Shown piece by piece: positions 1 to 64,000 of a DNA stretch of 64,000 bases (its first letter is position 1; each line of letters starts with the position of its first letter). The stretch is from Oscillospiraceae bacterium (lineage in GTDB: Bacteria > Bacillota > Clostridia > Oscillospirales > Oscillospiraceae), in the NCBI GenBank assembly GCA_017622995.1, contig JAGAQA010000005.1, forward strand, positions 33,001 to 97,000, read 5' to 3'. Both the position numbers and the translations under genes were made by a program. The notes under the pieces are model-generated. The model did not search any database, had not been told where the DNA came from, and was given only the letters and a program-made list of their open reading frames with translations.

Positions 1-137
1 AGGCTGCCGCGGATCACTGCCACAGTGTGATTGTTCCGCTGATGGCGGAGCTTCGGACCCAGGCGGATATTCTGGAACAGAATACGGCAAAGAGTTTCTG
101 GCCCTATCCTACCTATTCCGACCTGCTCTTTTACTAA
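1..137 (+). CDS. Glutamine synthetase type III, C-terminal end (partial)
   Basis: Only the last 44 codons are inside the window; the reading frame runs from base 3 to the TAA at 135-137. The residues RTQADILEQ followed by WPYPTYSDLLF at the very end match the conserved C-terminus of type III glutamine synthetases (GlnN/GSIII), cytoplasmic enzymes that make glutamine from glutamate, ammonia and ATP. The gene stands alone here and is followed directly by a strong terminator. The catalytic domain lies outside the window, so the assignment rests on this tail only. Confidence 0.75.
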   Translation, partial: AAADHCHSVIVPLMAELRTQADILEQNTAKSFWPYPTYSDLLFY

Positions 138-144
138 AAAACAT

Positions 145-180
145 AACCGTATTCCCGGGAAATTTGGGAATACGGTTTTT
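145..180 (+). terminator. Rho-independent terminator after the glutamine synthetase
   Basis: A 12-bp perfect stem (AACCGTATTCCC with GGGAATACGGTT) is followed by a T run, 8 bases after the stop codon. Confidence 0.9.
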
Positions 181-241
181 CTTGCATTTGATCGAATCCT
201 CTGCTATGATGCAGAGAAAAAGGAAAGGGGAATCCATCATC

Positions 242-736
242 ATGAAACAGGGAAAGTACGAGATCCGTCCCATTCGGAAAACGGATGACAGTCAGATTGC
301 GGCAATTGTCAGGCGAAATCTGGAAAACTATGGCCTGAATATTCCCGGAACGGCATACTTTGACAAGGAATTGGATCATCTGAGCCGGTATTATGCCGAA
401 AAAGCGGAGGAACGAGCCTATTTTGTATTGACGGACAGTGCAGGGAAGGCAGTCGGCGGTGTAGGGTTCGCTGAATTTTCGGCTATCCCGGGATGCGCGG
501 AGCTCCAAAAGCTGTATCTCGATGACAGCGTCAAGGGACTTGGCTTTGGAAAGGGACTTCTGGAAACGGCAGAAAGCTTTGCCGCCTGTATGGGATATAC
601 AAAGCTGTATCTGGAAACCCATTCGGTTCTGAAAGAAGCACGTCATTTGTATGAAAAAATGGGGTATCAGCAGATTCCCAGGCCGGACGGGGTCCTGCAT
701 TCCACAATGGATTGCTTCTATTTAAAGAATATTTGA
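242..736 (+). CDS. GNAT-family N-acetyltransferase
   Basis: A 164-residue cytoplasmic acetyltransferase of the GNAT fold, which moves acetyl from acetyl-CoA to an amine of unknown identity. The acetyl-CoA loop reads VKGLGFGKGLL (about residue 100), after the beta-4 strand AELQKLYLDD; the C-terminal part has the usual LYEKMGYQ. The frame is open from 164, but the start at 242 is chosen because a purine-rich ribosome site (AGGAAAGGGG) lies just upstream and the terminator stem overlaps the longer version. It is a single-gene unit between two terminators. The substrate cannot be told from sequence. Confidence 0.85.
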   Translation: MKQGKYEIRPIRKTDDSQIAAIVRRNLENYGLNIPGTAYFDKELDHLSRYYAEKAEERAYFVLTDSAGKAVGGVGFAEFSAIPGCAELQKLYLDDSVKGLGFGKGLLETAESFAACMGYTKLYLETHSVLKEARHLYEKMGYQQIPRPDGVLHSTMDCFYLKNI

Positions 737-740
737 GATA

Positions 741-768
741 TCCCCCATGGATAACCATGGGGGATTTT
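741..768 (+). terminator. Terminator after the acetyltransferase gene
   Basis: Perfect hairpin TCCCCCATGG-ATAA-CCATGGGGGA followed by TTTT, 4 bases after the stop codon. Confidence 0.9.
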
Positions 769-805
769 CCTCGATAATATGGCAAATTAATTATAAAAAG
801 TCATA

Positions 806-826
806 TAAGCAACTGGCGGTTGCTAA
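806..826 (-). terminator. Likely terminator after the cotJC 3' part
   Basis: Read on the minus strand, AGCAAC and GTTGCT form a short stem just after the cotJC stop, and a T-rich stretch follows about ten bases later. Confidence 0.5.
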
Positions 827-827
827 A

Positions 828-1019
828 TTATATGTCGATTGACGGGTTCATATAGTAGACATTTCGCTGGTCCAGTTTCTCACGAAGGTTTTGAATCGCT
901 TCACCGAAGCGCTGGAAATGGACTATTTCCCGTTCCCGGAGGAAGCGAATGACATCGTTGACATCCGGATCGTCACTGAGCCGAAGAATATTATCGTAGG
1001 TGACCCGTGCTTTCTGCTC
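828..1019 (-). CDS. cotJC: cotJC, 3' part (manganese-catalase-family spore coat protein, interrupted)
   Basis: These 62 codons plus the shared Glu codon encode the C-terminal third of CotJC: QKARVTYDNILRL, then FLREREIVHFQRFGEA, which carries the conserved His expected to bind manganese in this family. The open frame continues right to a chance Met at 1073, but homology stops abruptly at the GAG codon (1017-1019). The missing N-terminal 136 residues are at 47087-47494, same strand, and join here exactly in frame. Nothing in this half has decayed: no stop, no frameshift, conserved residues intact. Without rejoining it has no start signal. CotJC is an inner spore-coat protein in Bacillus, made in the mother cell. 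Confidence 0.9.
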   Translation of the reverse strand, partial: EQKARVTYDNILRLSDDPDVNDVIRFLREREIVHFQRFGEAIQNLREKLDQRNVYYMNPSIDI

Positions 1020-1045
1020 TGGTTCATTACATAAAAAGCGGGTAT
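995..1045. other. Left attachment junction of the cotJC element
   Basis: Coat-gene sequence up to the CTC core at 1017-1019, element sequence after it (TGGTTCATTACATAAAAAGC). The inner arm, read towards the core, contains GTAATGAACC. This resembles AAGTGAAAC in the inner arm of the right junction, as expected for the two half-sites of a serine-recombinase attP. Exact limits are not determinable by eye. Confidence 0.7.
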
Positions 1046-1276
1046 TTACCCAATAAAAACCGAGAACAAGCAACTATTTACGACAAGTTGCGATTCGATA
1101 CATATATGAAGTTCTTCTCGAATTTTATGACCTAAGACTGATATCTGGGCATAAGAATAGGAGAAGGATAGAGGCATAAAGGTATAGGAAAAGGATAGAG
1201 ACACAACTATATCATGATGTCGAAAATTTGCAATATGAGATATTGTAGACGCAATTTTCAACCATGAGTGATATAG

Positions 1277-1561
1277 ATGATGTCAGCCGAAAGTTGCACC
1301 ACGGTTATTCCGGGTGCTACTTTTTTATATGGTTTGGTTCGGAATGAAAGGATATTTGATGAGTCAGACGCATGGCTGGATCTTTGGTGCCACACGGTAT
1401 ACAAAGATTACGGCAATTCGTTTTCTTTTTTGGCTCCTGTGATCCAGTACGGCAAGTATGGCTGTGCTTTAACGTTGGAACAGCTGGGTCGCCGCTGGGG
1501 ATGGGCAAGACAAGACGGACTACCGCTATATAATATGGAAATAGCAGTCGTGGCAAAATGA
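1277..1561 (+). pseudogene. Remnant of a mobile-element gene, function unknown
   Basis: A 94-codon open frame. Its central part (AWLDLWCHTVYKDYG, then FSFLAPVIQYGKYG and LTLEQLGRRWGW) looks like a genuine protein segment of the kind seen in DNA-binding or replication-type proteins of clostridial mobile elements; this likeness is from memory and is not proven. No ribosome site precedes 1277, and the likely domain seems cut at both ends, so it is called a remnant. It lies just inside the left end of the element. Confidence 0.4.
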
Positions 1562-1640
1562 GCAAGGTTGTGCTATACTCACTAATAGGTAGTGTGTTTT
1601 CAAGGACTGAGTGAGCCGAAATATAATAGGGGGATAATTT

Positions 1641-1979
1641 ATGTCGCAGCATCGGCAGATCCATACCATTATTGATGAAACACGGAGGTCGATCATTGAT
1701 GCCATCCTTGCGTTGGGTTGCATGAAAGGCGACAAGCAATATCATGAATTTGCAAAGCCTGTGTGTACTACATTGAGCTTACGATATTGTTTTTTGACTA
1801 AATTACATACTATGACAGAAGGGTCCTTGTCGAATAGTGTTTTCAAATTGTTTGGACTGGTGAAAACAGGAAACTGTAGAAGATACTGCGGCATTGCAAA
1901 ACACAAAAATCCCCACAGTCGATCCTCCGGTGAGGAGAGGAAAGACTGTGGGGATTTTCAATGCCGTATTGTAAAATGA
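1641..1979 (+). CDS. Hypothetical protein, possibly truncated
   Basis: A 112-codon frame with a good ribosome site (AGGGGGATAATTT before the ATG). The first 35 residues look protein-like and are helix-prone (HTIIDETRRSIIDAILALG). From about residue 40 the sequence looks like translated noncoding DNA, and its last 25 codons run through a strong terminator stem (1905-1958). That suggests a 5' gene fragment fused by deletion to an unrelated tail. I do not recognise it. Confidence 0.3.
   Translation: MSQHRQIHTIIDETRRSIIDAILALGCMKGDKQYHEFAKPVCTTLSLRYCFLTKLHTMTEGSLSNSVFKLFGLVKTGNCRRYCGIAKHKNPHSRSSGEERKDCGDFQCRIVK
1905..1958. terminator. Bidirectional terminator
   Basis: A long stem (AAAATCCCCACAGTC with GACTGTGGGGATTTT) flanks a purine-rich loop, with A/T runs on both sides. 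It can end transcription from either direction, including the minus-strand nucleotidase gene that stops at 2067. Confidence 0.8.
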
Positions 1980-2066
1980 GCCCATTTTTTCAAGTTACAT
2001 ATCTAAAAGGGCAAGTGTTTTGAAGTGTGACCTTTATTTTGCGGATTTACCAGAAAGAGGTCAACC

Positions 2067-3938
2067 TCAGCGGGCAGCTGCCTCCATGACGATACGGCCG
2101 GAGCCATTCACAGTGGAGTAGTCCAGCTGCATGCCGGGGAACTTGTCAGCCAGAGGAGAATTGGTGGCATCAATCATGCCGTTTTCGAAAGCAGCGATGT
2201 AGGTGGCCAGAACCATGTAGTCCTCCATGACATAGTCCAGCACGTTCACAGCACCGTCGAACATATTGAAGCCGTCGCCAAGATCCCGCAGGGTGTAGTT
2301 GTAGCCAGCCAGATTATAGGTAGCTGTCAGGTCCAGAGGCTCATAAGCGCCTGTCTCCTTATTGTAGACCTGCACATCGTGGACCCGGTAGCCGCCGGTG
2401 GGACCGCCGATCCACACGCCCTTGTCGTCCATCTGGACAGAAGCGGGCCACTCGCTGTCGATTTTATAGGTGATACCGGAAACCTGCAGGAAGCCGCCGC
2501 ATTCCTCACCGGTACCGGCGCTGCGGGCACCCCATTCCAATGCATCCAGCAGCTGCTGACCGGTGATGGTCTGCAGGCAGGCGACATTGCCAAAGGTGTG
2601 GATAGACTTGGCAGTCAGGTAGCTCAGCTCACCGGTAACGGCCTTGTTGCGGACACCGCCGCCGTTCATGATGGCAGCATCAACGTCCAGACCCATGTTG
2701 TCGAACAGGTAGTACAGGGCATCAGCGCAGAAGTCACCGGTGTTGGTCTCCTGAGAGCGAACCAGACGGCTGCCGTCAGCGTCGTAGTTGTCGAAGACAA
2801 CAGCGGCAGAGCCGATACTCTGGCCCAGCTGGGTGCTGATCTCCTCAATCCAGGCGGTCTGAATCGCGGCAACCTCTGCATCAGAGCACCAGGTGGTACC
2901 CAGTTCGAAATTGGAGGCGAACGTATAGCCAACGACTTCCGTCTCTTCCTCGCCGTCCTCATTCAGGACAACTTCGCCATTTTCGTCCTTTACGGTTTCC
3001 AGAATTTCTTCGTAGCCAATCAGGTCGGTGGTGATTTCGCCAGTCTCGCCGTCGATGCGCATCATGCCGATGGCGTTGAAATATTCACCGGTCTGGGTCA
3101 GCAGGGTGCCGTTCACATCCTTGCCGACAACGGTGGAGTGGGAGTGCCCATCGATGAACGCGGTCACCCCGGAGACATTGGCGATCACTTCCTCAGAGGT
3201 CCAGGGCTGGGAGGCAGGATCGTCGCCTAGATGACCCAGTGCGATGACCATATTGGCACCCTCCGCATGGGCAGCGTCCACGGCGGCCTGTACATCCGCA
3301 TACAGGGCAGCACCGTCTTCGCCGCCGGAGATGCCATAAATATAATTGCCGGCTTCGTCCTGGAAGTAAGCGGGGGTAGACTTAGTGAAGGATTCGGGAG
3401 TGGTGATACCCACGAAAGCGATCTTCCGGCCGCCGATGTCAAACATCTGGTATGCAGGCAGGACGCTTTCACCCTTGACACCGTTCTCTTCATGGTAGAA
3501 GTTGCAGGAGACATAGGGGAATTCGGCCCATTCGATGGCGTTCATGCAGCCTTCCATGCCGTAGTCAAACTCGTGGTTACCCAGCGTGGCCAGGTCATAG
3601 CCTGCAGCGTTCATCAGCTTAACGATGGTCTCGCCCTTGTCCATGGAACCGTAAGCGGTGCCCTGGATTGCGTCGCCTGCGTCCACCAGCAGCACATTGC
3701 CGTACTGTTCTTCCAGCTCAGCCTTCAGACCGGCGATAACATCATAGCTCAGCGCTCCGTCGATGTAAGTATGGACATCGTTGGTGTAGAGGATGACAAC
3801 ATCCTCCGTTGCTGCAGCAGCTTCTGTTGCAGTCGTGGTTTCGGCAGGGACGGTGGTTTCTGCCTGCTGCGCCGCACCGCAGCCCATCAGGGAAACGCAC
3901 ATTGCCAGTGCCAGGATCAAAGATAGTAGTTTGCGCAT
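2067..3938 (-). CDS. Secreted 5'-nucleotidase / 2',3'-cyclic phosphodiesterase family lipoprotein
   Basis: A 623-residue surface-anchored phosphoesterase of the UshA type, expected to strip phosphate from extracellular nucleotides. A signal peptide ends in the lipobox LMGC (Cys20), followed by a Thr/Ala/Glu-rich spacer. The metallophosphatase motifs are in order: LYTNDVHTY, DAGDAIQGT, GNHEFDYG, GHLGDDP and DGHSHS. The C-terminal substrate domain has NGGGVR. The start at 3938 has the ribosome site AAAAGGAGAAAAAATT. It forms a single-gene unit on the minus strand, ending at the bidirectional terminator. With the nucleobase permease at 23258 it would make a salvage route on the same element (inference). 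The exact substrate is unknown. Confidence 0.88.
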   Translation of the reverse strand: MRKLLSLILALAMCVSLMGCGAAQQAETTVPAETTTATEAAAATEDVVILYTNDVHTYIDGALSYDVIAGLKAELEEQYGNVLLVDAGDAIQGTAYGSMDKGETIVKLMNAAGYDLATLGNHEFDYGMEGCMNAIEWAEFPYVSCNFYHEENGVKGESVLPAYQMFDIGGRKIAFVGITTPESFTKSTPAYFQDEAGNYIYGISGGEDGAALYADVQAAVDAAHAEGANMVIALGHLGDDPASQPWTSEEVIANVSGVTAFIDGHSHSTVVGKDVNGTLLTQTGEYFNAIGMMRIDGETGEITTDLIGYEEILETVKDENGEVVLNEDGEEETEVVGYTFASNFELGTTWCSDAEVAAIQTAWIEEISTQLGQSIGSAAVVFDNYDADGSRLVRSQETNTGDFCADALYYLFDNMGLDVDAAIMNGGGVRNKAVTGELSYLTAKSIHTFGNVACLQTITGQQLLDALEWGARSAGTGEECGGFLQVSGITYKIDSEWPASVQMDDKGVWIGGPTGGYRVHDVQVYNKETGAYEPLDLTATYNLAGYNYTLRDLGDGFNMFDGAVNVLDYVMEDYMVLATYIAAFENGMIDATNSPLADKFPGMQLDYSTVNGSGRIVMEAAAR

Positions 3939-4123
3939 AATTTTTTCTCCTTTTCTGTGATATCCACATTATACCATGTTATGGGAAAAAGAAAAGACAA
4001 AACTTACCCGCAGGCAAAAGTAAACACCATCAGAGAACAAGGGAATACCTTAACCAAGGCAGATCCTCCGCGGGGGGACGGGAAGCGCGGCTTGCAGTGC
4101 AGCTGCAAAGAGGATCCTCGCAG

Positions 4124-7033
4124 TTAGTTTTCATCTGCGGGAAGACCGAGCAGCTCATTCAGCGCCCGTTCAAATTCACACAGCATACTTCTTGCACTTT
4201 CCTCGCGGTAGCGGCTGCCTTGATAGGTTGCAATCAACGTCAGCGGCATGTCCGGCGTGCTTTCAAAGATAATGATCTGGAACAAGCCAAGCATTCCGGT
4301 AAAGTGGTCCGTGTCGGCTTCAATTTGAAACCACTCCGGGATGCTTTCAGGCACATGGATGCCGTGTTCATAGACGATTTTCAGACACTCGTTTTTTGCG
4401 GGAGACATATCCCGCAGCGCATAAGAATGTTCCGCATATCGCAGGCCCCACGCATTCTGCCGCCGTGCCTCATCCAGAATGGCATCCGTTTCAGCAAATA
4501 TACCGAAGTCCATGGTGGCGGGAATGCCGCAGATGGTAATGCCGATCAGATGATTCTTCCACTGCTCATTCCTGCCGTTATAAATCCATTCGACAGCCAC
4601 TTTTTTCTGCTGGTTAAAACGGCTCAAAGCCAGCTGACCGGCCGTTACCAAGGCAGTACCCAGAGAAATTCTCCTGCCGGAAGCCGCTGTCTGGTAGGCT
4701 TCCGAGGTGTGACTGCTCATGATGACGATGCGTCTGTTGCTGTTTTCGCGTACATCAAAATCCGGCTGAGGGAATTTGGACCAGTCTCCATCATACAGCT
4801 TTCGCACAGATTCCAGTTCAGCAAGACCCTCCGGCGTTTCCATAAACCGGGCATACCGCTGCAGGAACAGGTAGTAGTGATCCTTCTGAAGTTCTCTGCC
4901 ATTGAGCGTCTCGAAAATCTGCTGGAAAGTGCGCATGGCCATGGTGCCGTCGGAAATGGCATGGTTGAAGTCCAGCATCAGATATACGTTCACTTCCGTT
5001 ACCACGATCTGTCCGCGCCATAGGATACTGTTCAGCATCCGGAATGGTTTGAAAAACGCATTTTTCACATCGGCATGGAACGCCTCCTCACTGGACGCAA
5101 CGATCTCGATTTCCGGGATCCGTTCCGGGCAATAGCGCTGAACCAGCTCGCTGGCCTCATTAAAGAGGAACACAGTACCGAATATGGCAAAGTGATGCGT
5201 TACTTTGTCCACCGCCTGTTTTAGCTTCTGGGCATCCAACTTTTCCCGTGGTGCACAGCACACAAAGGGCAGGTTGGTGACAACAAGCCGGGGTGAGTAG
5301 AGCTGATAATCCAGATAATAGGTCTGATACGGAATCAACGGCTGATCCATGGAAAGAGCCAACCGATTCAGCTCGTCCTCATCCTCGATCTCCTGAACGG
5401 CCATACCGGCTGCAATGGCGGCAGGCGTTCTGCCGGTGTAGATCAGCTTGGTTCCGATTCGCGGATCATCCATTTCCGCGATTACAGACATACATCCAAT
5501 GGAATCTCCGCCGATCTGGAAAAAATCATCATGGATGCCCACCCGTTCGATGCCAAGCACATGGGCCATGACGCTGCACAGGCGCGCTTCCATATCATTG
5601 GTGGGGGCAGCATAATCCGATGCAAATTCCGCAGCATCCGGCGCAGCCAATGCCAGCCGATTCAGCTTGCCGTTGGCATTCAGGGGCATGGCATCCAGCT
5701 TGATGAAATAGGCAGGCATCATGTAGTGCGGAAGCCGCTTCGAAATTGCCAGCCGGATTTCACTCTCCTGGATATCTCCTTTTGTTACGTAATAAGCACA
5801 GAGGTAACTGTGATTGTTTGCGTTGGTAAAGCCCTTGACGGCAGCATTTGCAATTTGTGGGATCTCTCGGATGACCGCCTCAATTTCACCGGGTTCCACG
5901 CGCTGACCGTTGATTTTTATCATCCAGTCCTTGCGGTTGACGTAGATGATATTTCCGTTTTCATCCCGCCGCCCCAGGTCGCCGGTCCGGATCATGGTTT
6001 CATGCCCGTCCTTTGCAAAATAGGGATTCGTTACCTTGACCTCTGCGGTCTTTTCCGGCATTCCGATGTATCCGGTCATGAGGTGTCCTGCGACACAAAT
6101 TTCGCCCTCGTCAGCCTCCTGGCCGTTTTCATCCAGCAGATAGACGGCGCACCCTTCCATCGCCCGTCCGATGGGCGTATTATGATAGGGTTTCTCAATG
6201 GGAAAAGCCGTAACAGCTGCGCAGGTTTCGGACATGCCGTAGAGATTATAAATTGAATAATCACACGAAGTCACATCGGATACCCGTTCAGAACCTGTCG
6301 TTACCAAGCGCAGGGAATTGCCAGCGGGTTTGAACAGCTTCAAAACGCTGGGAGGCATAAACAGCTGGGTGATGTGCATTTTGTCGATGAACGCCGCCAG
6401 GGCCAAAGGATTTCCAATCACTTCCCGGGGGATGACCGTCATGCTGGCACCTGCGCACAGGGGGTTTAGGAACACAATGCACCCTACGATGAACGTAAAG
6501 GGCGAAAGAATGCCCTCGGTATCCTCCGGAGCAGTTTTCAGCAGTGCCTGATAGCGCAAGATGGCACTGCCCAGGCTGGCCTGGTCGTGGGCAATGCCCT
6601 TGGGATTCCCAGTAGAACCGGAAGTGTAGATGACCACGGCAGGAAAATCTTCCGGAACCTGCTGATACTGCGCCCGGTGCGGATATGTAAGCATCTGCGC
6701 CATGAGGGAATCGTCTATGATCAGTTTCGCACCTGCGTTTCCGGCTGCATAGGCGATCCGTTCTTGCGGATAGGCGGCATCCATCAGTACCGCTCCATAG
6801 CCAAAGAGCAGGCAGGCTGTTTCTGCCACGATGTAGAGACTTGACCTGCTCAAAGCAATCGCGACGTAGTCTCCGGGCCGGATACCTTTGGCGTGAAGAT
6901 ATCCTGCCACTGCGGAAGCCTGATCGTATAAAGCAGAATATGTTATGATGCTCCCGTCATTGGGATCGATAATTGCCTTTCGGTTGGCGTGGGTTTGAAA
7001 GGCGCTGTAAAGCAAGCTCTGCACAGTTTTCAC
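4124..7033 (-). CDS. Stand-alone NRPS protein: adenylation, carrier and condensation-like domains
   Basis: 969 residues in the order A (about 1-470), T (about 475-560), condensation/acyltransferase-like (about 570-960). A-domain motifs are complete: YTSGSTGNPKG, NLYGMSETC, RTGDLG, NGQRVEPGEIE and NANGKLNR. The carrier motif DDFFQIGGDSIG supplies the Ser for phosphopantetheine. The C-like domain has NHAISDG in place of the canonical HHxxxDG: the second, catalytic His is kept and the first is Asn, as in several C-like acyltransferase families. The start is a GTG at 7033 behind AGAAGGGGATG. It lies 65 bases downstream of the HD-domain gene on the same strand, probably as one transcript. It could load a starter or offload the product of the large NRPS at 27034 (inference). 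Confidence 0.85.
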   Translation of the reverse strand: MKTVQSLLYSAFQTHANRKAIIDPNDGSIITYSALYDQASAVAGYLHAKGIRPGDYVAIALSRSSLYIVAETACLLFGYGAVLMDAAYPQERIAYAAGNAGAKLIIDDSLMAQMLTYPHRAQYQQVPEDFPAVVIYTSGSTGNPKGIAHDQASLGSAILRYQALLKTAPEDTEGILSPFTFIVGCIVFLNPLCAGASMTVIPREVIGNPLALAAFIDKMHITQLFMPPSVLKLFKPAGNSLRLVTTGSERVSDVTSCDYSIYNLYGMSETCAAVTAFPIEKPYHNTPIGRAMEGCAVYLLDENGQEADEGEICVAGHLMTGYIGMPEKTAEVKVTNPYFAKDGHETMIRTGDLGRRDENGNIIYVNRKDWMIKINGQRVEPGEIEAVIREIPQIANAAVKGFTNANNHSYLCAYYVTKGDIQESEIRLAISKRLPHYMMPAYFIKLDAMPLNANGKLNRLALAAPDAAEFASDYAAPTNDMEARLCSVMAHVLGIERVGIHDDFFQIGGDSIGCMSVIAEMDDPRIGTKLIYTGRTPAAIAAGMAVQEIEDEDELNRLALSMDQPLIPYQTYYLDYQLYSPRLVVTNLPFVCCAPREKLDAQKLKQAVDKVTHHFAIFGTVFLFNEASELVQRYCPERIPEIEIVASSEEAFHADVKNAFFKPFRMLNSILWRGQIVVTEVNVYLMLDFNHAISDGTMAMRTFQQIFETLNGRELQKDHYYLFLQRYARFMETPEGLAELESVRKLYDGDWSKFPQPDFDVRENSNRRIVIMSSHTSEAYQTAASGRRISLGTALVTAGQLALSRFNQQKKVAVEWIYNGRNEQWKNHLIGITICGIPATMDFGIFAETDAILDEARRQNAWGLRYAEHSYALRDMSPAKNECLKIVYEHGIHVPESIPEWFQIEADTDHFTGMLGLFQIIIFESTPDMPLTLIATYQGSRYREESARSMLCEFERALNELLGLPADEN

Positions 7034-7098
7034 AAATAATCATCCCCTTCTGCGAATCCTATCCCAGGCTGGTCTCCAAGTTATGCTGTCAGCCTTGG

Positions 7099-8001
7099 TC
7101 AGACCATGACCGCATTGCCATTGAGCACCAGCTCGATCTGAGAACATTGTATTTGTAAGGTACTTCTTTTTTTCAAAACCGAGATGCAGTACGACAGCGT
7201 TTCTTTGACGACCCGGACGCAGTCTATAACACCCTGGGCAATTTCATCGCTCTCGGTATCTGCATAAACTCGGATTGCCTGCTCTGCAAAAACGATGGGA
7301 CGGATCGCATCATGTCTTGAAAACTCGAACACGTCCTTCTCTGACAGTCCCTCCATGCTTTCCGTCTGATACAGAAGGTCAGGGTTTCGGTCATAGGCGA
7401 TATCAAGCTCGTCCGCGAGACGAATCACCGCTGCAAGGGCAGCAAGGTTGGCTTTGCTGCCATCCCCAAGATCATAGTCTGTCGGATAAAGCGTTTCATC
7501 CAGAAGATCCGTCTTTCTGTGTCCGCGTCCAACCTCCGCAATCGCGTTCGCATAGCGTTCGTTTGGGATCTCAAGAAGCTGCCAGTATTTCCTGACAAAT
7601 GCAGCGGAAAAATCATGGTGGAATTTTCGGATCAGCGTAGGCACGGACATTTCCGGGTGCGCACGCACATAGGTTCGTAGCCCCGCAGCGTCGATGAATG
7701 CTTCCATATCCCAGGCCGATACACCCATGCCGACATCATGGAGCGCAGCCGCCATCAGGTAAATGTATATCTCACTGGCACTCAGTTTGTTGATATCCTC
7801 ACGAAGCAGCTGGTTTGTCAGGTTCGTCACACTCAGCGTGTGCAGAAGGGTATGATCGGTAAACGTCGGAAAGGTGGTAAGAAACTGATTCAGGGTCAGC
7901 TCAAAAAGGGACATACAGCAGGTATACCGGTATGCGAGATTACTGTTCAATTCTTTCAGTCTTCGCTCAAGCATAAAATTAAAATCCGGCATAGAATCCA
8001 T
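7099..8001 (-). CDS. HD-domain (metal-dependent phosphohydrolase-like) protein
   Basis: 300 residues, cytoplasmic. HD-type motifs: HTLLHTLSVTNL (first His region), AAALHDVGMG (the HD doublet), VGRGHRKTDL, and IRLADELD with the last metal Asp. Such domains hydrolyse nucleotides or cyclic nucleotides, but the substrate cannot be assigned. The start at 8001 is preferred over the longer frame (8028) because GGGGGGTGTT lies directly upstream. It is transcribed away from the TetR gene at 8229 and towards the A-T-C protein, so the 227-bp gap is a divergent control region. Confidence 0.75.
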   Translation of the reverse strand: MDSMPDFNFMLERRLKELNSNLAYRYTCCMSLFELTLNQFLTTFPTFTDHTLLHTLSVTNLTNQLLREDINKLSASEIYIYLMAAALHDVGMGVSAWDMEAFIDAAGLRTYVRAHPEMSVPTLIRKFHHDFSAAFVRKYWQLLEIPNERYANAIAEVGRGHRKTDLLDETLYPTDYDLGDGSKANLAALAAVIRLADELDIAYDRNPDLLYQTESMEGLSEKDVFEFSRHDAIRPIVFAEQAIRVYADTESDEIAQGVIDCVRVVKETLSYCISVLKKRSTLQIQCSQIELVLNGNAVMV

Positions 8002-8168
8002 AACACCCCCCATAAAATCAAAACACAAAAGCTACGTCTGCACTTCAAACTGGTTACAAATCTATTATATTCCTGGGTGTGAACAATGTCAATGTGCTTG
8101 CCATGGCGCAGGGGCGGCTGTCATGGGCTTGATGATGGATTCGGAGCCTTCTGTATGAAAGCTTTATA

Positions 8169-8201
8169 TTGACATAAAATAGGACGTGCGCTAAAATAGG
8201 A
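8169..8201 (+). promoter_or_regulatory. Sigma-A-type promoter with a repeated TetR-operator candidate
   Basis: TTGACA at 8169-8174 and TAAAAT at 8192-8197 with 17-bp spacing. The decamer TAAAATAGGA occurs twice (8175-8184 and 8192-8201), exactly 17 bp apart, the second overlapping the -10. This is a plausible autorepression site for the TetR protein encoded 28 bp downstream. Confidence 0.65.
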
Positions 8202-8228
8202 TACGACAAAAGAAGAAGGAGGGACCCC

Positions 8229-8924
8229 ATGGCACGAAGACGCGTGAACACAACGAAGCTTGAGATCATACAGACAGCCACCAGAATGTTTTTGGAAAAC
8301 GGCTATTCGGCCACCTCGATAAAGGCCATTGCCAATGCGCTGGATATGAGCACAGGCCATCTGACGTTTTATTTCCCCGCAAAGGAGCATCTGCTTGCGG
8401 AGCTGGTGGATATGCTCTGCAGCTTCCAGTGGGCGCTGATGAAGCAGTACGTGCAGGAAGGAGAAAGCCTGCTGATGGCGATTTGTCTGGAACTCACTTC
8501 CATGGCAGCGATCTGCGAGGAAAATGAGATCGCAAAGGATTTTTTTATTTCTGCCTACACCCATTCCCTCACACTGGAGATCATCCGAAAGAACGATGCC
8601 CAGCGGGCAAAACTTGTCTTTGCGGAATACTGTCCGGACTGGAGTGACAGACAGTTTGCAGAAGTGGAGACCCTGGTTTCCGGTGTTGAGTATGCCACGC
8701 TGATGACCACGGGGGATTCTGCTCCCATCGATATGCGGATCTCCGGGGCACTGAATAATATCATGATGCTCTATCAGGTGCCAGAGGAAATGCGCAGACA
8801 GAAAATACAAAGAGCGCTTTCGATGGACTACAGAGCAATTGGCCGTACCGTTTTACAGGAATTCATGGCCTATATTGAGGAAACCAATGAGCAGGCTTTT
8901 GAAGAGCTGCTCAGAAGAAAATAG
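8229..8924 (+). CDS. TetR-family transcriptional regulator
   Basis: A 231-residue DNA-binding protein. The N-terminal helix-turn-helix is typical: IIQTATRMFLENGYSATSIK, then ALDMSTGHLTFYFPAKEHLL. The rest is an all-helical ligand-binding domain with no recognisable specificity. The ribosome site AAGAAGGAGGGACCCC precedes the ATG. It is first in a same-strand run continuing through the lipoprotein enzyme at 8949 (24-bp gap) and the signalling genes, so it probably controls that run and itself. Confidence 0.9.
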   Translation: MARRRVNTTKLEIIQTATRMFLENGYSATSIKAIANALDMSTGHLTFYFPAKEHLLAELVDMLCSFQWALMKQYVQEGESLLMAICLELTSMAAICEENEIAKDFFISAYTHSLTLEIIRKNDAQRAKLVFAEYCPDWSDRQFAEVETLVSGVEYATLMTTGDSAPIDMRISGALNNIMMLYQVPEEMRRQKIQRALSMDYRAIGRTVLQEFMAYIEETNEQAFEELLRRK

Positions 8925-8948
8925 TAAGAACAAGGGGAGATCGGTGTG

Positions 8949-11015
8949 ATGAGAAAAAAGATAATTGCCTGGATTCTGGCCGTGCTGATGACCGTTTCCA
9001 TGACTGCCTGCGGACAGAGGACTTCCGCACCCATCGGTGAAACGGAAGATGCAGTAGATCTGACCACAGAACTGGAACTGAATGCAGAAGAGAAGGACGC
9101 TACGGAATATACTGTTCAGGTCAACTCCGCTGTCTATTCCCTTCTGGATTTTGCCGATACCAGCGAATATGAAAATGCGACCCGGGGTCTGATCGATGCT
9201 CCGGAGGTGCTGGAACTGACTGACGCGGAGGGCAATGTGGTCTGGAGCCAGGAAGCCTACAGTTTTCTGGAGGACTATGAAAAAGCACCGGATACCGTAA
9301 ATCCCAGTCTGTGGGAAAACACCAGAAACAATCATGCCTACGGCCTGTTTGAGGTCTGCGAGGGCATCTATCAGGTTCGTGGCTACGATATGTCCAACCT
9401 GACCGTGGTAAAGGGCGATACCGGCTGGATTTTGTTTGATCCCCTGATGAGTGTGGAATGTTCTCAGGCAGCGATGCAGCTGATCGAAAAGAATCTGGGA
9501 AGCTATCCTGTTAAGGCGGTTATCATTTCCCATCCCCATGCGGACCACTTTGGCGGCATTCTGGGGGTGATGACAGCGGAGGATGCAGCTGACAGCAGCC
9601 TTTCCATTCAGGAGCAGCTTGCAAGCGGTAAGATCCCTGTCATTGTTCCGGAGGGCTTTGCTGAGCACGCCATTGCGGAGAACGTATACGCCGGTAAGGC
9701 TATGACCCGCCGCGCTAACTATCAGTACGGCGTTCTGCTGGAGCCGGGTGTGACAGGTACACTGGCCCAGGGCATCGGCATGGGACAGTCCACCGGTACG
9801 GTTTCCTTTCTGATGCCTACCTATGAGATCACTGCCACCGGCGAAAGACTGACCATCGACGGTGTGGAGATGGAATTCCAGATGACGCCCGGTACCGAAG
9901 CACCTGCGGAAATGAACACCTGGTTCCCCCAGTTTTCTGCCCTTTGGCTGGCAGAAAACTGCACCGGCACGCTGCACAACCTCTACACCCTCCGCGGCGC
10001 ACAGGTCCGGGATGGTGCGGCATGGGCAGGTTACATCACCGAGGCAATTACCCGCTACGGTGAGGAAGCGGAAGTGGTATTCCAGTCCCACAACTGGCCC
10101 CACTGGGGCAACGGGACCGTCACTGAGTATATGACCAACACGGCAGCGATCTATAAGTTTATCAATGACCAGACCCTGACCTACATCAATCAGGGTTATA
10201 CCTCCAACGAGATATCCAACATGATTGAGTTGCCGGAGCCGTTGGAAAAGGTATGGTACACCCGCCAGTATTACGGAACCCTGTCCCACAATTCCAAGGC
10301 GGTGTATCAGAAGTACATGGGCTGGTATGATGCCAATCCCGTAAACCTCAATCCGCTTACCCCCAGTGAAAGCGCAAAGAAGTGGGTGGAATACCTTGGT
10401 GATGTGGACGAGGTGCTGCGTATGGCGAAGGCAGACTTTGATGCAGGGGAATACCAGTGGGTGGCGGAAGTGACCAACACCATTGTCTATGCGGATCCCA
10501 CCAATGAGGCCGCCCGTCTGCTGTGCGCCGACGCATTGGAACAGCTGGGATACCAGTCAGAATCCGGCCCCTGGCGCAACGCCTATCTGACGGCTGCGCT
10601 GGAACTGCGCCACGGCAATCAGGCGATGAATGCGACGCAGACCAAGGGTGGTATCAGCGTTCTCATGCAGATGACTCCCACGATGTTCTTTGACTACATG
10701 GCAATTATGATGGATAAGTATGCTCTGGAAGAGTATGACTTTATGATCAATGTGACCTTGCCGGATGTGGGCCAGCAGCATGTGCTGCATATCAAAAACG
10801 GTGTTTTGCTGGTATATGAGAATACCCGCCGGGAGGATGCGGATGTGTCCCTGACCTGCCCGAAGAACGCCCTGTTCTACATTCTGCAGAACAATACCGA
10901 GGGCCTGTCGGCACTGCCCATGGAGGGAAATGCGGATCTGATTTTCCTGCTGGCAGAAAATATGAACCAGTTTGCGCTGGCAGGCATCAATCCCTTCAAT
11001 ATTGTGGAACCGTAA
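8949..11015 (+). CDS. Lipoprotein metallo-beta-lactamase-fold hydrolase, alkylsulfatase (SDS hydrolase)-like
   Basis: 688 residues. A signal peptide ends in the lipobox SMTAC, giving a membrane-anchored extracellular enzyme. The metal motif HPHADHFGG (about residue 197) is the HxHxDH signature. The later parts fit the family's dimerisation region (ending at PLTPSESAKKWVEYLG and the tetratricopeptide-like helices after it) and a C-terminal SCP2-like region (VTLPDVGQQHVLHIKNG). Linear primary alkylsulfatases have this layout, but substrate identity here is inference. The start is the ATG at 8949 rather than the GTG at 8946, on spacing from AAGGGGAGATC. It is cotranscribed with TetR and followed 28 bp later by the STAS gene. 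Confidence 0.8.
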   Translation: MRKKIIAWILAVLMTVSMTACGQRTSAPIGETEDAVDLTTELELNAEEKDATEYTVQVNSAVYSLLDFADTSEYENATRGLIDAPEVLELTDAEGNVVWSQEAYSFLEDYEKAPDTVNPSLWENTRNNHAYGLFEVCEGIYQVRGYDMSNLTVVKGDTGWILFDPLMSVECSQAAMQLIEKNLGSYPVKAVIISHPHADHFGGILGVMTAEDAADSSLSIQEQLASGKIPVIVPEGFAEHAIAENVYAGKAMTRRANYQYGVLLEPGVTGTLAQGIGMGQSTGTVSFLMPTYEITATGERLTIDGVEMEFQMTPGTEAPAEMNTWFPQFSALWLAENCTGTLHNLYTLRGAQVRDGAAWAGYITEAITRYGEEAEVVFQSHNWPHWGNGTVTEYMTNTAAIYKFINDQTLTYINQGYTSNEISNMIELPEPLEKVWYTRQYYGTLSHNSKAVYQKYMGWYDANPVNLNPLTPSESAKKWVEYLGDVDEVLRMAKADFDAGEYQWVAEVTNTIVYADPTNEAARLLCADALEQLGYQSESGPWRNAYLTAALELRHGNQAMNATQTKGGISVLMQMTPTMFFDYMAIMMDKYALEEYDFMINVTLPDVGQQHVLHIKNGVLLVYENTRREDADVSLTCPKNALFYILQNNTEGLSALPMEGNADLIFLLAENMNQFALAGINPFNIVEP

Positions 11016-11043
11016 CGATTTGAATTGAAAAGGAGTAAGGATT

Positions 11044-11340
11044 ATGACGATCGAAAAAATGCTTGAAGAAAAGAAACTGACCATCGCGCTGGCTGGCCGC
11101 CTGGATACTACCACCGCTCCCAAGCTGGAGACGGAGCTGAAGCAGAACATTTCTGGAGTAGAGGAACTGGCGCTGGATCTGGCCGCACTGGAATATCTGT
11201 CCTCCGCAGGCCTGCGTGTGCTGCTGTCTGCACAGAAAGTGATGAACCGCCAGGGGCACATGGTGGTCAGAAATGTAAACGAAACCGTTATGGAGATTTT
11301 TGAAGTTACAGGATTCGTAGATGTACTGACCATCGAATAA
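11044..11340 (+). CDS. STAS-domain anti-anti-sigma factor-like protein
   Basis: A 98-residue single STAS domain. The switch region reads LEYLSSAGLRVLL, with the Ser expected to be phosphorylated by the partner kinase. The ribosome site is AAAAGGAGTAAGGATT. In partner switching, the unphosphorylated form binds the kinase/anti-sigma factor and frees its target. The matching phosphatase (11363) and HATPase (13192) follow immediately, so a complete three-part switch is present. The final target is not encoded in an obvious way. Confidence 0.9.
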   Translation: MTIEKMLEEKKLTIALAGRLDTTTAPKLETELKQNISGVEELALDLAALEYLSSAGLRVLLSAQKVMNRQGHMVVRNVNETVMEIFEVTGFVDVLTIE

Positions 11341-11362
11341 CATTTGGGAAAGGGGTGTTCTT

Positions 11363-13195
11363 ATGAACACGGAAAAAAAGAAAATATCCCGTTCCTTCCA
11401 AAACTGGCTGCTGCTGCTGGTGGCTGCGGCATTTTTGACTACGACATCATTTTTGTGGGTATTCCAGACAAAGCTGGCCCAGGAAAATACCGTCCGCCTG
11501 CTGGAACTGAATATCGCCGATGTACGTCAGGATATTCAGGACGCTTCTGATGAAAATCTGCTGGCGCTGACAGCGGAGATCGCCGGAAAGCTGAACAATG
11601 CGCAGGCAATTACTGCCGATTTCCTTTTTGAATTATGTGATCAGTATGATGTCACGGAGATCAACTGCATTAACCCGGATGGATTGATTTATGTCAGTAC
11701 ATACCCCGATTTCCTGAACTATGATATGCGCAGCGGCGAACAGTCTGCGGAATTTATGGTATTGCTGGATGGGGAAACAGAATATGTTCAGCGCTATCAG
11801 CCGGTTTCCTATGATGCGTCCATCTCCCGGAAATATGCCGGTGTGGTGCTGGAAAACGGCGGTTTTGTTCAAGTGGGCTATGGCTTTGAACGCTTCCAGC
11901 GGGACATCAGGGAGTTTGTCATTGGTGTGACCCGAAACCGCCATGTGGGGGAAGGTGGCTGCATCCTTATTGCAGACGAAAGCTGGAATATTGTCAGTGA
12001 CCGAAATGGCAATGAAGGCAGGAATCTGGATGTGACCGGCATCTGGATCGATACCCAGACCATGTCTCAGGGAGAGGTGTTCTCTTCGGAGGTTTATGGG
12101 GAGAGCTGCTACTGTATGTATAAGCAGCAGGAGGGCTATACCATTGTAGCAGTAATGCCCCAAAGCGAAGCCGCCCTGTCCCGGAATGTTGCGGTGGGTG
12201 TGACCACAGCTATGCAGATTGTGATTTTTTCCGCCCTGTTTATCATGATTTTTGTACTGGTGAAGAAGCTGGTGGTGGACAACATTCTCAAAATTAACGG
12301 TTCTCTGGCTGCCATTACCGAGGGCCACCTGGATACGGTGGTGGATGTCCGTTCCCACGCAGAGTTTGCAGCGCTGTCTGACGACATCAATTCCACCGTG
12401 GATACGCTGAAACGATACATATCTGATGCGGAAGCCAGGATCGATGCGGAACTGGCCTTCGCCAAAGCGATTCAGCATTCTGCAATTCCCACTGTGTTTC
12501 CACCTTATCCCAACCGGAAAGAGTTTGAGATCTGGGCCTGCATGTATACAGCAAAAGAAGTGGGCGGCGATTTCTACGATTTCTATTTCGTGGATGAAGA
12601 TACGCTGGCGTTCTTGATTGCGGATGTGTCCGGCAAGGGTATTCCTGCTGCCATGTTTATGATGCAGGCCAAAACCCTGCTGAAAAGCTATGCTGAATCC
12701 GGCATGGCCGTGGCAGAAGTTCTGACCCAGGCCAACAACAAGCTCTGTGAGGGCAATGAGGCCGGAATGTTTGTTACGGTCTGGATGGGCTACCTGAATA
12801 CCCGAACAGGCGAAGTGACGTATGCTAACGCAGGCCACAATCCACCCATCATTCGCCATGCTGACGGCAGTGTGGAAATAGTCAAATCCCGTCCCGGTCT
12901 TGTGCTGGCGGGGATGGAGGGCATCCGCTACCGGCCCAATACGGTGCAGCTGAAACCGGGCGACCTGCTGTATCTCTATACCGATGGTGTGACCGAGGCT
13001 ACGGATGTGGCCAATAACCTCTATGGAGAAGCCCGTCTGCAGACCGTTCTGCAGCAGAAAAATGTTGGAGATGTTGAAACCGTTTGCCGGAAGGTGAAGG
13101 AAAATGTAGATAACTTTGTGGGAGATGCGCCCCAGTTTGATGACATCACCATGCTGGCACTGAAGTATACGCCTTCAGAGGAGGAAACGGTATGA
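11363..13195 (+). CDS. Membrane sensor with HAMP and SpoIIE/RsbU-type PP2C phosphatase domain
   Basis: 610 residues. TM1 is at about 12-33, a large extracellular sensor region covers about 35-275, and TM2 is at about 278-303. A HAMP-like linker follows (LAAITEGHLDTVVDVR), then a PP2C-type phosphatase from about 375. Phosphatase motifs are EVGGDFYDFYF, IADVSGKGIPAAMFMM, YANAGHNPP and YTDGVTEAT, including the metal-binding Asp residues. It is expected to dephosphorylate the STAS protein encoded just upstream in response to an unknown outside signal. Its 3' end overlaps the HATPase start by 4 bp (ATGA), implying translational coupling. Confidence 0.9.
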   Translation: MNTEKKKISRSFQNWLLLLVAAAFLTTTSFLWVFQTKLAQENTVRLLELNIADVRQDIQDASDENLLALTAEIAGKLNNAQAITADFLFELCDQYDVTEINCINPDGLIYVSTYPDFLNYDMRSGEQSAEFMVLLDGETEYVQRYQPVSYDASISRKYAGVVLENGGFVQVGYGFERFQRDIREFVIGVTRNRHVGEGGCILIADESWNIVSDRNGNEGRNLDVTGIWIDTQTMSQGEVFSSEVYGESCYCMYKQQEGYTIVAVMPQSEAALSRNVAVGVTTAMQIVIFSALFIMIFVLVKKLVVDNILKINGSLAAITEGHLDTVVDVRSHAEFAALSDDINSTVDTLKRYISDAEARIDAELAFAKAIQHSAIPTVFPPYPNRKEFEIWACMYTAKEVGGDFYDFYFVDEDTLAFLIADVSGKGIPAAMFMMQAKTLLKSYAESGMAVAEVLTQANNKLCEGNEAGMFVTVWMGYLNTRTGEVTYANAGHNPPIIRHADGSVEIVKSRPGLVLAGMEGIRYRPNTVQLKPGDLLYLYTDGVTEATDVANNLYGEARLQTVLQQKNVGDVETVCRKVKENVDNFVGDAPQFDDITMLALKYTPSEEETV

Positions 13196-13599
13196 AAGAA
13201 CTGACCATTGCGGCAACGGTGGAAAATATCGGAACTGTGACGGAGTTTGTGAATGAACAGCTGGAAGCACTGGACTGTCCCATGAGGGCACAAATGCAGA
13301 TTGATATTGCCATCGACGAGTTGTTTGGAAATATTGCCCATTACGCCTATAATCCCGATGTTGGAAATGCTACAGTTCGGGTAGAGGTAACGGAGGAACC
13401 GCTGGCAGTGATCATTACCTTTATTGACGGCGGCGTGCCCTACGACCCGCTGAAGGCTGCGGATCCGGATATTACCCTATCTGCAGAGGAACGGCAGATA
13501 GGCGGACTGGGGATCTACATGGTGAAAAAGTCCATGGACGAAATTACTTACGAATATAAGGATGGAAAAAACATCCTGTCCATTAAGAAAAAATTGTAA
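13192..13599 (+). CDS. RsbW-like anti-sigma/serine kinase HATPase
   Basis: A 135-residue GHKL ATPase domain. The N box reads IAIDELFGNIAHYAY; G-type motifs FIDGGVPYDPLK and IGGLGIYMVKKSMD follow. It should phosphorylate the STAS partner and hold a target protein when the phosphatase is off. The start overlaps the phosphatase stop. Whether its target is the ECF sigma at 22142, another sigma factor or a non-transcriptional protein cannot be decided from sequence. Confidence 0.88.
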   Translation: MKELTIAATVENIGTVTEFVNEQLEALDCPMRAQMQIDIAIDELFGNIAHYAYNPDVGNATVRVEVTEEPLAVIITFIDGGVPYDPLKAADPDITLSAEERQIGGLGIYMVKKSMDEITYEYKDGKNILSIKKKL

Positions 13600-13627
13600 G
13601 GCAGTCAGCTTCGGGGGAGTGTATGAA

Positions 13628-14101
13628 ATGAACGAACAATTATTCCGCAAAAAGAGCATTGAACGGGTATCTTCCCCGGAACAGCTGGATGCTTATATCC
13701 GGGTGGCAAACCCCGGAGTTTGGCTGGTACTGATTGCCATTATAGTGCTGCTGGTGGGAGTCTGCGTCTGGGGAATCCTGGGGCATTTGGATACCACGAT
13801 AAGCGCTGTTGCGGTCTGTGAAAATGGTACCATGACACTGTATGTAAAAGATGAGGACGGAAAAAGTGCCCGGACAGGAATGGAAGTGCGGATTGGCGAG
13901 GATACCGCTTCTGTTACAGCCATTTCCCTGATGCCAATAAAAGCAGAGACAGAGTTAAGTGATTATATCCGTCATGTGGGCGGCTTCGGGGCAGAGGACT
14001 GGGTCTATGCTCTTCAGACTGACGCACAGCTGCCGGATGGTGTTTACAGCGCGAAAATCATTGTGGAAAGCGTGTCGCCCATGTCTTTTGTGGTGAATTG
14101 A
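13628..14101 (+). CDS. Short NHLM-type HlyD-like secretion adaptor
   Basis: 157 residues. The N-terminal half matches the start of NHLM bacteriocin-system HlyD-like proteins: LFRKKSIERVSSPEQLDAYI, then a single membrane segment (VWLVLIAIIVLLVGVCVWGI) and an outside beta region. Full-length relatives are usually about twice as long and contain a coiled-coil hairpin; this one goes straight to a short C-terminal beta domain and ends. The start at 13628 follows GGGGGAG; the open frame extends back into the HATPase gene but lacks a start signal. It is the first of three export genes, with 10 bp to the next. Confidence 0.8.
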   Translation: MNEQLFRKKSIERVSSPEQLDAYIRVANPGVWLVLIAIIVLLVGVCVWGILGHLDTTISAVAVCENGTMTLYVKDEDGKSARTGMEVRIGEDTASVTAISLMPIKAETELSDYIRHVGGFGAEDWVYALQTDAQLPDGVYSAKIIVESVSPMSFVVN

Positions 14102-14111
14102 GGTAGTGGTT

Positions 14112-16295
14112 ATGGGTAAGACAAAACCGATTTCCCAGCCGTTGACCAAAGGCGTTGCCAAGGTTCCGGTGGTCATGCAGATGGAAGCCCTGGAATGCGG
14201 TGCGGCCTCCCTGACCATGGTCCTGGCCTATTACGGAAAATGGCTTCCGTTGGAGCAGGTCCGCGCAGACTGCGGTGTGTCCCGGGATGGCTCCAACGCA
14301 AAAAATGTGCTGCGGGCAGCAAGAAGCTACGGTCTCAGTGCCAAGGGCTACCGCTTTGAGCCGGAGGATCTGAAAACCTACGGCAAATTTCCCTGTATCA
14401 TCCACTGGAATTTCAACCATTTTGTGGTGCTGAACGGTTTCAAAGGAGATAAGGCGGTACTGAACGACCCGGCCAAGGGCTGCTACAGTGTCCCAATGGA
14501 AACTTTTGACAAATCCTTTACAGGCATTTGTCTGATGTTTGAACCCACGGAAGACTTTGTGCCCGGCGGAACGCCCAGAAGTGTATGGGATTTTGCCATG
14601 GAGAAAGTGAAAGGTGCGGGAACCGCGGTTGCATTTACTGTGATTACCACGGTCATCGCCTCTTTGCTGGGGATCATCCAGCCGGCCTTCTCCCGAATTT
14701 TTCTGGACCGGCTGCTGACAGGAGTGAATCCCGGCTGGACAAATCCCTTCCTGTGGGCGCTGTCTGGTTTGGCGGTGGTCCAGATCATCCTTGCGTTTAT
14801 CCGGGCTGTATTTTCTGCCCGGCTCCATGCCAAGATCGCGGCGGTGGGCAGCACCGCTTATTTGTGGAAGGTACTACATCTTCCTATGGAATTTTTCTCC
14901 CAGCGGATGGCTGGTGATATTCAGCAGCGAATGGGGTCCAATGCCTCCATTGCGGAAAAATTGGTGAATACCCTGTCTCCCTTGGTAATCCAGGCGGCCA
15001 TGATGGTGTTCTATCTGGTGGTCATGGTGCGCTACAGTTTGCTGTTGACGCTGATCGGCGTGTTCTCCATCGTGATCAATCTGTTTGTGTCCCGGTATAT
15101 CTCCCGGAAGCGGGTGAATCTGACCCGGGTGCAGATGCGCGACAGCGGTAAGCTTTCCGGCACCACGGTAGCGGGCATCGAAATGATCGAGACCATCAAA
15201 GCCAGCGGTGCGGAGAATGGTTTCTTTGAAAAGTGGTCCGGTTATCAGGCCAGCGTCAATGCTCAGAAGGTGGCCTTCTCCCGTTTAAATCAGTATGTGG
15301 GCCTGATCCCCCAGATCGTGTCCACCCTGACGGATACGGCGGTGCTGATCCTTGGGGTCTGGCTGGTGATGGAGGGGCAGTTTACCATTGGTATGGTCAT
15401 GGCCTTTCAGGGCTTTTTGAGCAGCTTTACTGCCCCTGCTTCCCAGTTGATCGGGGCGGGGCAGACCATCCAGGAGCTGCGTACCGATATGGAGCGCATC
15501 GAGGACGTGATGCGCTATCCGGAGGATGCGGCCTGTGTGGATACACCGCTGGACGAAGATGCGGAATATGATAAGCTCTCCGGTGCGGTGGAACTGAAAA
15601 ACGTCACCTTCGGATATTCCCGGCTGGCGGAGCCTCTGATCCGGGATTTCAGCATGACGCTGAAGCAGGGCAGCCGGGTGGCTTTCGTGGGTGCTTCCGG
15701 CTGCGGAAAATCCACTTTGGCCAAGCTGATCTCGGGACTCTATCAGCCCTGGAGCGGTGAGATCCTCTTTGACGGAAAGCCACAGACTGCCATTGACCGC
15801 AGTGTGTTCACCGGTTCTCTGGCGGTGGTGGATCAGGATATTATCCTGTTTGAAGATACCATTGCCAACAATATCAAAATGTGGGATTCCTCCATCGAGG
15901 ATTTTGAAATGATCCTTGCGGCCCGGGATGCCCAGATCCACAGTGATATCATGCAGCGCGAAGGTGGCTACAACTATAAGCTCACCGAAGGCGGCAAGGA
16001 CTTATCCGGCGGACAGCGGCAGCGGCTGGAAATTGCCCGGGTGCTGGCCCAAGATCCCACCATTATCATTCTGGACGAAGCCACCTCTGCTTTGGATGCA
16101 AAGACGGAATATGATGTGGTGAAATCCATCCAGGACCGGGGCATCACCTGCATCGTGGTGGCCCACCGGCTGTCCACGATCCGGGACTGCGACGAGATCA
16201 TTGTGCTGGACCGGGGCAGGGTGGTGGAACGGGGTACCCACGAGGAACTGTATGCTCTGGGCGGTGCCTATACCAAACTGGTTACCAGTGATTGA
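14112..16295 (+). CDS. NHLM-type peptidase-containing ABC transporter (C39 peptidase, TM, ATPase)
   Basis: 727 residues. The N-terminal C39 peptidase has its catalytic Cys in EALECGAASL, His in FNHFVVLNG and Asp in LNDPAKG. Six membrane helices span about 160-440. The ATPase domain has GASGCGKST, LSGGQRQR and IIILDEATSALD. Such PCAT exporters cut the leader after a double glycine and pump the mature peptide out. Nine small genes with VSGG-type leaders follow within 5 kb, so they are the obvious cargo (inference). The start is ATG 14112, just after the adaptor stop; a GTG 6 bp earlier is possible. Confidence 0.93.
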   Translation: MGKTKPISQPLTKGVAKVPVVMQMEALECGAASLTMVLAYYGKWLPLEQVRADCGVSRDGSNAKNVLRAARSYGLSAKGYRFEPEDLKTYGKFPCIIHWNFNHFVVLNGFKGDKAVLNDPAKGCYSVPMETFDKSFTGICLMFEPTEDFVPGGTPRSVWDFAMEKVKGAGTAVAFTVITTVIASLLGIIQPAFSRIFLDRLLTGVNPGWTNPFLWALSGLAVVQIILAFIRAVFSARLHAKIAAVGSTAYLWKVLHLPMEFFSQRMAGDIQQRMGSNASIAEKLVNTLSPLVIQAAMMVFYLVVMVRYSLLLTLIGVFSIVINLFVSRYISRKRVNLTRVQMRDSGKLSGTTVAGIEMIETIKASGAENGFFEKWSGYQASVNAQKVAFSRLNQYVGLIPQIVSTLTDTAVLILGVWLVMEGQFTIGMVMAFQGFLSSFTAPASQLIGAGQTIQELRTDMERIEDVMRYPEDAACVDTPLDEDAEYDKLSGAVELKNVTFGYSRLAEPLIRDFSMTLKQGSRVAFVGASGCGKSTLAKLISGLYQPWSGEILFDGKPQTAIDRSVFTGSLAVVDQDIILFEDTIANNIKMWDSSIEDFEMILAARDAQIHSDIMQREGGYNYKLTEGGKDLSGGQRQRLEIARVLAQDPTIIILDEATSALDAKTEYDVVKSIQDRGITCIVVAHRLSTIRDCDEIIVLDRGRVVERGTHEELYALGGAYTKLVTSD

Positions 16296-16307
16296 GGAGG
16301 TGATGTC

Positions 16308-18491
16308 GTGGGCTGGTTTGATGAACAGATCAAGGAAAGAAAACGAAAGGATGATGAGATTTTCTCCGAGGCCTTTGTGGGCATCGCCGATGCGGTGCTG
16401 GGTTCCCGGCTGGCATCTGTTTATTCCACAGAGGAAGAAAAGGCAGAGGACGCCATCGGAGAGATTCTGAAATACTACCATGTAAAGCCCCGGGAGGTTC
16501 CCTCTTCCATAAAGGGACTGAACGACCGGCTGGAATTTCTGCTGCGGCCCTACGGCATCATGCACCGCAGAGTGAAGCTGGAAACAGGCTGGCACCGGGA
16601 TGCCATTGGTGCCATGCTGGCAACCCGGAAGGACGACGGCACGGTGACAGCCCTGATCCCCAAAGGGCTTAGCGGCTATGTGTACTTTGACAATAAAAAC
16701 GGAAAATGGGCGAAGATCAGTCAAAAGAATGAAACGCTGTTTGAGGAAGAAGGCATCTGCTTCTATAAGCCTTTCCCTTTGAAAAAGCTGACCATCCCAT
16801 CCCTGATGCGCTATGTTTTGGATTGCCTGTCCCCGGCAGACCTGTCTCTGGTGGCCCTGGCCACCTTGGCAGTCTCCCTGGTGGGACTGCTGTCGCCGAA
16901 GCTGAACAGCCTGCTGTTCGGTACTGTAGTGGAAAGCGGTCAGCTGCGGCTGCTTGTTGGCATTGCGGTATTTCTGGTCAGTGCTGGAATCAGCCGCCTG
17001 CTGGTTAACGCGGTAAAGGCGTTGGTGGTGGAGCGGGCGAACACCAAAATCGACCTGTCCGTGCAGGCGGCCACCATGATGCGGATCCTGTCTCTGCCTG
17101 CGGACTTTTTCAAGAAATACAGCTCCGGCGATTTGGCATCCCGGACCGGGTATCTGCAGTCTCTGTGTAATATGCTGGTATCCGCGGTGCTGAATACGGG
17201 CCTGACTTCGGTGTTTTCTCTGCTGTACATTTCTCAAATCTTTGTGTATGCGCCGATGCTGGTGGTACCGGCTTTGAGCGTTACTCTGGTGACGCTGGTA
17301 TTTACGCTGGTCACCACCTTCTGCCAGATGAAGTTGACCCGGCAGCAGATGGAGCTTGCCTCCAAAGAAAGCGGTATGAGCTATGCTCTCATCACCGGCA
17401 TCCAGAAGATCAAACTTTCCGGTGCGGAGAAGCGGGCCTTTGCACGGTGGGCGGAAGTTTTCTCCCGGCGGCTGGCACTGACCGCCAATCCTCCCATGTT
17501 CCTGCGGGCCAATGCCGCCATTTCTGCGGCGATCTCTCTGACAGGAACAATTGTCATGTACTATTTCGCCTTGAAAAGCGGCATTTCCGTGGCGGAATAC
17601 TACGCCTTTAACACGGCCTACGGCATGATGTCCGGTGCATTTCTATCTCTGGCAGGCATTGCCTCAACGATTGCCCGGCTAAAGCCGGTGCTGGATATGG
17701 CAAAGCCCCTGATGGATACGGTTCCCGAGGTTTCCGAAGGCAAGGTGGTCATCGACCGGCTGTCCGGCGGCATCGAGCTGAACAATGTTTCCTTCCGATA
17801 TAACGAGTCCATGCCCATGGTCATTGACGATCTTTCTTTGAAGATCCGTCCGGGACAGTATGTGGCCATCGTGGGCAGCACCGGCTGCGGCAAGTCCACC
17901 CTGATGCGGCTGCTTCTGGGCTTTGAGAAACCCCAGAAGGGCGCTGTCTACTATGACGGCAAGGATCTGAATGCCATCGATCTGAAATCCCTACGGCAGA
18001 AAATCGGCGTGGTGATGCAGGACGGCAAGCTGTTCCAGGGAGATATCTTCTCCAATATCACCATTTCCGCACCTCAGCTGACTTTGAAAGAGGCCTGGGA
18101 GGCGGCGGAGATGGCAGGTGTTGCTGAGGATATCCGGGCCATGCCCATGGGGATGCACACCGTCATTTCCGAGGGCAGCGGCGGCATCTCCGGCGGCCAG
18201 CGGCAGCGGCTGATGATTGCCCGGGCCATTGCTCCCAAACCCAAGATACTGATGTTTGACGAGGCCACCTCGGCCCTGGACAATCTGACCCAGAAAACCG
18301 TGTCGGATTCTCTGGACAAGCTGAAATGCACGAGAATCGTCATCGCCCATCGTCTTTCCACCATCCGCCACTGTGACCGGATCCTCTATCTGGAAAAGGG
18401 GAAAATCCTGGAGGACGGCACCTATGAGGAGCTGATCGCCAGGGGCGGGAAGTTTGCTGATTTGGTGGAACGGCAGAGGTTGGACACATAA
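16308..18491 (+). CDS. NHLM-type ABC transporter, permease and ATP-binding protein without active peptidase
   Basis: 727 residues. The N-terminal region (about 1-175) is cytoplasmic and carries no Cys protease motif. Membrane helices span about 180-440. The ATPase domain is complete: GSTGCGKST, ISGGQRQR and ILMFDEATSALD. NHLM loci normally encode such a second ABC protein beside the peptidase-containing one, and the pair is thought to act as a heteromeric exporter. GTG start at 16308, 6 bp after GAGGAGGTGATG; the gap from the upstream stop is 12 bp, so the pair is one transcript. Confidence 0.92.
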   Translation: MGWFDEQIKERKRKDDEIFSEAFVGIADAVLGSRLASVYSTEEEKAEDAIGEILKYYHVKPREVPSSIKGLNDRLEFLLRPYGIMHRRVKLETGWHRDAIGAMLATRKDDGTVTALIPKGLSGYVYFDNKNGKWAKISQKNETLFEEEGICFYKPFPLKKLTIPSLMRYVLDCLSPADLSLVALATLAVSLVGLLSPKLNSLLFGTVVESGQLRLLVGIAVFLVSAGISRLLVNAVKALVVERANTKIDLSVQAATMMRILSLPADFFKKYSSGDLASRTGYLQSLCNMLVSAVLNTGLTSVFSLLYISQIFVYAPMLVVPALSVTLVTLVFTLVTTFCQMKLTRQQMELASKESGMSYALITGIQKIKLSGAEKRAFARWAEVFSRRLALTANPPMFLRANAAISAAISLTGTIVMYYFALKSGISVAEYYAFNTAYGMMSGAFLSLAGIASTIARLKPVLDMAKPLMDTVPEVSEGKVVIDRLSGGIELNNVSFRYNESMPMVIDDLSLKIRPGQYVAIVGSTGCGKSTLMRLLLGFEKPQKGAVYYDGKDLNAIDLKSLRQKIGVVMQDGKLFQGDIFSNITISAPQLTLKEAWEAAEMAGVAEDIRAMPMGMHTVISEGSGGISGGQRQRLMIARAIAPKPKILMFDEATSALDNLTQKTVSDSLDKLKCTRIVIAHRLSTIRHCDRILYLEKGKILEDGTYEELIARGGKFADLVERQRLDT

Positions 18492-18512
18492 AAAATATTT
18501 TTGGGAAAGTAT

Positions 18513-18538
18513 ATACCTTTTTGGTACTTGCTTCGTAT
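18513..18538 (+). promoter_or_regulatory. ECF-sigma-type promoter 1 (peptide genes)
   Basis: ATACC at 18513-18517, 16 bases, CGTAT at 18534-18538; 37 bases before the first peptide ATG. The same elements with identical spacing occur at 19256 and 21208. The CGTA-type -10 with 16-bp spacing is characteristic of ECF sigma factors, and one is encoded at 22142. Confidence 0.8.
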
Positions 18539-18575
18539 AAAGAGGCAAAGAAACAAAAACGAGGAGGATAACAAT

Positions 18576-18770
18576 ATGGAAAACAAGGAACTGAAGAAGC
18601 CCATCCCGGTGGAGCTGGATGATAATGCACTGGATACTGTCAGCGGCGGTACGGAACCTTCTCAGGACGAGGAATTCATAGGAGGGATGCCGATAGACCC
18701 GAGTAATCAGTATATTGAGTTTCAATTTTACTCTGAATATATAGAAGAAGCTGAGAAGCGTTCTAATTAA
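18576..18770 (+). CDS. Double-glycine leader peptide 1, acidic, no cysteines
   Basis: 64 residues. The leader MENKELKKPIPVELDDNALD ends in TVSGG (residues 21-25), the usual C39 cleavage signature. The predicted mature part of 39 residues starts TEPSQDEEF; it is strongly acidic and has no Cys. The ribosome site GAGGAGGATAACAAT precedes the ATG. It is the first gene of the peptide array, under ECF promoter 1 and 85 bp after the exporter. Unlike most siblings it lacks the CxxC pairs, so it may be a different class of cargo or a signal peptide. Confidence 0.8.
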   Translation: MENKELKKPIPVELDDNALDTVSGGTEPSQDEEFIGGMPIDPSNQYIEFQFYSEYIEEAEKRSN

Positions 18771-18809
18771 AAGTCCTATTGGTCATTGGCAAAACGGAGG
18801 AATCACAAT

Positions 18810-19082
18810 ATGGAAAACAAGAAACTGAAAAATCCTATGCTGAACGAGCTGGATGAGGATATGCTGGGCAATGTGTCCGGCGGTACGGAGGATGATGGCT
18901 GGTATTGGGGATTTGGATTTCCTCCGCATTATCTCAATGCCTGCCCCAAGTGTGGGGGTGGCGTATATTCCTGGCCCCTACCGGAATCCATGGGAGGTGG
19001 GATCGTCTTTGCTTGCGGTCCCTGCGACTGGGAAGGGCGTTCTGCCAGTGAATTGGCTCCCGGTTACATCTATAACGGGTGA
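18810..19082 (+). CDS. Double-glycine leader peptide 2 with CxxC/CxxC zinc-ribbon-like core
   Basis: 90 residues. The leader ends in LDEDMLGNVSGG (residues 14-25), followed by a Trp/Tyr/Gly-rich stretch (DGWYWGFGF) and a two-knuckle core: CPKCGGGVYS, then CGPCDWEG. Four Cys in two CxxC pairs about 23 residues apart is the spacing of a zinc ribbon. It is nearly a duplicate of peptide 6 (21554), differing at 20 of 90 positions. The ribosome site ACGGAGGAATCACAAT precedes the ATG. A decayed sigma-factor end follows, so this gene was part of a duplicated unit. Confidence 0.82.
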   Translation: MENKKLKNPMLNELDEDMLGNVSGGTEDDGWYWGFGFPPHYLNACPKCGGGVYSWPLPESMGGGIVFACGPCDWEGRSASELAPGYIYNG

Positions 19083-19100
19083 GCAAGACCGGCAAATCCT

Positions 19101-19230
19101 GTGCTGCTGCATTATGATAAGGGCATGCCCCTGAAAGCTGTGGCGGATGAATTGGAAATGTCCTACATAAACGCGAAGGTGACCCACAAAAAAGCCCTGT
19201 CCGGCCTGCGGCTTGCCATGGGCGCATAAA
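19101..19230 (+). pseudogene. C-terminal remnant of a second ECF sigma factor
   Basis: In frame, these codons read LLHYDKGMPLKAVADELEM and SYINAKVTHKKALSGL. They align with LLHYYKGLTLKEVADKMGM and SYINAKVIHKKALSGL at the end of the intact sigma factor (22142). Only region 4 remains, with no start. It lies directly after peptide 2, mirroring the peptide 6 to sigma order further right, and marks an ancient tandem duplication. Confidence 0.85.
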
Positions 19231-19255
19231 AATCAAAAATTTACCGGAAGGAATA

Positions 19256-19281
19256 TACCATCCGGGTATTTCCATCGTATC
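19256..19281 (+). promoter_or_regulatory. ECF-sigma-type promoter 2 (peptide 3)
   Basis: ATACC at 19256-19260, 16 bases, CGTAT at 19277-19281; 31 bases before the peptide 3 ATG. It has the same elements and spacing as promoters 1 and 3. Confidence 0.8.
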
Positions 19282-19312
19282 AATAGACAAAGAAATCAAG
19301 GAGGAAAACACC

Positions 19313-19597
19313 ATGGAAAACAAGAAACTGAATAACCCCATGCTGGATGAGCTGGATGATGATGCGCTGAGTAATGTGTCCGGTGGTGCAGATCCCAACT
19401 ATTATAGAAGCTGTACCGATTTTCTCTGCTTCTATTGCGGTTATCAAAGAACAGATTCGGGAGAAATGTCCCATGTGTGTCTAGGCAGGGGCTACCAAAC
19501 GGCGCACCGCTGTGATAATTGTAAGCATCTTCTGCGCTGCGACCATGGGCTGGCGTTTAAGGAAAAGGATGATGCAATAATGGGTATTGGGGGATAA
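19313..19597 (+). CDS. Double-glycine leader peptide 3, cysteine/histidine-rich
   Basis: 94 residues. The leader ends LDDDALSNVSGG (14-25). The mature part contains CFYCGYQ, then a Cys/His-rich middle (HVCLGRGYQTAHRCDNCKH), further Cys residues and a Lys/Asp tail; two CxxC motifs plus extra Cys and His could bind one or two metal ions. The ribosome site AAGGAGGAAAACACC is strong. It is the first gene after ECF promoter 2; its stop lies 3 bp before the next peptide gene. Confidence 0.8.
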   Translation: MENKKLNNPMLDELDDDALSNVSGGADPNYYRSCTDFLCFYCGYQRTDSGEMSHVCLGRGYQTAHRCDNCKHLLRCDHGLAFKEKDDAIMGIGG

Positions 19598-19600
19598 CAT

Positions 19601-19861
19601 ATGGAAAACAAAAATCAATTTGAACTGAACGATGATGTGCTGAATGCAGTTTCCGGCGGTGCCTTTGGCGATTGGGAAACCTGCCCCGTGTGTGGCAAGC
19701 CCAAGCGCGAGGGATATATCTGCATCCATTGTGATATGGCAGATGGCGTAGTAACCTGCTTCCGCTGCCGCAGCCCGCTGACACGGGAAGCCGGATGTGC
19801 CCACTGCGGCACGACCTGGGATGAATATCTTCAGATTACAGCGCCATTGCGCAGTGAATGA
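19601..19861 (+). CDS. Double-glycine leader peptide 4 with four CxxC motifs (double zinc ribbon)
   Basis: 86 residues. The leader is short and lacks the Lys-Pro segment (NQFELNDDVLNAVSGG). The mature part carries CPVCGK, CIHCDM, CFRCRS and CAHCGT at regular spacing, the layout of a double zinc ribbon. There is no membrane segment. The stop overlaps the ATGA of a longer possible start of the lipoprotein gene that follows, so the two are probably translated together. Confidence 0.82.
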   Translation: MENKNQFELNDDVLNAVSGGAFGDWETCPVCGKPKREGYICIHCDMADGVVTCFRCRSPLTREAGCAHCGTTWDEYLQITAPLRSE

Positions 19862-19878
19862 GAAAAGAGGAAATGAAC

Positions 19879-21195
19879 ATGAACATGAAGAAGAGCTTGA
19901 TTTGCATCCTGGCTGTATTTGCTCTGCTGCTTGCCGCCTGCGGACAGCAGGAAGCACCTGCAATGGAAACCGAACCGGATCGGGAGATCGATATCTGCCT
20001 GTCGGATTATTATGGCATGGTCGGCGTAATGAGAGCAGATATGGACGGCAATATGGAGTACTGCGAATTCAATGCCATCAGCGTCCTGGGCGCCCCCGGT
20101 GAGATCATTCTGGATCGTTTTACCAGCAATGGCTTTTCCGAAATTGTCCCCGTCCTGGAGGGCGACAGCCTTGAGGGCTGGATGGAGTGCCGCTATGATG
20201 ACGAGCTGGGCCATTATGTCATCGTATCCGAGACCCTTTATACTACCGAGGAACTGATGGCAATGCCTGTTCCCGGAGAGTCTGTGGAATATGTGGCCAA
20301 GTGGGCAGGAATACCCGTGGAAGAATACTTCATAAGCGATCCTTTTGAAGGTGCCTCTTCCAGCGGCGTCTTCAACCTCAGCGCCAACGGGGGCAGCATG
20401 GGGTTCCGCACCTCTGACGGCAGTGAATATACCTCCGGCATCTACGGATACACTCTGGAAGAGGGTGAGTCCCTCAACGATGTGATGGGAACCGAGTTTA
20501 ATGACACACTCGTTGATATCAGCAAGGAGGGTGCTGCATTTACCGGCTGGTCTGTGTACATGGCAGAGGATCTCTTCCTGAGCCATGAGATCGTGGAAGA
20601 AGAGGACATGCTGTGTCTGGTTTTCGATGAAAACGGCTATGAGGGTGTTGTGTATGCGCTTTTGAGAAATGCCGCCTTGGTAGATGAGAATATGTCCACC
20701 GAGGACCTGTGCGGCATCACCTGTAATGGTGAGAACTACCTGGCTATGGCAAACTGGGAAAGCAGCGCAGGGAATGCAGCCCATACTATTCCCTCTGTCT
20801 TCGCATTCAGTGCCAACGGCGGCAGCATTCACTTCCACAATTATGCTGACGAAGAATATAAGACCGTTGCTTATGCCTACGGTCTGGAGTATGGCCAGGC
20901 TCTCAATGATGTGATGGGTACGGAATACGGCGATGCCCTCATTGGAATGAGCAAGGACAGCGCGGAGTTTTTGGGCTGGACCCTTTATGTGGCAGACGAG
21001 ATCACCTGGAGCAGGGACGAGGTATACGATACTGAGATCCTGTGCCTGCCCTATAATGACGCAGGCTCCCAGGGCATGAACTATGCACTTTTGAAGAACG
21101 GCTCCCTGGTGGGAGAATATATGCCCACGGAACAGCTGTGCGGCATGACCACCTACGGCGAGAACTACCTGGCCATCGCGATCTGGTCCGAATAA
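19879..21195 (+). CDS. Secreted lipoprotein with two internal repeats, unknown function
   Basis: About 438 residues. A signal peptide ends in the lipobox LLAAC, then a Glu-rich linker. Two homologous blocks of about 120 residues follow an N-terminal region: NLSANGGSMGFRTSDG ... SLNDVMGTEFNDTL and AFSANGGSIHFHNYAD ... ALNDVMGTEYGDAL, each ending in (T/C)xGENYLA. The fold is not recognised. It sits within the peptide array, so it may be an immunity or receptor protein for the exported peptides (inference). Starts at 19858, 19873, 19879 and 19885 are all possible; 19879 fits best the spacing from AGAGG. Confidence 0.75.
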   Translation: MNMKKSLICILAVFALLLAACGQQEAPAMETEPDREIDICLSDYYGMVGVMRADMDGNMEYCEFNAISVLGAPGEIILDRFTSNGFSEIVPVLEGDSLEGWMECRYDDELGHYVIVSETLYTTEELMAMPVPGESVEYVAKWAGIPVEEYFISDPFEGASSSGVFNLSANGGSMGFRTSDGSEYTSGIYGYTLEEGESLNDVMGTEFNDTLVDISKEGAAFTGWSVYMAEDLFLSHEIVEEEDMLCLVFDENGYEGVVYALLRNAALVDENMSTEDLCGITCNGENYLAMANWESSAGNAAHTIPSVFAFSANGGSIHFHNYADEEYKTVAYAYGLEYGQALNDVMGTEYGDALIGMSKDSAEFLGWTLYVADEITWSRDEVYDTEILCLPYNDAGSQGMNYALLKNGSLVGEYMPTEQLCGMTTYGENYLAIAIWSE

Positions 21196-21207
21196 AGAAA
21201 AAAGAAG

Positions 21208-21233
21208 ATACCGTTTGCTTATCTTCATCGTAT
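21208..21233 (+). promoter_or_regulatory. ECF-sigma-type promoter 3 (peptide 5 to sigma factor)
   Basis: ATACC at 21208-21212, 16 bases, CGTAT at 21229-21233; 33 bases before the peptide 5 ATG. It would also read through to the sigma gene at 22142, giving positive autoregulation. Confidence 0.8.
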
Positions 21234-21266
21234 AAAGGATTGAAGAGATAACAGGAGGAAAACAAT

Positions 21267-21503
21267 ATGAAAAACAAGAAACTGAAAAATCCTATTCTGA
21301 ATGAGCTGGAGGAGGATGTGCTGAGCAATGTCTCCGGCGGTAACAGTGAGGATATTTATGCCACATGCCCGTATTGTTGCTGCTATATCTTTCTGACTAT
21401 CAATAATGTGCCCGTTCCCAAAGAGGAAATAAAGTGTTCCTACTGCGGTTATAAGGACGGCGATCCCAGTACCATTCCAAACATGGAAGACATAATCGGT
21501 TGA
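21267..21503 (+). CDS. Double-glycine leader peptide 5 with zinc-ribbon-like core
   Basis: 78 residues. The leader is MKNKKLKNPILNELEEDVL then SNVSGG; the mature part has CPYCCCYIF and CSYCGYKDGD, two CxxC pairs about 24 residues apart with two extra Cys in the first knuckle. The ribosome site ACAGGAGGAAAACAAT precedes the ATG. It is the first gene under ECF promoter 3. Confidence 0.82.
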   Translation: MKNKKLKNPILNELEEDVLSNVSGGNSEDIYATCPYCCCYIFLTINNVPVPKEEIKCSYCGYKDGDPSTIPNMEDIIG

Positions 21504-21553
21504 TCGAGATATGATAGAGGAATGATTCTGATAAGGTAAGGAGAGAAATCAAT

Positions 21554-21826
21554 ATGCAGAATAAGGAACTGAAAAATCCCATGCTCAATGAGCTGGATGA
21601 GGATATGCTGGGCAATGTGTCTGCTGGTACGGACGATGATGGCTGGTATTGGGGATATGGATATCCTCCAAACTATCTCAACGCCTGTCCGAAATGCGGC
21701 GGTGGTGTGTATTCCATGCCCGTACCGGAATCCCTGGGAGGCGGGGCCAGCTATACCTGCGGTCCCTGCGGCTGGAAAGGCCGTTCTACAGCGGAATTTG
21801 CTCCCGGATACACTTATAATGGCTAA
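21554..21826 (+). CDS. Double-glycine-type peptide 6 (AG at the cleavage site), duplicate of peptide 2
   Basis: 90 residues, aligned without gaps to peptide 2 (18810). The CPKC and CGPC pairs and the DGWYWG stretch are kept. The leader ends NVSAGTD rather than NVSGGTE: the first Gly of the pair is Ala. C39 peptidases usually need Gly at -2 and Gly/Ala/Ser at -1, so processing may be weaker or shifted. The ribosome site AAGGAGAGAAATCAAT precedes the ATG. Confidence 0.78.
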   Translation: MQNKELKNPMLNELDEDMLGNVSAGTDDDGWYWGYGYPPNYLNACPKCGGGVYSMPVPESLGGGASYTCGPCGWKGRSTAEFAPGYTYNG

Positions 21827-21830
21827 TTAG

Positions 21831-21917
21831 GTAAGCGGTGGAGCAAGCGATGCGGAAACAGCTCTGGAAAACGAATACATCAAGGATGAAATGATGATTA
21901 TCATCCCCATTATTTGA
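21831..21917 (+). pseudogene. Leaderless remnant of another double-glycine peptide gene
   Basis: Directly after peptide 6, in one frame, the codons read VSGGASDAETALENEYIKDE and end at a TGA after MMIIIPII. The VSGG hinge and an acidic mature part are present, but the leader and start codon are gone, apparently deleted when the peptide 6 copy was joined here. Confidence 0.6.
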
Positions 21918-21929
21918 GAGAGGGCAACT

Positions 21930-22145
21930 ATGGAACAGAAACTGAAAAAATTGTTTGATTATCAGAAATTCCAGCGCAATTCCCGGCTGGACGCCATGCT
22001 GGCAGAAGCGGAAGGCCGCTGTGCAGAAGTGGACGAGGATGCCTTGGAGCTGGTCAACGCCGCAGGAGATGACTCTCTGATGGAACATGGAATTGTCGAA
22101 GGAGTAGATCCTGTGGGGGCTTTTATGGTGGAGGACCTGCTATGA
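21930..22145 (+). CDS. Small protein coupled to the ECF sigma factor (candidate anti-sigma or regulator)
   Basis: 71 residues, soluble, no membrane segment. It begins MEQKLKKLFDYQKFQRNSRL and has an acidic second half with VDEDALELVNAAGDD, which echoes the leader consensus (LDDDAL.NVSGG) with AAG in place of GG. Its stop overlaps the sigma ATG (ATGA at 22142-22145), the usual arrangement for a sigma factor and its partner. The role is inferred from position only; it could also be a degenerate member of the peptide family. Confidence 0.7.
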   Translation: MEQKLKKLFDYQKFQRNSRLDAMLAEAEGRCAEVDEDALELVNAAGDDSLMEHGIVEGVDPVGAFMVEDLL

Positions 22146-22612
22146 CTGCCGCAGCAGAGGTTATTTACCTTTCCTATCACGATAAAGTGTCCGCATACAT
22201 CAAGGGAAAGGTAGAGAATCACTACGATGCGGAGGACTTGGTTTCCCAGGTCTTTGAGAAGGTTTATGGCAAGCTCCACACCTTCGACGAAACCAAAGCA
22301 TCTCTGTCCACCTGGATCTATACCATCACCCGCAACACGGTGACGGACTACTACCGTACTCGCCGTATTCATGCGATCTACGATGAAGCTTGTGAACGGC
22401 CTGACCCGGAACAGGACCAGGATGTGCTGGATGCCCTGGCCGATGCTCTGATGACCCTGAAAGTGCAGGAACGGGACCTGATATTGCTGCACTACTACAA
22501 GGGCTTGACCCTGAAGGAAGTGGCGGACAAAATGGGAATGTCCTACATAAACGCGAAAGTGATCCACAAAAAGGCCCTCAGCGGACTGAAAACCTATTTT
22601 CAGGAGGATTAA
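22142..22612 (+). CDS. ECF-subfamily RNA polymerase sigma factor
   Basis: 156 residues. Region 2 covers about 10-75 (YDAEDLVSQVFEKVYGKL, STWIYTITRNTVTDYYRTRR) and region 4 about 100-150 (QERDLILLHYYKGLTLKEVA, SYINAKVIHKKALSGL). There is no region 3, as expected for ECF factors. It directs RNA polymerase to a small set of promoters; the three ATACC-N16-CGTAT sites in the same locus are the natural candidates. It is coupled to the small protein upstream and followed by peptide 7 after 3 bp. Confidence 0.92.
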   Translation: MTAAAEVIYLSYHDKVSAYIKGKVENHYDAEDLVSQVFEKVYGKLHTFDETKASLSTWIYTITRNTVTDYYRTRRIHAIYDEACERPDPEQDQDVLDALADALMTLKVQERDLILLHYYKGLTLKEVADKMGMSYINAKVIHKKALSGLKTYFQED

Positions 22613-22615
22613 TAT

Positions 22616-22798
22616 ATGGAAAATAAGAAATTTGAACTGAATGATGAGGCATTGGATGCGGTTTCCGGTGGTTATTGGGGGGATGAATACGCACCTAATT
22701 GCCCCAATTGCAATATTAAAATGAGGACTATCTACATCAATACGTTCCCGGTTTATAACTGTGGTTCCTGCGGTCATATAATCGAGATACAGCCGTAA
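22616..22798 (+). CDS. Double-glycine leader peptide 7 with compact zinc ribbon
   Basis: 60 residues. A short leader KFELNDEALDAVSGG; the mature part of about 41 residues holds CPNCNIKM and CGSCGHI, 20 residues apart. This is the most compact zinc-ribbon-like member. The gene starts 3 bp after the sigma stop, with AGGAGG inside the sigma gene's last codons. Confidence 0.82.
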   Translation: MENKKFELNDEALDAVSGGYWGDEYAPNCPNCNIKMRTIYINTFPVYNCGSCGHIIEIQP

Positions 22799-22852
22799 CT
22801 GCAGACATCCAAACTCCCGGATTTTACTCAAAACAGAATAGGAGCGCGACTT

Positions 22853-23140
22853 ATGGAGAACAAGAAATTTGAACTGAATGATGCGCAGCTTGACAATGTT
22901 TCCGGCGGCCTGTTGGATGGTCTTTTTGGTTATACGGAAGAACCTACCCCCGCAGCAGCAAAGCGTGGGCTGACAGCCGGCTTGGTCTTTGATACCCAGC
23001 GCAGCTGCATCAGCTGCGGTGAAACCCACTACCGCGTCAAGGATTTTCATAAAGACGACAGAAAACTTCGTGTAGTATGCAGTGGCTGCGGAAGCCCCGG
23101 CTACTGGGACTACGAAATTTATGACACCTGGAAGGTATAG
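22853..23140 (+). CDS. Double-glycine leader peptide 8 with zinc-ribbon-like core
   Basis: 95 residues. The leader is KKFELNDAQLDNVSGG. After a spacer (LLDGLFGYTEEPTPAAAKRG) come CISCGETHY and CSGCGSPGYWDYE, 25 residues apart. The ribosome site AGGAGCGCGACTT precedes the ATG. The region between the knuckles is Lys/Asp/Arg-rich. Confidence 0.82.
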   Translation: MENKKFELNDAQLDNVSGGLLDGLFGYTEEPTPAAAKRGLTAGLVFDTQRSCISCGETHYRVKDFHKDDRKLRVVCSGCGSPGYWDYEIYDTWKV

Positions 23141-23156
23141 ATCGAAAGAGGTCAAT

Positions 23157-23258
23157 ATGGCAGGAATCAAAAAATGGATTCTGGAACTGGATGGCGGCAT
23201 GCTGGACGCGGTTTCCGGTGGCGGCGGTAGTGTGGTGCAGTGGATAAACAATAGGTAA
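23157..23258 (+). CDS. Double-glycine leader peptide 9, 33 residues
   Basis: A very short gene reading MAGIKKWILELDGGMLDAVS then GGGGSVVQWINNR. The leader logic (LDGGMLDAVSGG) is kept and the predicted mature part is only about 11 residues, without Cys. The ribosome site GAAAGAGGTCAAT precedes the ATG. The TAA overlaps the ATG of the permease gene (TAATG), so its translation may set permease expression. It could be a pheromone-like peptide (inference). Confidence 0.65.
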   Translation: MAGIKKWILELDGGMLDAVSGGGGSVVQWINNR

Positions 23259-24979
23259 TGGAGAAAAATGCAATGGCTGAAACAAATCCTAAAAAACTGA
23301 ATACAAAGAAAACGGTGCTCTATTCTTCCGGACAGGTTCCTCCTGCCGGGCCGTTGTTCTTTTCATCCCTGCAGCATATGCTGCTGATCTTATCTCTGGG
23401 CATGGCTATGCCTGTGTCCATTGCCCGGACGGCGGGACTGGATATGCAGCTGTCCGGCTCTCTGCTGGCGGCATCGCTGTTCTGCATGGGCTTTTCCTGT
23501 ATTTTGCAGACACTGAAAAACCGGTTCATCGGCTCCGGTTTCCAGTCCATGTCTGTGGCAGACTCTGCCGCCCTTTCCGCCTGCATTCTGGCAGCAGAAC
23601 TGGGCGGTGTACCTCTGGTACTGGGTATGACGATCTTCTCCGGTCTTCTGCGGTTTGTACTGGGTTCCTTCACCTTTAAGCTGCGCCGCTTTTTCCCTGC
23701 GGAAGTGACCGGAACCATGATCTTTATTCTGGGCATCAACATGGTCCCTACTGCCCTGAAAAACTTCCTTGGCAGCCCGGTGAATGGCGTTTATGATCCC
23801 ATGCATCTGGTGGTGGCAGTTTCCACGCTGCTGTTTATGCTCAGCTGTACATTGTTCCTAAAGCCGCTGAAACCCTATACCGCATTGCTTGGTATCGTAT
23901 TCGGCTTTGTGCTTTCGGCGGTTACCGGAGTGTTCGATGTTTCTTCCCTTAGCAAAATTTCCGGACAGGCTGCCGTGGCTCTGCCGATTTACAGGGATCT
24001 TGCTTATGATTTTGATTTTGCGGTTCTGATCCCCTTTGTGGTGGTGACCATTGCCGGCGTGGTTGACAATATCGGTGACTTCTCTGCCTGCCAAAGTGCA
24101 GACGACCCCAATTTCAAAAAGCCCGACTGGCGTTCCATCGAAAGCGGTATCCGGGGCAATGCGCTGGGTACAGCCCTGTCCGGTCTGCTGGGCGGCCCCA
24201 TCCAGTCCACTGCCACTACCAACATTGGTATCGCGAGTGCCAGCGGCATCACCAGCAGAGTGGTGGCCTATCTGGCCGGTATCATGCTGATGGCGGCTTC
24301 TTTCTTCCCGGGACTTACCAATCTGCTTTCCATGATCCCGACGCCCGTGTTGGGTGCGGTGCTGCTGTACAGCGGATGCTACATCATGTCCGGCGGATTC
24401 TCCGCACTTTCGGAGTGTGTTCTGGATGACCGTCGTATTTTCACAATCTTCCTGAGTGTCTTTTTTGCCATTAGCACCCTGATTCCCGGGCTGTATTCCT
24501 TCCTGCCGGAAAATGTATCCGTAGTTCTGGTATCTCCCATGGTTATGGGTGTATGCGTACTGCTGATCACAACACTGCTCAGCCGCATCGGCACTAAAAA
24601 GGTATTCTCTTTTGTCAGTGGAACAGGTCCGTTGGATATTATTGCACTGAATGAGACAATCGAAGATGTATGCCGCCAGCGTGGTGCAGAGCGGGCACTG
24701 ATGCGGAAAATCCAGATATGCGTTGACAGCCTTTGTGAAGGCGTTTTTGAAGTTGTACCCCAAGCGCAGCTGCAGTTCACCATCGTTTACGATCCTCAGC
24801 AGGTGAAGCTGCATATCGAGACGGTTGAGGCTTCTTTCCCGGATAGACGAGCGGGTTTTGAAGACTCTGCAGCAGAGACACTTGAGGTAACCCGCATGAT
24901 TCTGAATAATATGTTTGATTCTGTTTCTATAAAAACTGCCGACGGAAAACTGGTGGTAGATCTGGAAGCGGATCTGTAA
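23258..24979 (+). CDS. NCS2 nucleobase permease with C-terminal HATPase-like domain
   Basis: 573 residues. Residues about 30-440 form a xanthine/uracil-type NCS2 transporter with some 12 membrane segments; the conserved loop reads DNIGDFSACQ and GLLGGPIQSTATTNIGIAS. After the last helix the protein continues for about 125 residues into a soluble domain containing RKIQICVDSLCEGVFEVV. This resembles the N box of RsbW-type ATPases (IAIDELFGNIAHYAY in the 13192 protein), but the key Asn and later G boxes are not evident. Typical NCS2 proteins end at about 430-460 residues, so this is a fusion. It is translationally coupled to peptide 9. Confidence 0.85.
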   Translation: MEKNAMAETNPKKLNTKKTVLYSSGQVPPAGPLFFSSLQHMLLILSLGMAMPVSIARTAGLDMQLSGSLLAASLFCMGFSCILQTLKNRFIGSGFQSMSVADSAALSACILAAELGGVPLVLGMTIFSGLLRFVLGSFTFKLRRFFPAEVTGTMIFILGINMVPTALKNFLGSPVNGVYDPMHLVVAVSTLLFMLSCTLFLKPLKPYTALLGIVFGFVLSAVTGVFDVSSLSKISGQAAVALPIYRDLAYDFDFAVLIPFVVVTIAGVVDNIGDFSACQSADDPNFKKPDWRSIESGIRGNALGTALSGLLGGPIQSTATTNIGIASASGITSRVVAYLAGIMLMAASFFPGLTNLLSMIPTPVLGAVLLYSGCYIMSGGFSALSECVLDDRRIFTIFLSVFFAISTLIPGLYSFLPENVSVVLVSPMVMGVCVLLITTLLSRIGTKKVFSFVSGTGPLDIIALNETIEDVCRQRGAERALMRKIQICVDSLCEGVFEVVPQAQLQFTIVYDPQQVKLHIETVEASFPDRRAGFEDSAAETLEVTRMILNNMFDSVSIKTADGKLVVDLEADL

Positions 24980-25064
24980 GTGATAAATGGCCTTTGTATC
25001 ATACCAATACAGAGGCGCCTGCCCCCACTCCATAATCTAAACAAGGAATGGAGATTCAGATTGA

Positions 25065-25667
25065 ATGAAAATCTACGGGATTCAAATTCGGACGGTTGAA
25101 AAAATACCCTGCGGACATCTCATGAACCTGATGCCCAATCGATACACACGAGCGCTGAAATACTTGCGCAGGGAAGACCGCCTGCGCTGCCTGGGTGCAG
25201 GATTACTGATGCACCGCGTGCTGGGCATCGATGAGCGTGAGCTGAAATACGGTGCATATGGGAAACCCTATGCACCGGGTAAGGCCGAATTCAGTATTTC
25301 CCACGGCGGGAACTGGGCAATCCTTTCGGCGGATCGTCATCCGGTGGGCGTGGACATCGAACCCATGAACGATGCCAATCTTTCTGTTGCTCGAAGGGTG
25401 TTCACGGCGGAGGAATTGTTCTGGATGCAGCAGGATCCACTTCCTCGCTTTCATATCCTGTGGACGATCAAGGAAAGCATTATGAAGGCTACAGGCCTTG
25501 GCCTTCAGATGGATCCGGCGCGGTTTTCTGTTCTTCCTATAGATGGACCGAAATGTGTCCATGAACAAATATGGCATACAGCCTGGCTTCTGCACGAAGG
25601 CTGTGCGGTTGCCTGCGCGTCCGCAAACATCATCGATGGCCTGGAATTCGAAGAAATATTATATTGA
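25065..25667 (+). CDS. 4'-phosphopantetheinyl transferase, Sfp type
   Basis: A 200-residue enzyme that moves phosphopantetheine from CoA to the Ser of carrier domains. The family motifs are VGVDIEPMN (Mg-binding Asp and Glu) and LWTIKESIMKATGLGL (the WxxKES signature). It is expected to activate the three carrier domains of the 27034 NRPS and the one in the 4124 protein. It is followed after 11 bp by the MATE exporter and then the NRPS, so it begins a biosynthetic operon. Confidence 0.93.
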   Translation: MKIYGIQIRTVEKIPCGHLMNLMPNRYTRALKYLRREDRLRCLGAGLLMHRVLGIDERELKYGAYGKPYAPGKAEFSISHGGNWAILSADRHPVGVDIEPMNDANLSVARRVFTAEELFWMQQDPLPRFHILWTIKESIMKATGLGLQMDPARFSVLPIDGPKCVHEQIWHTAWLLHEGCAVACASANIIDGLEFEEILY

Positions 25668-25678
25668 GGAAGTGTCAT

Positions 25679-27007
25679 ATGGACTATTTGTCTGATCCTG
25701 TCGGAAAACTGTATAAAAAGCTGGTACCCTCCGCAATCGGCTCCATGCTGACTGCAACGGTGGCTTCGCTGATCGATACCATCATCCTCAGCTATTATCT
25801 TGGTCCGGTGATGCTCTCCTCGGTGAGTATCTGTATGCCGATCTACATGATCCTGAATGCGCTGGCACTGCTGATCGCATCCGGCGGAGCTACGCTCTGC
25901 GCCACCTATGTGGGAAAAGGCGACATTAAAGAATCCAACCGCTTTTTCACGGCAGCCACGGCCTGTATTGTAGCCGTGGGCCTGTTATTAATGGTTATCG
26001 GTCTGCTGTTTACAAAGGAAATTGTAATGCTGCTGGGTGCAAACGATTCGATTTGGGCTTCCACCTTTGCTTATGCCAGGGTGCTGATGGCCTTTATCCT
26101 TCCGCTGATGCTCTATTGCCTGATGCTGTTTTTTGTGCGTTTTGATTCGGATCCCGGCCTTGCGCTGGCGGCAACGGGAACCTGTGCGGTCACGAATCTT
26201 GTGCTGGATATCCTGTTTGTGGGTCCGCTGAACATGGGTGCTTCCGGTGCGGCGCTGGCTACCTGTCTGGCGTACACCTTTGCCACACTTCTGGGCTTTA
26301 CCCATTTCCTGAAAAAGAAGAATACACTGCGTCTGGTTCGCGGAAGCCTGTCAGCAGGCAGAATCCTGCGCATCCTGCGTACCGGTGCACCGCTGTCCCT
26401 GTCCCAGTTTGGTATGGCGCTCACAACTTCGGTCTTCAATACGCAGATCATGCATATTGGCGGCGAGCTGCATGTAACGGCTTATGCCATCGTCACGCAG
26501 CTTTCCATGAGTGCTCTGGCGTTCTATGAGGGCGTAGCCCAGGCGGCACAGCCCATACTCGCGGCGAACTTTGGCGCAAAGAAGCCTGACCGCGTAAGAG
26601 AAACCATGCGCATCGGTTTATTGCTGGAGCTGATCTTTACCGGGGCGTGTCTGGCAGTTTTTGTGATTGGAGCAAAGACAGTAGCAGGCTTCTTTTCCAT
26701 TTATGAAGGGGAACTGCTGCACATCAGCGTGAGGGCCATACGGCTGTTTTCCCTGTCCATCCCATTTACCGGCCTGAATATGCTGGGTACATACTTTTTC
26801 CAGGCCAGGGAACGCACAGCCCCGGCCACAGCAATTTCGCTGCTCAGCGGTACTGTTCTATTGATTGCAGCGCTGCTGGCTCTCACAGCATGCTTTGGGT
26901 CGGATGGCATCTGGTGGTCCTGGCTGCTGGCGCAGGCGCTGTGTCTGATTTATACGGTATTTGCGGCCAGCAGGGATGTTTCCGGGAGTATGACAGGATC
27001 GAAATAG
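25679..27007 (+). CDS. MATE-family efflux transporter
   Basis: 442 residues with about 12 membrane helices. The N-terminal MatE pattern (LVPSAIGSMLTATVASLIDT) and the mid-protein repeat (TGAPLSLSQFGMALTTSVF) define the two halves. It probably exports the NRPS product or protects the producer (inference from its place between the phosphopantetheinyl transferase and the NRPS). The start at 25679 follows GAGGAAGTGTCAT; the longer open frame back into the transferase gene is not used. The gap to the NRPS start is 26 bp with AAGGAGGAATAGT. Confidence 0.9.
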   Translation: MDYLSDPVGKLYKKLVPSAIGSMLTATVASLIDTIILSYYLGPVMLSSVSICMPIYMILNALALLIASGGATLCATYVGKGDIKESNRFFTAATACIVAVGLLLMVIGLLFTKEIVMLLGANDSIWASTFAYARVLMAFILPLMLYCLMLFFVRFDSDPGLALAATGTCAVTNLVLDILFVGPLNMGASGAALATCLAYTFATLLGFTHFLKKKNTLRLVRGSLSAGRILRILRTGAPLSLSQFGMALTTSVFNTQIMHIGGELHVTAYAIVTQLSMSALAFYEGVAQAAQPILAANFGAKKPDRVRETMRIGLLLELIFTGACLAVFVIGAKTVAGFFSIYEGELLHISVRAIRLFSLSIPFTGLNMLGTYFFQARERTAPATAISLLSGTVLLIAALLALTACFGSDGIWWSWLLAQALCLIYTVFAASRDVSGSMTGSK

Positions 27008-27033
27008 AGCAGTCAGCTTGAAGGAGGAATAGT

Positions 27034-30000
27034 ATGTACAATACAAATAAAGCACCCCTGAGTCAGACTCAGATGGGTATTTACGCAGAAAACATAGCTT
27101 TTCCGGAGTCCACCCAGTATAACATACCTCTTCTGGGAAAACTGGGGGAGGATATCTCCGTTGAAAGGCTGAAGTATGCCATCACAAAGGCGGGTCAGGC
27201 GCATCCCGGCCTGAATACCCGCATCTATATGGATGAAAACGGCGAGGTGCTGCAGCAGGTCTCCGATGATATCTGCATTGTGGATGTGATAGAAATGTCC
27301 GATGCGGAGTTTGCACAGCGCAGGGAAGAACTGGTGCGTCCCTTCAATCTGATGGGAGAGCGCCTGTATAGGTTCGAAATATATACCACGCCCTCGGGAA
27401 ATTATTGGTTCCAGGATATCCACCATATCATTTTTGATGGAGCCGGTTTGAGTATCCTGTCCCGGGATATCCGCAGAGCCTATGACGGGGAAGAAATCGA
27501 AACGGAAAGCCATACCGGTATCGATATTGCCCTGGAGGAAATGCAGGCGCGGCAAGGGGAAGAATATATCCGTGCACGGGAATACTACGGCTGCCTGTTG
27601 AATGAATGCGAAACGGACTCTTTGCCGGTTCGGGATGTATTTGATAAAACACCCCGGCAAGGCTGGCTGAGCCACAAGTTCCAGATGGACGAGGCGGCGT
27701 TCAAGGCTTTCCGCAGGGAAGCAGGAGTTTCTACCACTGCTTTCTTTACCGGCGTGATGGGATTCCTGACTGCGAAATACAATTACCGCGACGACAGTGT
27801 GATTGCCACCATCTACAACGGCCGGAAAACCGAAAAAACGAAAAACACACTGTCCATGCTGGTCAAGACCCTGCCCTTTGTCACCGACCTCAGCGGCAAT
27901 CCGGCCATTCGGGATGTGCTGAAGAAGGCGACGGAGCAACTGGCGGAAAGCCGGAAGAACGACTTGTATTCCTTTGCGGAAATCGCTGCGGAATACGGCG
28001 TGACTGCGGATATCAGCTTCGGCTACCAGGGCCGCATACTGAACTACCGGATGATGGATGGCGCGGGCATCCGGGCCGAGCGCATCTATGATAAACGGCA
28101 TATTGAAAATACCGCCATCCTGATGGAACTGTCCGAGCTGGGCGAAGGCTGGTATGAAATCCATATGGGCTACCGCGGGGATATGTTCAGCCGCGGCTTT
28201 GCCGAAAATATGGCCCGCACATACGCAAAGGTCGCACAGGAATTCCTCACGAAGGAATCTATAAATGATGTGGATCTGGCCGATGAGGCCGCTGCTGATC
28301 AGATTGAAGCCTTCAATCGGACGGAATTCCCCTTCGACCAGGAAAAGACTGTGATTGATCTCTTCCGCGATCAGGCGCATCTCCGCCCGGATCACACTGC
28401 GCTGGTGTATCTGGACAAAAAATATACATACAGAGAGCTGGATGAAATCACTGACAGGCTCGCCATGCACCTGCGCAGCATTGGCATTGAGAAGGAAAAA
28501 ATTGTGGGAGTATTGATTCCCCGGTGCGAATATATGGTGATCTGCTCCTTGGGCATTCTGAAGGCCGGCGGCGCATATCTGCCGCTGGATCCCACCTATC
28601 CGCCGGAGCGGCTGAACCTGCTGATGGAGGATACCAACGCCAAGGTTCTGATTACCACGCCTGAACTGAGCTCTATCATCGGCGAGGAACACGGCTGTGA
28701 GCGTATCATGGTCAGTGAAATCCCGGATATGCGCAATACCGGTGAGCCGTTACCGCCTCCTGTCAAGGAGGACCTGTTCGTCATGCTCTATACCTCCGGT
28801 TCCACCGGTCTTCCCAAGGGTGTGATGCTGGAGCACGGCAATGTTGCAGCGCTGTGCGACTGGACGCGGCGTTATTTCGGCGTGGATGAAAATACTGTCA
28901 GTGCGGAATACGCCAGCTATGGCTTTGACGCACACATGAACGATACCTATCCTGAACTGATCAGCGGCGGCACGGTGCACATTGTGGATGAAAGCATCCG
29001 TCTGGACTTGGTTCAGCTACAGAAATATTACAACGAACAGGGGATTACGCATACCACAATGACCACCCAGGTGGGCCGCCAGTTTGCACTGATGGATGGG
29101 ACTGCCAGCCTGAAGCATCTCACTGTCGGTGGCGAAAAGCTGGTACCCTTTGACCCTCCGGCCTATCATTTCTATAATGCATATGGACCCACAGAGGGCT
29201 GCATGTGTGCAACGGTTCAGAGACTTGACAAAAAATACGAAGATGTACCCATCGGTCCGGCGATGGACAATTTGAAGCTCTATGTGGTGGACAAGCAGGG
29301 TAAGCTGCTGCCAGCAGGCGCAGCGGGTGAGCTCTGGATTTCCGGACGCCAGGTGGCGCGGGGCTATCTGAACCGTCCGGAACAGAGTGAGGCGGCCTTT
29401 ACTGCCAACCCCTTCTGTGATCAGGAGGGCTACGAGCGCGTCTACCACACCGGTGATGTTGTGCGTTATATGGAGGATGGCCGACTGCAGTTCATCGGCA
29501 GACGGGACAGCCAGGTGAAGATCCGCGGCTTCCGCATCGAGCTGACCGAGGTGGAGGAGATTATTCGCCGCTTCCCGGGCATCAAGGATGCAACCGTTGC
29601 AGCCTTTGATGAGGCTTCCGGCGGTAAATATATCGCTGCCTATATTGTTTCAGATGAAACCATTTCCATCGATGCTCTGAATGATTTCATACTACAGGAA
29701 AAGCCGCCGTATATGGTTCCGGCAGTGACCATGCAGATCGAGGCCATTCCCATGACCCAAAATCAGAAGGTGAATAAGCGTGCACTGCCCAAGCCGGTGA
29801 AGCAGGCAGTGGAACTCGTTGCCCCTGAAACGCAGCTCCAGAAGCGAATCTTTGGCTGTCTGGCGGATGCGATCGGTCATCAGCAATTTGGCATTACCAC
29901 GGACATTTACAATGCAGGTCTTACCTCGATCGGCGCGATTCGCCTGAATGTGTTACTCTCCAAGGAATTTGATATTGCCGTTAAGACCTCCGATTTGAAG

Positions 30001-33000
30001 AATCATCCCACAATCCTGCTGCTGGAGCAGTTCGTATTGCAGGCCAGCGGTACAAAGGAATATGAAATTCGGGAATTCTATCCCCTTACCAATGCCCAGC
30101 TGGGTGTGTTTGCTGATTCTGCGGCCAATCCCGCCTCCACGGTGTACAATATTCCGTCTCTCTTTGAACTGGATGCAAATGTGGATATCCATCGCCTGCA
30201 GCAGGCGGTGGTGACTGCCGTACAGGCCCATCCGTATCTGAAGATGCAGCTGTGCACCGGCGAAAACGGCGAGATCTTCCAGAAGCGCAATGATGATTAT
30301 CCTGTGGATGTATCTGTTGTGGAAGGCATGGATCAGAGCGCGCTTGTGCGGCCGTTCAGCCTGTATAATGAACCGCTGTACCGCTTTGAGATTTACTGCA
30401 CGCCACAGGCCAACTATTTCTTCATGGATGTGCACCACATCGCAGCCGACGGAACCTCCCTGGCGATACTGCTGGAGGATATCAACCGCGCTTATGCCGG
30501 GCAGACCCTTGAAAAGGAGCACTATTCCGGCTTTGAGGCTGCCCTGGACTACGAAGAAACCGTTCGCTCCGATGCCTATGCCCGGGCCGCTGAATTCTAT
30601 GCAAAGGAATTCGGTGACTGTGAGGGCGATACCGGCTTCCATCCGGACAAGGCAGATGGGATTCCCGCTGTGAGCCGCCACCGCAGGGCAGATGAAAACA
30701 TCACGCCGGAGCTGGTGCGCGCATTCTGTGAAAAGCATGGGATTACGGAGAATGTGTTCTTCATGGGCGTTTTCGGAACTGTGCTGGCCAAGTACAATTA
30801 CACCGATGAGGCCGTGTTCACCACCATCTACCACGGCAGAAACGATTCCCGGCTGGAAAATACCGTGGCCATGTTGGTAAAAACCCTGCCTGTGCGCATG
30901 AAGCTGGAAGGCGATATAGCCGCTTACTTTACTTCCCTGCGCAATCTGCTGCTGGGCGCCATGGACAACGATTGCTATCCGTTTGCTGAAATCAGCCGAA
31001 ATTACGATATTCAGCCCAATGCCCTGTTTGCCTACCAGGGCGACAGCTTCATCTTTGATGAAATTGGCGGTTGTAAGGCCAGTCGGATTCCTCTTGAACT
31101 GAGCGCCGCCAAGGAACCGGTTACCATGCAGGTGTTCATTGAGAATGACCGTTTCGTGTACGATGTGGAATACCGCGCAGATCTGTTCAGCCCGGAATTC
31201 ATTGAAAATATGGCGGCCGCATATGCAAAGACGGTTCAGGAATTCATTATCCGGGAAAGTTTGAATGAAATCGAAATCGCCGGTGAAGCTGCCGTCCGAC
31301 AGATTGAAGCCTTCAACCAGACAGAATTTGCCTATGACCGGAATCAGACAGTAATTGATCTTTTCCGCGATCAGGCGCAGCGCCATCCCGATCACACCGC
31401 TCTGGTGTACCTGGAGAAAAAATATACATATAAGGAACTGGACGAAATCACCGATCGCCTGGCCATGCATTTGCGTTCCTGCGGCATTGAACGGGAGAAG
31501 GTTGTAGGCGTACTGATTCCCAGATGTGAATATATGGTGATTTGCTCTTTGGGTATTCTGAAGGCTGGCGGCGCATATCTGCCGCTGGATCCCACTTATC
31601 CTCCGGAGCGGCTGAACCTGTTGATGGAAGATTCTGATGCGAAGGTGCTCATTACCACGCCGGAATTGAGCTCCATCATCGAAGAAAAGCATGGCTGTAT
31701 GCGCATCATGACCAATGAAATTCCGTCCATGCAGGACAGCGGCGCAGCACTGCCTCCTCCGGAGCGAAATGATCTGTTCGTGATGCTGTACACCTCCGGC
31801 TCCACAGGTCTTCCCAAGGGTGTCATGCTGGAGCATGGCAACCTGTCCGCGTTCTGCGACTGGGCCAGACGCTATTACGAAATCGATGAAAACACCGTCA
31901 GCGCGGTGTACGCCAGCTATGGCTTCGATGCCCACATGACGGATATTTATCCTGCCCTCACAGGCGGCGGTACGGTGCATATTATCGATGAAAGCATCCG
32001 CCTGGATCTGATCCAGCTGCAGGCATACTTCAACGAAAATAAAATCACACATACCCTGATCACCACCCAGGTGGGTCGTCAGTTTGCCCAACTGGAGGGC
32101 ACCAAAACCCTGAAACATCTCACCGTTGGCGGTGAAAAACTGGTGCCGCTGGACCCGCCGCCCTACAATTTCTATAATGCCTATGGCCCTACGGAATGCA
32201 CCATCATGTCTAATATTGCAAAGGTGGACCGCTGGTATGATGATGTACCCATCGGTCCGGCGCTGAGCAACCTGAAGCTCTATGTGGTGGATAAGAATGG
32301 AAAGCTGCTGCCTGCGGGCGCATCGGGCGAGCTGTGGATCTCCGGCGACCAGGTGGCACGGTCCTATCTGAACCGCCCGGAGCAGACTGAGAAGGCCTTC
32401 GCCGCCAATCCCTTCTGCGATCAGCCGGGTTATGAGCGCATCTACCGCACCGGAGACGTGGTGCGCTTCATGCCCGATGGCGTGGTGCAGTTCATCGGAA
32501 GGCGGGACAGCCAGGTCAAAATCCGCGGCTTCCGCATTGAGCTGACTGAGGTGGAGGAGGTCATCCGCCGCTTCCCAGGCATTAAGGATGCCACCGTTGT
32601 GGCCAGGGATGCAGCGTCCGGCGGAAAAATGCTGGTCGCTTATGTGGTTTCTGATACGGAAGTGGATATCAAGGCTATGAACGCCTTCATCCTGCAGGAA
32701 AAGCCGCCGTACATGGTTCCGGCGGTGACCATGCAGATCGATGCGATTCCGCTGAATGCAAACAGCAAGGTGGATCGCCGCAAGCTGCCTGAACCTGTGT
32801 TCAACGAACCCTCCGGCGAAACCGATTCCAACCGTGCCCAGACCCAGCTGGAAATGGAGATTTCCGATGTTTTGGAAGCCGTGCTTGGGCACAGGGATTT
32901 CGGCGTGGAAACCGATTTTGCCTACGCAGGGCTCTCCTCTATATCTGCCATTCGTCTTGCGGCAGAGCTGAATAAACGCTTCGGTTTCAGCCCCAATGTG

Positions 33001-36000
33001 AAGGAGTTGCAGAACGGTGCGAATATCCTCACGGTGGAAAATGCCATCGTGGCAAATTGGCGCGCAGCCAGCTGCCGCAAGCCTGAAACGGTGAAAACCG
33101 TTCAGCGGGATTCCTATCCTCTCAGCCAGACCCAGCTGGGTATCTATCTGGAATGTATGATGGATGCCGAAAGTGATATGTACAATATTCCCATGCTGCT
33201 CAGGCTGGATCGATCCATCGATGAAGAAAAGCTGGATCATGCGATCCACGCGGCGGTGGAGGCCCATTCCTTCCTGAAATGCCGCATTGAGAGCCGCAGC
33301 GATGGCAGTGCCGTGATGATTCCCAGAGACGACTATACCTGGCAGGTTAAGCATAGTTGCTGCAGCGAAAGGGAAGTGGAAGCACAATACGCCGGCATTT
33401 CGAAAACCATCACCCTGGACGCTGAGACTTTGTTCGATTTTGAAATCGTGAGGACCGAAGAAAGCCTGTATCTGCGCATGAATTTCCACCACATTGTGAT
33501 GGATGGAAGCTCTGTCAATGTTCTGCTGCGCGATATCGAGAGTGCATACATGGGCAAAACGCTGGAAGAGGAGGAGTACACATCCTTTGATCTGGTGCTG
33601 GACGAAGAAACCGCCCGTAAAAGTAAGGCCTACACACAGGCAAAAGCCTATTACGATTCCGTGTTTGATGGCGTGAGCGTGCGTTCTCTTCCTGCTGCGG
33701 ATATTACAGATCTGACTGAGGGTGACGCACAGCTGAAGTTTGCCATGCCGAATCTGAATACCGCGGATGTGGAGGCCTTCTGTGCAAAGCACAATATCAC
33801 GCCGAACGCACTGTTTATGGCGGGCTTTGGTGTGCTGCTGGGCAAGCTCACCGGACAGGAAGAGGCTGTGTTTGCCTCCATCTACAATGGCCGCACCGAG
33901 GCGCGTACCTTCCATATGCTGGGCATGCTGGTGAAAACCTATCCCATCTACATGCAGCTGGAAGGCACTCGCCGGGTGGATGATTTCCTTCAGACAGTCC
34001 GCGAAAGTATCTCCCAGCTCACGGCCAACGACCTGTACTCCTTTGCGGAAGCCAGCCGTGCTTACGGCGTGAATTCCGATATTCTGTTTGCCTACCAGGG
34101 CGACGAATTCATCGCCGATACGTTTGCGGGAAAGCCTGCGACCTTCCTGGAAACAAAGCTTGAGGGCGCAAAATCTCCGCTGAATGTGGATGTGCTGCGG
34201 GATGTTGGCGGATATGTGGTGAACATCGAATACCGTCGGGATATGTACGCAGCCGACAGCATCCGCTGGATGGCCGATGCCTATGCGAAGATCATGCAGG
34301 GCCTGCTGAACTGCGAAACCTTGGGCGAAATCGATCCTGCCAGCGAGGCCGCCCTTGCCTACATGGAGGAAATCAATGATACATTCTGGCCGGTAGAATT
34401 CCGCCCTGCCTGCAGACTGCTGGAACAGAGCGCGCAGAGGTCTCCGAATCATCTTGCTGTTGTCACAGTGGACGAAAAGCTCACCTATGCGCAGCTTAAC
34501 ACCGGTGCGAACCGGCTGGCAAATGGGCTGATTTCCTGTGGTACGCAGCCCGGTAACATTGTGGCTCTGATGCTGCCCCGCAGTGCGAGGGTGTATATTA
34601 CCCGTCAGGGCATCCTGAAGGCCGGTGCTGCGTTCCTGCCCATCGACCCAAAGTACCCTGATGAGCGTATCGCCTACATGCTGGAGGATTCCGGCGCGGC
34701 GGCGCTGATTGTGGATCGGGATACCCTCCGGGAGCGGGCTGCATTCCTGCAGAAGCTCAGCTGCCGCGTATATGCGGTGGAGGATCTGCTGGCAAACGAA
34801 CAGGAAAATAACCCCGGCATTGCACGGTCTGCCGATGACCTGTGCTACTGCATCTATACCTCTGGCTCCACCGGTAAGCCCAAGGGCGTGATGCTCAGCC
34901 AAAGGAACCTTGTGAATTTCGTGGATGCCAACCCCAAGAACCACGAAATCCTGGGATACACCCAGCGTGCCCATGTGTCCCTTGCCCAGGCGGCATTTAC
35001 TTTCGACGTATCTGTCATGGAGGAGTTCATTCCGCTTGCCAATGGCATGACCATCTCCATGGCAGGGGAGGAGGAAATTCACAATCCTATGGCGCTGGCT
35101 GCGCTCATGCAGACAAACCATGTGGATATGATGAGCTGCACCCCCTCTTTCCTGGCAAATATGATCGATCTGAAGGTGATGCGTGAGCCCCTCGCAAACG
35201 TTGTATCTTACGACTTTGGCGCTGAGGCATTTCCGCCGTCGCTGCTGAATAAGATTCGCGCGATCAACCCGGATGCCTATATCATGAACGGCTATGGCCC
35301 CACCGAGGCAACCATCAGCTGCACTATGGATGTGGTGACAGATCCGCGCAGGATCACCATTGGCAGACCGAACGCCAATGTAAAAGCTTATGTGGTGGAT
35401 GAAAAACTGCGGATCCTGCCGCCACGCATGTGCGGCGAATTGGTGATCTGTGGCGATGGCGTGGGCATTGGCTACATTGGCCGCGATGACCTCACCCGCG
35501 AAAAGTTCATCACGATCAACGGAATGCGTGCCTACCGCACCGGCGACCTTGCGGAATATACCCATGACGGTATGCTATTGTTCCATGGTCGTACCGATAA
35601 TCAGGTGAAGCTGCGGGGCCTGCGTGTGGAACTGGGGGAAATCGAAAACGCTGTCAATGCCTATCCGGGTGTGATTACCAGCATTGTACGGGTATGCGGC
35701 GAAGGTACGCATCAGTTCCTGGCGGCATGGTTCACCGCGTCCTGTGAGATCAATACGAATGATCTGCAGGCTGAAATCGGCAAGAGCCTTACCCATTACA
35801 TGGTGCCCAGCGTGCTGATGCAGCTGGATGCAATGCCGCTGACTGCCAACGGCAAAATCGATAAAGCCAAATTGCCTAAGCCTGAGTACTCTCAGCCTGA
35901 CCGGCATTATACGGCTCCGGCCAATGCTGTTGAACGGGATTTCTGCGATTTGTTTGCAGAAGTCCTGCAGCTGGAGCGTGTTGGCGCTGAAGACAATTTC

Positions 36001-37350
36001 TTCGAACTGGGCGGCACCTCATTGGCAGCATCCCGCATTGCAATTTTTGCCATGGAAAAGGAATATGCCGTGGTGTATGCGGATGTGTTCAAACATCCTA
36101 CCCCCAGAGGCCTTGCATCGCTGATATTGGGAGAAAACACCAATGTCCCCCAGAATATGCCCGATATCATCGGATATGATTATACTCAGCTGGAGCCGGT
36201 GCTGGCGGCGAATGTCCTGCAGAACCTGGATGAGATCCGGAGAAATATGCCCGGAAATGTGCTGATCACGGGAGCCACCGGCTTTTTGGGTATCCACGTG
36301 CTGTGGCGCTATCTGGAAAGCTGCAACGGTACAGCCTACTGCCTGCTTCGCAGAGGACGCACCTCCTCCGTGGAAAAGAGGCTTCGCAGTATGCTGGTGT
36401 ATTATTTCTCCAATGATTATGAGGAATGCTTTGCCACTGGCCGCATCCGCTGCATAGAGGGCGATATCACAGATCCTGAATCCCTACGCCAACTGGATGA
36501 GGTGGACATTGGCACGGTGATCAACTGTGCCGCACTGGTGAAGCACTTTGATGCCAGTGGTGCGCTGGAACGGGTGAATGTGCAGGGTGTTCAGAATCTG
36601 ATTGATTGCTGTATGGGCCGAAACCGCCGCTTGATCCAGATATCCACAGTAAGTGTAGCGGGCGAATCCATCAACGACATCCCCGATGCAGGCAGACAAC
36701 TGCACGAGAACGAACTGTTCTTTGGTCAGCTTCTGGAAAATGACTATGTACGCAGCAAGTTCTGTGCAGAGCGGGCAATTTTGGAAGCCATCCCGAAGGG
36801 GCTGGATGCCAAGATCATGCGCGTGGGCAATCTGATGGCACGTCACAGTGACGGCGAATTCCAAATCAATTTCCGTTCCAGCGGCTTTATGCGCCAGCTG
36901 CGCGGATACAAGGTATTGGGGGCTTTCCCGATGTCTATGATGAACAGCCCTGTGGAATTTTCTGAAATTGGTATGACAGCTGAGGCCATCCTGCGCCTCT
37001 CCGGTACGGACAGCAAATTTACAGTCTTCCACCCCTGTAACAACCACCTGGTTACCATGGCGGATGTGATTTATATCATGCAGGAGCACGGCTTCCAAAT
37101 AGAAGTTGTATCCGATGCTGTTTTCCAGCAAAAGCTGAATGCAGCTGCAGAGGATCCTGCGCTATCCGATGCAGTCGGAGGCCTGATTGCCTACATGAGC
37201 AGCGATACTTCTGTTACGCGCTGTATGTTGGATGCGTCTATCCGCTATACCACGGAAGCGCTTTTCCGCCTGGGATTCAAGTGGCCGATCACCAGCCCGA
37301 ATTACCTGCACAATATGATCTCGGCATTGGATGAACTTGGTATGTTCTGA
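27034..37350 (+). CDS. Trimodular nonribosomal peptide synthetase, C-A-T-C-A-T-C-A-T-reductase
   Basis: 3438 residues. Module 1: condensation with HHIIFDG (about 130), adenylation with LYTSGSTGLPKG (about 585), carrier Ser in AGLTSIGA (about 965). Module 2: HHIAADG (about 1134), LYTSGSTGLPKG (about 1585), AGLSSISA (about 1968). Module 3: HHIVMDG (about 2152), IYTSGSTGKPKG (about 2607), LGGTSLAAS (about 2995). It ends in a thioester reductase with NAD(P) motif TGATGFLG (about 3077) and the catalytic Tyr/Lys in YVRSKF. A leading C domain suggests N-acylation of the first residue. A terminal reductase releases an aldehyde or alcohol, so an acylated tripeptide aldehyde, or a cyclised form, is predicted. 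There is no epimerase or thioesterase. Confidence 0.95.
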   Translation: MYNTNKAPLSQTQMGIYAENIAFPESTQYNIPLLGKLGEDISVERLKYAITKAGQAHPGLNTRIYMDENGEVLQQVSDDICIVDVIEMSDAEFAQRREELVRPFNLMGERLYRFEIYTTPSGNYWFQDIHHIIFDGAGLSILSRDIRRAYDGEEIETESHTGIDIALEEMQARQGEEYIRAREYYGCLLNECETDSLPVRDVFDKTPRQGWLSHKFQMDEAAFKAFRREAGVSTTAFFTGVMGFLTAKYNYRDDSVIATIYNGRKTEKTKNTLSMLVKTLPFVTDLSGNPAIRDVLKKATEQLAESRKNDLYSFAEIAAEYGVTADISFGYQGRILNYRMMDGAGIRAERIYDKRHIENTAILMELSELGEGWYEIHMGYRGDMFSRGFAENMARTYAKVAQEFLTKESINDVDLADEAAADQIEAFNRTEFPFDQEKTVIDLFRDQAHLRPDHTALVYLDKKYTYRELDEITDRLAMHLRSIGIEKEKIVGVLIPRCEYMVICSLGILKAGGAYLPLDPTYPPERLNLLMEDTNAKVLITTPELSSIIGEEHGCERIMVSEIPDMRNTGEPLPPPVKEDLFVMLYTSGSTGLPKGVMLEHGNVAALCDWTRRYFGVDENTVSAEYASYGFDAHMNDTYPELISGGTVHIVDESIRLDLVQLQKYYNEQGITHTTMTTQVGRQFALMDGTASLKHLTVGGEKLVPFDPPAYHFYNAYGPTEGCMCATVQRLDKKYEDVPIGPAMDNLKLYVVDKQGKLLPAGAAGELWISGRQVARGYLNRPEQSEAAFTANPFCDQEGYERVYHTGDVVRYMEDGRLQFIGRRDSQVKIRGFRIELTEVEEIIRRFPGIKDATVAAFDEASGGKYIAAYIVSDETISIDALNDFILQEKPPYMVPAVTMQIEAIPMTQNQKVNKRALPKPVKQAVELVAPETQLQKRIFGCLADAIGHQQFGITTDIYNAGLTSIGAIRLNVLLSKEFDIAVKTSDLKNHPTILLLEQFVLQASGTKEYEIREFYPLTNAQLGVFADSAANPASTVYNIPSLFELDANVDIHRLQQAVVTAVQAHPYLKMQLCTGENGEIFQKRNDDYPVDVSVVEGMDQSALVRPFSLYNEPLYRFEIYCTPQANYFFMDVHHIAADGTSLAILLEDINRAYAGQTLEKEHYSGFEAALDYEETVRSDAYARAAEFYAKEFGDCEGDTGFHPDKADGIPAVSRHRRADENITPELVRAFCEKHGITENVFFMGVFGTVLAKYNYTDEAVFTTIYHGRNDSRLENTVAMLVKTLPVRMKLEGDIAAYFTSLRNLLLGAMDNDCYPFAEISRNYDIQPNALFAYQGDSFIFDEIGGCKASRIPLELSAAKEPVTMQVFIENDRFVYDVEYRADLFSPEFIENMAAAYAKTVQEFIIRESLNEIEIAGEAAVRQIEAFNQTEFAYDRNQTVIDLFRDQAQRHPDHTALVYLEKKYTYKELDEITDRLAMHLRSCGIEREKVVGVLIPRCEYMVICSLGILKAGGAYLPLDPTYPPERLNLLMEDSDAKVLITTPELSSIIEEKHGCMRIMTNEIPSMQDSGAALPPPERNDLFVMLYTSGSTGLPKGVMLEHGNLSAFCDWARRYYEIDENTVSAVYASYGFDAHMTDIYPALTGGGTVHIIDESIRLDLIQLQAYFNENKITHTLITTQVGRQFAQLEGTKTLKHLTVGGEKLVPLDPPPYNFYNAYGPTECTIMSNIAKVDRWYDDVPIGPALSNLKLYVVDKNGKLLPAGASGELWISGDQVARSYLNRPEQTEKAFAANPFCDQPGYERIYRTGDVVRFMPDGVVQFIGRRDSQVKIRGFRIELTEVEEVIRRFPGIKDATVVARDAASGGKMLVAYVVSDTEVDIKAMNAFILQEKPPYMVPAVTMQIDAIPLNANSKVDRRKLPEPVFNEPSGETDSNRAQTQLEMEISDVLEAVLGHRDFGVETDFAYAGLSSISAIRLAAELNKRFGFSPNVKELQNGANILTVENAIVANWRAASCRKPETVKTVQRDSYPLSQTQLGIYLECMMDAESDMYNIPMLLRLDRSIDEEKLDHAIHAAVEAHSFLKCRIESRSDGSAVMIPRDDYTWQVKHSCCSEREVEAQYAGISKTITLDAETLFDFEIVRTEESLYLRMNFHHIVMDGSSVNVLLRDIESAYMGKTLEEEEYTSFDLVLDEETARKSKAYTQAKAYYDSVFDGVSVRSLPAADITDLTEGDAQLKFAMPNLNTADVEAFCAKHNITPNALFMAGFGVLLGKLTGQEEAVFASIYNGRTEARTFHMLGMLVKTYPIYMQLEGTRRVDDFLQTVRESISQLTANDLYSFAEASRAYGVNSDILFAYQGDEFIADTFAGKPATFLETKLEGAKSPLNVDVLRDVGGYVVNIEYRRDMYAADSIRWMADAYAKIMQGLLNCETLGEIDPASEAALAYMEEINDTFWPVEFRPACRLLEQSAQRSPNHLAVVTVDEKLTYAQLNTGANRLANGLISCGTQPGNIVALMLPRSARVYITRQGILKAGAAFLPIDPKYPDERIAYMLEDSGAAALIVDRDTLRERAAFLQKLSCRVYAVEDLLANEQENNPGIARSADDLCYCIYTSGSTGKPKGVMLSQRNLVNFVDANPKNHEILGYTQRAHVSLAQAAFTFDVSVMEEFIPLANGMTISMAGEEEIHNPMALAALMQTNHVDMMSCTPSFLANMIDLKVMREPLANVVSYDFGAEAFPPSLLNKIRAINPDAYIMNGYGPTEATISCTMDVVTDPRRITIGRPNANVKAYVVDEKLRILPPRMCGELVICGDGVGIGYIGRDDLTREKFITINGMRAYRTGDLAEYTHDGMLLFHGRTDNQVKLRGLRVELGEIENAVNAYPGVITSIVRVCGEGTHQFLAAWFTASCEINTNDLQAEIGKSLTHYMVPSVLMQLDAMPLTANGKIDKAKLPKPEYSQPDRHYTAPANAVERDFCDLFAEVLQLERVGAEDNFFELGGTSLAASRIAIFAMEKEYAVVYADVFKHPTPRGLASLILGENTNVPQNMPDIIGYDYTQLEPVLAANVLQNLDEIRRNMPGNVLITGATGFLGIHVLWRYLESCNGTAYCLLRRGRTSSVEKRLRSMLVYYFSNDYEECFATGRIRCIEGDITDPESLRQLDEVDIGTVINCAALVKHFDASGALERVNVQGVQNLIDCCMGRNRRLIQISTVSVAGESINDIPDAGRQLHENELFFGQLLENDYVRSKFCAERAILEAIPKGLDAKIMRVGNLMARHSDGEFQINFRSSGFMRQLRGYKVLGAFPMSMMNSPVEFSEIGMTAEAILRLSGTDSKFTVFHPCNNHLVTMADVIYIMQEHGFQIEVVSDAVFQQKLNAAAEDPALSDAVGGLIAYMSSDTSVTRCMLDASIRYTTEALFRLGFKWPITSPNYLHNMISALDELGMF
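28261..32760 (+). repeat. Tandem internal duplication of the first two NRPS adenylation domains (3000-bp period)
   Basis: Bases around 28300-29750 reappear around 31300-32750 at an offset of exactly 3000 bp without net indels. For example, the stretch at 28570-28620 (GCATATCTGCCGCTGGATCC) recurs at 31570-31620. Divergence is lowest in the N-terminal adenylation core and the A8-A10 region. Module 3 is clearly more distant. Confidence 0.8.
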
Positions 37351-37443
37351 TTCTTTGATGCATCCTCCCGTTTTGGCGATCTTTCTACCTTCAAGGGAGA
37401 AGAAGTCTTCCACAGAAGACAAGTGAAGCAATATCCGTATAGC

Positions 37444-37473
37444 CCCCAGCATGGCAATCCACATGCTGGGGGG
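37444..37473 (+). terminator. Hairpin after the NRPS operon
   Basis: CCCCAGCATG and CATGCTGGGG form a 10-bp stem, 94 bp after the NRPS stop. The T run that should follow is absent because the IS66-family element inserted right behind it at 37481. Confidence 0.6.
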
Positions 37474-37586
37474 TATCCTAGTAAACGCTAAATAATCCGT
37501 ACCCTAGCGACTTCATTGTCATTGTGAGAAAATAGACCTCACATAGAAAAACTTGAATTCCAGTTTTTCAAGGAAATGTAAGTGGG

Positions 37587-37934
37587 GTGTTGTCAGTGAA
37601 GATCAGCGAAGTAAAGCAGGAGTACCAGTTACAGGAATGGAGCGGGATGCTCCGGGAGCAGAAAGAAAGTGGTCTGTCCGTCAAGGCGTGGTGCCAGGAG
37701 CAAGGTATGGCAGAGCATATCTATTATTACCGGCTCCGGAAACTCCGCCAGGCAGCTTGCACAGCGCTGGAACAGGCACAGCCATTGCAACTGGCAGAAG
37801 TTCCTCTGGCTCCAAAACCAGAAGCAAACCACGCCAAACTCCGGCTGACCACCAAGAATGGTACCCTGGAAATCATGGATGCAGACCGCTCTGTGATGGA
37901 CCAGATATTGCAGGCAATGCTCCATGCTGAATAA
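37587..37934 (+). CDS. tnpA: IS66-family accessory protein TnpA
   Basis: 115 residues. The N-terminal helix-turn-helix region, LREQKESGLSVKAWCQEQGM followed by YYYRLRKLR, is typical of the small first ORF of IS66 elements. The C-terminus (LRLTTKNGTLEI) also fits. GTG-type and upstream starts are possible; the call uses the start with the better spacing. It overlaps tnpB by 11 bp. This gene is intact, unlike its partners. Confidence 0.88.
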   Translation: MLSVKISEVKQEYQLQEWSGMLREQKESGLSVKAWCQEQGMAEHIYYYRLRKLRQAACTALEQAQPLQLAEVPLAPKPEANHAKLRLTTKNGTLEIMDADRSVMDQILQAMLHAE

Positions 37935-38276
37935 TGCCACCGGCTTCGACCGTATCTATATCGCCTGCGGCTACACAGATCTTCGCCAGGGTATCGATGG
38001 TTTGTGTGCAGTCATTCGCCGCCAGCTGGATATTGACCCATTTCAGAAGAATGTCCTTTTCATGTTCTGTGCAGGAAACCGGATAAAATCAAGTGCCTCA
38101 TATGGGAAGGTGACGGATTCCTGCTGCTCTATAAGCGGCTTCTGGATGGCAAATACCAATGGCCCCGGACAAAACAGGAGGTCATGGAAATGACCCAGGA
38201 ACAGTTCGAGTGGCTCATGTCCGGGCAAAGTATTACCCCCACTATCCGAAAAGGAAAACCCAAGAAAATGTTATAA
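37924..38276 (+). pseudogene. tnpB: IS66-family TnpB, frameshifted
   Basis: It begins MLNNATGFDRIYIACGYTDL, the normal TnpB start. After LFMFCAGN (near 38075-38080) the frame changes; the expected continuation KCLIWEGDGFLLLYKRLLDG and the ending TPTIRKGKPKKML are in another frame and stop at 38276. A one-base loss explains it. Confidence 0.9.
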
Positions 38277-38373
38277 ACAGGTGCAATAATTCCGGTAAAT
38301 TAAAAGAATATAGTAGAAAAGAAAGCTGTTTTGTGGTATAATTCAGGTAAGAAAACTTACCTGGAGGAACACC

Positions 38374-39945
38374 ATGAAGCAGCTTTCTTCTTCTGAACTG
38401 AATAACATGAGCAAAGAAGATCTGGCTGCCATGGTGCTCCAGATGCAGCAGCAAATCAATACCCTCAATGAGAAAGTAGCTATTCTCAATGCCCGGCATT
38501 TTGGCCGTTCTACGGAGAAGCTGGAGACTCTGCCCGGTCAGATGAATATCTTCAATGAAACAGAAGTGGCCGCAGTTGAGGCCATTGCGGAGCCTGCCAT
38601 TGAGCAGGTGGTAGTCCGCAGAAAAAAGAAAAAGGGTCAGCGTAAGGAAGACCTGAGCAGACTGCCCAAGCGCATTGAAAACCATGAGCTGACCAAGGAG
38701 CAGCTGAAAGTCATCTTTGGTGAAAACGGCTGGAAACGTCTTCCGGATGAAGTGTACAGCCGGGTGGAATACCAGCCTGCCGTTAAAGAAGTGGTGGAAC
38801 ACCATGTGGCAGTTTATGCTGCGAAGAAGAACGATGTGGATACCATTGTTCGTGCTGGCCGTCCTGTGGATTTGCTGAGAAACAGCATTGCTACACCTTC
38901 TCTGGTGGCCGCCATTATGAATGCCAAGTATACCAATGCCATTCCTCTGTACCGGATTGCCCAGGACTTTGAGCAGAGTGACATGATCCTGGGAAGGGCT
39001 ACTATGGCGAACTGGGTCATCCGCTGTTCTGAGCGGTATCTGAGTCTGGTATATGACAGTTTGCAGAAACACCTACGCAGTCAAACAATTATCCAGGCGG
39101 ATGAAACCACCTGCCAGGTGACAAAGGATGGCCGCCCCAGCGATGTCAAGTCCTATATGTTTGTCTACCGGACTTCTGAGCATTGAAGGGAAAAGCCGGT
39201 CATCCTGTACCAATATGAAAAAACCAGGAGCAAGAGCAATATCCAGAAGTTCTTGACTGGTTTCTCCGGTACACTGGTTTCGGATGCATTCAGTGGATAC
39301 AAATCGCTGGACAAGAATGATGAGAATATCCGCTCTGCGTTCTGCTGGGCTCATGCCCGGAGAGACTATGCCGATGCACTGAAAGCATTAAAGGGCGAAG
39401 ACAAAAATTATGCCCATGAGACTGTTGCCCACAAAGCATTGGTGCAAATCGCCGCGATTTACAAAGCGGAAGAAGCACTGAAGAACCTGACAGCAGAAGA
39501 ACGATATTCTCGCCGCCAGAGAGAGGTAAAGCCTCTTGTGGAGGCTTACTTTGTATGGGTTCACGAACAGGATCCAGCAACCATCCTCAGCCAGAAGACC
39601 CGGGATGGCTTGAACTACAGCATGAACCAGGAGAAGTATCTGAAGGTATTCCTGGAGGATGGGAATATCCCGATCGACAATTCCGCAACAGAGCGTGCCA
39701 TCCGACCCTTTACCATTGGCAGAGCCAACTGGCATATCATTGACACCATCTACGGTGCCGAAGCCAGTGCAACGATCTACAGTCTGGTTGAAACCGCCAA
39801 GGCGAATAAGTTAAAGATCTACGAATACCTGAAGCATCTGCTGACAGAAATCCCGAAGCATATAGATGACACCAGCATGGACTTCCTGGAAGACCTGCTC
39901 CCCTGGTCGGAGAAGCTGCCGGAGGAATGCCACAAAAAGATTTGA
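38374..39945 (+). pseudogene. tnpC: IS66-family transposase TnpC, interrupted by an in-frame TGA
   Basis: The first part (38374-39186) has the leucine-zipper-like N-terminus, the Lys-rich zinc-finger-like linker and the first catalytic Asp in IIQADETTCQV. A TGA at 39184-39186 follows YMFVYRTSEH. The same frame then continues without other stops (REKPVILYQYEKTRSK, SDAFSGYKSLDK, IPIDNSATERAIRPFTIGR) to 39945. Both DDE-domain halves are otherwise well preserved, so this is a single nonsense change. Confidence 0.92.
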
Positions 39946-40049
39946 ATATGACCAACGGGGCTCCATCCGGAGCCCCGCATTTTATTCGGTCAAGGTACTT
40001 ATGGTTGAACGTTTACGTATCCTAGCGGAGCAAGGTTTATTAGTCGAAT

Positions 40050-40094
40050 GTGCCCAAAAACAAAAACGCCCCGGTTCATGGCGAACCGGGACGC
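40050..40094 (-). terminator. Orphan terminator, minus strand
   Basis: CCCGGTTC and GAACCGGG pair around a short loop; on the minus strand the stem is followed by GCGTTTTTGTTTTT. No gene now reads into it; it seems left over from DNA displaced by insertions. Confidence 0.6.
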
Positions 40095-40170
40095 GATATT
40101 AAGACATATTTGTTTATCGAATATTAGTCCGATATGGACATTTCATTTGTTGCAAAATGATATATACAAG

Positions 40171-40210
40171 AACCCGGAGGTCGTAGGTTCGAGTCATGCC
40201 TCCGCAACCA
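40171..40210 (+). other. tRNA 3'-end fragment with encoded CCA
   Basis: The sequence AGGTCGTAGGTTCGAGTCAT has the layout of a variable loop and T arm (loop TTCGAGT), followed by a seven-base acceptor strand CTCCGCA, a discriminator A and CCA. The T stem has one mismatch. No D arm or anticodon arm lies upstream. tRNA 3' ends are common integration targets, so this may be an old attachment-site duplicate. Confidence 0.6.
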
Positions 40211-40213
40211 TTA

Positions 40214-40250
40214 AAAGTCCTGAAATCGCAAGATTTCAGGACTTTGTCTC
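40214..40250 (+). terminator. Terminator behind the tRNA fragment
   Basis: Perfect 14-bp stem AAAGTCCTGAAATC-GCAA-GATTTCAGGACTTT starting 4 bases after CCA. It was probably carried along with the tRNA end. Confidence 0.8.
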
Positions 40251-40261
40251 GTTTTAGAGAG

Positions 40262-41762
40262 GGGCCCCTCAGAGAATTTTGTGTAAGCGATTTTCGACAA
40301 AATCAAGAATATCACGTTATCAATGTGCAGGATGAGGGCTTATTCCCCTTGTCTACTTTTCTCCCGGAAGGATGGGACGGTATGCGCGCCGGTACGGCGT
40401 GAATGCCGTCTCAGCCTTCCGGGAATCCTATTTCAAGGGGATCAGCCCGCTTTGCGGTCGGCGAACATGATCTCCAATTGGTTGAGCACCATGCCCCAAT
40501 TCTGGCACCGGGCGTGCCAATGCTTCACGATCCGCTGGGATGCCAGGTACAGCATCCAGCGCAGCGAATCATCATTGGTGAACGACGGCTTGTTCTTGGT
40601 GATCTGCCGGAACTGCCGGTTCAGCCCCTCAATGATGTTCGTCGTGTATATGATTTTCCGAATCTCTGGAGGGTATTCAAAGAAGGTGCTCAAAACTTCC
40701 CAATTATCCTCCCAGCTCTTGACGCAGGAGGGGTACTGTTTCCGCCATTCATCGCCGAATGTGCGGAGGTTCTCTTCTGCTTCCTGCAGCGTTACGGCGG
40801 TATAGATCTTCTTCAGATCCGCAGTAACCTTCTTAATGTCCTTGTAGCTGACGTACTTGGTGGAGCTGCGGATCTGGTGGACGATACACCGCTGCAGGCG
40901 GCTCTTGGGATACACTGCCTGGATCGCCTGCATCATGCCGCACAGGCCGTCGGTGCAGAACAGATAAACATCCAAAACGCCCCGACTTTTGAGGTCATTC
41001 AGCACGCTCAGCCAAAATTTGCTGCTCTCGTGCTCGCCGATCCACACGCCCAGGATGTCTTTCCGACCGTCCATGGTGATGCCCAGAACCACGTAGGCGG
41101 CCTTGGTCACATAGCGATGGTCCTCCTTGACCTTGTAGTGGATGGCATCCATGAAGATGAAGGGATACACGCTTTCCAAAGGCCGGTTCTGCCAGGCGTT
41201 TACCTCAGGCATGATTTTCTCGCTGATTTTACTGACCAACTCCGGGGAGATCTCAACATCGTAAAGACTCTTGATCTGCTCAGAGATATCCCGCTGGCTC
41301 ATGCCGCAGGCATACAGAGACAGGATCTTGTCCTCCATGCCTTCGGCATTGCGGTCGTACTTACTGATGATCTTGGGTTCGTAATTGCCTTTACGGTCTC
41401 GAGGGACCTTGATGTCGCTCTCGCCCAGCTGGGTCTTGACCGTTTTCTGAGAGTAGCCATTGCGGTAGTTGGGAGAGGTGTTTTCGGGATCCGCAGCCCG
41501 CTGGCATCGCTCTCGGCCCAGCTCCTCATCCATCTCCACTTCCATGACCTGCTGGATGACATCCCGGAACATTTCCTTCATGGCGGCCATGATGTCGGCG
41601 GTACTGGTGAAGTGCTGGCTCTGAACATACTGCTTCAATAATTCCTGTGGTGCGCTCATAATACTGACTCCTTTGTCGTGAATGTTTGGTATCATTCTTG
41701 ACTTTGTCGTCAGTTTCTATACTGTCATACTTTGTCGATTACACAGAATTTTCTGCGGTCTC
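40262..41762 (-). mobile_element. IS256-family insertion sequence
   Basis: One intact transposase gene lies between imperfect inverted ends: CAGAGAATTTTGTGTAA near 40270-40286 and, on the other strand, CAGAAAATTCTGTGTAA near 41738-41754. The outer limits and the target duplication could not be fixed because the left end has extra G/C bases next to the repeat. Confidence 0.8.
40442..41659 (-). CDS. IS256-family transposase
   Basis: 405 residues, apparently intact. The three catalytic acidic residues are in FIFMDAIHYK, LFCTDGLCGM and TTNIIEGLNRQFR; the conserved CxVH block reads QRCIVHQIRSS. The start at 41659 is chosen over 41695 because AAAGGAGTCAGTATT lies directly before it and the protein then begins MSAPQELLKQYV. 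It should be able to move this copy and related ones. Confidence 0.93.
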   Translation of the reverse strand: MSAPQELLKQYVQSQHFTSTADIMAAMKEMFRDVIQQVMEVEMDEELGRERCQRAADPENTSPNYRNGYSQKTVKTQLGESDIKVPRDRKGNYEPKIISKYDRNAEGMEDKILSLYACGMSQRDISEQIKSLYDVEISPELVSKISEKIMPEVNAWQNRPLESVYPFIFMDAIHYKVKEDHRYVTKAAYVVLGITMDGRKDILGVWIGEHESSKFWLSVLNDLKSRGVLDVYLFCTDGLCGMMQAIQAVYPKSRLQRCIVHQIRSSTKYVSYKDIKKVTADLKKIYTAVTLQEAEENLRTFGDEWRKQYPSCVKSWEDNWEVLSTFFEYPPEIRKIIYTTNIIEGLNRQFRQITKNKPSFTNDDSLRWMLYLASQRIVKHWHARCQNWGMVLNQLEIMFADRKAG

Positions 41763-41787
41763 TTTTAAACTGACCAAAACAATACCA

Positions 41788-42525
41788 TTATACATGTTTA
41801 GTGTTTTGATTTTCGTTTATTTGTGTTATTTTGCCTTTTCTAATTAAATAGCTTTCACCATAGATTGTTGTTTGATTGTCCTTAATTACAATATAACTAC
41901 CGTTATTTAATGCAATAATATCAATTTTATGGCTATCTGGAACAACAATATCGTCAATATATCTTTTGCCACAAATAACCATTTTTTGATATTCTTCAAA
42001 GTGTGGCATTATATTGATATTAGTTAGTCCTAACCCTTTCAAATATCTATTAAAGTTATCATCTAACACTTCTTCTTCAAGTTCTGGCGGACAATACACC
42101 ACATCAGCACAATTCATACTTCCTGCACTTCCACCTACAATCAAGGCATTAGTGTTTTTTAATAATTCTTTTAATCCAATATCGTTAAAGAACTTGTTTT
42201 GTGTAGGCAAATGACCACCACAAAGGAATATAAAATCTGCCTTTTCAATCATTTCCTTTGCTCTGTTTTTAGTGCTAGGACATAGAAATTCATAGTTATT
42301 AAATGGTAAAGTCAACTCAAATGAGTTGCAAGCCAACTTAAAATATGCTTCAGCTTTTTCCCCTTCCATTCCATTGGCAACAAATACAAAGTTGTCATAT
42401 TTTTTTATGTTAGATTTTAAACAATCTAAAATTCCGTTATCATTTCCAAAGTTGTGAGCAATCTTGTTTCCTTGTTCATCTTTTTCATAGAAATCCAAAT
42501 AACTTGTTAAGATTATTGTGTTCAT
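41788..42525 (-). CDS. Peptidase E-like (family S51) protein, AT-rich
   Basis: 245 residues. The nucleophile elbow reads VGGSAGSMNCAD (Ser in GxSAG), preceded by FIFLCGGHLPTQ; a conserved His lies in IMPHFEEYQ. This is the class-I-glutamine-amidotransferase-like fold of dipeptidase E / cyanophycinase relatives, which cleave Asp-containing dipeptides; the substrate here is unknown. Base composition is far more AT-rich than the neighbours, and codons favour A/T endings. It is flanked by IS256 on one side and noncoding DNA on the other, all signs of separate acquisition. Confidence 0.8.
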   Translation of the reverse strand: MNTIILTSYLDFYEKDEQGNKIAHNFGNDNGILDCLKSNIKKYDNFVFVANGMEGEKAEAYFKLACNSFELTLPFNNYEFLCPSTKNRAKEMIEKADFIFLCGGHLPTQNKFFNDIGLKELLKNTNALIVGGSAGSMNCADVVYCPPELEEEVLDDNFNRYLKGLGLTNINIMPHFEEYQKMVICGKRYIDDIVVPDSHKIDIIALNNGSYIVIKDNQTTIYGESYLIRKGKITQINENQNTKHV

Positions 42526-42850
42526 ATTGTTTAATCCTTTTCAAGTTTGTTTAATTCTATTATATTTCGGGTGTTGCGAAAAATCAACACCGATCAGCCA
42601 GTATACATTTGGGTATGACAAACTTTACCTTGATTTTTTCTGTTCCTGTCTTATAATAGGATGTATCGTAGCAGATCAAGTATAAGTCGGTCTGTGACCG
42701 GCTTATACTTGATCACTCTCCTATCTTTCTATAATTTTTCTAAAATCGTATAAATTCGTATATTATAAACTATGTATAATCAAAATATTGTTTATTTACA
42801 ACGCTTTTTGAGCTTTATTGCTATTCCCACAATGAAGCCCATGGATAACT

Positions 42851-42883
42851 AAAGTTGTTGCGTTGTAACGGCTTTTCGGGTTT
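42851..42883 (+). repeat. Imperfect direct repeat, copy 1
   Basis: Similar to 46999-47031 (AAAGTTGTTGCGTTGTAACG versus AAAGTTATTGCGCTGCAACG, continuing into GGCTTTTCGGG / GTTTTTCGGTT). Together the two copies bracket the recombinase module. Confidence 0.65.
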
Positions 42884-42961
42884 CAAATTCGTATAATACT
42901 ACGATTTACTAAAAGTTTACTAAAATTAATTAGACTCGAAACAGCAGTATAGCAAATAATT

Positions 42962-42995
42962 AAGGCACTACAGCATGAAGGTTGTAGTGCCTTTT
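42962..42995 (+). terminator. Terminator in the noncoding stretch
   Basis: AAGGCACTACA and TGTAGTGCCTTTT pair around a 10-base loop and end in a T-rich run. Confidence 0.75.
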
Positions 42996-43132
42996 ATTTT
43001 ATGAGAATCCACCGCCACAAGGTTGACTTTCCTAGTGCGGTGGTGATTTATTCTTTTGAGGTTTCTTCCATATTGGCAAGTGCAAACAACCGAAGGGTTG
43101 AAGTTTTTAATATGAAGATCAATATGAGACGG

Positions 43133-43223
43133 GATTCAGTGATTTTCTATTCCGAAAATCACTGAATCGACAGCGCCGTTCGGCGGTGTCTTTCAAATTG
43201 AAATTTAAGATTTCAATTTGAAA
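43133..43223. repeat. Cluster of three adjacent inverted repeats
   Basis: A 15-bp perfect repeat (GATTCAGTGATTTTC, loop TATTCC), then GACAGCGCCG/CGGCGGTGTC, then a 14-bp perfect repeat (TTTCAAATTGAAAT, loop TTAAG). They sit directly one after another upstream of the recombinase operon; they could be protein-binding sites or structured RNA. Confidence 0.6.
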
Positions 43224-43265
43224 ATAGTATCATATCCCTTTTTTATCACAATATATTTTTGCCTT

Positions 43266-43302
43266 AACAGCCCTTAGGAACCTCTCCTAAGGGCTGTTTT
43301 TT
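43266..43302 (+). terminator. Terminator or leader attenuator before the recombinase module
   Basis: AACAGCCCTTAGGA and TCCTAAGGGCTGTTTTTT form a 14-bp stem with a T tail, 125 bp before the small ORF at 43428. Confidence 0.8.
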
Positions 43303-43427
43303 ATACCCTGATACCAGGGAATAGGGGAGTGACCTATAGAGAATAAACCTGTGTCACCCTGCTGCACGCGAAAGATAGAAACCGCTTTCGCATATCATTC
43401 AATAAACTTTGAAAAGGAGATTACCTT

Positions 43428-43568
43428 ATGGAAGAAAAGAATGTTCCTTCTGGATCCGTAACAAACGTGTTCAAGAACGGTAGAATGCCGACAAAAGAAG
43501 AATATACGAAGATTTGGATCGATATGATCAACCACATTGAAAGACTCAAAGCAAATCAGGACGAATAG
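43428..43568 (+). CDS. Small hypothetical protein upstream of the recombinases
   Basis: 46 residues: MEEKNVPSGSVTNVFKNG, then RMPTKEEYTKIWIDMINHIE, ending in KANQDE. The ribosome site GAAAAGGAGATTACCTT precedes the ATG. Small genes of this kind are common beside integrases in clostridial elements, but I cannot name the family. Its position, 65 bp before the first recombinase on the same strand, makes a role as directionality factor or regulator possible (inference only). Confidence 0.65.
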   Translation: MEEKNVPSGSVTNVFKNGRMPTKEEYTKIWIDMINHIERLKANQDE

Positions 43569-43633
43569 ACTTTGCAAATTGCGACGAAAAATCGTGTAAT
43601 AGAATGAATCCATCAGACTAAGGAGGAATAAAC

Positions 43634-45184
43634 ATGAACGTTGCAATATACTGCAGGCTATCAGACGAGGATCGAGACAAACTTTCTGAGCATGATGACA
43701 GCGCCAGTATTCAAAACCAGAAGGCCATGCTCATCAAGTATGCAAGCCATAACGGTTGGACAATACATGACATCTATAGTGACGATGATTATGCCGGCAC
43801 AGATAGAAATCGGCCGGAATTTAACCGTCTTATCCTGGATGCCAGAGCCAGAAAATTCAATATCGTCCTTTGTAAAAGCCAATCCCGATTTACCCGTGAG
43901 CTGGAACTGGTAGAGAAGTACATCAATGGACTGTTTCCCAGACTGGGAATACGATTTGTCAGTCTGGTAGACAGCGCCGATACCGACAACAAGGGTAACA
44001 AAAAAGCCCGCCAGATCAACGGACTTGTCAATGAGTGGTTCCTGGAAGAGCTGTCCGATAATATCAGATCCGTATTGACCAGCCGCCGTGAGCAGGGATA
44101 CCACATCGGTTCCTTCGCGCCCTATGGATATATGAAAGATCCCGCCAAGAAAGGGCACCTGATAATTGATCCGGATGCAGCTGCCGTCGTTCGGGAAATC
44201 CATGCTCTGTTTTTAGCAGGAACCGGAAAGCAAGGGATTTGCAGAATCCTCAATGAAAGGGGAGTCCCAAATCCCACCGAATACAAGCGGCTTCATGGGA
44301 TGGTCAGGAACAAACATGTCCAAAGCAGCCCATTATGGTCGTATTTTACGATTACTAACATTCTTACCAATGAAGTATACATCGGTAATATGATCCAAGG
44401 AAAATCAGGAGTAGTTTCCTACAAAAACCAGGAGAAAATATCTTATCCCCAGGAACAATGGATCGTTGTGAAGGGGACCCACGAGCCAATCATTGATCAG
44501 GAAACATGGGATCGTGTTCAGGCTCTGATTGCAGAAAAAGCTACCCCTGCACCTAAGGAACCAGAAGGAATGTTTGCACGGAAGGTACGTTGTTTTTATT
44601 GTGGCTCTAGATTGCGTTCTGTAAAAAGTGGAAATAAGCGCGGATTCAAATGTGAGCGCCACTCCTTATCTCACGATGCATGTATTGGTGCATATATATC
44701 TCTCAGAAAGCTTGAACGCATTGTCGCTGCTCAGCTTCAAATACTATCCGAGGAATTACTCGACGAAGAATTGCTGGAAAACGGAGTAGACCCCTTTGCT
44801 GATCTTCACGTACAGGAAGAAGAAATGGAGACTACGATAAAAAGACTCAATCGAAGTATAGAGCAAGACAATTTTGCGATGAGATCCATGTATATGGATA
44901 AGGTAAAAGGTATCATTAGCGAATCTGAATACATTGAGCAATCAGTAAAAGTAACTGAAGAGAAAATTGCATTTGAAAAGCAGGTCACCGAATTGTCCGA
45001 ACAGCTTACCCAAATTCAAACAACGATAGCGATTCATGAAAATAAAAAGCTTATTACTAGCCAGTACGTAGGTACAAGAAAGCTGTCTAAAGAAATGGTT
45101 TCAGTCTTAATCGATTATATTCTGTTAGGGAGGACGGATACTCTTACAAAAGAGACTCCCGTTGAGATTCATTGGAACTTTTAA
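43634..45184 (+). CDS. Large serine recombinase 1
   Basis: 516 residues. The N-terminal resolvase domain has the catalytic Ser in AIYCRLSDEDRD and the conserved SQSRFTRELE. The recombinase domain follows (NERGVPNPTEY, HEPIIDQETW), then a zinc ribbon (CFYCGSRLRS and a later Cys/His pair) and a long coiled coil (about 380-480). Such enzymes integrate and excise circular DNA at short sites. Ribosome site CTAAGGAGGAATAAAC. It is paralogous to the next gene. It is intact and near the right end of the element, so it is a prime candidate for moving it. Confidence 0.95.
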   Translation: MNVAIYCRLSDEDRDKLSEHDDSASIQNQKAMLIKYASHNGWTIHDIYSDDDYAGTDRNRPEFNRLILDARARKFNIVLCKSQSRFTRELELVEKYINGLFPRLGIRFVSLVDSADTDNKGNKKARQINGLVNEWFLEELSDNIRSVLTSRREQGYHIGSFAPYGYMKDPAKKGHLIIDPDAAAVVREIHALFLAGTGKQGICRILNERGVPNPTEYKRLHGMVRNKHVQSSPLWSYFTITNILTNEVYIGNMIQGKSGVVSYKNQEKISYPQEQWIVVKGTHEPIIDQETWDRVQALIAEKATPAPKEPEGMFARKVRCFYCGSRLRSVKSGNKRGFKCERHSLSHDACIGAYISLRKLERIVAAQLQILSEELLDEELLENGVDPFADLHVQEEEMETTIKRLNRSIEQDNFAMRSMYMDKVKGIISESEYIEQSVKVTEEKIAFEKQVTELSEQLTQIQTTIAIHENKKLITSQYVGTRKLSKEMVSVLIDYILLGRTDTLTKETPVEIHWNF

Positions 45185-45346
45185 TACCGGCAGATAATAC
45201 TCCGACATTTACAGCAGAGGTTAGCGTAGATAGAGAAAGTCTAATACCTCATATTTTTTCGAAGGTGAGGAACTATGCCATTCTCTGGTAACGAATCAAA
45301 ACAAAGTCGTAAAAATTGCTTGTTTCATCACAAAGGAGATGGAACA

Positions 45347-46903
45347 ATGAAAGTAGCAATATATTGCCGCCTGTCCGAAGAAGATCGGAACAAGGTAAAC
45401 AAAGAAGATGACAGTAACAGCATTAAAAATCAGAAGGCCATGCTTATACAGTATGCCCTCAGCCAGGATTGGGATATCTATGATATATATAGCGATGATG
45501 ACTATGCCGGTTCCGATCGGAACAGACCACAGTTTAAGAGACTGTTGGCAGATGCAGAGTCCCGTAAATTTAACATCATTCTATGTAAAACGCAGTCAAG
45601 ATTTACACGTGAGCTGGAGCTGGTAGAGAAATACATCCATGGTCTGTTTCCAATTTGGGGTATCCGCTTTGTCAGCATTGTTGATAATGCGGATACTGCC
45701 AATAAGGGAAATAAAAAATCCAGACAGATCAACGGCCTGGTCAATGAATGGTATCTGGAGGACATGTCTGAGAATATCCGCAGCGTACTAACCAACCGCA
45801 GAGAAAACGGGTTCCATATCGGAGCTTTTGCACCCTATGGATATGAAAAGGATCCTTCCTTAAAAGGACATCTAATCGTTGATAAAGAGGCTGCCGATAT
45901 CGTTAAAGAGATATTTTCTCTCTTTGCCGATGGGTATGGTAAGTCATCTATCGCAAAGATTCTCAATAACCGTGGTGTCCCGAATCCAACTGAGTATAAA
46001 AGGAAAAAGGGGATCCGGTATTCTCAGCCTAAAAAGACAGCCAGTACGCTATGGAAATATCATACCATTGCTGCGATTTTACACAATGAGGTCTACATAG
46101 GTAACCTTGTCCAAGGCAAATATGGAAGCATTTCTTACAAAACAAGGCAATGTGCGCCAAAGCCTAAAGAACAGTGGATCCGAGTAGAAGGCACGCATGA
46201 GCCTATCATCGATAAGGCGCTGTGGAACAGAGTTCAGAAGAAGATAAGTACCCACGCAAGGCCTCTTACGCCCACCGGTATGGTACACCCATTTTCTGGT
46301 ATTGTTGTATGTAGATACTGCGGTTATGCGGTAAGGCCCCATAAGACTCATGGTCATTATTATCTGATGTGCAACACAAAGCAGATTTCAGAGGATGCGT
46401 GTCCTGGCGCCTTTATCCCTGCTGAAGAGTTAGAACAAATTGTTATTTCTGAACTGCGCAAGCTCAATACACGCTTACTCGATCTTGGTAAGCTGGAGCG
46501 ACAAATCGAATTCGAAAAAACGTTGAATACCAGAAAAAACAAGATCCAATCTGAGCAAAAAGGCTATCAGGAAAAAATAGATGAGTATACGACTGCTCTA
46601 CAGACATTGTACGTAGATAAATCCAAGGGCTTGATTAGCATCCGGGATTATCATGAAATGGCGGAAGCATTTCAAAATGAGAAAAAGCGGTTTGAAAGAT
46701 TAGTCAAGGCGTGTCAAGAACAGATTGCTGAAATGAATGCTAGTATTCAAACTGGAGATCATCGAACAGAGTTGCTGAGCAAATACATTCACATGGATCA
46801 TTTGACCAGAAGCATGACAGAAATTCTGATTGATCACATTGAAATCGGAAAGCGCAATAAAGAAACTGGCGAAGTTCCGGTTTCTATTTTTTGGAATTTC
46901 TAA
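45347..46903 (+). CDS. Large serine recombinase 2
   Basis: 518 residues, same architecture as its upstream neighbour: catalytic Ser in AIYCRLSEEDRN, KTQSRFTRELE, NNRGVPNPTEY, HEPIIDKALW, zinc ribbon CRYCGYAVRP with a later Cys pair, then coiled coil. The start is 45347, with AAAGGAGATGGAACA directly before it; the open frame reaches back to 45275. It ends SIFWNF, close to EIHWNF in the first enzyme. Lying 157 bp inside the right junction it is the recombinase nearest the attachment site. Whether the two act together or on different elements is open. Confidence 0.95.
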   Translation: MKVAIYCRLSEEDRNKVNKEDDSNSIKNQKAMLIQYALSQDWDIYDIYSDDDYAGSDRNRPQFKRLLADAESRKFNIILCKTQSRFTRELELVEKYIHGLFPIWGIRFVSIVDNADTANKGNKKSRQINGLVNEWYLEDMSENIRSVLTNRRENGFHIGAFAPYGYEKDPSLKGHLIVDKEAADIVKEIFSLFADGYGKSSIAKILNNRGVPNPTEYKRKKGIRYSQPKKTASTLWKYHTIAAILHNEVYIGNLVQGKYGSISYKTRQCAPKPKEQWIRVEGTHEPIIDKALWNRVQKKISTHARPLTPTGMVHPFSGIVVCRYCGYAVRPHKTHGHYYLMCNTKQISEDACPGAFIPAEELEQIVISELRKLNTRLLDLGKLERQIEFEKTLNTRKNKIQSEQKGYQEKIDEYTTALQTLYVDKSKGLISIRDYHEMAEAFQNEKKRFERLVKACQEQIAEMNASIQTGDHRTELLSKYIHMDHLTRSMTEILIDHIEIGKRNKETGEVPVSIFWNF

Positions 46904-46998
46904 TGTCACTCTATTCTTATTTCTTCAGAAATTCCGCTTCATCCACTCTGAAATCGGTTCAACCCAGGCTGATATAGGGTCACCCACGTAAAACCCGT

Positions 46999-47031
46999 AA
47001 AGTTATTGCGCTGCAACGGTTTTTCGGTTTT
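46999..47031 (+). repeat. Imperfect direct repeat, copy 2
   Basis: Partner of 42851-42883; it lies about 55 bp inside the right junction of the cotJC element. Confidence 0.65.
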
Positions 47032-47059
47032 CTCAAAAATGACATAATTCGCCAAAAAG

Positions 47060-47494
47060 TCAATGTTGTACTAAGTGAAACGTAGCCTCGGCTGCCAGGT
47101 CCTCCGTCAGATCGGCTATTGGGTCGCCTTTCACGGCAATGGAGCCCGCATCCCAGGGGAATCCTGCCGCCGCGCTGGGATATACACCTGTGGTGTGGTC
47201 AACGAAATAGGGGGCAAAGGCCGGGTCTTTATACTGATTGTCCTTCAGATTCCGGGTTAGCTGGTGCACAATGGCGCCTACCATTTCCAGATGCCCCAAT
47301 TCCTCGGTGCCGATGTCCGTCAACAAGCCTTTTTGCTCATCAAACGGCATGGAATACCGCTGGGAGAGATAGCGCAGACTGGCGCCCAGCTCTCCGTCGG
47401 GACCGCCATACTGGGTCAGAATGATTTTCGCAAGAGCAGGGTTGGGACGGCGGATTCTTACCGGATATTGCAGTTTTTTTGAATATGAAAACAC
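47060..47494 (-). CDS. cotJC: cotJC, 5' part (manganese-catalase-family spore coat protein, interrupted)
   Basis: 144 codons: 136 of CotJC, then eight foreign codons and a stop supplied by the element. The native part starts MFSYSKKLQYPVRIRRPNPA and includes TDIGTEELGHLEMVG, with Glu and His ligands of the dimanganese site. It breaks off at DLTEDLAAE, where the last Glu is itself a likely metal ligand (AAEQKAR in intact relatives). GTG start at 47494 behind AGGGGGAATAATC, 2 bp after the stop of the cotJA-cotJB fusion, so it is the operon's second gene. The remaining 62 codons are at 828-1016. As it stands the product cannot fold a complete metal site. Confidence 0.92.
   Translation of the reverse strand: MFSYSKKLQYPVRIRRPNPALAKIILTQYGGPDGELGASLRYLSQRYSMPFDEQKGLLTDIGTEELGHLEMVGAIVHQLTRNLKDNQYKDPAFAPYFVDHTTGVYPSAAAGFPWDAGSIAVKGDPIADLTEDLAAEATFHLVQH
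47065..47110. other. Right attachment junction of the cotJC element
   Basis: Element sequence (TACTAAGTGAAACGTAGC) up to the CTC core at 47087-47089, then coat-gene sequence. In the minus-strand reading, the frame runs from DLAAE of CotJC into eight foreign codons and a stop at 47060. Confidence 0.7.
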
Positions 47495-47496
47495 GA

Positions 47497-47943
47497 TTAT
47501 TCCCCCTTATTTGCGGCAAATTCCCAGGGCCACGGATCGTCCAGCCAATCATAGCTGTCGCCATCGGTTGGCATCTGATGATTCATAGGAGGAAGAACGC
47601 CTTCGTTTTGGGCCAAACAGTCGGCATACCGCTGCTGGTACTGCTGGTAAAGCTCCAGCGCTTCCCGATCCTCCCGGTGAGTATCCAGATACAGCGCCAG
47701 CTCCTGAACGGCAAAACCCAGGGCCTGAAGCTCAGACAGGGGAGTTACCGGCAGCAGATTCTTATTGACGATGCCCATCAGGGGCAGGTCCAGACCGGGA
47801 TACAGTGTACCCCGGATCAGGCCCTTTCTCGCTTCGTAACGGACGGGATTCTCCAGTTGGAAGGGTACGTAAGGATTGGCCAGAGGGGCCATGGAAGGCA
47901 GCCTGCCTTCTCCAGGATTCGGAATGGCTTTTGGCGAAATCAA
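47497..47943 (-). CDS. CotJA-CotJB fusion spore coat protein
   Basis: 148 residues. The first half is CotJA-like (PLANPYVPFQ, then GLIRGTLYPGLDLPLMG). The second half is CotJB-like (LQALGFAVQELALYLDTHRE, ending YDWLDDPWPWEF). In Bacillus cotJA and cotJB are separate neighbouring genes; here one continuous frame covers both, with no internal stop or restart signal. The start is TTG at 47943 with AAAGGAGGAATCCAA; no ATG fits. It is the first gene of the cotJ operon, followed 2 bp later by cotJC. Coat assembly in the mother cell is the expected role. Confidence 0.85.
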   Translation of the reverse strand: MISPKAIPNPGEGRLPSMAPLANPYVPFQLENPVRYEARKGLIRGTLYPGLDLPLMGIVNKNLLPVTPLSELQALGFAVQELALYLDTHREDREALELYQQYQQRYADCLAQNEGVLPPMNHQMPTDGDSYDWLDDPWPWEFAANKGE

Positions 47944-47985
47944 TTGGATTCCTCCTTTAATGAGATTGGAAGGTGTTTCCGGGTC

Positions 47986-48013
47986 ATTCTATGCCGGATT
48001 TCGCCGCAGGTGC
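47986..48013 (-). promoter_or_regulatory. Candidate mother-cell sigma (SigE/SigK-like) promoter of the cotJ operon
   Basis: On the minus strand, CATAGAAT (47986-47993) matches the SigE/SigK -10 pattern CATAnnnT; CACC lies about 15 bases further upstream, as in SigK promoters. In Bacillus cotJ is transcribed by SigE. By-eye match only. Confidence 0.4.
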
Positions 48014-48057
48014 ATGGAAAGTCAATTGGAGCATATATCCATAGGGGGGTGGTGACG

Positions 48058-48759
48058 ATGAAAACCAGGGACCTTGTCCGCTTTCTTGCATGCTGCTGCC
48101 TGATACTTGGGCTGACGTTTGTGGGTATTTATGGTGCGCATCAGGCAGTGGAGGTGCTGAGAGAGGGAATACCGGTTCCCCGGTACCACACCATTGTGAT
48201 TGATGCCGGACACGGCGGAGAGGATGGAGGCGCCACCTCCTGTACAGGGCGATTGGAAAGCGAATATAACCTGGAAATCGCGCTGCGGCTGGAGGCGCTC
48301 ATGCAGCTTCTCGGTTATCGGACGCAGATGATTCGGCGAACGGACACAGCCGTTTACACGAAAGGGGATACGATTTCCCAAAAAAAGGTGGATGATCTCA
48401 GGCAACGGGTACGCATTGTCAACCAATCGGAGGGAAATATTCTGCTCAGTATTCATCAGAACTACTTCTCCCAGGGACGGTTCAGCGGAGCCCAGGTGTT
48501 TTACGCGGACAATGACACAAGCAAAGAACTGGCATCCGTTATTCAAAAAAGCCTGGTTGATACACTGAATCCCGGTAGCAAACGAAAAACGAAGCCGGGG
48601 AAGGGAATCTATCTTTTGGAAAAGTGCCGGGGGCAGGGGGTACTTGTGGAATGCGGCTTTCTGTCCAACCCGCAGGAGGAGTTTTTGCTTCGGCAGGAGG
48701 ATTATCAGAAAAAGCTGGTATGCGTAATCGGCGCGGCGACGGCATCGAATCTGTCTTGA
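48058..48759 (+). CDS. cwlD: N-acetylmuramoyl-L-alanine amidase, CwlD-like
   Basis: 233 residues. One N-terminal membrane/signal segment (LACCCLILGLTFVGIYGA), then an Amidase_3 domain: IVIDAGHGGEDGGA (zinc His), a Glu in ESEYNLEIALRLE, SIHQNYF (second zinc His region) and VLVECGFLSNPQEE (catalytic Glu). CwlD removes the peptide from muramic acid during cortex synthesis so that muramic lactam can form, which germination enzymes later recognise. The start at 48058 follows GGGGGGTGGTGACG. It is divergent from the cotJ operon and followed by radA; another sporulation gene next to the element. Confidence 0.88.
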   Translation: MKTRDLVRFLACCCLILGLTFVGIYGAHQAVEVLREGIPVPRYHTIVIDAGHGGEDGGATSCTGRLESEYNLEIALRLEALMQLLGYRTQMIRRTDTAVYTKGDTISQKKVDDLRQRVRIVNQSEGNILLSIHQNYFSQGRFSGAQVFYADNDTSKELASVIQKSLVDTLNPGSKRKTKPGKGIYLLEKCRGQGVLVECGFLSNPQEEFLLRQEDYQKKLVCVIGAATASNLS

Positions 48760-48829
48760 CCCAGGGAGCCTCCGTTGATATAATGGGAACAAATGAACGC
48801 CTCTTCGGCGAAGAAACAGAGGTCCCGAC

Positions 48830-50191
48830 ATGGCAAAAACGAAAACCGTTTTTTTCTGTACCAATTGCGGTAATGAAAGTCCCAAATGGCAGGGAAGGTG
48901 CCCGGCCTGCGGCGCCTGGAATACCATGGAAGAGCATATTGAAAAACCTGCGGCAACGGGAAAGGCGAAAGCCAGCCCGGTGGGCCAGAGCCGGAAGCCC
49001 CAACGCATCCGGGAAGTGGACACAGATGGGGAGATCCGTTTTTCTACCGGAATGGGAGAGCTGGACCGTGTTCTGGGCGGTGGTGCCGTGGCAGGCTCAC
49101 TGGTGCTGGTGGGCGGCGCACCCGGTATCGGAAAATCGACCCTGCTGCTTCAGATATGCAGCAGTCTGTGTGCAGGAAGAAGCGTACTGTATGTATCCGG
49201 CGAGGAAAGCGAGCGTCAATTGAAGCTGCGGGCCCAGCGGCTGGGCGTCGCGCCGGAAAGCCTGTATATTCTCTCCGAAACCCGGCTGTCGGACATTCTG
49301 GAAGCGGTGGAGGCGTTGAAGCCGGATATTCTGATGATTGATTCCATCCAGACCCTCTATCGGGAGGAAAACGAGTCCTCTCCGGGCAGTGTTTCCCAGG
49401 TGAAGGACTGCACCATGACCATGATGCAGCTGAGCAAGTCCCAGGGAATTACGGTATTTGTGGTTGGGCACATCAACAAAGACGGCAATATTGCCGGGCC
49501 CAAGGTGCTGGAGCATATGGTGGACTGTGTGCTTTATTTTGAGGGAGATTCCAATTCTTCCTATCGAATGCTTCGGGCGGCAAAGAACCGTTTTGGTTCC
49601 ACCAATGAGATTGGTGTATTTGAAATGATGGAACGGGGATTGGAAGAGGTTCCAAATCCATCCCAGATGCTGCTGGAAGGACGTCCGGAGGGAGCCAGCG
49701 GTACATGTGTGGCCTGCGTGATGGAAGGCACACGGCCGGTTCTGGCGGAAGTGCAGGCTCTGGTTGCCAAAACCATGGCAAATGTGCCAAGAAGAGCCTC
49801 GGATGGGTTTGATTTCAACCGAATGATGCTCCTTTTGGCTGTGGCAGAGAAACGAGCAGGACTAAGGCTGGGGGCCTTTGATGCTTACATCAATGTAATC
49901 GGCGGCCTGCGATTGGATGAGCCCGGAGCCGACCTGCCGGTGGCTCTGGCAGTGGCTTCCTCTTATCGGGATCAACCCATTGCCGATGACCTGACTGCCA
50001 TCGGAGAGATTGGTCTGACAGGGGAGATCCGAGCAGTTTCCCACATGAATCAGAGACTGGGAGAAGTTGCCCGTCTGGGATTTAAAAAGTGTATGATTCC
50101 CAAAGGCGGTTCGGAAAAACTGGATATTCCAAAGGAATTGACCGTTTATCGTGTCCGAAATCTTCGGGAAGCAATTGAAGTGGCGTTATAA
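48830..50191 (+). CDS. radA: DNA repair protein RadA (Sms)
   Basis: 453 residues. An N-terminal C4 zinc finger (CTNCGNESPKWQGRCPAC) leads into a RecA-like ATPase with GGAPGIGKST, the RadA signature KNRFGSTNE and a Lon-like C-terminal domain (GLRLDEPGADLPVALAVASS). RadA drives branch migration and recombination-intermediate processing. Start ATG at 48830. It ends just before a bidirectional terminator. Nothing unusual. Confidence 0.96.
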   Translation: MAKTKTVFFCTNCGNESPKWQGRCPACGAWNTMEEHIEKPAATGKAKASPVGQSRKPQRIREVDTDGEIRFSTGMGELDRVLGGGAVAGSLVLVGGAPGIGKSTLLLQICSSLCAGRSVLYVSGEESERQLKLRAQRLGVAPESLYILSETRLSDILEAVEALKPDILMIDSIQTLYREENESSPGSVSQVKDCTMTMMQLSKSQGITVFVVGHINKDGNIAGPKVLEHMVDCVLYFEGDSNSSYRMLRAAKNRFGSTNEIGVFEMMERGLEEVPNPSQMLLEGRPEGASGTCVACVMEGTRPVLAEVQALVAKTMANVPRRASDGFDFNRMMLLLAVAEKRAGLRLGAFDAYINVIGGLRLDEPGADLPVALAVASSYRDQPIADDLTAIGEIGLTGEIRAVSHMNQRLGEVARLGFKKCMIPKGGSEKLDIPKELTVYRVRNLREAIEVAL

Positions 50192-50192
50192 A

Positions 50193-50227
50193 AATACCGT
50201 CCGGTTTATTGAGAGCCGGACGGTATT
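50193..50227. terminator. Bidirectional terminator between radA and the XRE gene
   Basis: AATACCGTCCGG and CCGGACGGTATT form a 12-bp stem with A-rich and T-rich flanks, serving both convergent genes. Confidence 0.9.
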
Positions 50228-50247
50228 CTAATGTTCTTTTCAGAGTA

Positions 50248-50742
50248 TCAGATCAGCAAACCGATTACAATTCCGATGATCAGACCCAATAGAGCGGTCA
50301 GAAGCAGCGCCAGGGGATTACTCCGGTAGCGGACACGAACAACCTTTTTCACAACAGGCTTTTCCACGATCCGTTCCACAATCCGGTCTACAGGTACTTC
50401 TTTTGTAACGGTAACAACTTTTTCCTCAACCGGTAATGGGGACTTCTCCAAATAAACGGGCTTTTCAACTACTTTTTCGACATAAACCGGTTTTTCTACC
50501 ACCTGGTGAATGACAATGGGTTCAGACGGTGCTTTGATGGCCGCGTGTCTGCCGGTGGCCAGGTATTCTACGTCCGTATTCAGTGCGTCGGCCAGCTGGA
50601 TCAGTCGCAGCGGGTCCGGACAGGAGAGGTCATTTTCCCATTTGCTGACGGCCTGACGGGATACACCCATGCGTTCCGCAAGCTGGCCCTGGGAGAGGGA
50701 AGAGGCGGTGCGAAGAGAAATAATGCGTTCGCCTACGGACAT
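50248..50742 (-). CDS. XRE-family regulator with C-terminal membrane anchor
   Basis: 164 residues. The N-terminal Cro/C1 helix-turn-helix (about 1-60) includes LSQGQLAERMGVSRQAVSKW. Then comes a long repetitive linker built on Val-Glu-Lys-Pro units (VVEKPVYVEKVVEKPVYLEK, IVERIVEKPVVKKVV) and a single hydrophobic C-terminal segment (LALLLTALLGLIIGIVIGLL). The membrane tail and the linker suggest a DNA-binding protein tethered to the membrane; the signal and targets are unknown. It is convergent with radA. Confidence 0.82.
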   Translation of the reverse strand: MSVGERIISLRTASSLSQGQLAERMGVSRQAVSKWENDLSCPDPLRLIQLADALNTDVEYLATGRHAAIKAPSEPIVIHQVVEKPVYVEKVVEKPVYLEKSPLPVEEKVVTVTKEVPVDRIVERIVEKPVVKKVVRVRYRSNPLALLLTALLGLIIGIVIGLLI

Positions 50743-50804
50743 AGCAGTTCACTCACAATTCAAAAAAGTCGTCAACAATCGGTTGCAAATACCATTTTAC
50801 AGGA

Positions 50805-51803
50805 TTATTTTGAAAAGTCAAGTTTGGAAAGGGGATTGGCTTCAGCCGCAATTTTCAGTTCTGTGTTTTCAATGTGGGTGTAGATCTGTGTGGTATTCAG
50901 GTTTTCGTGGCCCAAGACTTCCTGCACGGTTTTTACATCCACACCCCCGGAAAGCATCATGGTTGCAGCTGTGTGGCGCAGCTTATGGGCGGAAAACTGG
51001 GTAGAGTCCAGTCCTGCCTGCAAAAGTGCTTTTTTCACCAGCCGATGGACGGCAGTAACGCTGATGCGGTTATTGTCCCTGGAGCCAAACAGAGCGCGGT
51101 TATCTGTTAATTCCCGCTGTTTTCGTTCTTCCAAATAGTCATCCAAAGCTTTTCTGCAGGCGGAGCCAAAGTAGACAAAGCGTTCCTTGTTGCCTTTGCC
51201 AACCACACGAATCCTGTCTTCGTATACATCTGTCAGATTCAGACCAACCAATTCACTGCGGCGAATGCCGCAGTTCAGAAACAGCATCAGAATTGCATAG
51301 TCTCTTTTTGCGTTTGGACCGGAAACGGACTGTAAAAGTGCGGATGATTCCTCTAAAGTAAGGTATTTTGGCAAACTTTTGCGTAGTTTTGGATAGTCCA
51401 GATCTGCAACCGGATTTTCGTTCAATTGTTTGGTTCTGACGGTCAGGTACTTATAAAAGGACTTAATCGCAGATAGTTTCCGCGCTCTGGAGGCCGCTTC
51501 AATCCCATGCTCGGGAGCAGCCATATCCGGTCTTGCCACACGGTCATTGGCCAGGTAAGAGAGGAAGTCAAAGATTTCCGATGTGGTGATGCTGGCAATA
51601 AAGTCCAGATCAATAGAACGAATGTCTATGGTCTCCAGGTCTGTGTCAATGGGCATCTCCGCGCGCATGAGCTTCATAAAGCGCAAAAACATCCGAAGAT
51701 CCAGATAATACTCCCGGATCGTCAGCGGAGACTGACCTTTGACGGTTTCGTGATAGCTTAAGAAATCCCGCAAAACCTGCGGGCAATCCCGATATTGCTG
51801 CAT
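50805..51803 (-). CDS. Tyrosine recombinase, XerC/XerD-like
   Basis: 332 residues. N-terminal SAM-like core-binding domain, then the catalytic domain with Arg in NCGIRRSELVGL, HKLRHTAATMML (His-x-x-Arg) and a Tyr in NTTQIYTHI. It is close to chromosomal XerC/D proteins in length and motifs, and a second member is encoded at 54245. One of the pair probably resolves chromosome dimers. No attachment repeats were seen nearby, so it does not look like the integrase of a local element. Confidence 0.9.
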   Translation of the reverse strand: MQQYRDCPQVLRDFLSYHETVKGQSPLTIREYYLDLRMFLRFMKLMRAEMPIDTDLETIDIRSIDLDFIASITTSEIFDFLSYLANDRVARPDMAAPEHGIEAASRARKLSAIKSFYKYLTVRTKQLNENPVADLDYPKLRKSLPKYLTLEESSALLQSVSGPNAKRDYAILMLFLNCGIRRSELVGLNLTDVYEDRIRVVGKGNKERFVYFGSACRKALDDYLEERKQRELTDNRALFGSRDNNRISVTAVHRLVKKALLQAGLDSTQFSAHKLRHTAATMMLSGGVDVKTVQEVLGHENLNTTQIYTHIENTELKIAAEANPLSKLDFSK

Positions 51804-51854
51804 AGCATGTAGGAAATATTATGGAAATCACAATAATGCTTGAAAGTGAACCAT

Positions 51855-51886
51855 GAACGCAACAAAATTTTTATTTTGTTGCGTTC
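51855..51886. terminator. Hairpin upstream of the tyrosine recombinase gene
   Basis: Perfect 14-bp repeat GAACGCAACAAAAT / ATTTTGTTGCGTTC with a four-base loop and T-rich flanks. It may be a terminator for transcription arriving from the right. Confidence 0.65.
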
Positions 51887-52251
51887 AATTTATTATCAAC
51901 AGGTGCTTTTCAGCTGCTCCTCCCTAACACCTTTTGCGTGATTCCCACTTATTATACCTTTTCCTTTCTAAAGTTTGGTTACAGCATAGCTGAAAAATTC
52001 CATGATGTCAATATCATCGAAATACTCATGCTATAATATAAAATCAGGTGGTTCCCATTGAATGCCCAGCGGTTGGAATGCTACTTTTCTTCTAGAACTG
52101 TCGATGGTTGGTTGTTTTCAATGGATTTTGGCAGCTTCATTATGATTGATCCTTTTGGACTCGATTGGTGCGCCTTATTGCAAAGACCAGTAGAGCTGCA
52201 AATATTACCGCAATCGCCTGATTCTTCAATTGTTGCCTCAAAAAAATGTCA
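51887..52251. other. Intergenic stretch without recognisable gene
   Basis: The frame from 52058 (TTG start) has no family resemblance and runs through the antisense of the next gene. AT-rich at the left, otherwise featureless. Confidence 0.5.
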
Positions 52252-53097
52252 TCAATGCATCGGATTTCGGGAGCCACAGGAACAAAGAGTCTCTCCCCTT
52301 TCGATATCTCTGTACGCTTCCGGAAGAATGTCGGCCAGATTATGGATCAGTGTATCCAGAATGCCCGGAACGGACTGTGGCGCACCAAACAGACTGGCAA
52401 ACAGCGCGTTCAGTGTTTCTTCAAAATCCTGCGGGAGAATGTCTGCCTGAGCCTTCAGGAACGTCATCATCCGCTTTTCTCCTGGGTGTGTCATTCGGTT
52501 CAAGGCAAACAAAATGTCGAAATAAGACTCCAGAAATGCTGCTGTACGGTGATTCACACTGACCAGATCCCCACGGGCGACCGCTTTTTTGATCTGAACG
52601 TCATAAGACGGCAGGTTCTTTGTCAGCAGTCGGAGGTTATTGCGAATGATATTTGCACGAAGCTGCTCCGGATACGGCAGGTCAAAGCGCTCTTGGGCAG
52701 CCCGGTATGCGCCGTTCCGGTCAAAAAGCACCTTACTGTGCAGAAGATTGTGCCACATACAGGTGGTGTAGCCGTTGTGGGCCCAGTGCCCTTCCACCAC
52801 AGAGGCAACGTCCCGGGTGAAATCCGAAAGGCTGCGGTAGAGAATGTCGATGGGAATCCCATTTCGCAGGACGCAGTCATCTTCCAGCTCCCAGAAGCGA
52901 TTTCCGAGCTCCATATAGCTGCAGCTTTCGGCCAGAATCTGACGACAGACAGTTTCCTGCGGAACCTCGGTGCAGTATACATACAGGTCATAGTCCGATT
53001 TTTCATCATACTGCTCCCCTGCCCGTGAACCTCCCAAAGCCAGAGCTTCTACCTGGGGCAGGCGCGCAAAAGCCGCGCAAAGAGAATCAAAATACAT
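52252..53097 (-). CDS. Nucleotidyltransferase-fold protein, unknown substrate
   Basis: 281 residues. The motif ALGGSRAGEQYDEKSDYDLY is the GS-x(n)-DxD signature of the polymerase-beta-like nucleotidyltransferases, followed by a helical C-terminal half similar to aminoglycoside-nucleotidyltransferase-like proteins. It probably modifies a small molecule or is an antitoxin-like relative, but no substrate can be named. The start at 53097 (MYFDSL) is chosen because AAAAAAAGGAGGCGGCAAT precedes it; the longer frame extends antisense into pfkA. Confidence 0.75.
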   Translation of the reverse strand: MYFDSLCAAFARLPQVEALALGGSRAGEQYDEKSDYDLYVYCTEVPQETVCRQILAESCSYMELGNRFWELEDDCVLRNGIPIDILYRSLSDFTRDVASVVEGHWAHNGYTTCMWHNLLHSKVLFDRNGAYRAAQERFDLPYPEQLRANIIRNNLRLLTKNLPSYDVQIKKAVARGDLVSVNHRTAAFLESYFDILFALNRMTHPGEKRMMTFLKAQADILPQDFEETLNALFASLFGAPQSVPGILDTLIHNLADILPEAYRDIERGETLCSCGSRNPMH

Positions 53098-53227
53098 ATT
53101 GCCGCCTCCTTTTTTTCTATTATAGTTGTCTCTACGAAAATATGCAAGAGGCATGAAATTTCTCTTTACTTTGAACGAGTTTTTCTGTAAGATATAGACA
53201 TAGAAAAAACCCTGAGGAGGTCTTATC

Positions 53228-54199
53228 ATGGGTGTAAAAAGAATTGGCGTTCTGACCAGCGGCGGCGACGCTCCCGGCATGAATCCCTGTGTCCGGGCGG
53301 TTGTTCGTACCGCACTGTATCATGGTTTGGAGTGCTATGGTATTCGCAGAGGCTGGAACGGCCTGATCACCGGAGATATTGTCAAACTGGATGAAAAGAG
53401 TGTGGCCCACACCATCAACCGGGGCGGCACCATCCTCTACACCGCCAGAAGCAAGGAGTTTATGACCGAGGAAGGCCAGCGCAAGGCGGTTTCCACCTGC
53501 AAGTTCCTGGGCCTGGACAGCATCATTGCCATCGGCGGCGACGGCACCTTCCGGGGCGCCATGGCGCTGAGTAAGTACGGCATCAATGTGATCGGCATTC
53601 CGGGCACCATTGACAACGACATCAGCTGCACCAACTACTGCATTGGTTTTGATACGGCGGCCAATACAGCCATTGAGTGCATCGATAAGCTGCGGGATAC
53701 CATGCAGTCCCACGAGCGCTGCTCTGTGGTAGAGGTCATGGGCCGCAATGCCGGATACCTGGCGATGTATGTGGGTCTGGCCTGCGGCGCCACCGCAGTT
53801 CTGGTTCCGGAAGAACCCATCGATTTTGAACGGGATGTTATTGAAAAGATCCGTCAGGCCCGGTTTAACGGTTTTACCCACTACATGATCGTTGTGGCAG
53901 AGGGCGCCGGAAAGGCTACCGATATTGCTGCAAGAATCAAGGAAGCCATTGATCTGGATCCCCGTGTGACCGTTCTGGGCCACATTCAGAGAGGCGGCTC
54001 CCCTTCCGGCCGGGACAGAGTAAACGCCACCAAGATGGGCTACATGGCCGTTGAACTGCTGCTGCAGGGCAAGACCAACCGGATTGTATGCACCCGTGAC
54101 GGCAGCTACACCGATGTAGACATCAGTGAAGGCCTGGCCATGCGCAAGAGCATCCAGCAGATGGAAGTGGATGTGCTGGCCGCCATGACCGGAATCTGA
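53228..54199 (+). CDS. pfkA: 6-phosphofructokinase
   Basis: A 323-residue ATP-dependent glycolytic kinase converting fructose 6-phosphate to the 1,6-bisphosphate. Motifs: LTSGGDAPGMN, IGGDGTFRGA (ATP/Mg), IPGTIDNDI (catalytic Asp), EVMGRNAGYLA and HIQRGGSPS. The length fits the bacterial PfkA family. The ribosome site GAGGAGGTCTTATC precedes the ATG. It is monocistronic with its own terminator. Confidence 0.97.
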   Translation: MGVKRIGVLTSGGDAPGMNPCVRAVVRTALYHGLECYGIRRGWNGLITGDIVKLDEKSVAHTINRGGTILYTARSKEFMTEEGQRKAVSTCKFLGLDSIIAIGGDGTFRGAMALSKYGINVIGIPGTIDNDISCTNYCIGFDTAANTAIECIDKLRDTMQSHERCSVVEVMGRNAGYLAMYVGLACGATAVLVPEEPIDFERDVIEKIRQARFNGFTHYMIVVAEGAGKATDIAARIKEAIDLDPRVTVLGHIQRGGSPSGRDRVNATKMGYMAVELLLQGKTNRIVCTRDGSYTDVDISEGLAMRKSIQQMEVDVLAAMTGI

Positions 54200-54210
54200 G
54201 CAAACAGCAT

Positions 54211-54247
54211 AAAAGAAGCACCTGCTTGTTGGCAGGTGCTTCTTTTA
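54211..54247. terminator. Terminator shared by pfkA and xerD
   Basis: AAAAGAAGCACCTGC and GCAGGTGCTTCTTTT form a 15-bp stem around TTGTTG, just after the pfkA stop and overlapping the end of xerD on the other strand. Confidence 0.9.
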
Positions 54248-55132
54248 TGCCTTGGGATGGCACTTTTGATATACATTTTTGATCTTTTGATTAATCATAT
54301 GCGCATACATCTGGGTGGAGGAAATATCGCTGTGGCCCATAAGCTCCTGCAAAGAACCCAGGTCCGCCCCGTTTTCCAGCAGGTGTACCGCAAAGCTGTG
54401 GCGCAGGGTATGGGGGGTGATCTCTTTTTCAATACCGGCCTTTGCCTGGTAAAATTTGAGGATCTTCCAAAAGCCCTGGCGGCTCATGCGGGTGCCGCCA
54501 ATATTTACAAACAGCGCCTGCTCGGAAACATCGGAAATCATGGCAGAACGCACATCCGACAGGTACACGGAAAGCGCCTTCTGGGCGGCGGGATACAGGG
54601 GAATTACACGGGATTTCTTTCCACTGTGGCACTTGACGATGCCAAGCTCCAGGTTGACGTCCTCAACATTCAAGCTGATCAGCTCGGTCACCCGCATACC
54701 GGTGGCATACATCACCTCCAGCATGGCCTTATCCCGATAGCCCTTGGGATCTACACAGGAGGGCTGCGCCAGCAGAAGCTCTACCTCTTTGCCGGATAGA
54801 ATCTGCGGGAGCTTCTTCTCCCCCCGCTGAACGTGAATGTCCGCCGAAACGGGGGAAACCTCCAGAAATCCGCTGGACACGGCATAGGCATAGAAGTTTT
54901 TCAGACTTGCCAGGCAGCGGGAGACAGTGGCACCGGATTTGCCTTGTGCCTGCAAATCCGCCAAATAGTCCCGGATATTCACTTGTGTGGCATTGACAAT
55001 GTCGGAACTACCACCCACTTGCATCCATTCGGAAAACTGCCGAATATCACGCATATACGACGAGATGGTATTTTCCGATGCTTGCTTAACCTTTACGAGA
55101 TAGTTCTCGTACGCTTGAATAATGTCCAGCAT
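54245..55132 (-). CDS. xerD: Tyrosine recombinase XerD
   Basis: 295 residues. The core-binding domain begins MLDIIQAYENYLVKVKQASE. The catalytic domain has TGMRVTELI (Arg), HTLRHSFAVHLL (HxxR) and SDISSTQMYAHM (Tyr nucleophile region). Length and motifs fit XerD, which with XerC resolves chromosome dimers at dif. The start at 55132 gives the usual N-terminus; the frame is open back to 55198 but adds non-homologous residues. It lies 37 bp downstream of a membrane-protein gene, an order like spoIIM-xerD in other Clostridia. Confidence 0.88.
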   Translation of the reverse strand: MLDIIQAYENYLVKVKQASENTISSYMRDIRQFSEWMQVGGSSDIVNATQVNIRDYLADLQAQGKSGATVSRCLASLKNFYAYAVSSGFLEVSPVSADIHVQRGEKKLPQILSGKEVELLLAQPSCVDPKGYRDKAMLEVMYATGMRVTELISLNVEDVNLELGIVKCHSGKKSRVIPLYPAAQKALSVYLSDVRSAMISDVSEQALFVNIGGTRMSRQGFWKILKFYQAKAGIEKEITPHTLRHSFAVHLLENGADLGSLQELMGHSDISSTQMYAHMINQKIKNVYQKCHPKA

Positions 55133-55169
55133 GTACCGAAATACCCTATCCTTATAAATTTTGGCATTT

Positions 55170-55703
55170 TCAGGAGGAAAGGCCCCCAAAAGTACCATCT
55201 ATCAGAAATGCCGAAGCCGGCATAACCAAACAATAGCTCATAAAGCCCACTGCCGCGGCACAGCTGAGACACAGAAGCAGCACATAAACCGCGCGTCCAC
55301 ATGACCCGGGCAGCAGCCGAAGCCAAAGAAAGAAAAGAATCGGAGTCATCAGAAGCTCCGCCAGCAGCAGAATCGGACAGAAAACCCATCCCGCCGGCTG
55401 GAAAACTCCGCACAGCACACACCAAACAAACGTCAATGCGGCACCCCGCACAAAGGCGATCCACAAAAGGATCTGCCAGGGAAAAACCAGAACCAGGAGA
55501 AAGGAAACCAAGGGACCGAACACAAGAGGGGCTATGGTTGAAAACATGTTTCCCTGCTCTGGAACAAAAACCTCGGGAAGCGGAAACACCTGACACAGGC
55601 GGCCTACCGCATATCCAAAACACAGTCCGGCAATCCAGAAGAAATCGAGCCAACAGCGCCGGTAAAAGAGTCCATGGGAGACCGGACTTTGCAAAGACTT
55701 CAT
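55170..55703 (-). CDS. Multi-pass membrane protein, possibly SpoIIM-like
   Basis: 177 residues with about five hydrophobic segments (for example FGPLVSFLLVLVFPWQILLW and CPILLLAELLMTPILFFLWL) and short polar ends. I do not recognise a signature with certainty. The segment FVRGAALTFVWCVLCG followed by a Leu/Pro-rich helix recalls SpoIIM proteins, and SpoIIM often precedes xerD, but that is synteny-based inference. The ribosome site GGAGGGCGGTGCC precedes the ATG. Confidence 0.6.
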   Translation of the reverse strand: MKSLQSPVSHGLFYRRCWLDFFWIAGLCFGYAVGRLCQVFPLPEVFVPEQGNMFSTIAPLVFGPLVSFLLVLVFPWQILLWIAFVRGAALTFVWCVLCGVFQPAGWVFCPILLLAELLMTPILFFLWLRLLPGSCGRAVYVLLLCLSCAAAVGFMSYCLVMPASAFLIDGTFGGLSS

Positions 55704-56027
55704 GGCACCGCCCTCCGTGAAGAGAAAAGGTGCAGGATACAGACAGCTCCACTGCGTTCCAATACAGACATACTATACTCCGTTTTTTACAAAAATTCAA
55801 GTATTATTAGCCAAAATAGATTTTTTTGTAGATTCTGACAATTTTTATGTTAATTTTGTTATGTAAACAACATTTATAAGCAAACGAATGTTTTTACCAA
55901 TATGCTGTTTTTAGGCTTTTTGTGGCCATAAACGCCATATTTTGTGTCAAAAAGAATCGTTGCACGAAAACGTGCAAAATGATTTGAGGGGTAAATATTC
56001 ATTACCCCTCCCCCTCTTTTGTGCAAT
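55704..56027. other. AT-rich intergenic region
   Basis: No gene. The left part is probably the promoter region of the membrane-protein/xerD unit. The right part holds a minus-strand terminator pair for the next gene: AGGGGTAA/TTACCCCT near 55987-56009 and TTGCACG/CGTGCAA near 55960-55977. Confidence 0.6.
55950..56010 (-). terminator. Terminator of the small membrane-protein gene
   Basis: On the minus strand, GAGGGGTAATGAATATTTAC folds with CCCCTC, and a second small stem (TTGCACG-TTTT-CGTGCAA) follows before CTTTTTGA. Confidence 0.6.
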
Positions 56028-56456
56028 TTAACGAAAATGCTTTCCCATTTTCCGGTGTTTCTCCCCTGTTCCCTTCCGTGCCGACAGGAGAAAAGCGGTC
56101 CCGCTCCCACCGATTATCAGCATTGCCGTAGGGAAAATCCCATCGTATTGTCCACCGAAAAACAGCGCCGTTAATGCCGTCAGACTGACCAGAAATGCGG
56201 CTGCCGACAGGGCAAAAACCAGAAGTCTGCGGCGCTTGACGCGCCTGTATGAAGCCGAAAATGCCAGGGCTCCGCTTAGGAACAAAATGGCCATTACACC
56301 ATAGCCCAGATTTTCCTGCTTCACCACTTCCCTGCTGATGAAGAATGCCAGCACGGCACTCAAAACCGCCGTCAGCGCCATTGCGCAGGCTGTCCCCCAG
56401 GCAATGCCCCCGACCATTGTGGACGCGGTGCCCGTTGGCTTCTGATTGACCAGCAT
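56028..56456 (-). CDS. Small four-helix membrane protein, TIGR04086-like
   Basis: 142 residues with four predicted membrane helices (such as ALTAVLSAVLAFFI and LGYGVMAILFLSGALAFSAS) separated by short loops with a basic RRVKRRR turn. Size and pattern fit the TIGR04086 / DUF3792 family of clostridial membrane proteins, of unknown function. The ribosome site GGGGAGAGGGGAT precedes the ATG. Own terminator; single-gene unit. Confidence 0.65.
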   Translation of the reverse strand: MLVNQKPTGTASTMVGGIAWGTACAMALTAVLSAVLAFFISREVVKQENLGYGVMAILFLSGALAFSASYRRVKRRRLLVFALSAAAFLVSLTALTALFFGGQYDGIFPTAMLIIGGSGTAFLLSARKGTGEKHRKMGKHFR

Positions 56457-56557
56457 ATCCCCTCTCCCCTTTCCTTGCTGAGTTAGTCTATTCTTCGGAA
56501 AGGCAAAAAAGAAGCCGCCGGACTCAAAATGTCTGACGACTCAATGGCATATGAAAA

Positions 56558-56585
56558 TCCCGGAAGGTTTTGTTCCTTCCGGGAG
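56558..56585 (-). terminator. Terminator after the coiled-coil gene
   Basis: Stem TCCCGGAAGG / CCTTCCGGGA just beyond the stop at 56590, followed on the minus strand by TTTTC. Confidence 0.85.
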
Positions 56586-56589
56586 AAAA

Positions 56590-57111
56590 TTACATCTCTA
56601 CGTCCACGTTGGGCGCAGCCTTGCGTTGGGGCTGCTGGGCCTGCTGCTCCTGTGCTTCGGTGACGGTGCGGAACCGCATACGGGTATCCCGAACATCGCT
56701 GAGTGCCTGGGCAATGGTTTCCTCGGTCTGACGCAGGGCATCATCCATGTAGTCGTTGCCGGCCTTCCGAAGCTGGAGAATACGGTTCTGGGTCTGGGCA
56801 ATCAGCTCCTCACTGCGCTTTCTGGCTTCCTCATAGACTGCCTCCTTGGTGACAAGGGCCTGTGCCTGCTCCTGAGCCTGACGGAGGATCCCCTCTGCCT
56901 CCCGGCGGGCCTGGTTGATCAGCTCGTTGCGGGATTCCACAATGGTGCGGGACTGCTTCAGTTCGCCGGGCATCTGGGCGATGACTTCGTCCAACATATC
57001 CAGCACCCGATCCCGCTCCAGAATACATTTATCTGCCGCCAGGGGCATGGTGCGGGCATCCTGCACCATATCGTACAGGGAACCGATGATATCTTCAATA
57101 TTGCTGCTCAT
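56590..57111 (-). CDS. Coiled-coil protein, ATP-synthase B/DivIVA-like, function unknown
   Basis: 173 residues, almost wholly helical. It begins MSSNIEDIIGSLYDMVQDAR, then a long Glu/Arg/Ala/Gln coiled coil (about 50-150) and a Gln/Pro-rich tail. No membrane segment. Proteins of this kind beside coaD and rsmD in Clostridia are usually annotated as ATPase-like; a structural role in division or envelope processes is possible but unproven. The ribosome site TTAGGAGGATAACGAT is strong. It lies 18 bp downstream of coaD, in the same operon. Confidence 0.7.
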   Translation of the reverse strand: MSSNIEDIIGSLYDMVQDARTMPLAADKCILERDRVLDMLDEVIAQMPGELKQSRTIVESRNELINQARREAEGILRQAQEQAQALVTKEAVYEEARKRSEELIAQTQNRILQLRKAGNDYMDDALRQTEETIAQALSDVRDTRMRFRTVTEAQEQQAQQPQRKAAPNVDVEM

Positions 57112-57129
57112 ATCGTTATCCTCCTAAGT

Positions 57130-57627
57130 TCATTTGTGTCGTTGGTTCCGCTCTTCCAGCCGTCTGCGGAAGTCGGGGATAATGGGTTCGGGAATGAAAT
57201 CCTTCAGATCCGCATCGTAGGAGCCCAGCTCCTTGACCAGGCTGGAGCTCAGATACATATACTGGCTGTTGGCAGTCAGAAACATGGTATCCAGCTCGGG
57301 ATTGATTTTGCGGTTGATCAGTGCCATCTGGAATTCGTTTTCAAAATCGGAGCCGGCCCGCAGTCCCTTAACGACTACACAGCTGCCCCGGCGCCGGGCG
57401 TATTCGGCCAAAAGCTCGCTGGAGCCGTCAACCTCCACATTGGAAAGGTCCGCTGTGACACGCCGGATCAGATCCACACGCTCTTCCAGAGAAAACATGG
57501 GGTGCTTTCCCGCGTTTACCATAACACAGACGATGAGCCGGTCAAAGATATTGGCTGCCCGGCGGATAATATCCAGGTGGCCGCTGGTAACCGGGTCAAA
57601 GGAACCCGGATAAATGGCAGTTTTCAT
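57130..57627 (-). CDS. coaD: Phosphopantetheine adenylyltransferase
   Basis: 165 residues, the penultimate step of CoA synthesis (ATP + 4'-phosphopantetheine to dephospho-CoA). Motifs: YPGSFDPVTSGHLDIIRRA (nucleotidyltransferase TxGH), VVKGLRAGSDFENEFQMA and YLSSSLVKEL near the C-terminus. The length is standard. It begins 3 bp after the rsmD stop, the common rsmD-coaD pair. Confidence 0.97.
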   Translation of the reverse strand: MKTAIYPGSFDPVTSGHLDIIRRAANIFDRLIVCVMVNAGKHPMFSLEERVDLIRRVTADLSNVEVDGSSELLAEYARRRGSCVVVKGLRAGSDFENEFQMALINRKINPELDTMFLTANSQYMYLSSSLVKELGSYDADLKDFIPEPIIPDFRRRLEERNQRHK

Positions 57628-57630
57628 AGA

Positions 57631-58188
57631 TTACTCTTCCAGCGCTTCATCCTTTGTGTAGATGGAAAGAAGCGTTTTTCCGTATTTGTAGTCTTTGGAA
57701 CGGCTGTAACCCGGGAATACCTGATGGAGTTCCTTACCCAGGGGACGTTCCGTGACTATTATACCACCCGAACGCAAAATGTCAATTTCCGTTATCCGGT
57801 TCAGGGCGTTTTCCAGAAAATCTTCTGCATAAGGGGGGTCCAGGAAGATCACATCAAAGCATTCCCTGCATCGGCGCAGGTACTCCATGTAATCGCAGCG
57901 CAGGACGCTGGCCTGCTTTTCCAGATGGGTCCGTTTCAGGTTTTCCCGGATCAGACCGCAAGCATCCTCCCGGGCATCCACAAACACCGCGTACTCCGCT
58001 CCCTGGCTCAGCGCCTCAATTCCCAGCTGGCCTGTGCCGCCGAAAAGGTCCAGCACCCTGGCCCCGGGCACATGAAAGCGGATGATGCTGAACAGAGCCT
58101 CTTTCACCCGATCCGCCGTGGGACGGGTACGCATACCCTGAGGGGTTTTCAGAGAAATCCCTTTGGCTTTTCCTGTAATTACGCGCAT
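57631..58188 (-). CDS. rsmD: 16S rRNA (guanine(966)-N(2))-methyltransferase RsmD
   Basis: 185 residues. Starts MRVITGKAKGISLKTP; SAM-binding loop VLDLFGGTGQLGIEALSQGA; catalytic DPPY in VIFLDPPYAEDFL. It methylates G966 of 16S rRNA. The start at 58188 is the conserved one; the frame opens five codons earlier. First gene of rsmD-coaD-coiled-coil. Confidence 0.95.
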   Translation of the reverse strand: MRVITGKAKGISLKTPQGMRTRPTADRVKEALFSIIRFHVPGARVLDLFGGTGQLGIEALSQGAEYAVFVDAREDACGLIRENLKRTHLEKQASVLRCDYMEYLRRCRECFDVIFLDPPYAEDFLENALNRITEIDILRSGGIIVTERPLGKELHQVFPGYSRSKDYKYGKTLLSIYTKDEALEE

Positions 58189-58274
58189 AATCTTTTCTCC
58201 CAATTCTTTCCTGTTTTCCGGAATTTATACGGTGCGTTGGTTCCGGGGGCCGGTACGCGCACCGGTGACACTGC

Positions 58275-60098
58275 TTACTTTTCCGATTTCTTGTCCTGAA
58301 AATGCCGGTATACGGCGTTTGCCGCGTCTTTTGGCAGCAGCCGTTCCAATTCCGGAAGGGAAGCCTCGGACATGGCGGTGAGAGAGCCGAAGGTTTTCAG
58401 CAGCTCCTGCTTCCGTTTGGGGCCGATGCCGGGAATGCTGTCCAGCTCGGAATACCGCAGCCGCTTGCTGCGCAGCTGTCGGTGGTAGGTGATGGCAAAG
58501 CGGTGGGTCTCCTCCTGAATGGAACCAATCAGGGAAAAGATGGCCTGATTGTTGTCAATTCGGATTTCCATTCCGTCAGGGGTCACCAGCGCCCGGGTAC
58601 GGTGCCGATCATCCTTGACCATGCCGAACACCGGAAAGGACAGATCCAGCGCTCTGAGGGCTTCCAGGGCCACATTCGCGTGATTCACGCCGCCATCAAT
58701 GAGCAGAAGATCCGGGGGCGAGTCAAAGCCTTTGTCCCCTGCCTTGTAATGGACAAACCGCCGGGTTACCACCTGGCGCATGGAGGCATAGTCATCCTGG
58801 CCGGGCAGGTCTTCTATTTTAAATCGCTTGTAGTCGCTCTTTCTGGGCTTTCCGTCCTGGAAAACCACCATGCTTGCCACAATGTCCGTGCCGGAGATGT
58901 TGGAAATATCAAAGGATTCCATTCGGCTGGGCGTGGGAATGGCCAGCATTTTGCCCAGAGTAACCAGGGTGGCATTCATGCGCTCGTCCTTATCCGTCAG
59001 ACGCTGGGCCTCCTCAAAGGCGTTTTTGTTTGCAAGCTCCACCAGGCGCATATTGTCCCCCTTCTGGGGGATTCGGATTCTGCTCTTCCTGCCGAACTGC
59101 TGCTCCATGAGCTGGGAGAACAGGTCGCTGTCATCGATCTCAAAGGGCAGCAGAACGATTTTCGGTGCCAGACCTCTGCTGAGATAATACTGCTTTATCA
59201 GGCTGGAAACGGCCTCCTGGGGGTTGTCCGGCCTGGGGAACACATCGTAATCCTTGTCCAGCAGGTTTCCGCCGCTGAAATGGAGCACCGCAAAGCAGGC
59301 CTTGGCTTCCGTCTCGCCATAGCCCACCACATCGGTATCCGCCAGGCTTCCGGCGGTGACCAGCTGCTTCTGGCCCAGGGCTTCCACGGCGGTAAGCCGG
59401 TCCCGCAGGGCCGCGGCCACCTCGAAATCCAGGTTTTCCGCGGCGGCAAGCATTTCCCCACGGATGGATTCCGCCACCGATTTATAGTTGCCCTTCAAAA
59501 GCTGCCGGGCCAGTTCCATACGTTCCCGGTACCGGACGGCGCTCTGATTCTCCTGGCACCAGCCTTCGCACTGATTCATGTGATAGTTGAGACAGGGCCG
59601 GTCCCTGCCCACATCCCGGGGGAACTGCTTGGCGCATCGCGGAAGCTTCAGGGTCATCAGGACCGCTTCCAGCAGGCTGTTGGTCACGCCTCTGCTGCCG
59701 TAGGGGCCGAAATACTCCGCCCCGTCGTCGGCAATTTTGGAGACGATGGTCAGGCGGGGATAAATCTGCTTCCGGTCCAGACGCAGGTAGGGATAGCCCT
59801 TGTCATCCTTCAGCAAAATGTTGTATTTTGGCAGATAGCGCTTGATGAGGGAGCATTCCAGTACCAGGGCTTCAAATTCGCTGGCAGCCACGATGGTATC
59901 AAAATGGTCGATTTTGCTGACCATCATCCTTGTTTTGGGTGTATGGGCCGCCGTGTCCTGAAAATACTGGCTGACCCGGTTTTTCAGCTTTTTCGCCTTG
60001 CCCACATAGATGACCTTATCCGTTTTATCCCGCATAATATACACGCCGGGCGCATAGGGCAGCGACAGGGCCTTTTCCTTTAATTCGTCAAATGTCAT
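58275..60098 (-). CDS. uvrC: Excinuclease ABC subunit C
   Basis: 607 residues. N-terminal GIY-YIG nuclease (PGVYIMRDKTDKVIYVGKAK), UVR motif region, UvrC RNase H-like endonuclease domain (ESFDISNISGTDIVASMVVF, LLLIDGGVNH) and C-terminal helix-hairpin-helix (LDSIPGIGPKRKQELLKTFG). It makes the dual incisions in nucleotide excision repair. The start at 60098 (MTFDELK) is the family start; upstream codons to 60161 are not conserved-looking. Confidence 0.97.
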   Translation of the reverse strand: MTFDELKEKALSLPYAPGVYIMRDKTDKVIYVGKAKKLKNRVSQYFQDTAAHTPKTRMMVSKIDHFDTIVAASEFEALVLECSLIKRYLPKYNILLKDDKGYPYLRLDRKQIYPRLTIVSKIADDGAEYFGPYGSRGVTNSLLEAVLMTLKLPRCAKQFPRDVGRDRPCLNYHMNQCEGWCQENQSAVRYRERMELARQLLKGNYKSVAESIRGEMLAAAENLDFEVAAALRDRLTAVEALGQKQLVTAGSLADTDVVGYGETEAKACFAVLHFSGGNLLDKDYDVFPRPDNPQEAVSSLIKQYYLSRGLAPKIVLLPFEIDDSDLFSQLMEQQFGRKSRIRIPQKGDNMRLVELANKNAFEEAQRLTDKDERMNATLVTLGKMLAIPTPSRMESFDISNISGTDIVASMVVFQDGKPRKSDYKRFKIEDLPGQDDYASMRQVVTRRFVHYKAGDKGFDSPPDLLLIDGGVNHANVALEALRALDLSFPVFGMVKDDRHRTRALVTPDGMEIRIDNNQAIFSLIGSIQEETHRFAITYHRQLRSKRLRYSELDSIPGIGPKRKQELLKTFGSLTAMSEASLPELERLLPKDAANAVYRHFQDKKSEK

Positions 60099-60161
60099 GT
60101 GATCACCAAAAAAGTGCCGCCTCTTTCGCGTTTGGCAAAGAGGCGGCATGCATCGTTCCAA

Positions 60162-60422
60162 TCAATAAACGTCCCGCTGGAGCAGGGCTTCCAGAGCGGT
60201 GACCGCGGCTTCCTCATCGGAACCGACGGCACTCAGCGTAACAGCGGAGCCGGAAATAATGCCTAGGGACATGATGCCCAGCAGACTTTTCGCGTTCATT
60301 TTCCGGTTGCCGGATTCCAGCCAGATGCTGCTTTCAAACTCATTCGCCTTCTGAACAAAGTATGTAGCCTGCTTGTTGTGCAGACCGGACTCACAGCGAA
60401 CAACAACTTCTTTGCTAAACAT
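60162..60422 (-). CDS. HPr-family phosphocarrier protein
   Basis: 86 residues. His15 lies in SGLHNKQAT and Ser46 in NAKSLLGIMSLGI, so both phosphorylation sites of HPr are present. The residues after His15 are NKQA instead of the usual ARPA, so Arg17, which helps phosphotransfer, is Lys. This suggests an HPr-like regulator, or a diverged HPr. The start is ATG 60422 with AAAAGGAG eight bases upstream; the GTG at 60431 is less likely. It lies 63 bp before uvrC on the same strand. Confidence 0.88.
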   Translation of the reverse strand: MFSKEVVVRCESGLHNKQATYFVQKANEFESSIWLESGNRKMNAKSLLGIMSLGIISGSAVTLSAVGSDEEAAVTALEALLQRDVY

Positions 60423-60547
60423 AACATACACTCCTTTTCATCACATCCCTGGGAAGTGACGGGTCTGTATAAATAATAACCTTTTTCTTATGAATTGTCA
60501 ACCAATTACTTTTGGAGCTTTGTCGAATTGATCAAAAAATAGTCGAT

Positions 60548-62926
60548 TTAGATAAATTCTGCAATGGTTACGCCGTCTTCACCCTCACCATATTGTCCTA
60601 ATCGGAATTTTTTGATAAATTTGTTGCGTTTCAGGTCCTGCTGGACGGCGTTGCGCAGCACACCGGTGCCTTTTCCGTGTATAATTCGGACGGAACTGAG
60701 CTTCGCCCGCATGGCTTCATCCAGGTATCGGTCCAGCACACAGATGGCCTCCACCGCGTCCATGCCCCGAAGGTCCACTTCCGCGGGCATGGCGGTCATC
60801 TTCATTTCCCTGCCGGAGTGGGCAGGGCGGCCGCCCTTGACCGCATAGGGATTTTCATGCTCCAGCAGGTAAATCTCATCTGCTTTGGCGGTCATTTTCA
60901 GGATGCCGGCCTGGAGCTCGTAGGTGCCGTCCTTGTTGATGGCCAGGACACTTGCTTTGGTGCCCAGCTTGAGAAGCTCCACGGTATCCCCCACCAGGAT
61001 GCCCCGGGTGGCCTTGGGCCGCTCCTTTTTGGGTGCCTGGGCACGGATTTTATCCTCGGTCTCGTTCAGCACCCGGCGCAGTTCCGCCTGGCGCTGGTTG
61101 ACGCCGGTGGCATCGGCGCCGGTTGTAAGCTGCTTGCGCAGGGCCTTCAGCTCCTCGGAGGCGGCGTTGGCGGCGGCCCGCGCTTCCTCAATGATGGCCT
61201 GGGCTTCCCTTCTGGCCGACTCCATGGCCTTATCCTTCTCTTTTTGCAGCTGGGCGCTGTATGCCTCGCTCTGCTGCTTGATTCGGGCAGTCTCCTGTTT
61301 CAGGCGTTCCGCTTCCATCCGGGCAGCTTCCATCTGCTGGCGCTGCTGCTCCAGCTGGGTCAGCACATCCTCGAAATCCTTGTCGCTCTTGCCTACCAAG
61401 TCGCCGGCTTCCTTCAGAATATCCTCGGAAAGGCCCAGCTTCCGGCAGATGGCAAAGGCGTTGGATTTGCCGGGAATGCCGATCAGCAGCCGGTAGGTGG
61501 GCTGCAGGGTCTCCACGTCAAACTCGCAGGAGGCATTGATGACCCCCTTGGTCCGCATGGCGTACAGCTTCAGCTCCGCGTAGTGGGTGGTGGCCACCAC
61601 ACGGGAGCCCATTTTCCGGCTAAACTCGATAAGGGCAATGGCCAGGGCCGCGCCCTCAGCAGGATCAGTGCCGGCCCCCAGCTCGTCGTAGAGCACCAGG
61701 GTTCTGCCGTCGCACTGGGCCACCACATCCACAATGGTGCGCATATGGCCGGAGAAGGTGGAAAGGCTCTGTGCGATGGACTGCTCGTCACCGATGTCGG
61801 CAAGAATGGCGTCAAAGGTGGAAAGGGTGCTGCCGTCTCCTGCAGGCACATGGAGGCCGCACTCTGCCATCAGGGTCAGCAGGCCGATGGTTTTCAGGGT
61901 TACGGTTTTACCGCCGGTATTGGGGCCGGTGATGATCATGGTATCAAAGTCCGACCCCAGCCGAAGAGAAATGGGGACCACCTTTTTGGGGTCGATCAGC
62001 GGATGCCGGGCCTTGCGCAGCTCGACCCTGCCCTGGTCATTCATAATGGGAGCCCAGGCGTTCATCCGGTAGGCGAGCTTTGCCTTGGCGAAGATCACGT
62101 CCAGCTGAATGAGCATGGCGGTGTCCAGCCGGATGGCTTCGGCATAGCCTGCTGCCTCGGCAGATAGCTCGGCAAGAATCCGCTCGATCTCCTTCTTTTC
62201 CTTCAGCTCCAGCTCCCGCAGGGCATTGTTGGCGTTTACCGCGGACATGGGTTCCACAAAATAGGTGGAGCCGGTGGCCGATACATCGTGGACAAGGCCG
62301 GGAACATCATTTTTGCACTCGGACTTGACGGGAACCACATACCGGCCCTGGCGGATGGTGATGATGGGCTCCCGAAGGAACTTGGAGTAGGCCGGGGAAG
62401 AGATTACCTTTTGCAGGCTGTCCCGGATTTTGGCTGCCTGGATGCGCATATGCCGACGGATGTCCGAAAGCTCCGGGGAGGCGTTGTCCGCGATCTCATC
62501 CTCCGAGAGGATGGCACCGTAGATTTTATCTTCCAGGTATTTATTGGGGGTCAGGGCGTCAAACAGGCTGTCCAGAACCGTTTTTGGATCGTCCTCGGAT
62601 ACAAAGCCCTTGATGTTCCGGGCGCAGCGCAGGATGCCAGCAATGCGCAGAAGCTCCACAGGCTGGAGGCTGCCGCCCCGGTCTGCCCGTTCCAGGCTGG
62701 CGGAAACATCGGTCACATCGCCAAAGGTGGGATTCCCCTTCCGGGCGCAGAGGTCAGAGGCGGCAGTGGTTTGATCCAGCAGCTCCCTGACGGTATCCAG
62801 ATCGGATTCCGGCTTGAGCTCCAGGCAGGCTGCTTTGCCGCCTTCACTGCCGGCACACTGGGAAAGCATCTGTAAAACCTGGCCAAGCTCCAGCTTTGCC
62901 AGGGATTTTTGGTATAATTCAGTCAT
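60548..62926 (-). CDS. mutS2: Endonuclease MutS2
   Basis: 792 residues. MutS-type ATPase with GPNTGGKTVTLKTIG (Walker A) and LVLYDELGAGTDPAEGAALA (Walker B), a long coiled coil (about 510-620) and a C-terminal Smr nuclease domain (EVDLRGMDAVEAI, IIHGKGTGVLRNAV). It acts in recombination control and ribosome rescue in Firmicutes. The start at 62926 follows AAAGGAGAACATAT and overlaps the end of recO by 8 bp; the longer open frame would lie within recO. Confidence 0.96.
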   Translation of the reverse strand: MTELYQKSLAKLELGQVLQMLSQCAGSEGGKAACLELKPESDLDTVRELLDQTTAASDLCARKGNPTFGDVTDVSASLERADRGGSLQPVELLRIAGILRCARNIKGFVSEDDPKTVLDSLFDALTPNKYLEDKIYGAILSEDEIADNASPELSDIRRHMRIQAAKIRDSLQKVISSPAYSKFLREPIITIRQGRYVVPVKSECKNDVPGLVHDVSATGSTYFVEPMSAVNANNALRELELKEKKEIERILAELSAEAAGYAEAIRLDTAMLIQLDVIFAKAKLAYRMNAWAPIMNDQGRVELRKARHPLIDPKKVVPISLRLGSDFDTMIITGPNTGGKTVTLKTIGLLTLMAECGLHVPAGDGSTLSTFDAILADIGDEQSIAQSLSTFSGHMRTIVDVVAQCDGRTLVLYDELGAGTDPAEGAALAIALIEFSRKMGSRVVATTHYAELKLYAMRTKGVINASCEFDVETLQPTYRLLIGIPGKSNAFAICRKLGLSEDILKEAGDLVGKSDKDFEDVLTQLEQQRQQMEAARMEAERLKQETARIKQQSEAYSAQLQKEKDKAMESARREAQAIIEEARAAANAASEELKALRKQLTTGADATGVNQRQAELRRVLNETEDKIRAQAPKKERPKATRGILVGDTVELLKLGTKASVLAINKDGTYELQAGILKMTAKADEIYLLEHENPYAVKGGRPAHSGREMKMTAMPAEVDLRGMDAVEAICVLDRYLDEAMRAKLSSVRIIHGKGTGVLRNAVQQDLKRNKFIKKFRLGQYGEGEDGVTIAEFI

Positions 62927-63704
62927 ATATGTTCTCCTTTGGACTGTTTGCGCAGAAATCCGGCGCATACAAAGAGCGGTAAAAATCCAGGGTGGAGAAG
63001 CCGTGCTCCAGCTGGGTGGATAAGTACCCCTCCGTAACGGAACCAAGGCAGTTCAGGGCATCGGAACTTAATCGGAAGGAAAAGAGCCTTTTCGGGCTGC
63101 ACAAACAGATATAGCGCATGGCCTCCAGCGCTTCCGGGGTTACGGGGATGCGGATGCCCTGACTGCCCTGATCCCGGCAGGCCCGGCACTCCAGACATCC
63201 CTGGCTCAGATCGAACCGGTCCGGGGTCTGATTCCCGCAGACATGGCAGCCGAAAAGCTCGGGGGTGTAGCCCGCCAGGCAGGCGCTGCGCAGTTCAAAA
63301 ACAGCTTTTACCAGAGCTTCCGGTTTTTTGAGTTCCGAAAGGGCGTACAGACTGTTGAGCAGCAGGGACTGGAGCTCAGGGTTGGGCATATCTTCCTGGG
63401 AGATAAGCTCCGTTACCTGGGCAAAATAACTGCCCAGGGACAGCAGAGTCAGCTCCCTGCGCAGCCCCTGGAAAAGCTCCAGAGCACGGGCCTCGTTGAT
63501 GGTGTACTTCCCCTGATATTCGAAGAGCGTAAATTCCCCGTAGGCCAGCAGCTGACAGGGCGCAATCAGAGGACTGTTTTTCCGCCGAAGGCCCCGGGCC
63601 CTGATGGTGAGCTTCCCGTAATTCTGGGTCAGCACCGTCAGCAGGGCGTCCCGGTCATTGTAATCCGATACCCTCAGGACGATGGCCCGAACTGTCAAAT
63701 ACAT
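62919..63704 (-). CDS. recO: DNA repair protein RecO
   Basis: 261 residues. OB-fold start (VRAIVLRVSDYNDRDALLTV, GLRRKNSPLI), helical middle, and a C4 zinc site: CHVCGN, then CLECRAC. RecO loads RecA on SSB-coated DNA with RecR. It is preceded by the overlapping YqzL-like gene and followed by mutS2. Confidence 0.95.
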   Translation of the reverse strand: MYLTVRAIVLRVSDYNDRDALLTVLTQNYGKLTIRARGLRRKNSPLIAPCQLLAYGEFTLFEYQGKYTINEARALELFQGLRRELTLLSLGSYFAQVTELISQEDMPNPELQSLLLNSLYALSELKKPEALVKAVFELRSACLAGYTPELFGCHVCGNQTPDRFDLSQGCLECRACRDQGSQGIRIPVTPEALEAMRYICLCSPKRLFSFRLSSDALNCLGSVTEGYLSTQLEHGFSTLDFYRSLYAPDFCANSPKENIYD

Positions 63705-63798
63705 GGTCTTTCTCCATTCTGCGTGTGGTCAAATAGGATAGATAGGCTTCCGGCGCGCCGGTTTCCAGAAATAAAGTCCAGTAATCGCTGGCATTCAT
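63655..63798 (-). CDS. YqzL-like small protein upstream of recO
   Basis: 47 residues: MNASDYWTLFLETGAPEAYL, then SYLTTRRMEKD. The pattern W-x(2)-F-x(2)-TG-x(2)-EAYL is that of YqzL, a short protein found directly before recO in many Firmicutes; its function is unknown. The start at 63798 is preferred over 63804, as the ribosome site GGGAGGG lies immediately before 63804 and six bases before 63798. The 3' end overlaps recO by 50 bp in another frame. Confidence 0.7.
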   Translation of the reverse strand: MNASDYWTLFLETGAPEAYLSYLTTRRMEKDHVFDSSGHRPEGIGLQ

Positions 63799-63924
63799 GG
63801 TCATCCCTCCCGGAATCAGTGTTTGCTCCGGAGGGAAAAGCTAGTCTGGGAAATAATGTTAGGGAAGCTCTGAATCAGTCGGCAAGCGCTGACAGCGAGA
63901 GATTTTGATTTGACAGAAGGTTTG

Positions 63925-63961
63925 GAAAACAGAGGAATACTGTATGTATTTCCTGTTTTTC
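63925..63961. terminator. Hairpin near the window end
   Basis: GAAAACAG-AGGAATAC and GTATTTCCT-GTTTTTC pair almost fully and are followed by T-rich sequence. The stretch 63805-64000 shows no other gene. Confidence 0.5.
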
Positions 63962-64000
63962 AAACTGCACTGTCAGAGCAAAAGATCCGCTGCTCAGCCG

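Follow-up and report, generated by a model that had tools for sequence, protein, structure and literature searches.

The window analysed here, a 64,000-nt stretch of an Oscillospiraceae contig, carries behind the two exporter genes of an NHLM system an array of double-glycine (GG) leader peptides, most of which resemble zinc ribbons. Comparison with related exporter loci supports the view, at the level of sequence, that zinc-ribbon-like GG-leader proteins beside an NHLM exporter, here with an ECF sigma factor encoded in the locus itself, form a type of cargo that recurs. We consider it probable that the locus makes and secretes unmodified, zinc-stabilised mini-proteins, which would be cut and exported by the NHLM system; competition would be our first guess at their function.

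The array comprises nine GG-leader genes, all on the (+) strand, between 18576 and 23258. In the leaders, positions −12 and −7 are Leu and position −4 is Val, with GG (in one case AG) at −2/−1; the common ending VSGG named in the original prediction is present in eight of them, but the leader at 21554 ends in VSAG. Peptide 1 (18576..18770) and the 33-aa peptide 9 (23157..23258), both with VSGG leaders, have no Cys. At least two CxxC motifs occur in the other seven, one more than first counted, with cores of 41-76 residues after the leader: peptide 2 (18810..19082; CPKC and CGPC), peptide 3 (19313..19597; seven Cys, two CxxC), peptide 4 (19601..19861; four CxxC, as predicted), peptide 6 (21554..21826; CPKC and CGPC), peptide 7 (22616..22798; CPNC and CGSC), peptide 5 (21267..21503; CPYC and CSYC) and peptide 8 (22853..23140; CISC and CSGC). 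Peptides 2 and 6 are 78% identical. Peptide 3 shares four Cys with nine relatives in alignment A6; three of these four Cys were invariant in a second alignment. Apart from the corrections given here and below, the coordinates, leaders, exporter, sigma gene and promoters originally reported were reproduced.

Three further elements of the array were not named in the original prediction: a 445-aa gene (19858..21195, +), read by eye as encoding a lipoprotein, a 71-aa gene (21930..22145, +) and a 94-nt remnant of a second sigma gene (~19105..19198, +; 83% identity to the 3′ part of the intact one). The lipoprotein gave no match in a Pfam scan at E 0.1, and its only homologue in our set lies inside the array of locus L115 (116.6 bits). 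In addition, the block 18481-18658 is 72% identical to a block ending at 19395.

Class II bacteriocins are small, undergo no modification and have a GG leader that is cleaved off. The window peptides share such a leader, and two of them (1 and 3) gave weak matches, under cut-off, to TIGR01847, a model of bacteriocin signals. The window differs in its CxxC knuckles and in that no cognate immunity gene was found beside each product, the gaps between peptide genes being too small except where the lipoprotein, 71-aa and sigma genes lie. The lack of a dedicated immunity gene in so packed an array counts against an ordinary bacteriocin.

As predicted, the array contains its own ECF sigma gene (22142..22612, +; TIGR02937, 96.4 bits, cut-off 42.9) and three exact copies of the motif ATACC-N16-CGTATMAA, at 18513..18541, 19255..19283 and 21208..21236, all on the (+) strand. 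Allowing one mismatch, the shuffled window gave a mean of 0.07 matches; the fourth match in the window, at 26949 with one mismatch, was set aside as chance, as was the one other full-motif place in this genome (L010), which ends inside a coding frame. The shorter pattern ATACC-N16-CGTAT had seven matches in the whole genome, including the three array copies, versus three for a reversed control pattern. Among the loci of other genomes the motif was found only in L115, where it lies 5′ of both the sigma operon and the cargo. Scans for sigma-70 promoters and terminators added nothing. The stop codon of the 71-aa gene overlaps the sigma start, and its product contains a leader-like segment ending in AAG. 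We found 32 members of this partner family, 31 of them near a sigma homologue (29 by a second measure), and all 32 have the Ala-Ala-Gly end. This apparent leader-like segment in the small partner of a sigma gene is new here.

Upstream of the array, all on the (+) strand, lie genes for a SpoIIE-type phosphatase (11363..13195; PF07228, E 3e-54), an RsbW/SpoIIAB-like kinase of the anti-sigma type (13192..13599; PF13581, E 2.1e-19; best NCBIfam match RsbW, under cut-off) and a short HlyD-like accessory protein of 179 aa (13562..14101). The last matches only positions 1-47 of 421 in TIGR03794, the HlyD-like model of the NHLM system, and stays under its cut-off (46.4 bits, cut-off 156.2); homologues of this short protein adjoin the first exporter gene in most of 60 loci compared. 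That gene, ABC1 (14106..16295, +), encodes a C39 peptidase/ABC exporter (TIGR03796, 956.7 bits, cut-off 853.3), in which Q25, C31, H105 and D121, presumably the C39 catalytic residues, are invariant in the six rows of alignment A2. A simple check for the C39 motif failed in two of 19 zinc-cargo exporters, one row (L063) apparently starting late and the other (L053) having a substitution in the pattern. ABC2 (16308..18491, +) is the partner exporter subunit without a peptidase (TIGR03797, 735.5 bits, cut-off 709.4). With both models above cut-off, the pair is an NHLM exporter. The array had been placed directly behind the C39 exporter; its direct neighbour is in fact the peptidase-less ABC2, which the C39-bearing ABC1 precedes. 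None of the nine peptides matched the precursor models for NHLP (TIGR03793) or Nif11 (TIGR03798), but relatives do carry Nif11-like leaders (for example, L141:18183, with PF07862 just under cut-off).

The zinc-ribbon character of the cores is suggested by their cysteine patterns. Two CxxC pairs with knuckle residues are present in seven of the nine window peptides, and CPxCG knuckles are typical of zinc ribbons. Across 89 cores, with the CxC-GGGG family left out, the CxxC gap was observed 130 times, against 26.6 in shuffled cores, and Gly directly follows CxxC in 62 of 113 cases (49 cores). When 49 cargo proteins were scanned singly against Pfam, zinc-ribbon models headed the matches, albeit weakly: zinc-ribbon or zinc-finger names made up 15 of the best 25 of 50 families (best E 1.7e-6), and any one family matched at most six of the 49 proteins. 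Among the seven CxxC peptides of the window, only peptide 7 passed a Pfam gathering score (PF12760, 28.3, cut-off 25.4; PF13453, 26.6, cut-off 22), the matches of other members being weak; peptide 4 gave double-zinc-ribbon matches under cut-off (E ~0.009). A PDB sequence search with two peptides reached a best E of 0.14, at chance level. The AlphaFold2 predictions for peptide 3 with eight relatives and peptide 4 with two had low-confidence mean pLDDT values of 46.7 and 48.1 and are too weak to use; the zinc reading thus rests on sequence.

A search of the genus with peptide 2 matched two of 101 genomes, the window's own among them, and relatives were therefore sought via the exporter; no relative of peptide 2 was found among viral contigs. 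The check that the original prediction had proposed, a search for the leader plus CxxC and its link to NHLM exporters, yielded 46 GG proteins with at least two CxxC in 140 exporter loci, compared with none in sequences shuffled three times by a first-order Markov model. Without exception, these 46 are encoded on the same strand as the exporter, as are 29 of 29 GG proteins with one CxxC and 102 of 113 without CxxC. These counts are lower bounds, since the finder, which fixed leader positions −7, −2 and −1, missed at least L063:9143, L115:10579, L119:15516, L124:16635 and L125:15531; at position −12, which it left free, Leu is present in 41 of 49 cargo proteins, in keeping with the contacts at −12, −7 and −4 given in PMC6959990. 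The 140 loci include one known duplicate (L142 of L060), noticed through common cores, and coreless duplicates may have escaped. The choice of the 80 named loci was based on six ABC1 rows, all belonging to loci that count as zinc-cargo loci on the strict or a looser definition, which biases their cargo rate; of 60 other stretches, six qualify, including L051, which was fetched owing to a peptide match and probably continues L050, since ABC2 is interrupted at the contig end in both. For five of seven sequence pairs, dN/dS was 0.10-0.26 (0.20 for peptides 2 and 6 of the window); the remaining two gave 9.2, with almost no synonymous change, and 0.69. Searches of open-licence PMC papers showed no GG-leader zinc-ribbon cargo among the titles and beginnings of abstracts listed.

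Other cargo of the exporter family also bears on export. In a sister exporter clade, GG leaders precede LysM (best E 1.9e-18) and CW_7 (best E 5.9e-31) domains; as these would be useful only outside the cell, GG-leader cargo of the same exporter family counts for export. In a FastTree tree of the usable ABC1 sequences from 134 of 140 sources (the window and 139 relatives), a supported clade of 72 rows took in 17 of the 19 zinc-cargo rows, and another of 32 rows took in all eight LysM/CW_7 rows. The zinc label, which on the tree also took in CxC-plus-CxxC cores (L058, L069), was hardly clustered (16 changes versus a shuffled mean of 18.0; 37 of 500 shuffles as low), and a single origin is therefore not claimed. 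Because relatives appear to export like proteins or cell-wall-binding domains, the NHLM exporter may be a general route for small folded proteins.

It had been stated that no RiPP-modifying enzyme is present in the locus, and indeed no radical SAM, LANC_like or YcaO protein is encoded there; for the cargo type as a whole this does not apply, since one radical SAM/SPASM family is present in eight of 18 loci with CxxC cargo, a count that misses any such gene past a contig end, just as the locus label 'none' takes in many cut contigs. The cargo might thus be precursors of radical-SAM-modified RiPPs of the ranthipeptide or sactipeptide type, with the window's enzyme lost or elsewhere and Cys acting as thioether donors rather than zinc ligands. 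The same family, for which no NCBIfam equivalog was over its cut-off among the matches listed, also occurs in L117, a peptide of which has a leader closely like that of window peptide 1 by eye; L155 has an enzyme of a different family, and the genomes of L060 and L140 have a more distant member elsewhere (G486, G533), which together make modification likely for part of the cargo type. The window's genome itself has 16 radical SAM matches, including four SPASM proteins, all outside the window, one of them on the window's contig, some 34 kb upstream of ABC1, and one presumably SCIFF-maturase-like. However, the GG-linked family was not found at E 1e-10 in this genome or in G041, G410 and G534, all of which have this cargo, and G348, G519 and G526 gave weak matches only. 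LANC_like was not found at E 1e-5 in any of 18 genomes, nor YcaO at E 0.001 in any of nine, the window's genome being included in both sets. Moreover, the enzyme tracks not paired CxxC, which is found both with and without it, but cargo starting with Cys or Gly-Cys (eight of eight loci with the enzyme versus one of ten without; Fisher p 4e-4), a link found after looking, among related loci and with L155 counted as lacking the enzyme; no window cargo starts in this way. The exporter tree showed no significant association of radical SAM with zinc cargo (median p 0.22). Given also the CPxCG knuckles, a zinc-ribbon trait, modification of the window peptides appears unlikely.

Secreted zinc scavengers (zincophores), starving rivals or feeding the producer, would accord with the several Cys clusters per protein and many proteins per locus, but no zinc importer was recognised by eye among the larger ORFs of the window, two of the nine peptides lack Cys, and the cores are diverse beyond their knuckles (for 49 proteins with their leaders, mean column identity is 16%), a diversity not required for scavenging; we regard the scavenger reading as improbable. 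Zinc ribbons are usually intracellular, and some of the Pfam matches are to transcription-type ribbons, so that the cargo could instead be cytoplasmic regulators whose leader is merely a docking segment. Against this very improbable alternative speak the complete GG leader with its known contact positions, the co-orientation of all 75 CxxC proteins with the exporter, and the sister loci, in which a leader of this kind precedes LysM or CW_7 domains. Since disulfides are usual in exported Cys-rich bacteriocins, the products might also be secreted proteins that bind no zinc and are stabilised by disulfide bonds inside a CxxC pair or from one pair to another. The CxxC spacing with its following Gly fits zinc knuckles, however, and 21 of 49 cores have an odd number of Cys; to this explanation we give the least credence.

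The closest known system is the NHLP/Nif11 cargo of NHLM exporters (Haft et al. 2010, PMC2887384), which, in the available part of that paper, is alike in its TIGR03796/TIGR03797 exporters, its paralogous arrays and a GG leader that contains Leu and Val as well as acidic residues. The paper treats that cargo as precursors from which modified peptides (TOMM, lanthionine) are made, whereas the window has no such enzyme, short leaders matching neither precursor model, and mostly zinc-ribbon-like cores. Available sections of PMC4289311 describe NHLP/Nif11-like clusters of anaerobes with a C39 exporter, VAGG/VSGG leader ends and radical SAM genes, as in L119 and L124; their leaders have 66-85 residues, the word zinc is absent from those sections, and the window locus has no radical SAM gene. 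For PCAT1 and its substrate CtA, the accessible text of PMC6959990 gives a 24-residue leader with contacts at −12, −7 and −4, which the window leaders fit, and a cargo of 66 residues bound unspecifically, so that different cargos can use one signal; unlike the window, it concerns one substrate, unstructured inside the transporter, and that text mentions no zinc motif. MAM of Faecalibacterium prausnitzii, a small protein with a GG motif, is encoded next to a C39 exporter in some strains, and the portion of PMC8836110 available reports MAM peptides without the N-terminal part in culture fluid and the suggestion that a PCAT exports it; it resembles the window in its GG motif and C39 exporter in gut Clostridia and differs in being a single protein, with no zinc motif mentioned there.

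For the secretion of unmodified zinc-stabilised mini-proteins, we propose that the locus-encoded ECF sigma factor would recognise the three motif copies and transcribe the array, that the C39 domain of ABC1 would cut behind the leader, whose contact residues are seen in the sequence, and that the exporter would release the core. The seven CxxC cores would then fold around zinc through their knuckles, zinc perhaps taking in the reducing, anoxic gut the role that disulfides have elsewhere. Once released, the cores would have other bacteria as their targets, with competition the likeliest purpose, given that the leaders are conserved whereas the cores have been exchanged and have diversified. If the mini-proteins are secreted, competition is the role we tentatively prefer, at somewhat below even chances; metal capture has about half that chance and signalling rather less, other or unknown roles taking the rest. 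A broader and more speculative proposal, which we hold to be possible but doubtful, is that NHLM exporters serve gut Clostridia as a general route for small folded GG-leader domains (zinc ribbons, LysM, CW_7) with freely swapped cargo, and that a decoy leader in the small sigma partner, with Ala-Ala replacing Gly-Gly, lets the ECF sigma factor sense how loaded the exporter is: a peptidase occupied by cargo would displace the decoy and thereby change sigma output.

NHLM loci now carry annotations of bacteriocin export and are searched for modified peptides. Should part of their cargo be zinc ribbons and cell-wall-binding domains that undergo no modification, many loci of gut bacteria would have been misread, and secreted gut mini-proteins would become a testable class. 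The decoy-leader sigma partner, if confirmed, would represent a new way of coupling transcription to secretion.

At 18576-23258 in the window, nine small plus-strand genes whose leaders closely resemble one another lie behind the C39 peptidase/ABC exporter gene, ABC1, and its peptidase-less partner, ABC2, an exporter of the NHLM kind; this arrangement, with an ECF sigma gene and three promoters, was confirmed as originally predicted. The predicted CxxC type of core also held, whereas the predicted number (six of nine) did not, since a recount gave paired CxxC in seven of the nine peptides and no Cys in the other two. The promoter motif ATACC-N16-CGTATMAA precedes peptides 1, 3 and 5. Among or around the peptide genes are the ECF sigma gene, a 71-aa gene (21930-22145) whose stop overlaps the sigma start, a sigma-gene remnant and a 445-aa lipoprotein gene, and SpoIIE-like and RsbW-like regulators are encoded upstream. 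Peptides 2 and 6 share 78% identity, with a dN/dS of 0.20. The promoter and leader blocks of peptides 1 and 3 are 72% identical in DNA, yet their cores are dissimilar, indicating that leaders were copied and cores swapped. The window also holds a very large NRPS-like gene (27034-37350), a phosphopantetheinyl-transferase-like gene (25065-25667), a separate NRPS-like gene on the opposite side of the exporter locus (4124-7033) and a mobile-element region (38374-46903) with transposase-like frames and two adjacent large serine-recombinase-like genes; the NRPS and mobile-element readings were made by eye.

Zinc-ribbon-like double-glycine cargo beside NHLM exporters is a recurrent type. TIGR03796 exporters were found at E 1e-150 in 5 of 136 genus genomes and 54 of 400 family genomes. 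We compared 140 loci, comprising 60 stretches (59 obtained via the exporter and one, L051, via a peptide match) and 80 named loci from gut-type Clostridia MAGs, many from ruminants or rabbits going by sample names. The leader finder returned 188 candidates, compared with 3.7 for each Markov-shuffled set; at least two CxxC were present in 46 of the candidates and in none from the shuffles. All 46 proteins lie on the exporter strand, as do 29 of 29 candidates with one CxxC and 102 of 113 without CxxC. The 46 are spread over 18 of the 140 loci, including L142, a duplicate of L060; with this duplicate dropped and the window added, the cargo set consisted of 49 distinct cores from 18 loci.

By sequence, the cores look like zinc ribbons, and zinc binding is probable. 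The CxxC gap occurred 130 times in the 89 cores containing two or more Cys (a set that leaves out the separate CxC-GGGG family), compared with 26.6 in shuffled cores. Of 113 CxxC in the 49 cores, 62 precede a Gly and 33 have Pro at the first inner position. When the 49 proteins were scanned singly against Pfam (E 0.01), 50 families were matched, and 15 of the 25 listed carry zinc ribbon or zinc finger names; no family covers more than six proteins (Zn_Ribbon_TF, six; IS1595, five; YjdM, three). The best zinc-family match (E 1.7e-6) was that of the window peptide at 22616, the only window peptide to pass a gathering score. Four Cys, forming two CxxC pairs, are invariant among peptide 3 and nine relatives (found in L051, L119, L124, L125 and L155), and three of these four remained so in a second alignment that took in two other relatives and left out L051. 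Two attempts with AlphaFold2 on the cargo failed, yielding low-confidence models.

The closest full relative of the window locus, L115, comes from a roe deer cecum MAG, and its ABC1 is 81% identical to that of the window. Here the partner of the sigma gene and the sigma gene itself directly follow ABC2, and the window's promoter motif precedes these genes and the peptides alike. L115 encodes at least six double-glycine proteins with at least two CxxC (five detected by the finder and one at 10579), and its zinc-peptide array contains a secreted-looking homologue of the window lipoprotein (11805-12998; 116.6 bits), the C terminus of which matches the LprI lysozyme-inhibitor domain (E 3.8e-13).

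The prediction that no RiPP-modifying enzyme is present was correct for the window locus but not for the cargo type. PF04055 matches within some arrays led to one radical SAM/SPASM family, mostly of 465-515 residues, present at >430 bits in 21 NHLM loci (L051:6381-7808 and 20 others), for which no NCBIfam equivalog exceeded the cut-off among the matches listed. Of the 18 loci with zinc-type cargo, 8 contain this family, and some cargo begins with Cys or Gly-Cys in all eight but in only 1 of the 10 loci without the enzyme (Fisher p 4e-4, for a pattern found post hoc in related loci, with L155 scored as lacking the enzyme); L155 has a different radical SAM gene near dissimilar peptides. The N-terminal Cys may therefore be the enzyme's target, the CxxC pairs being common to both kinds of cargo. 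No member was detected at E 1e-10 in the window's genome or in G041, G410 and G534; G348, G519 and G526 gave weak matches, and a more distant member lies outside the locus in the genomes of L060 and L140 (G486, 325 bits; G533, 319 bits). Neither LANC_like nor YcaO was found in the window's genome, and its four SPASM proteins are all encoded beyond the window; one of these genes shares the window's contig, ~34 kb upstream of ABC1. Cys-rich cargo of another kind was observed at L176:5597-9478, and also in L111 and L143: an array of 12 double-glycine peptides in which CxC and GGGG motifs recur, with a radical SAM gene nearby.

A further group of double-glycine proteins adjoins NHLM exporters in L072, L073, L075, L076, L186, L070, L074, L079 and L103. 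Among 29 proteins without paired CxxC, a subset chosen with preference for such domains, CW_7 and LysM have eight matches each (best E 5.9e-31 and 1.9e-18, respectively). Both domains bind peptidoglycan, and these cargos would therefore be useful only outside the cell; they are candidate secreted cell-wall-binding mini-domains. LysM/CW_7 loci fall in an exporter-tree clade separate from that with most zinc-type cargo.

A profile built from six homologues of the 71-aa protein and run on 140 sources (the window and 139 relatives) found 32 members, the window's and 31 relatives (such as L115:7448-7630 and L153:14983-15171). Of the 32, 31 are encoded close to a homologue of the sigma gene, or 29 when a second measure is used. 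Such sigma homologues were present in 37 sources, and six of these lack the partner. All 32 contain AAG, three as AAGG, and 18 place it in precise register with a cargo leader, the residues at -12, -7 and -4 being kept and Ala-Ala replacing Gly-Gly. Ala at -2 occurs in 2 of 178 cargo leaders, as found by a finder that demands Gly or Ala there. The partner is thus possibly a decoy leader coupling the sigma factor to the exporter, or alternatively an anti-sigma factor; a third possibility is that it is itself an export product, given that peptide 6 has an AG site.

Earlier work describes the NHLM exporter kind to which ours belongs (PMC2887384), the Faecalibacterium protein MAM, likewise a small double-glycine protein adjoining a C39 exporter (PMC8836110), and radical SAM genes within NHLP/Nif11-like clusters (PMC4289311). 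The portion of the open-licence PMC literature covered yielded no account of such exporters carrying zinc-ribbon, LysM or CW_7 cargo. The cargo leader positions agree with the contact positions named in PMC6959990, and export and leader cleavage are therefore likely.

The window array is too packed for one immunity gene per peptide, which argues against ordinary bacteriocins. In L141 (16604-19533), the cores at 17095 and 17563 have, by eye, a helix-like amphipathic stretch ahead of the ribbon, which would fit membrane action; neighbouring double-glycine proteins there appear by eye to have amphipathic-looking helices alone. The closely related double-glycine peptides L058:10399 and L059:10307 differ at 8 of 73 amino acids but hardly at all in synonymous changes (dN/dS about 9, from tiny counts), possibly reflecting fast adaptive change. 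Finally, the swapping of cores behind constant leaders argues for many targets of this cargo.
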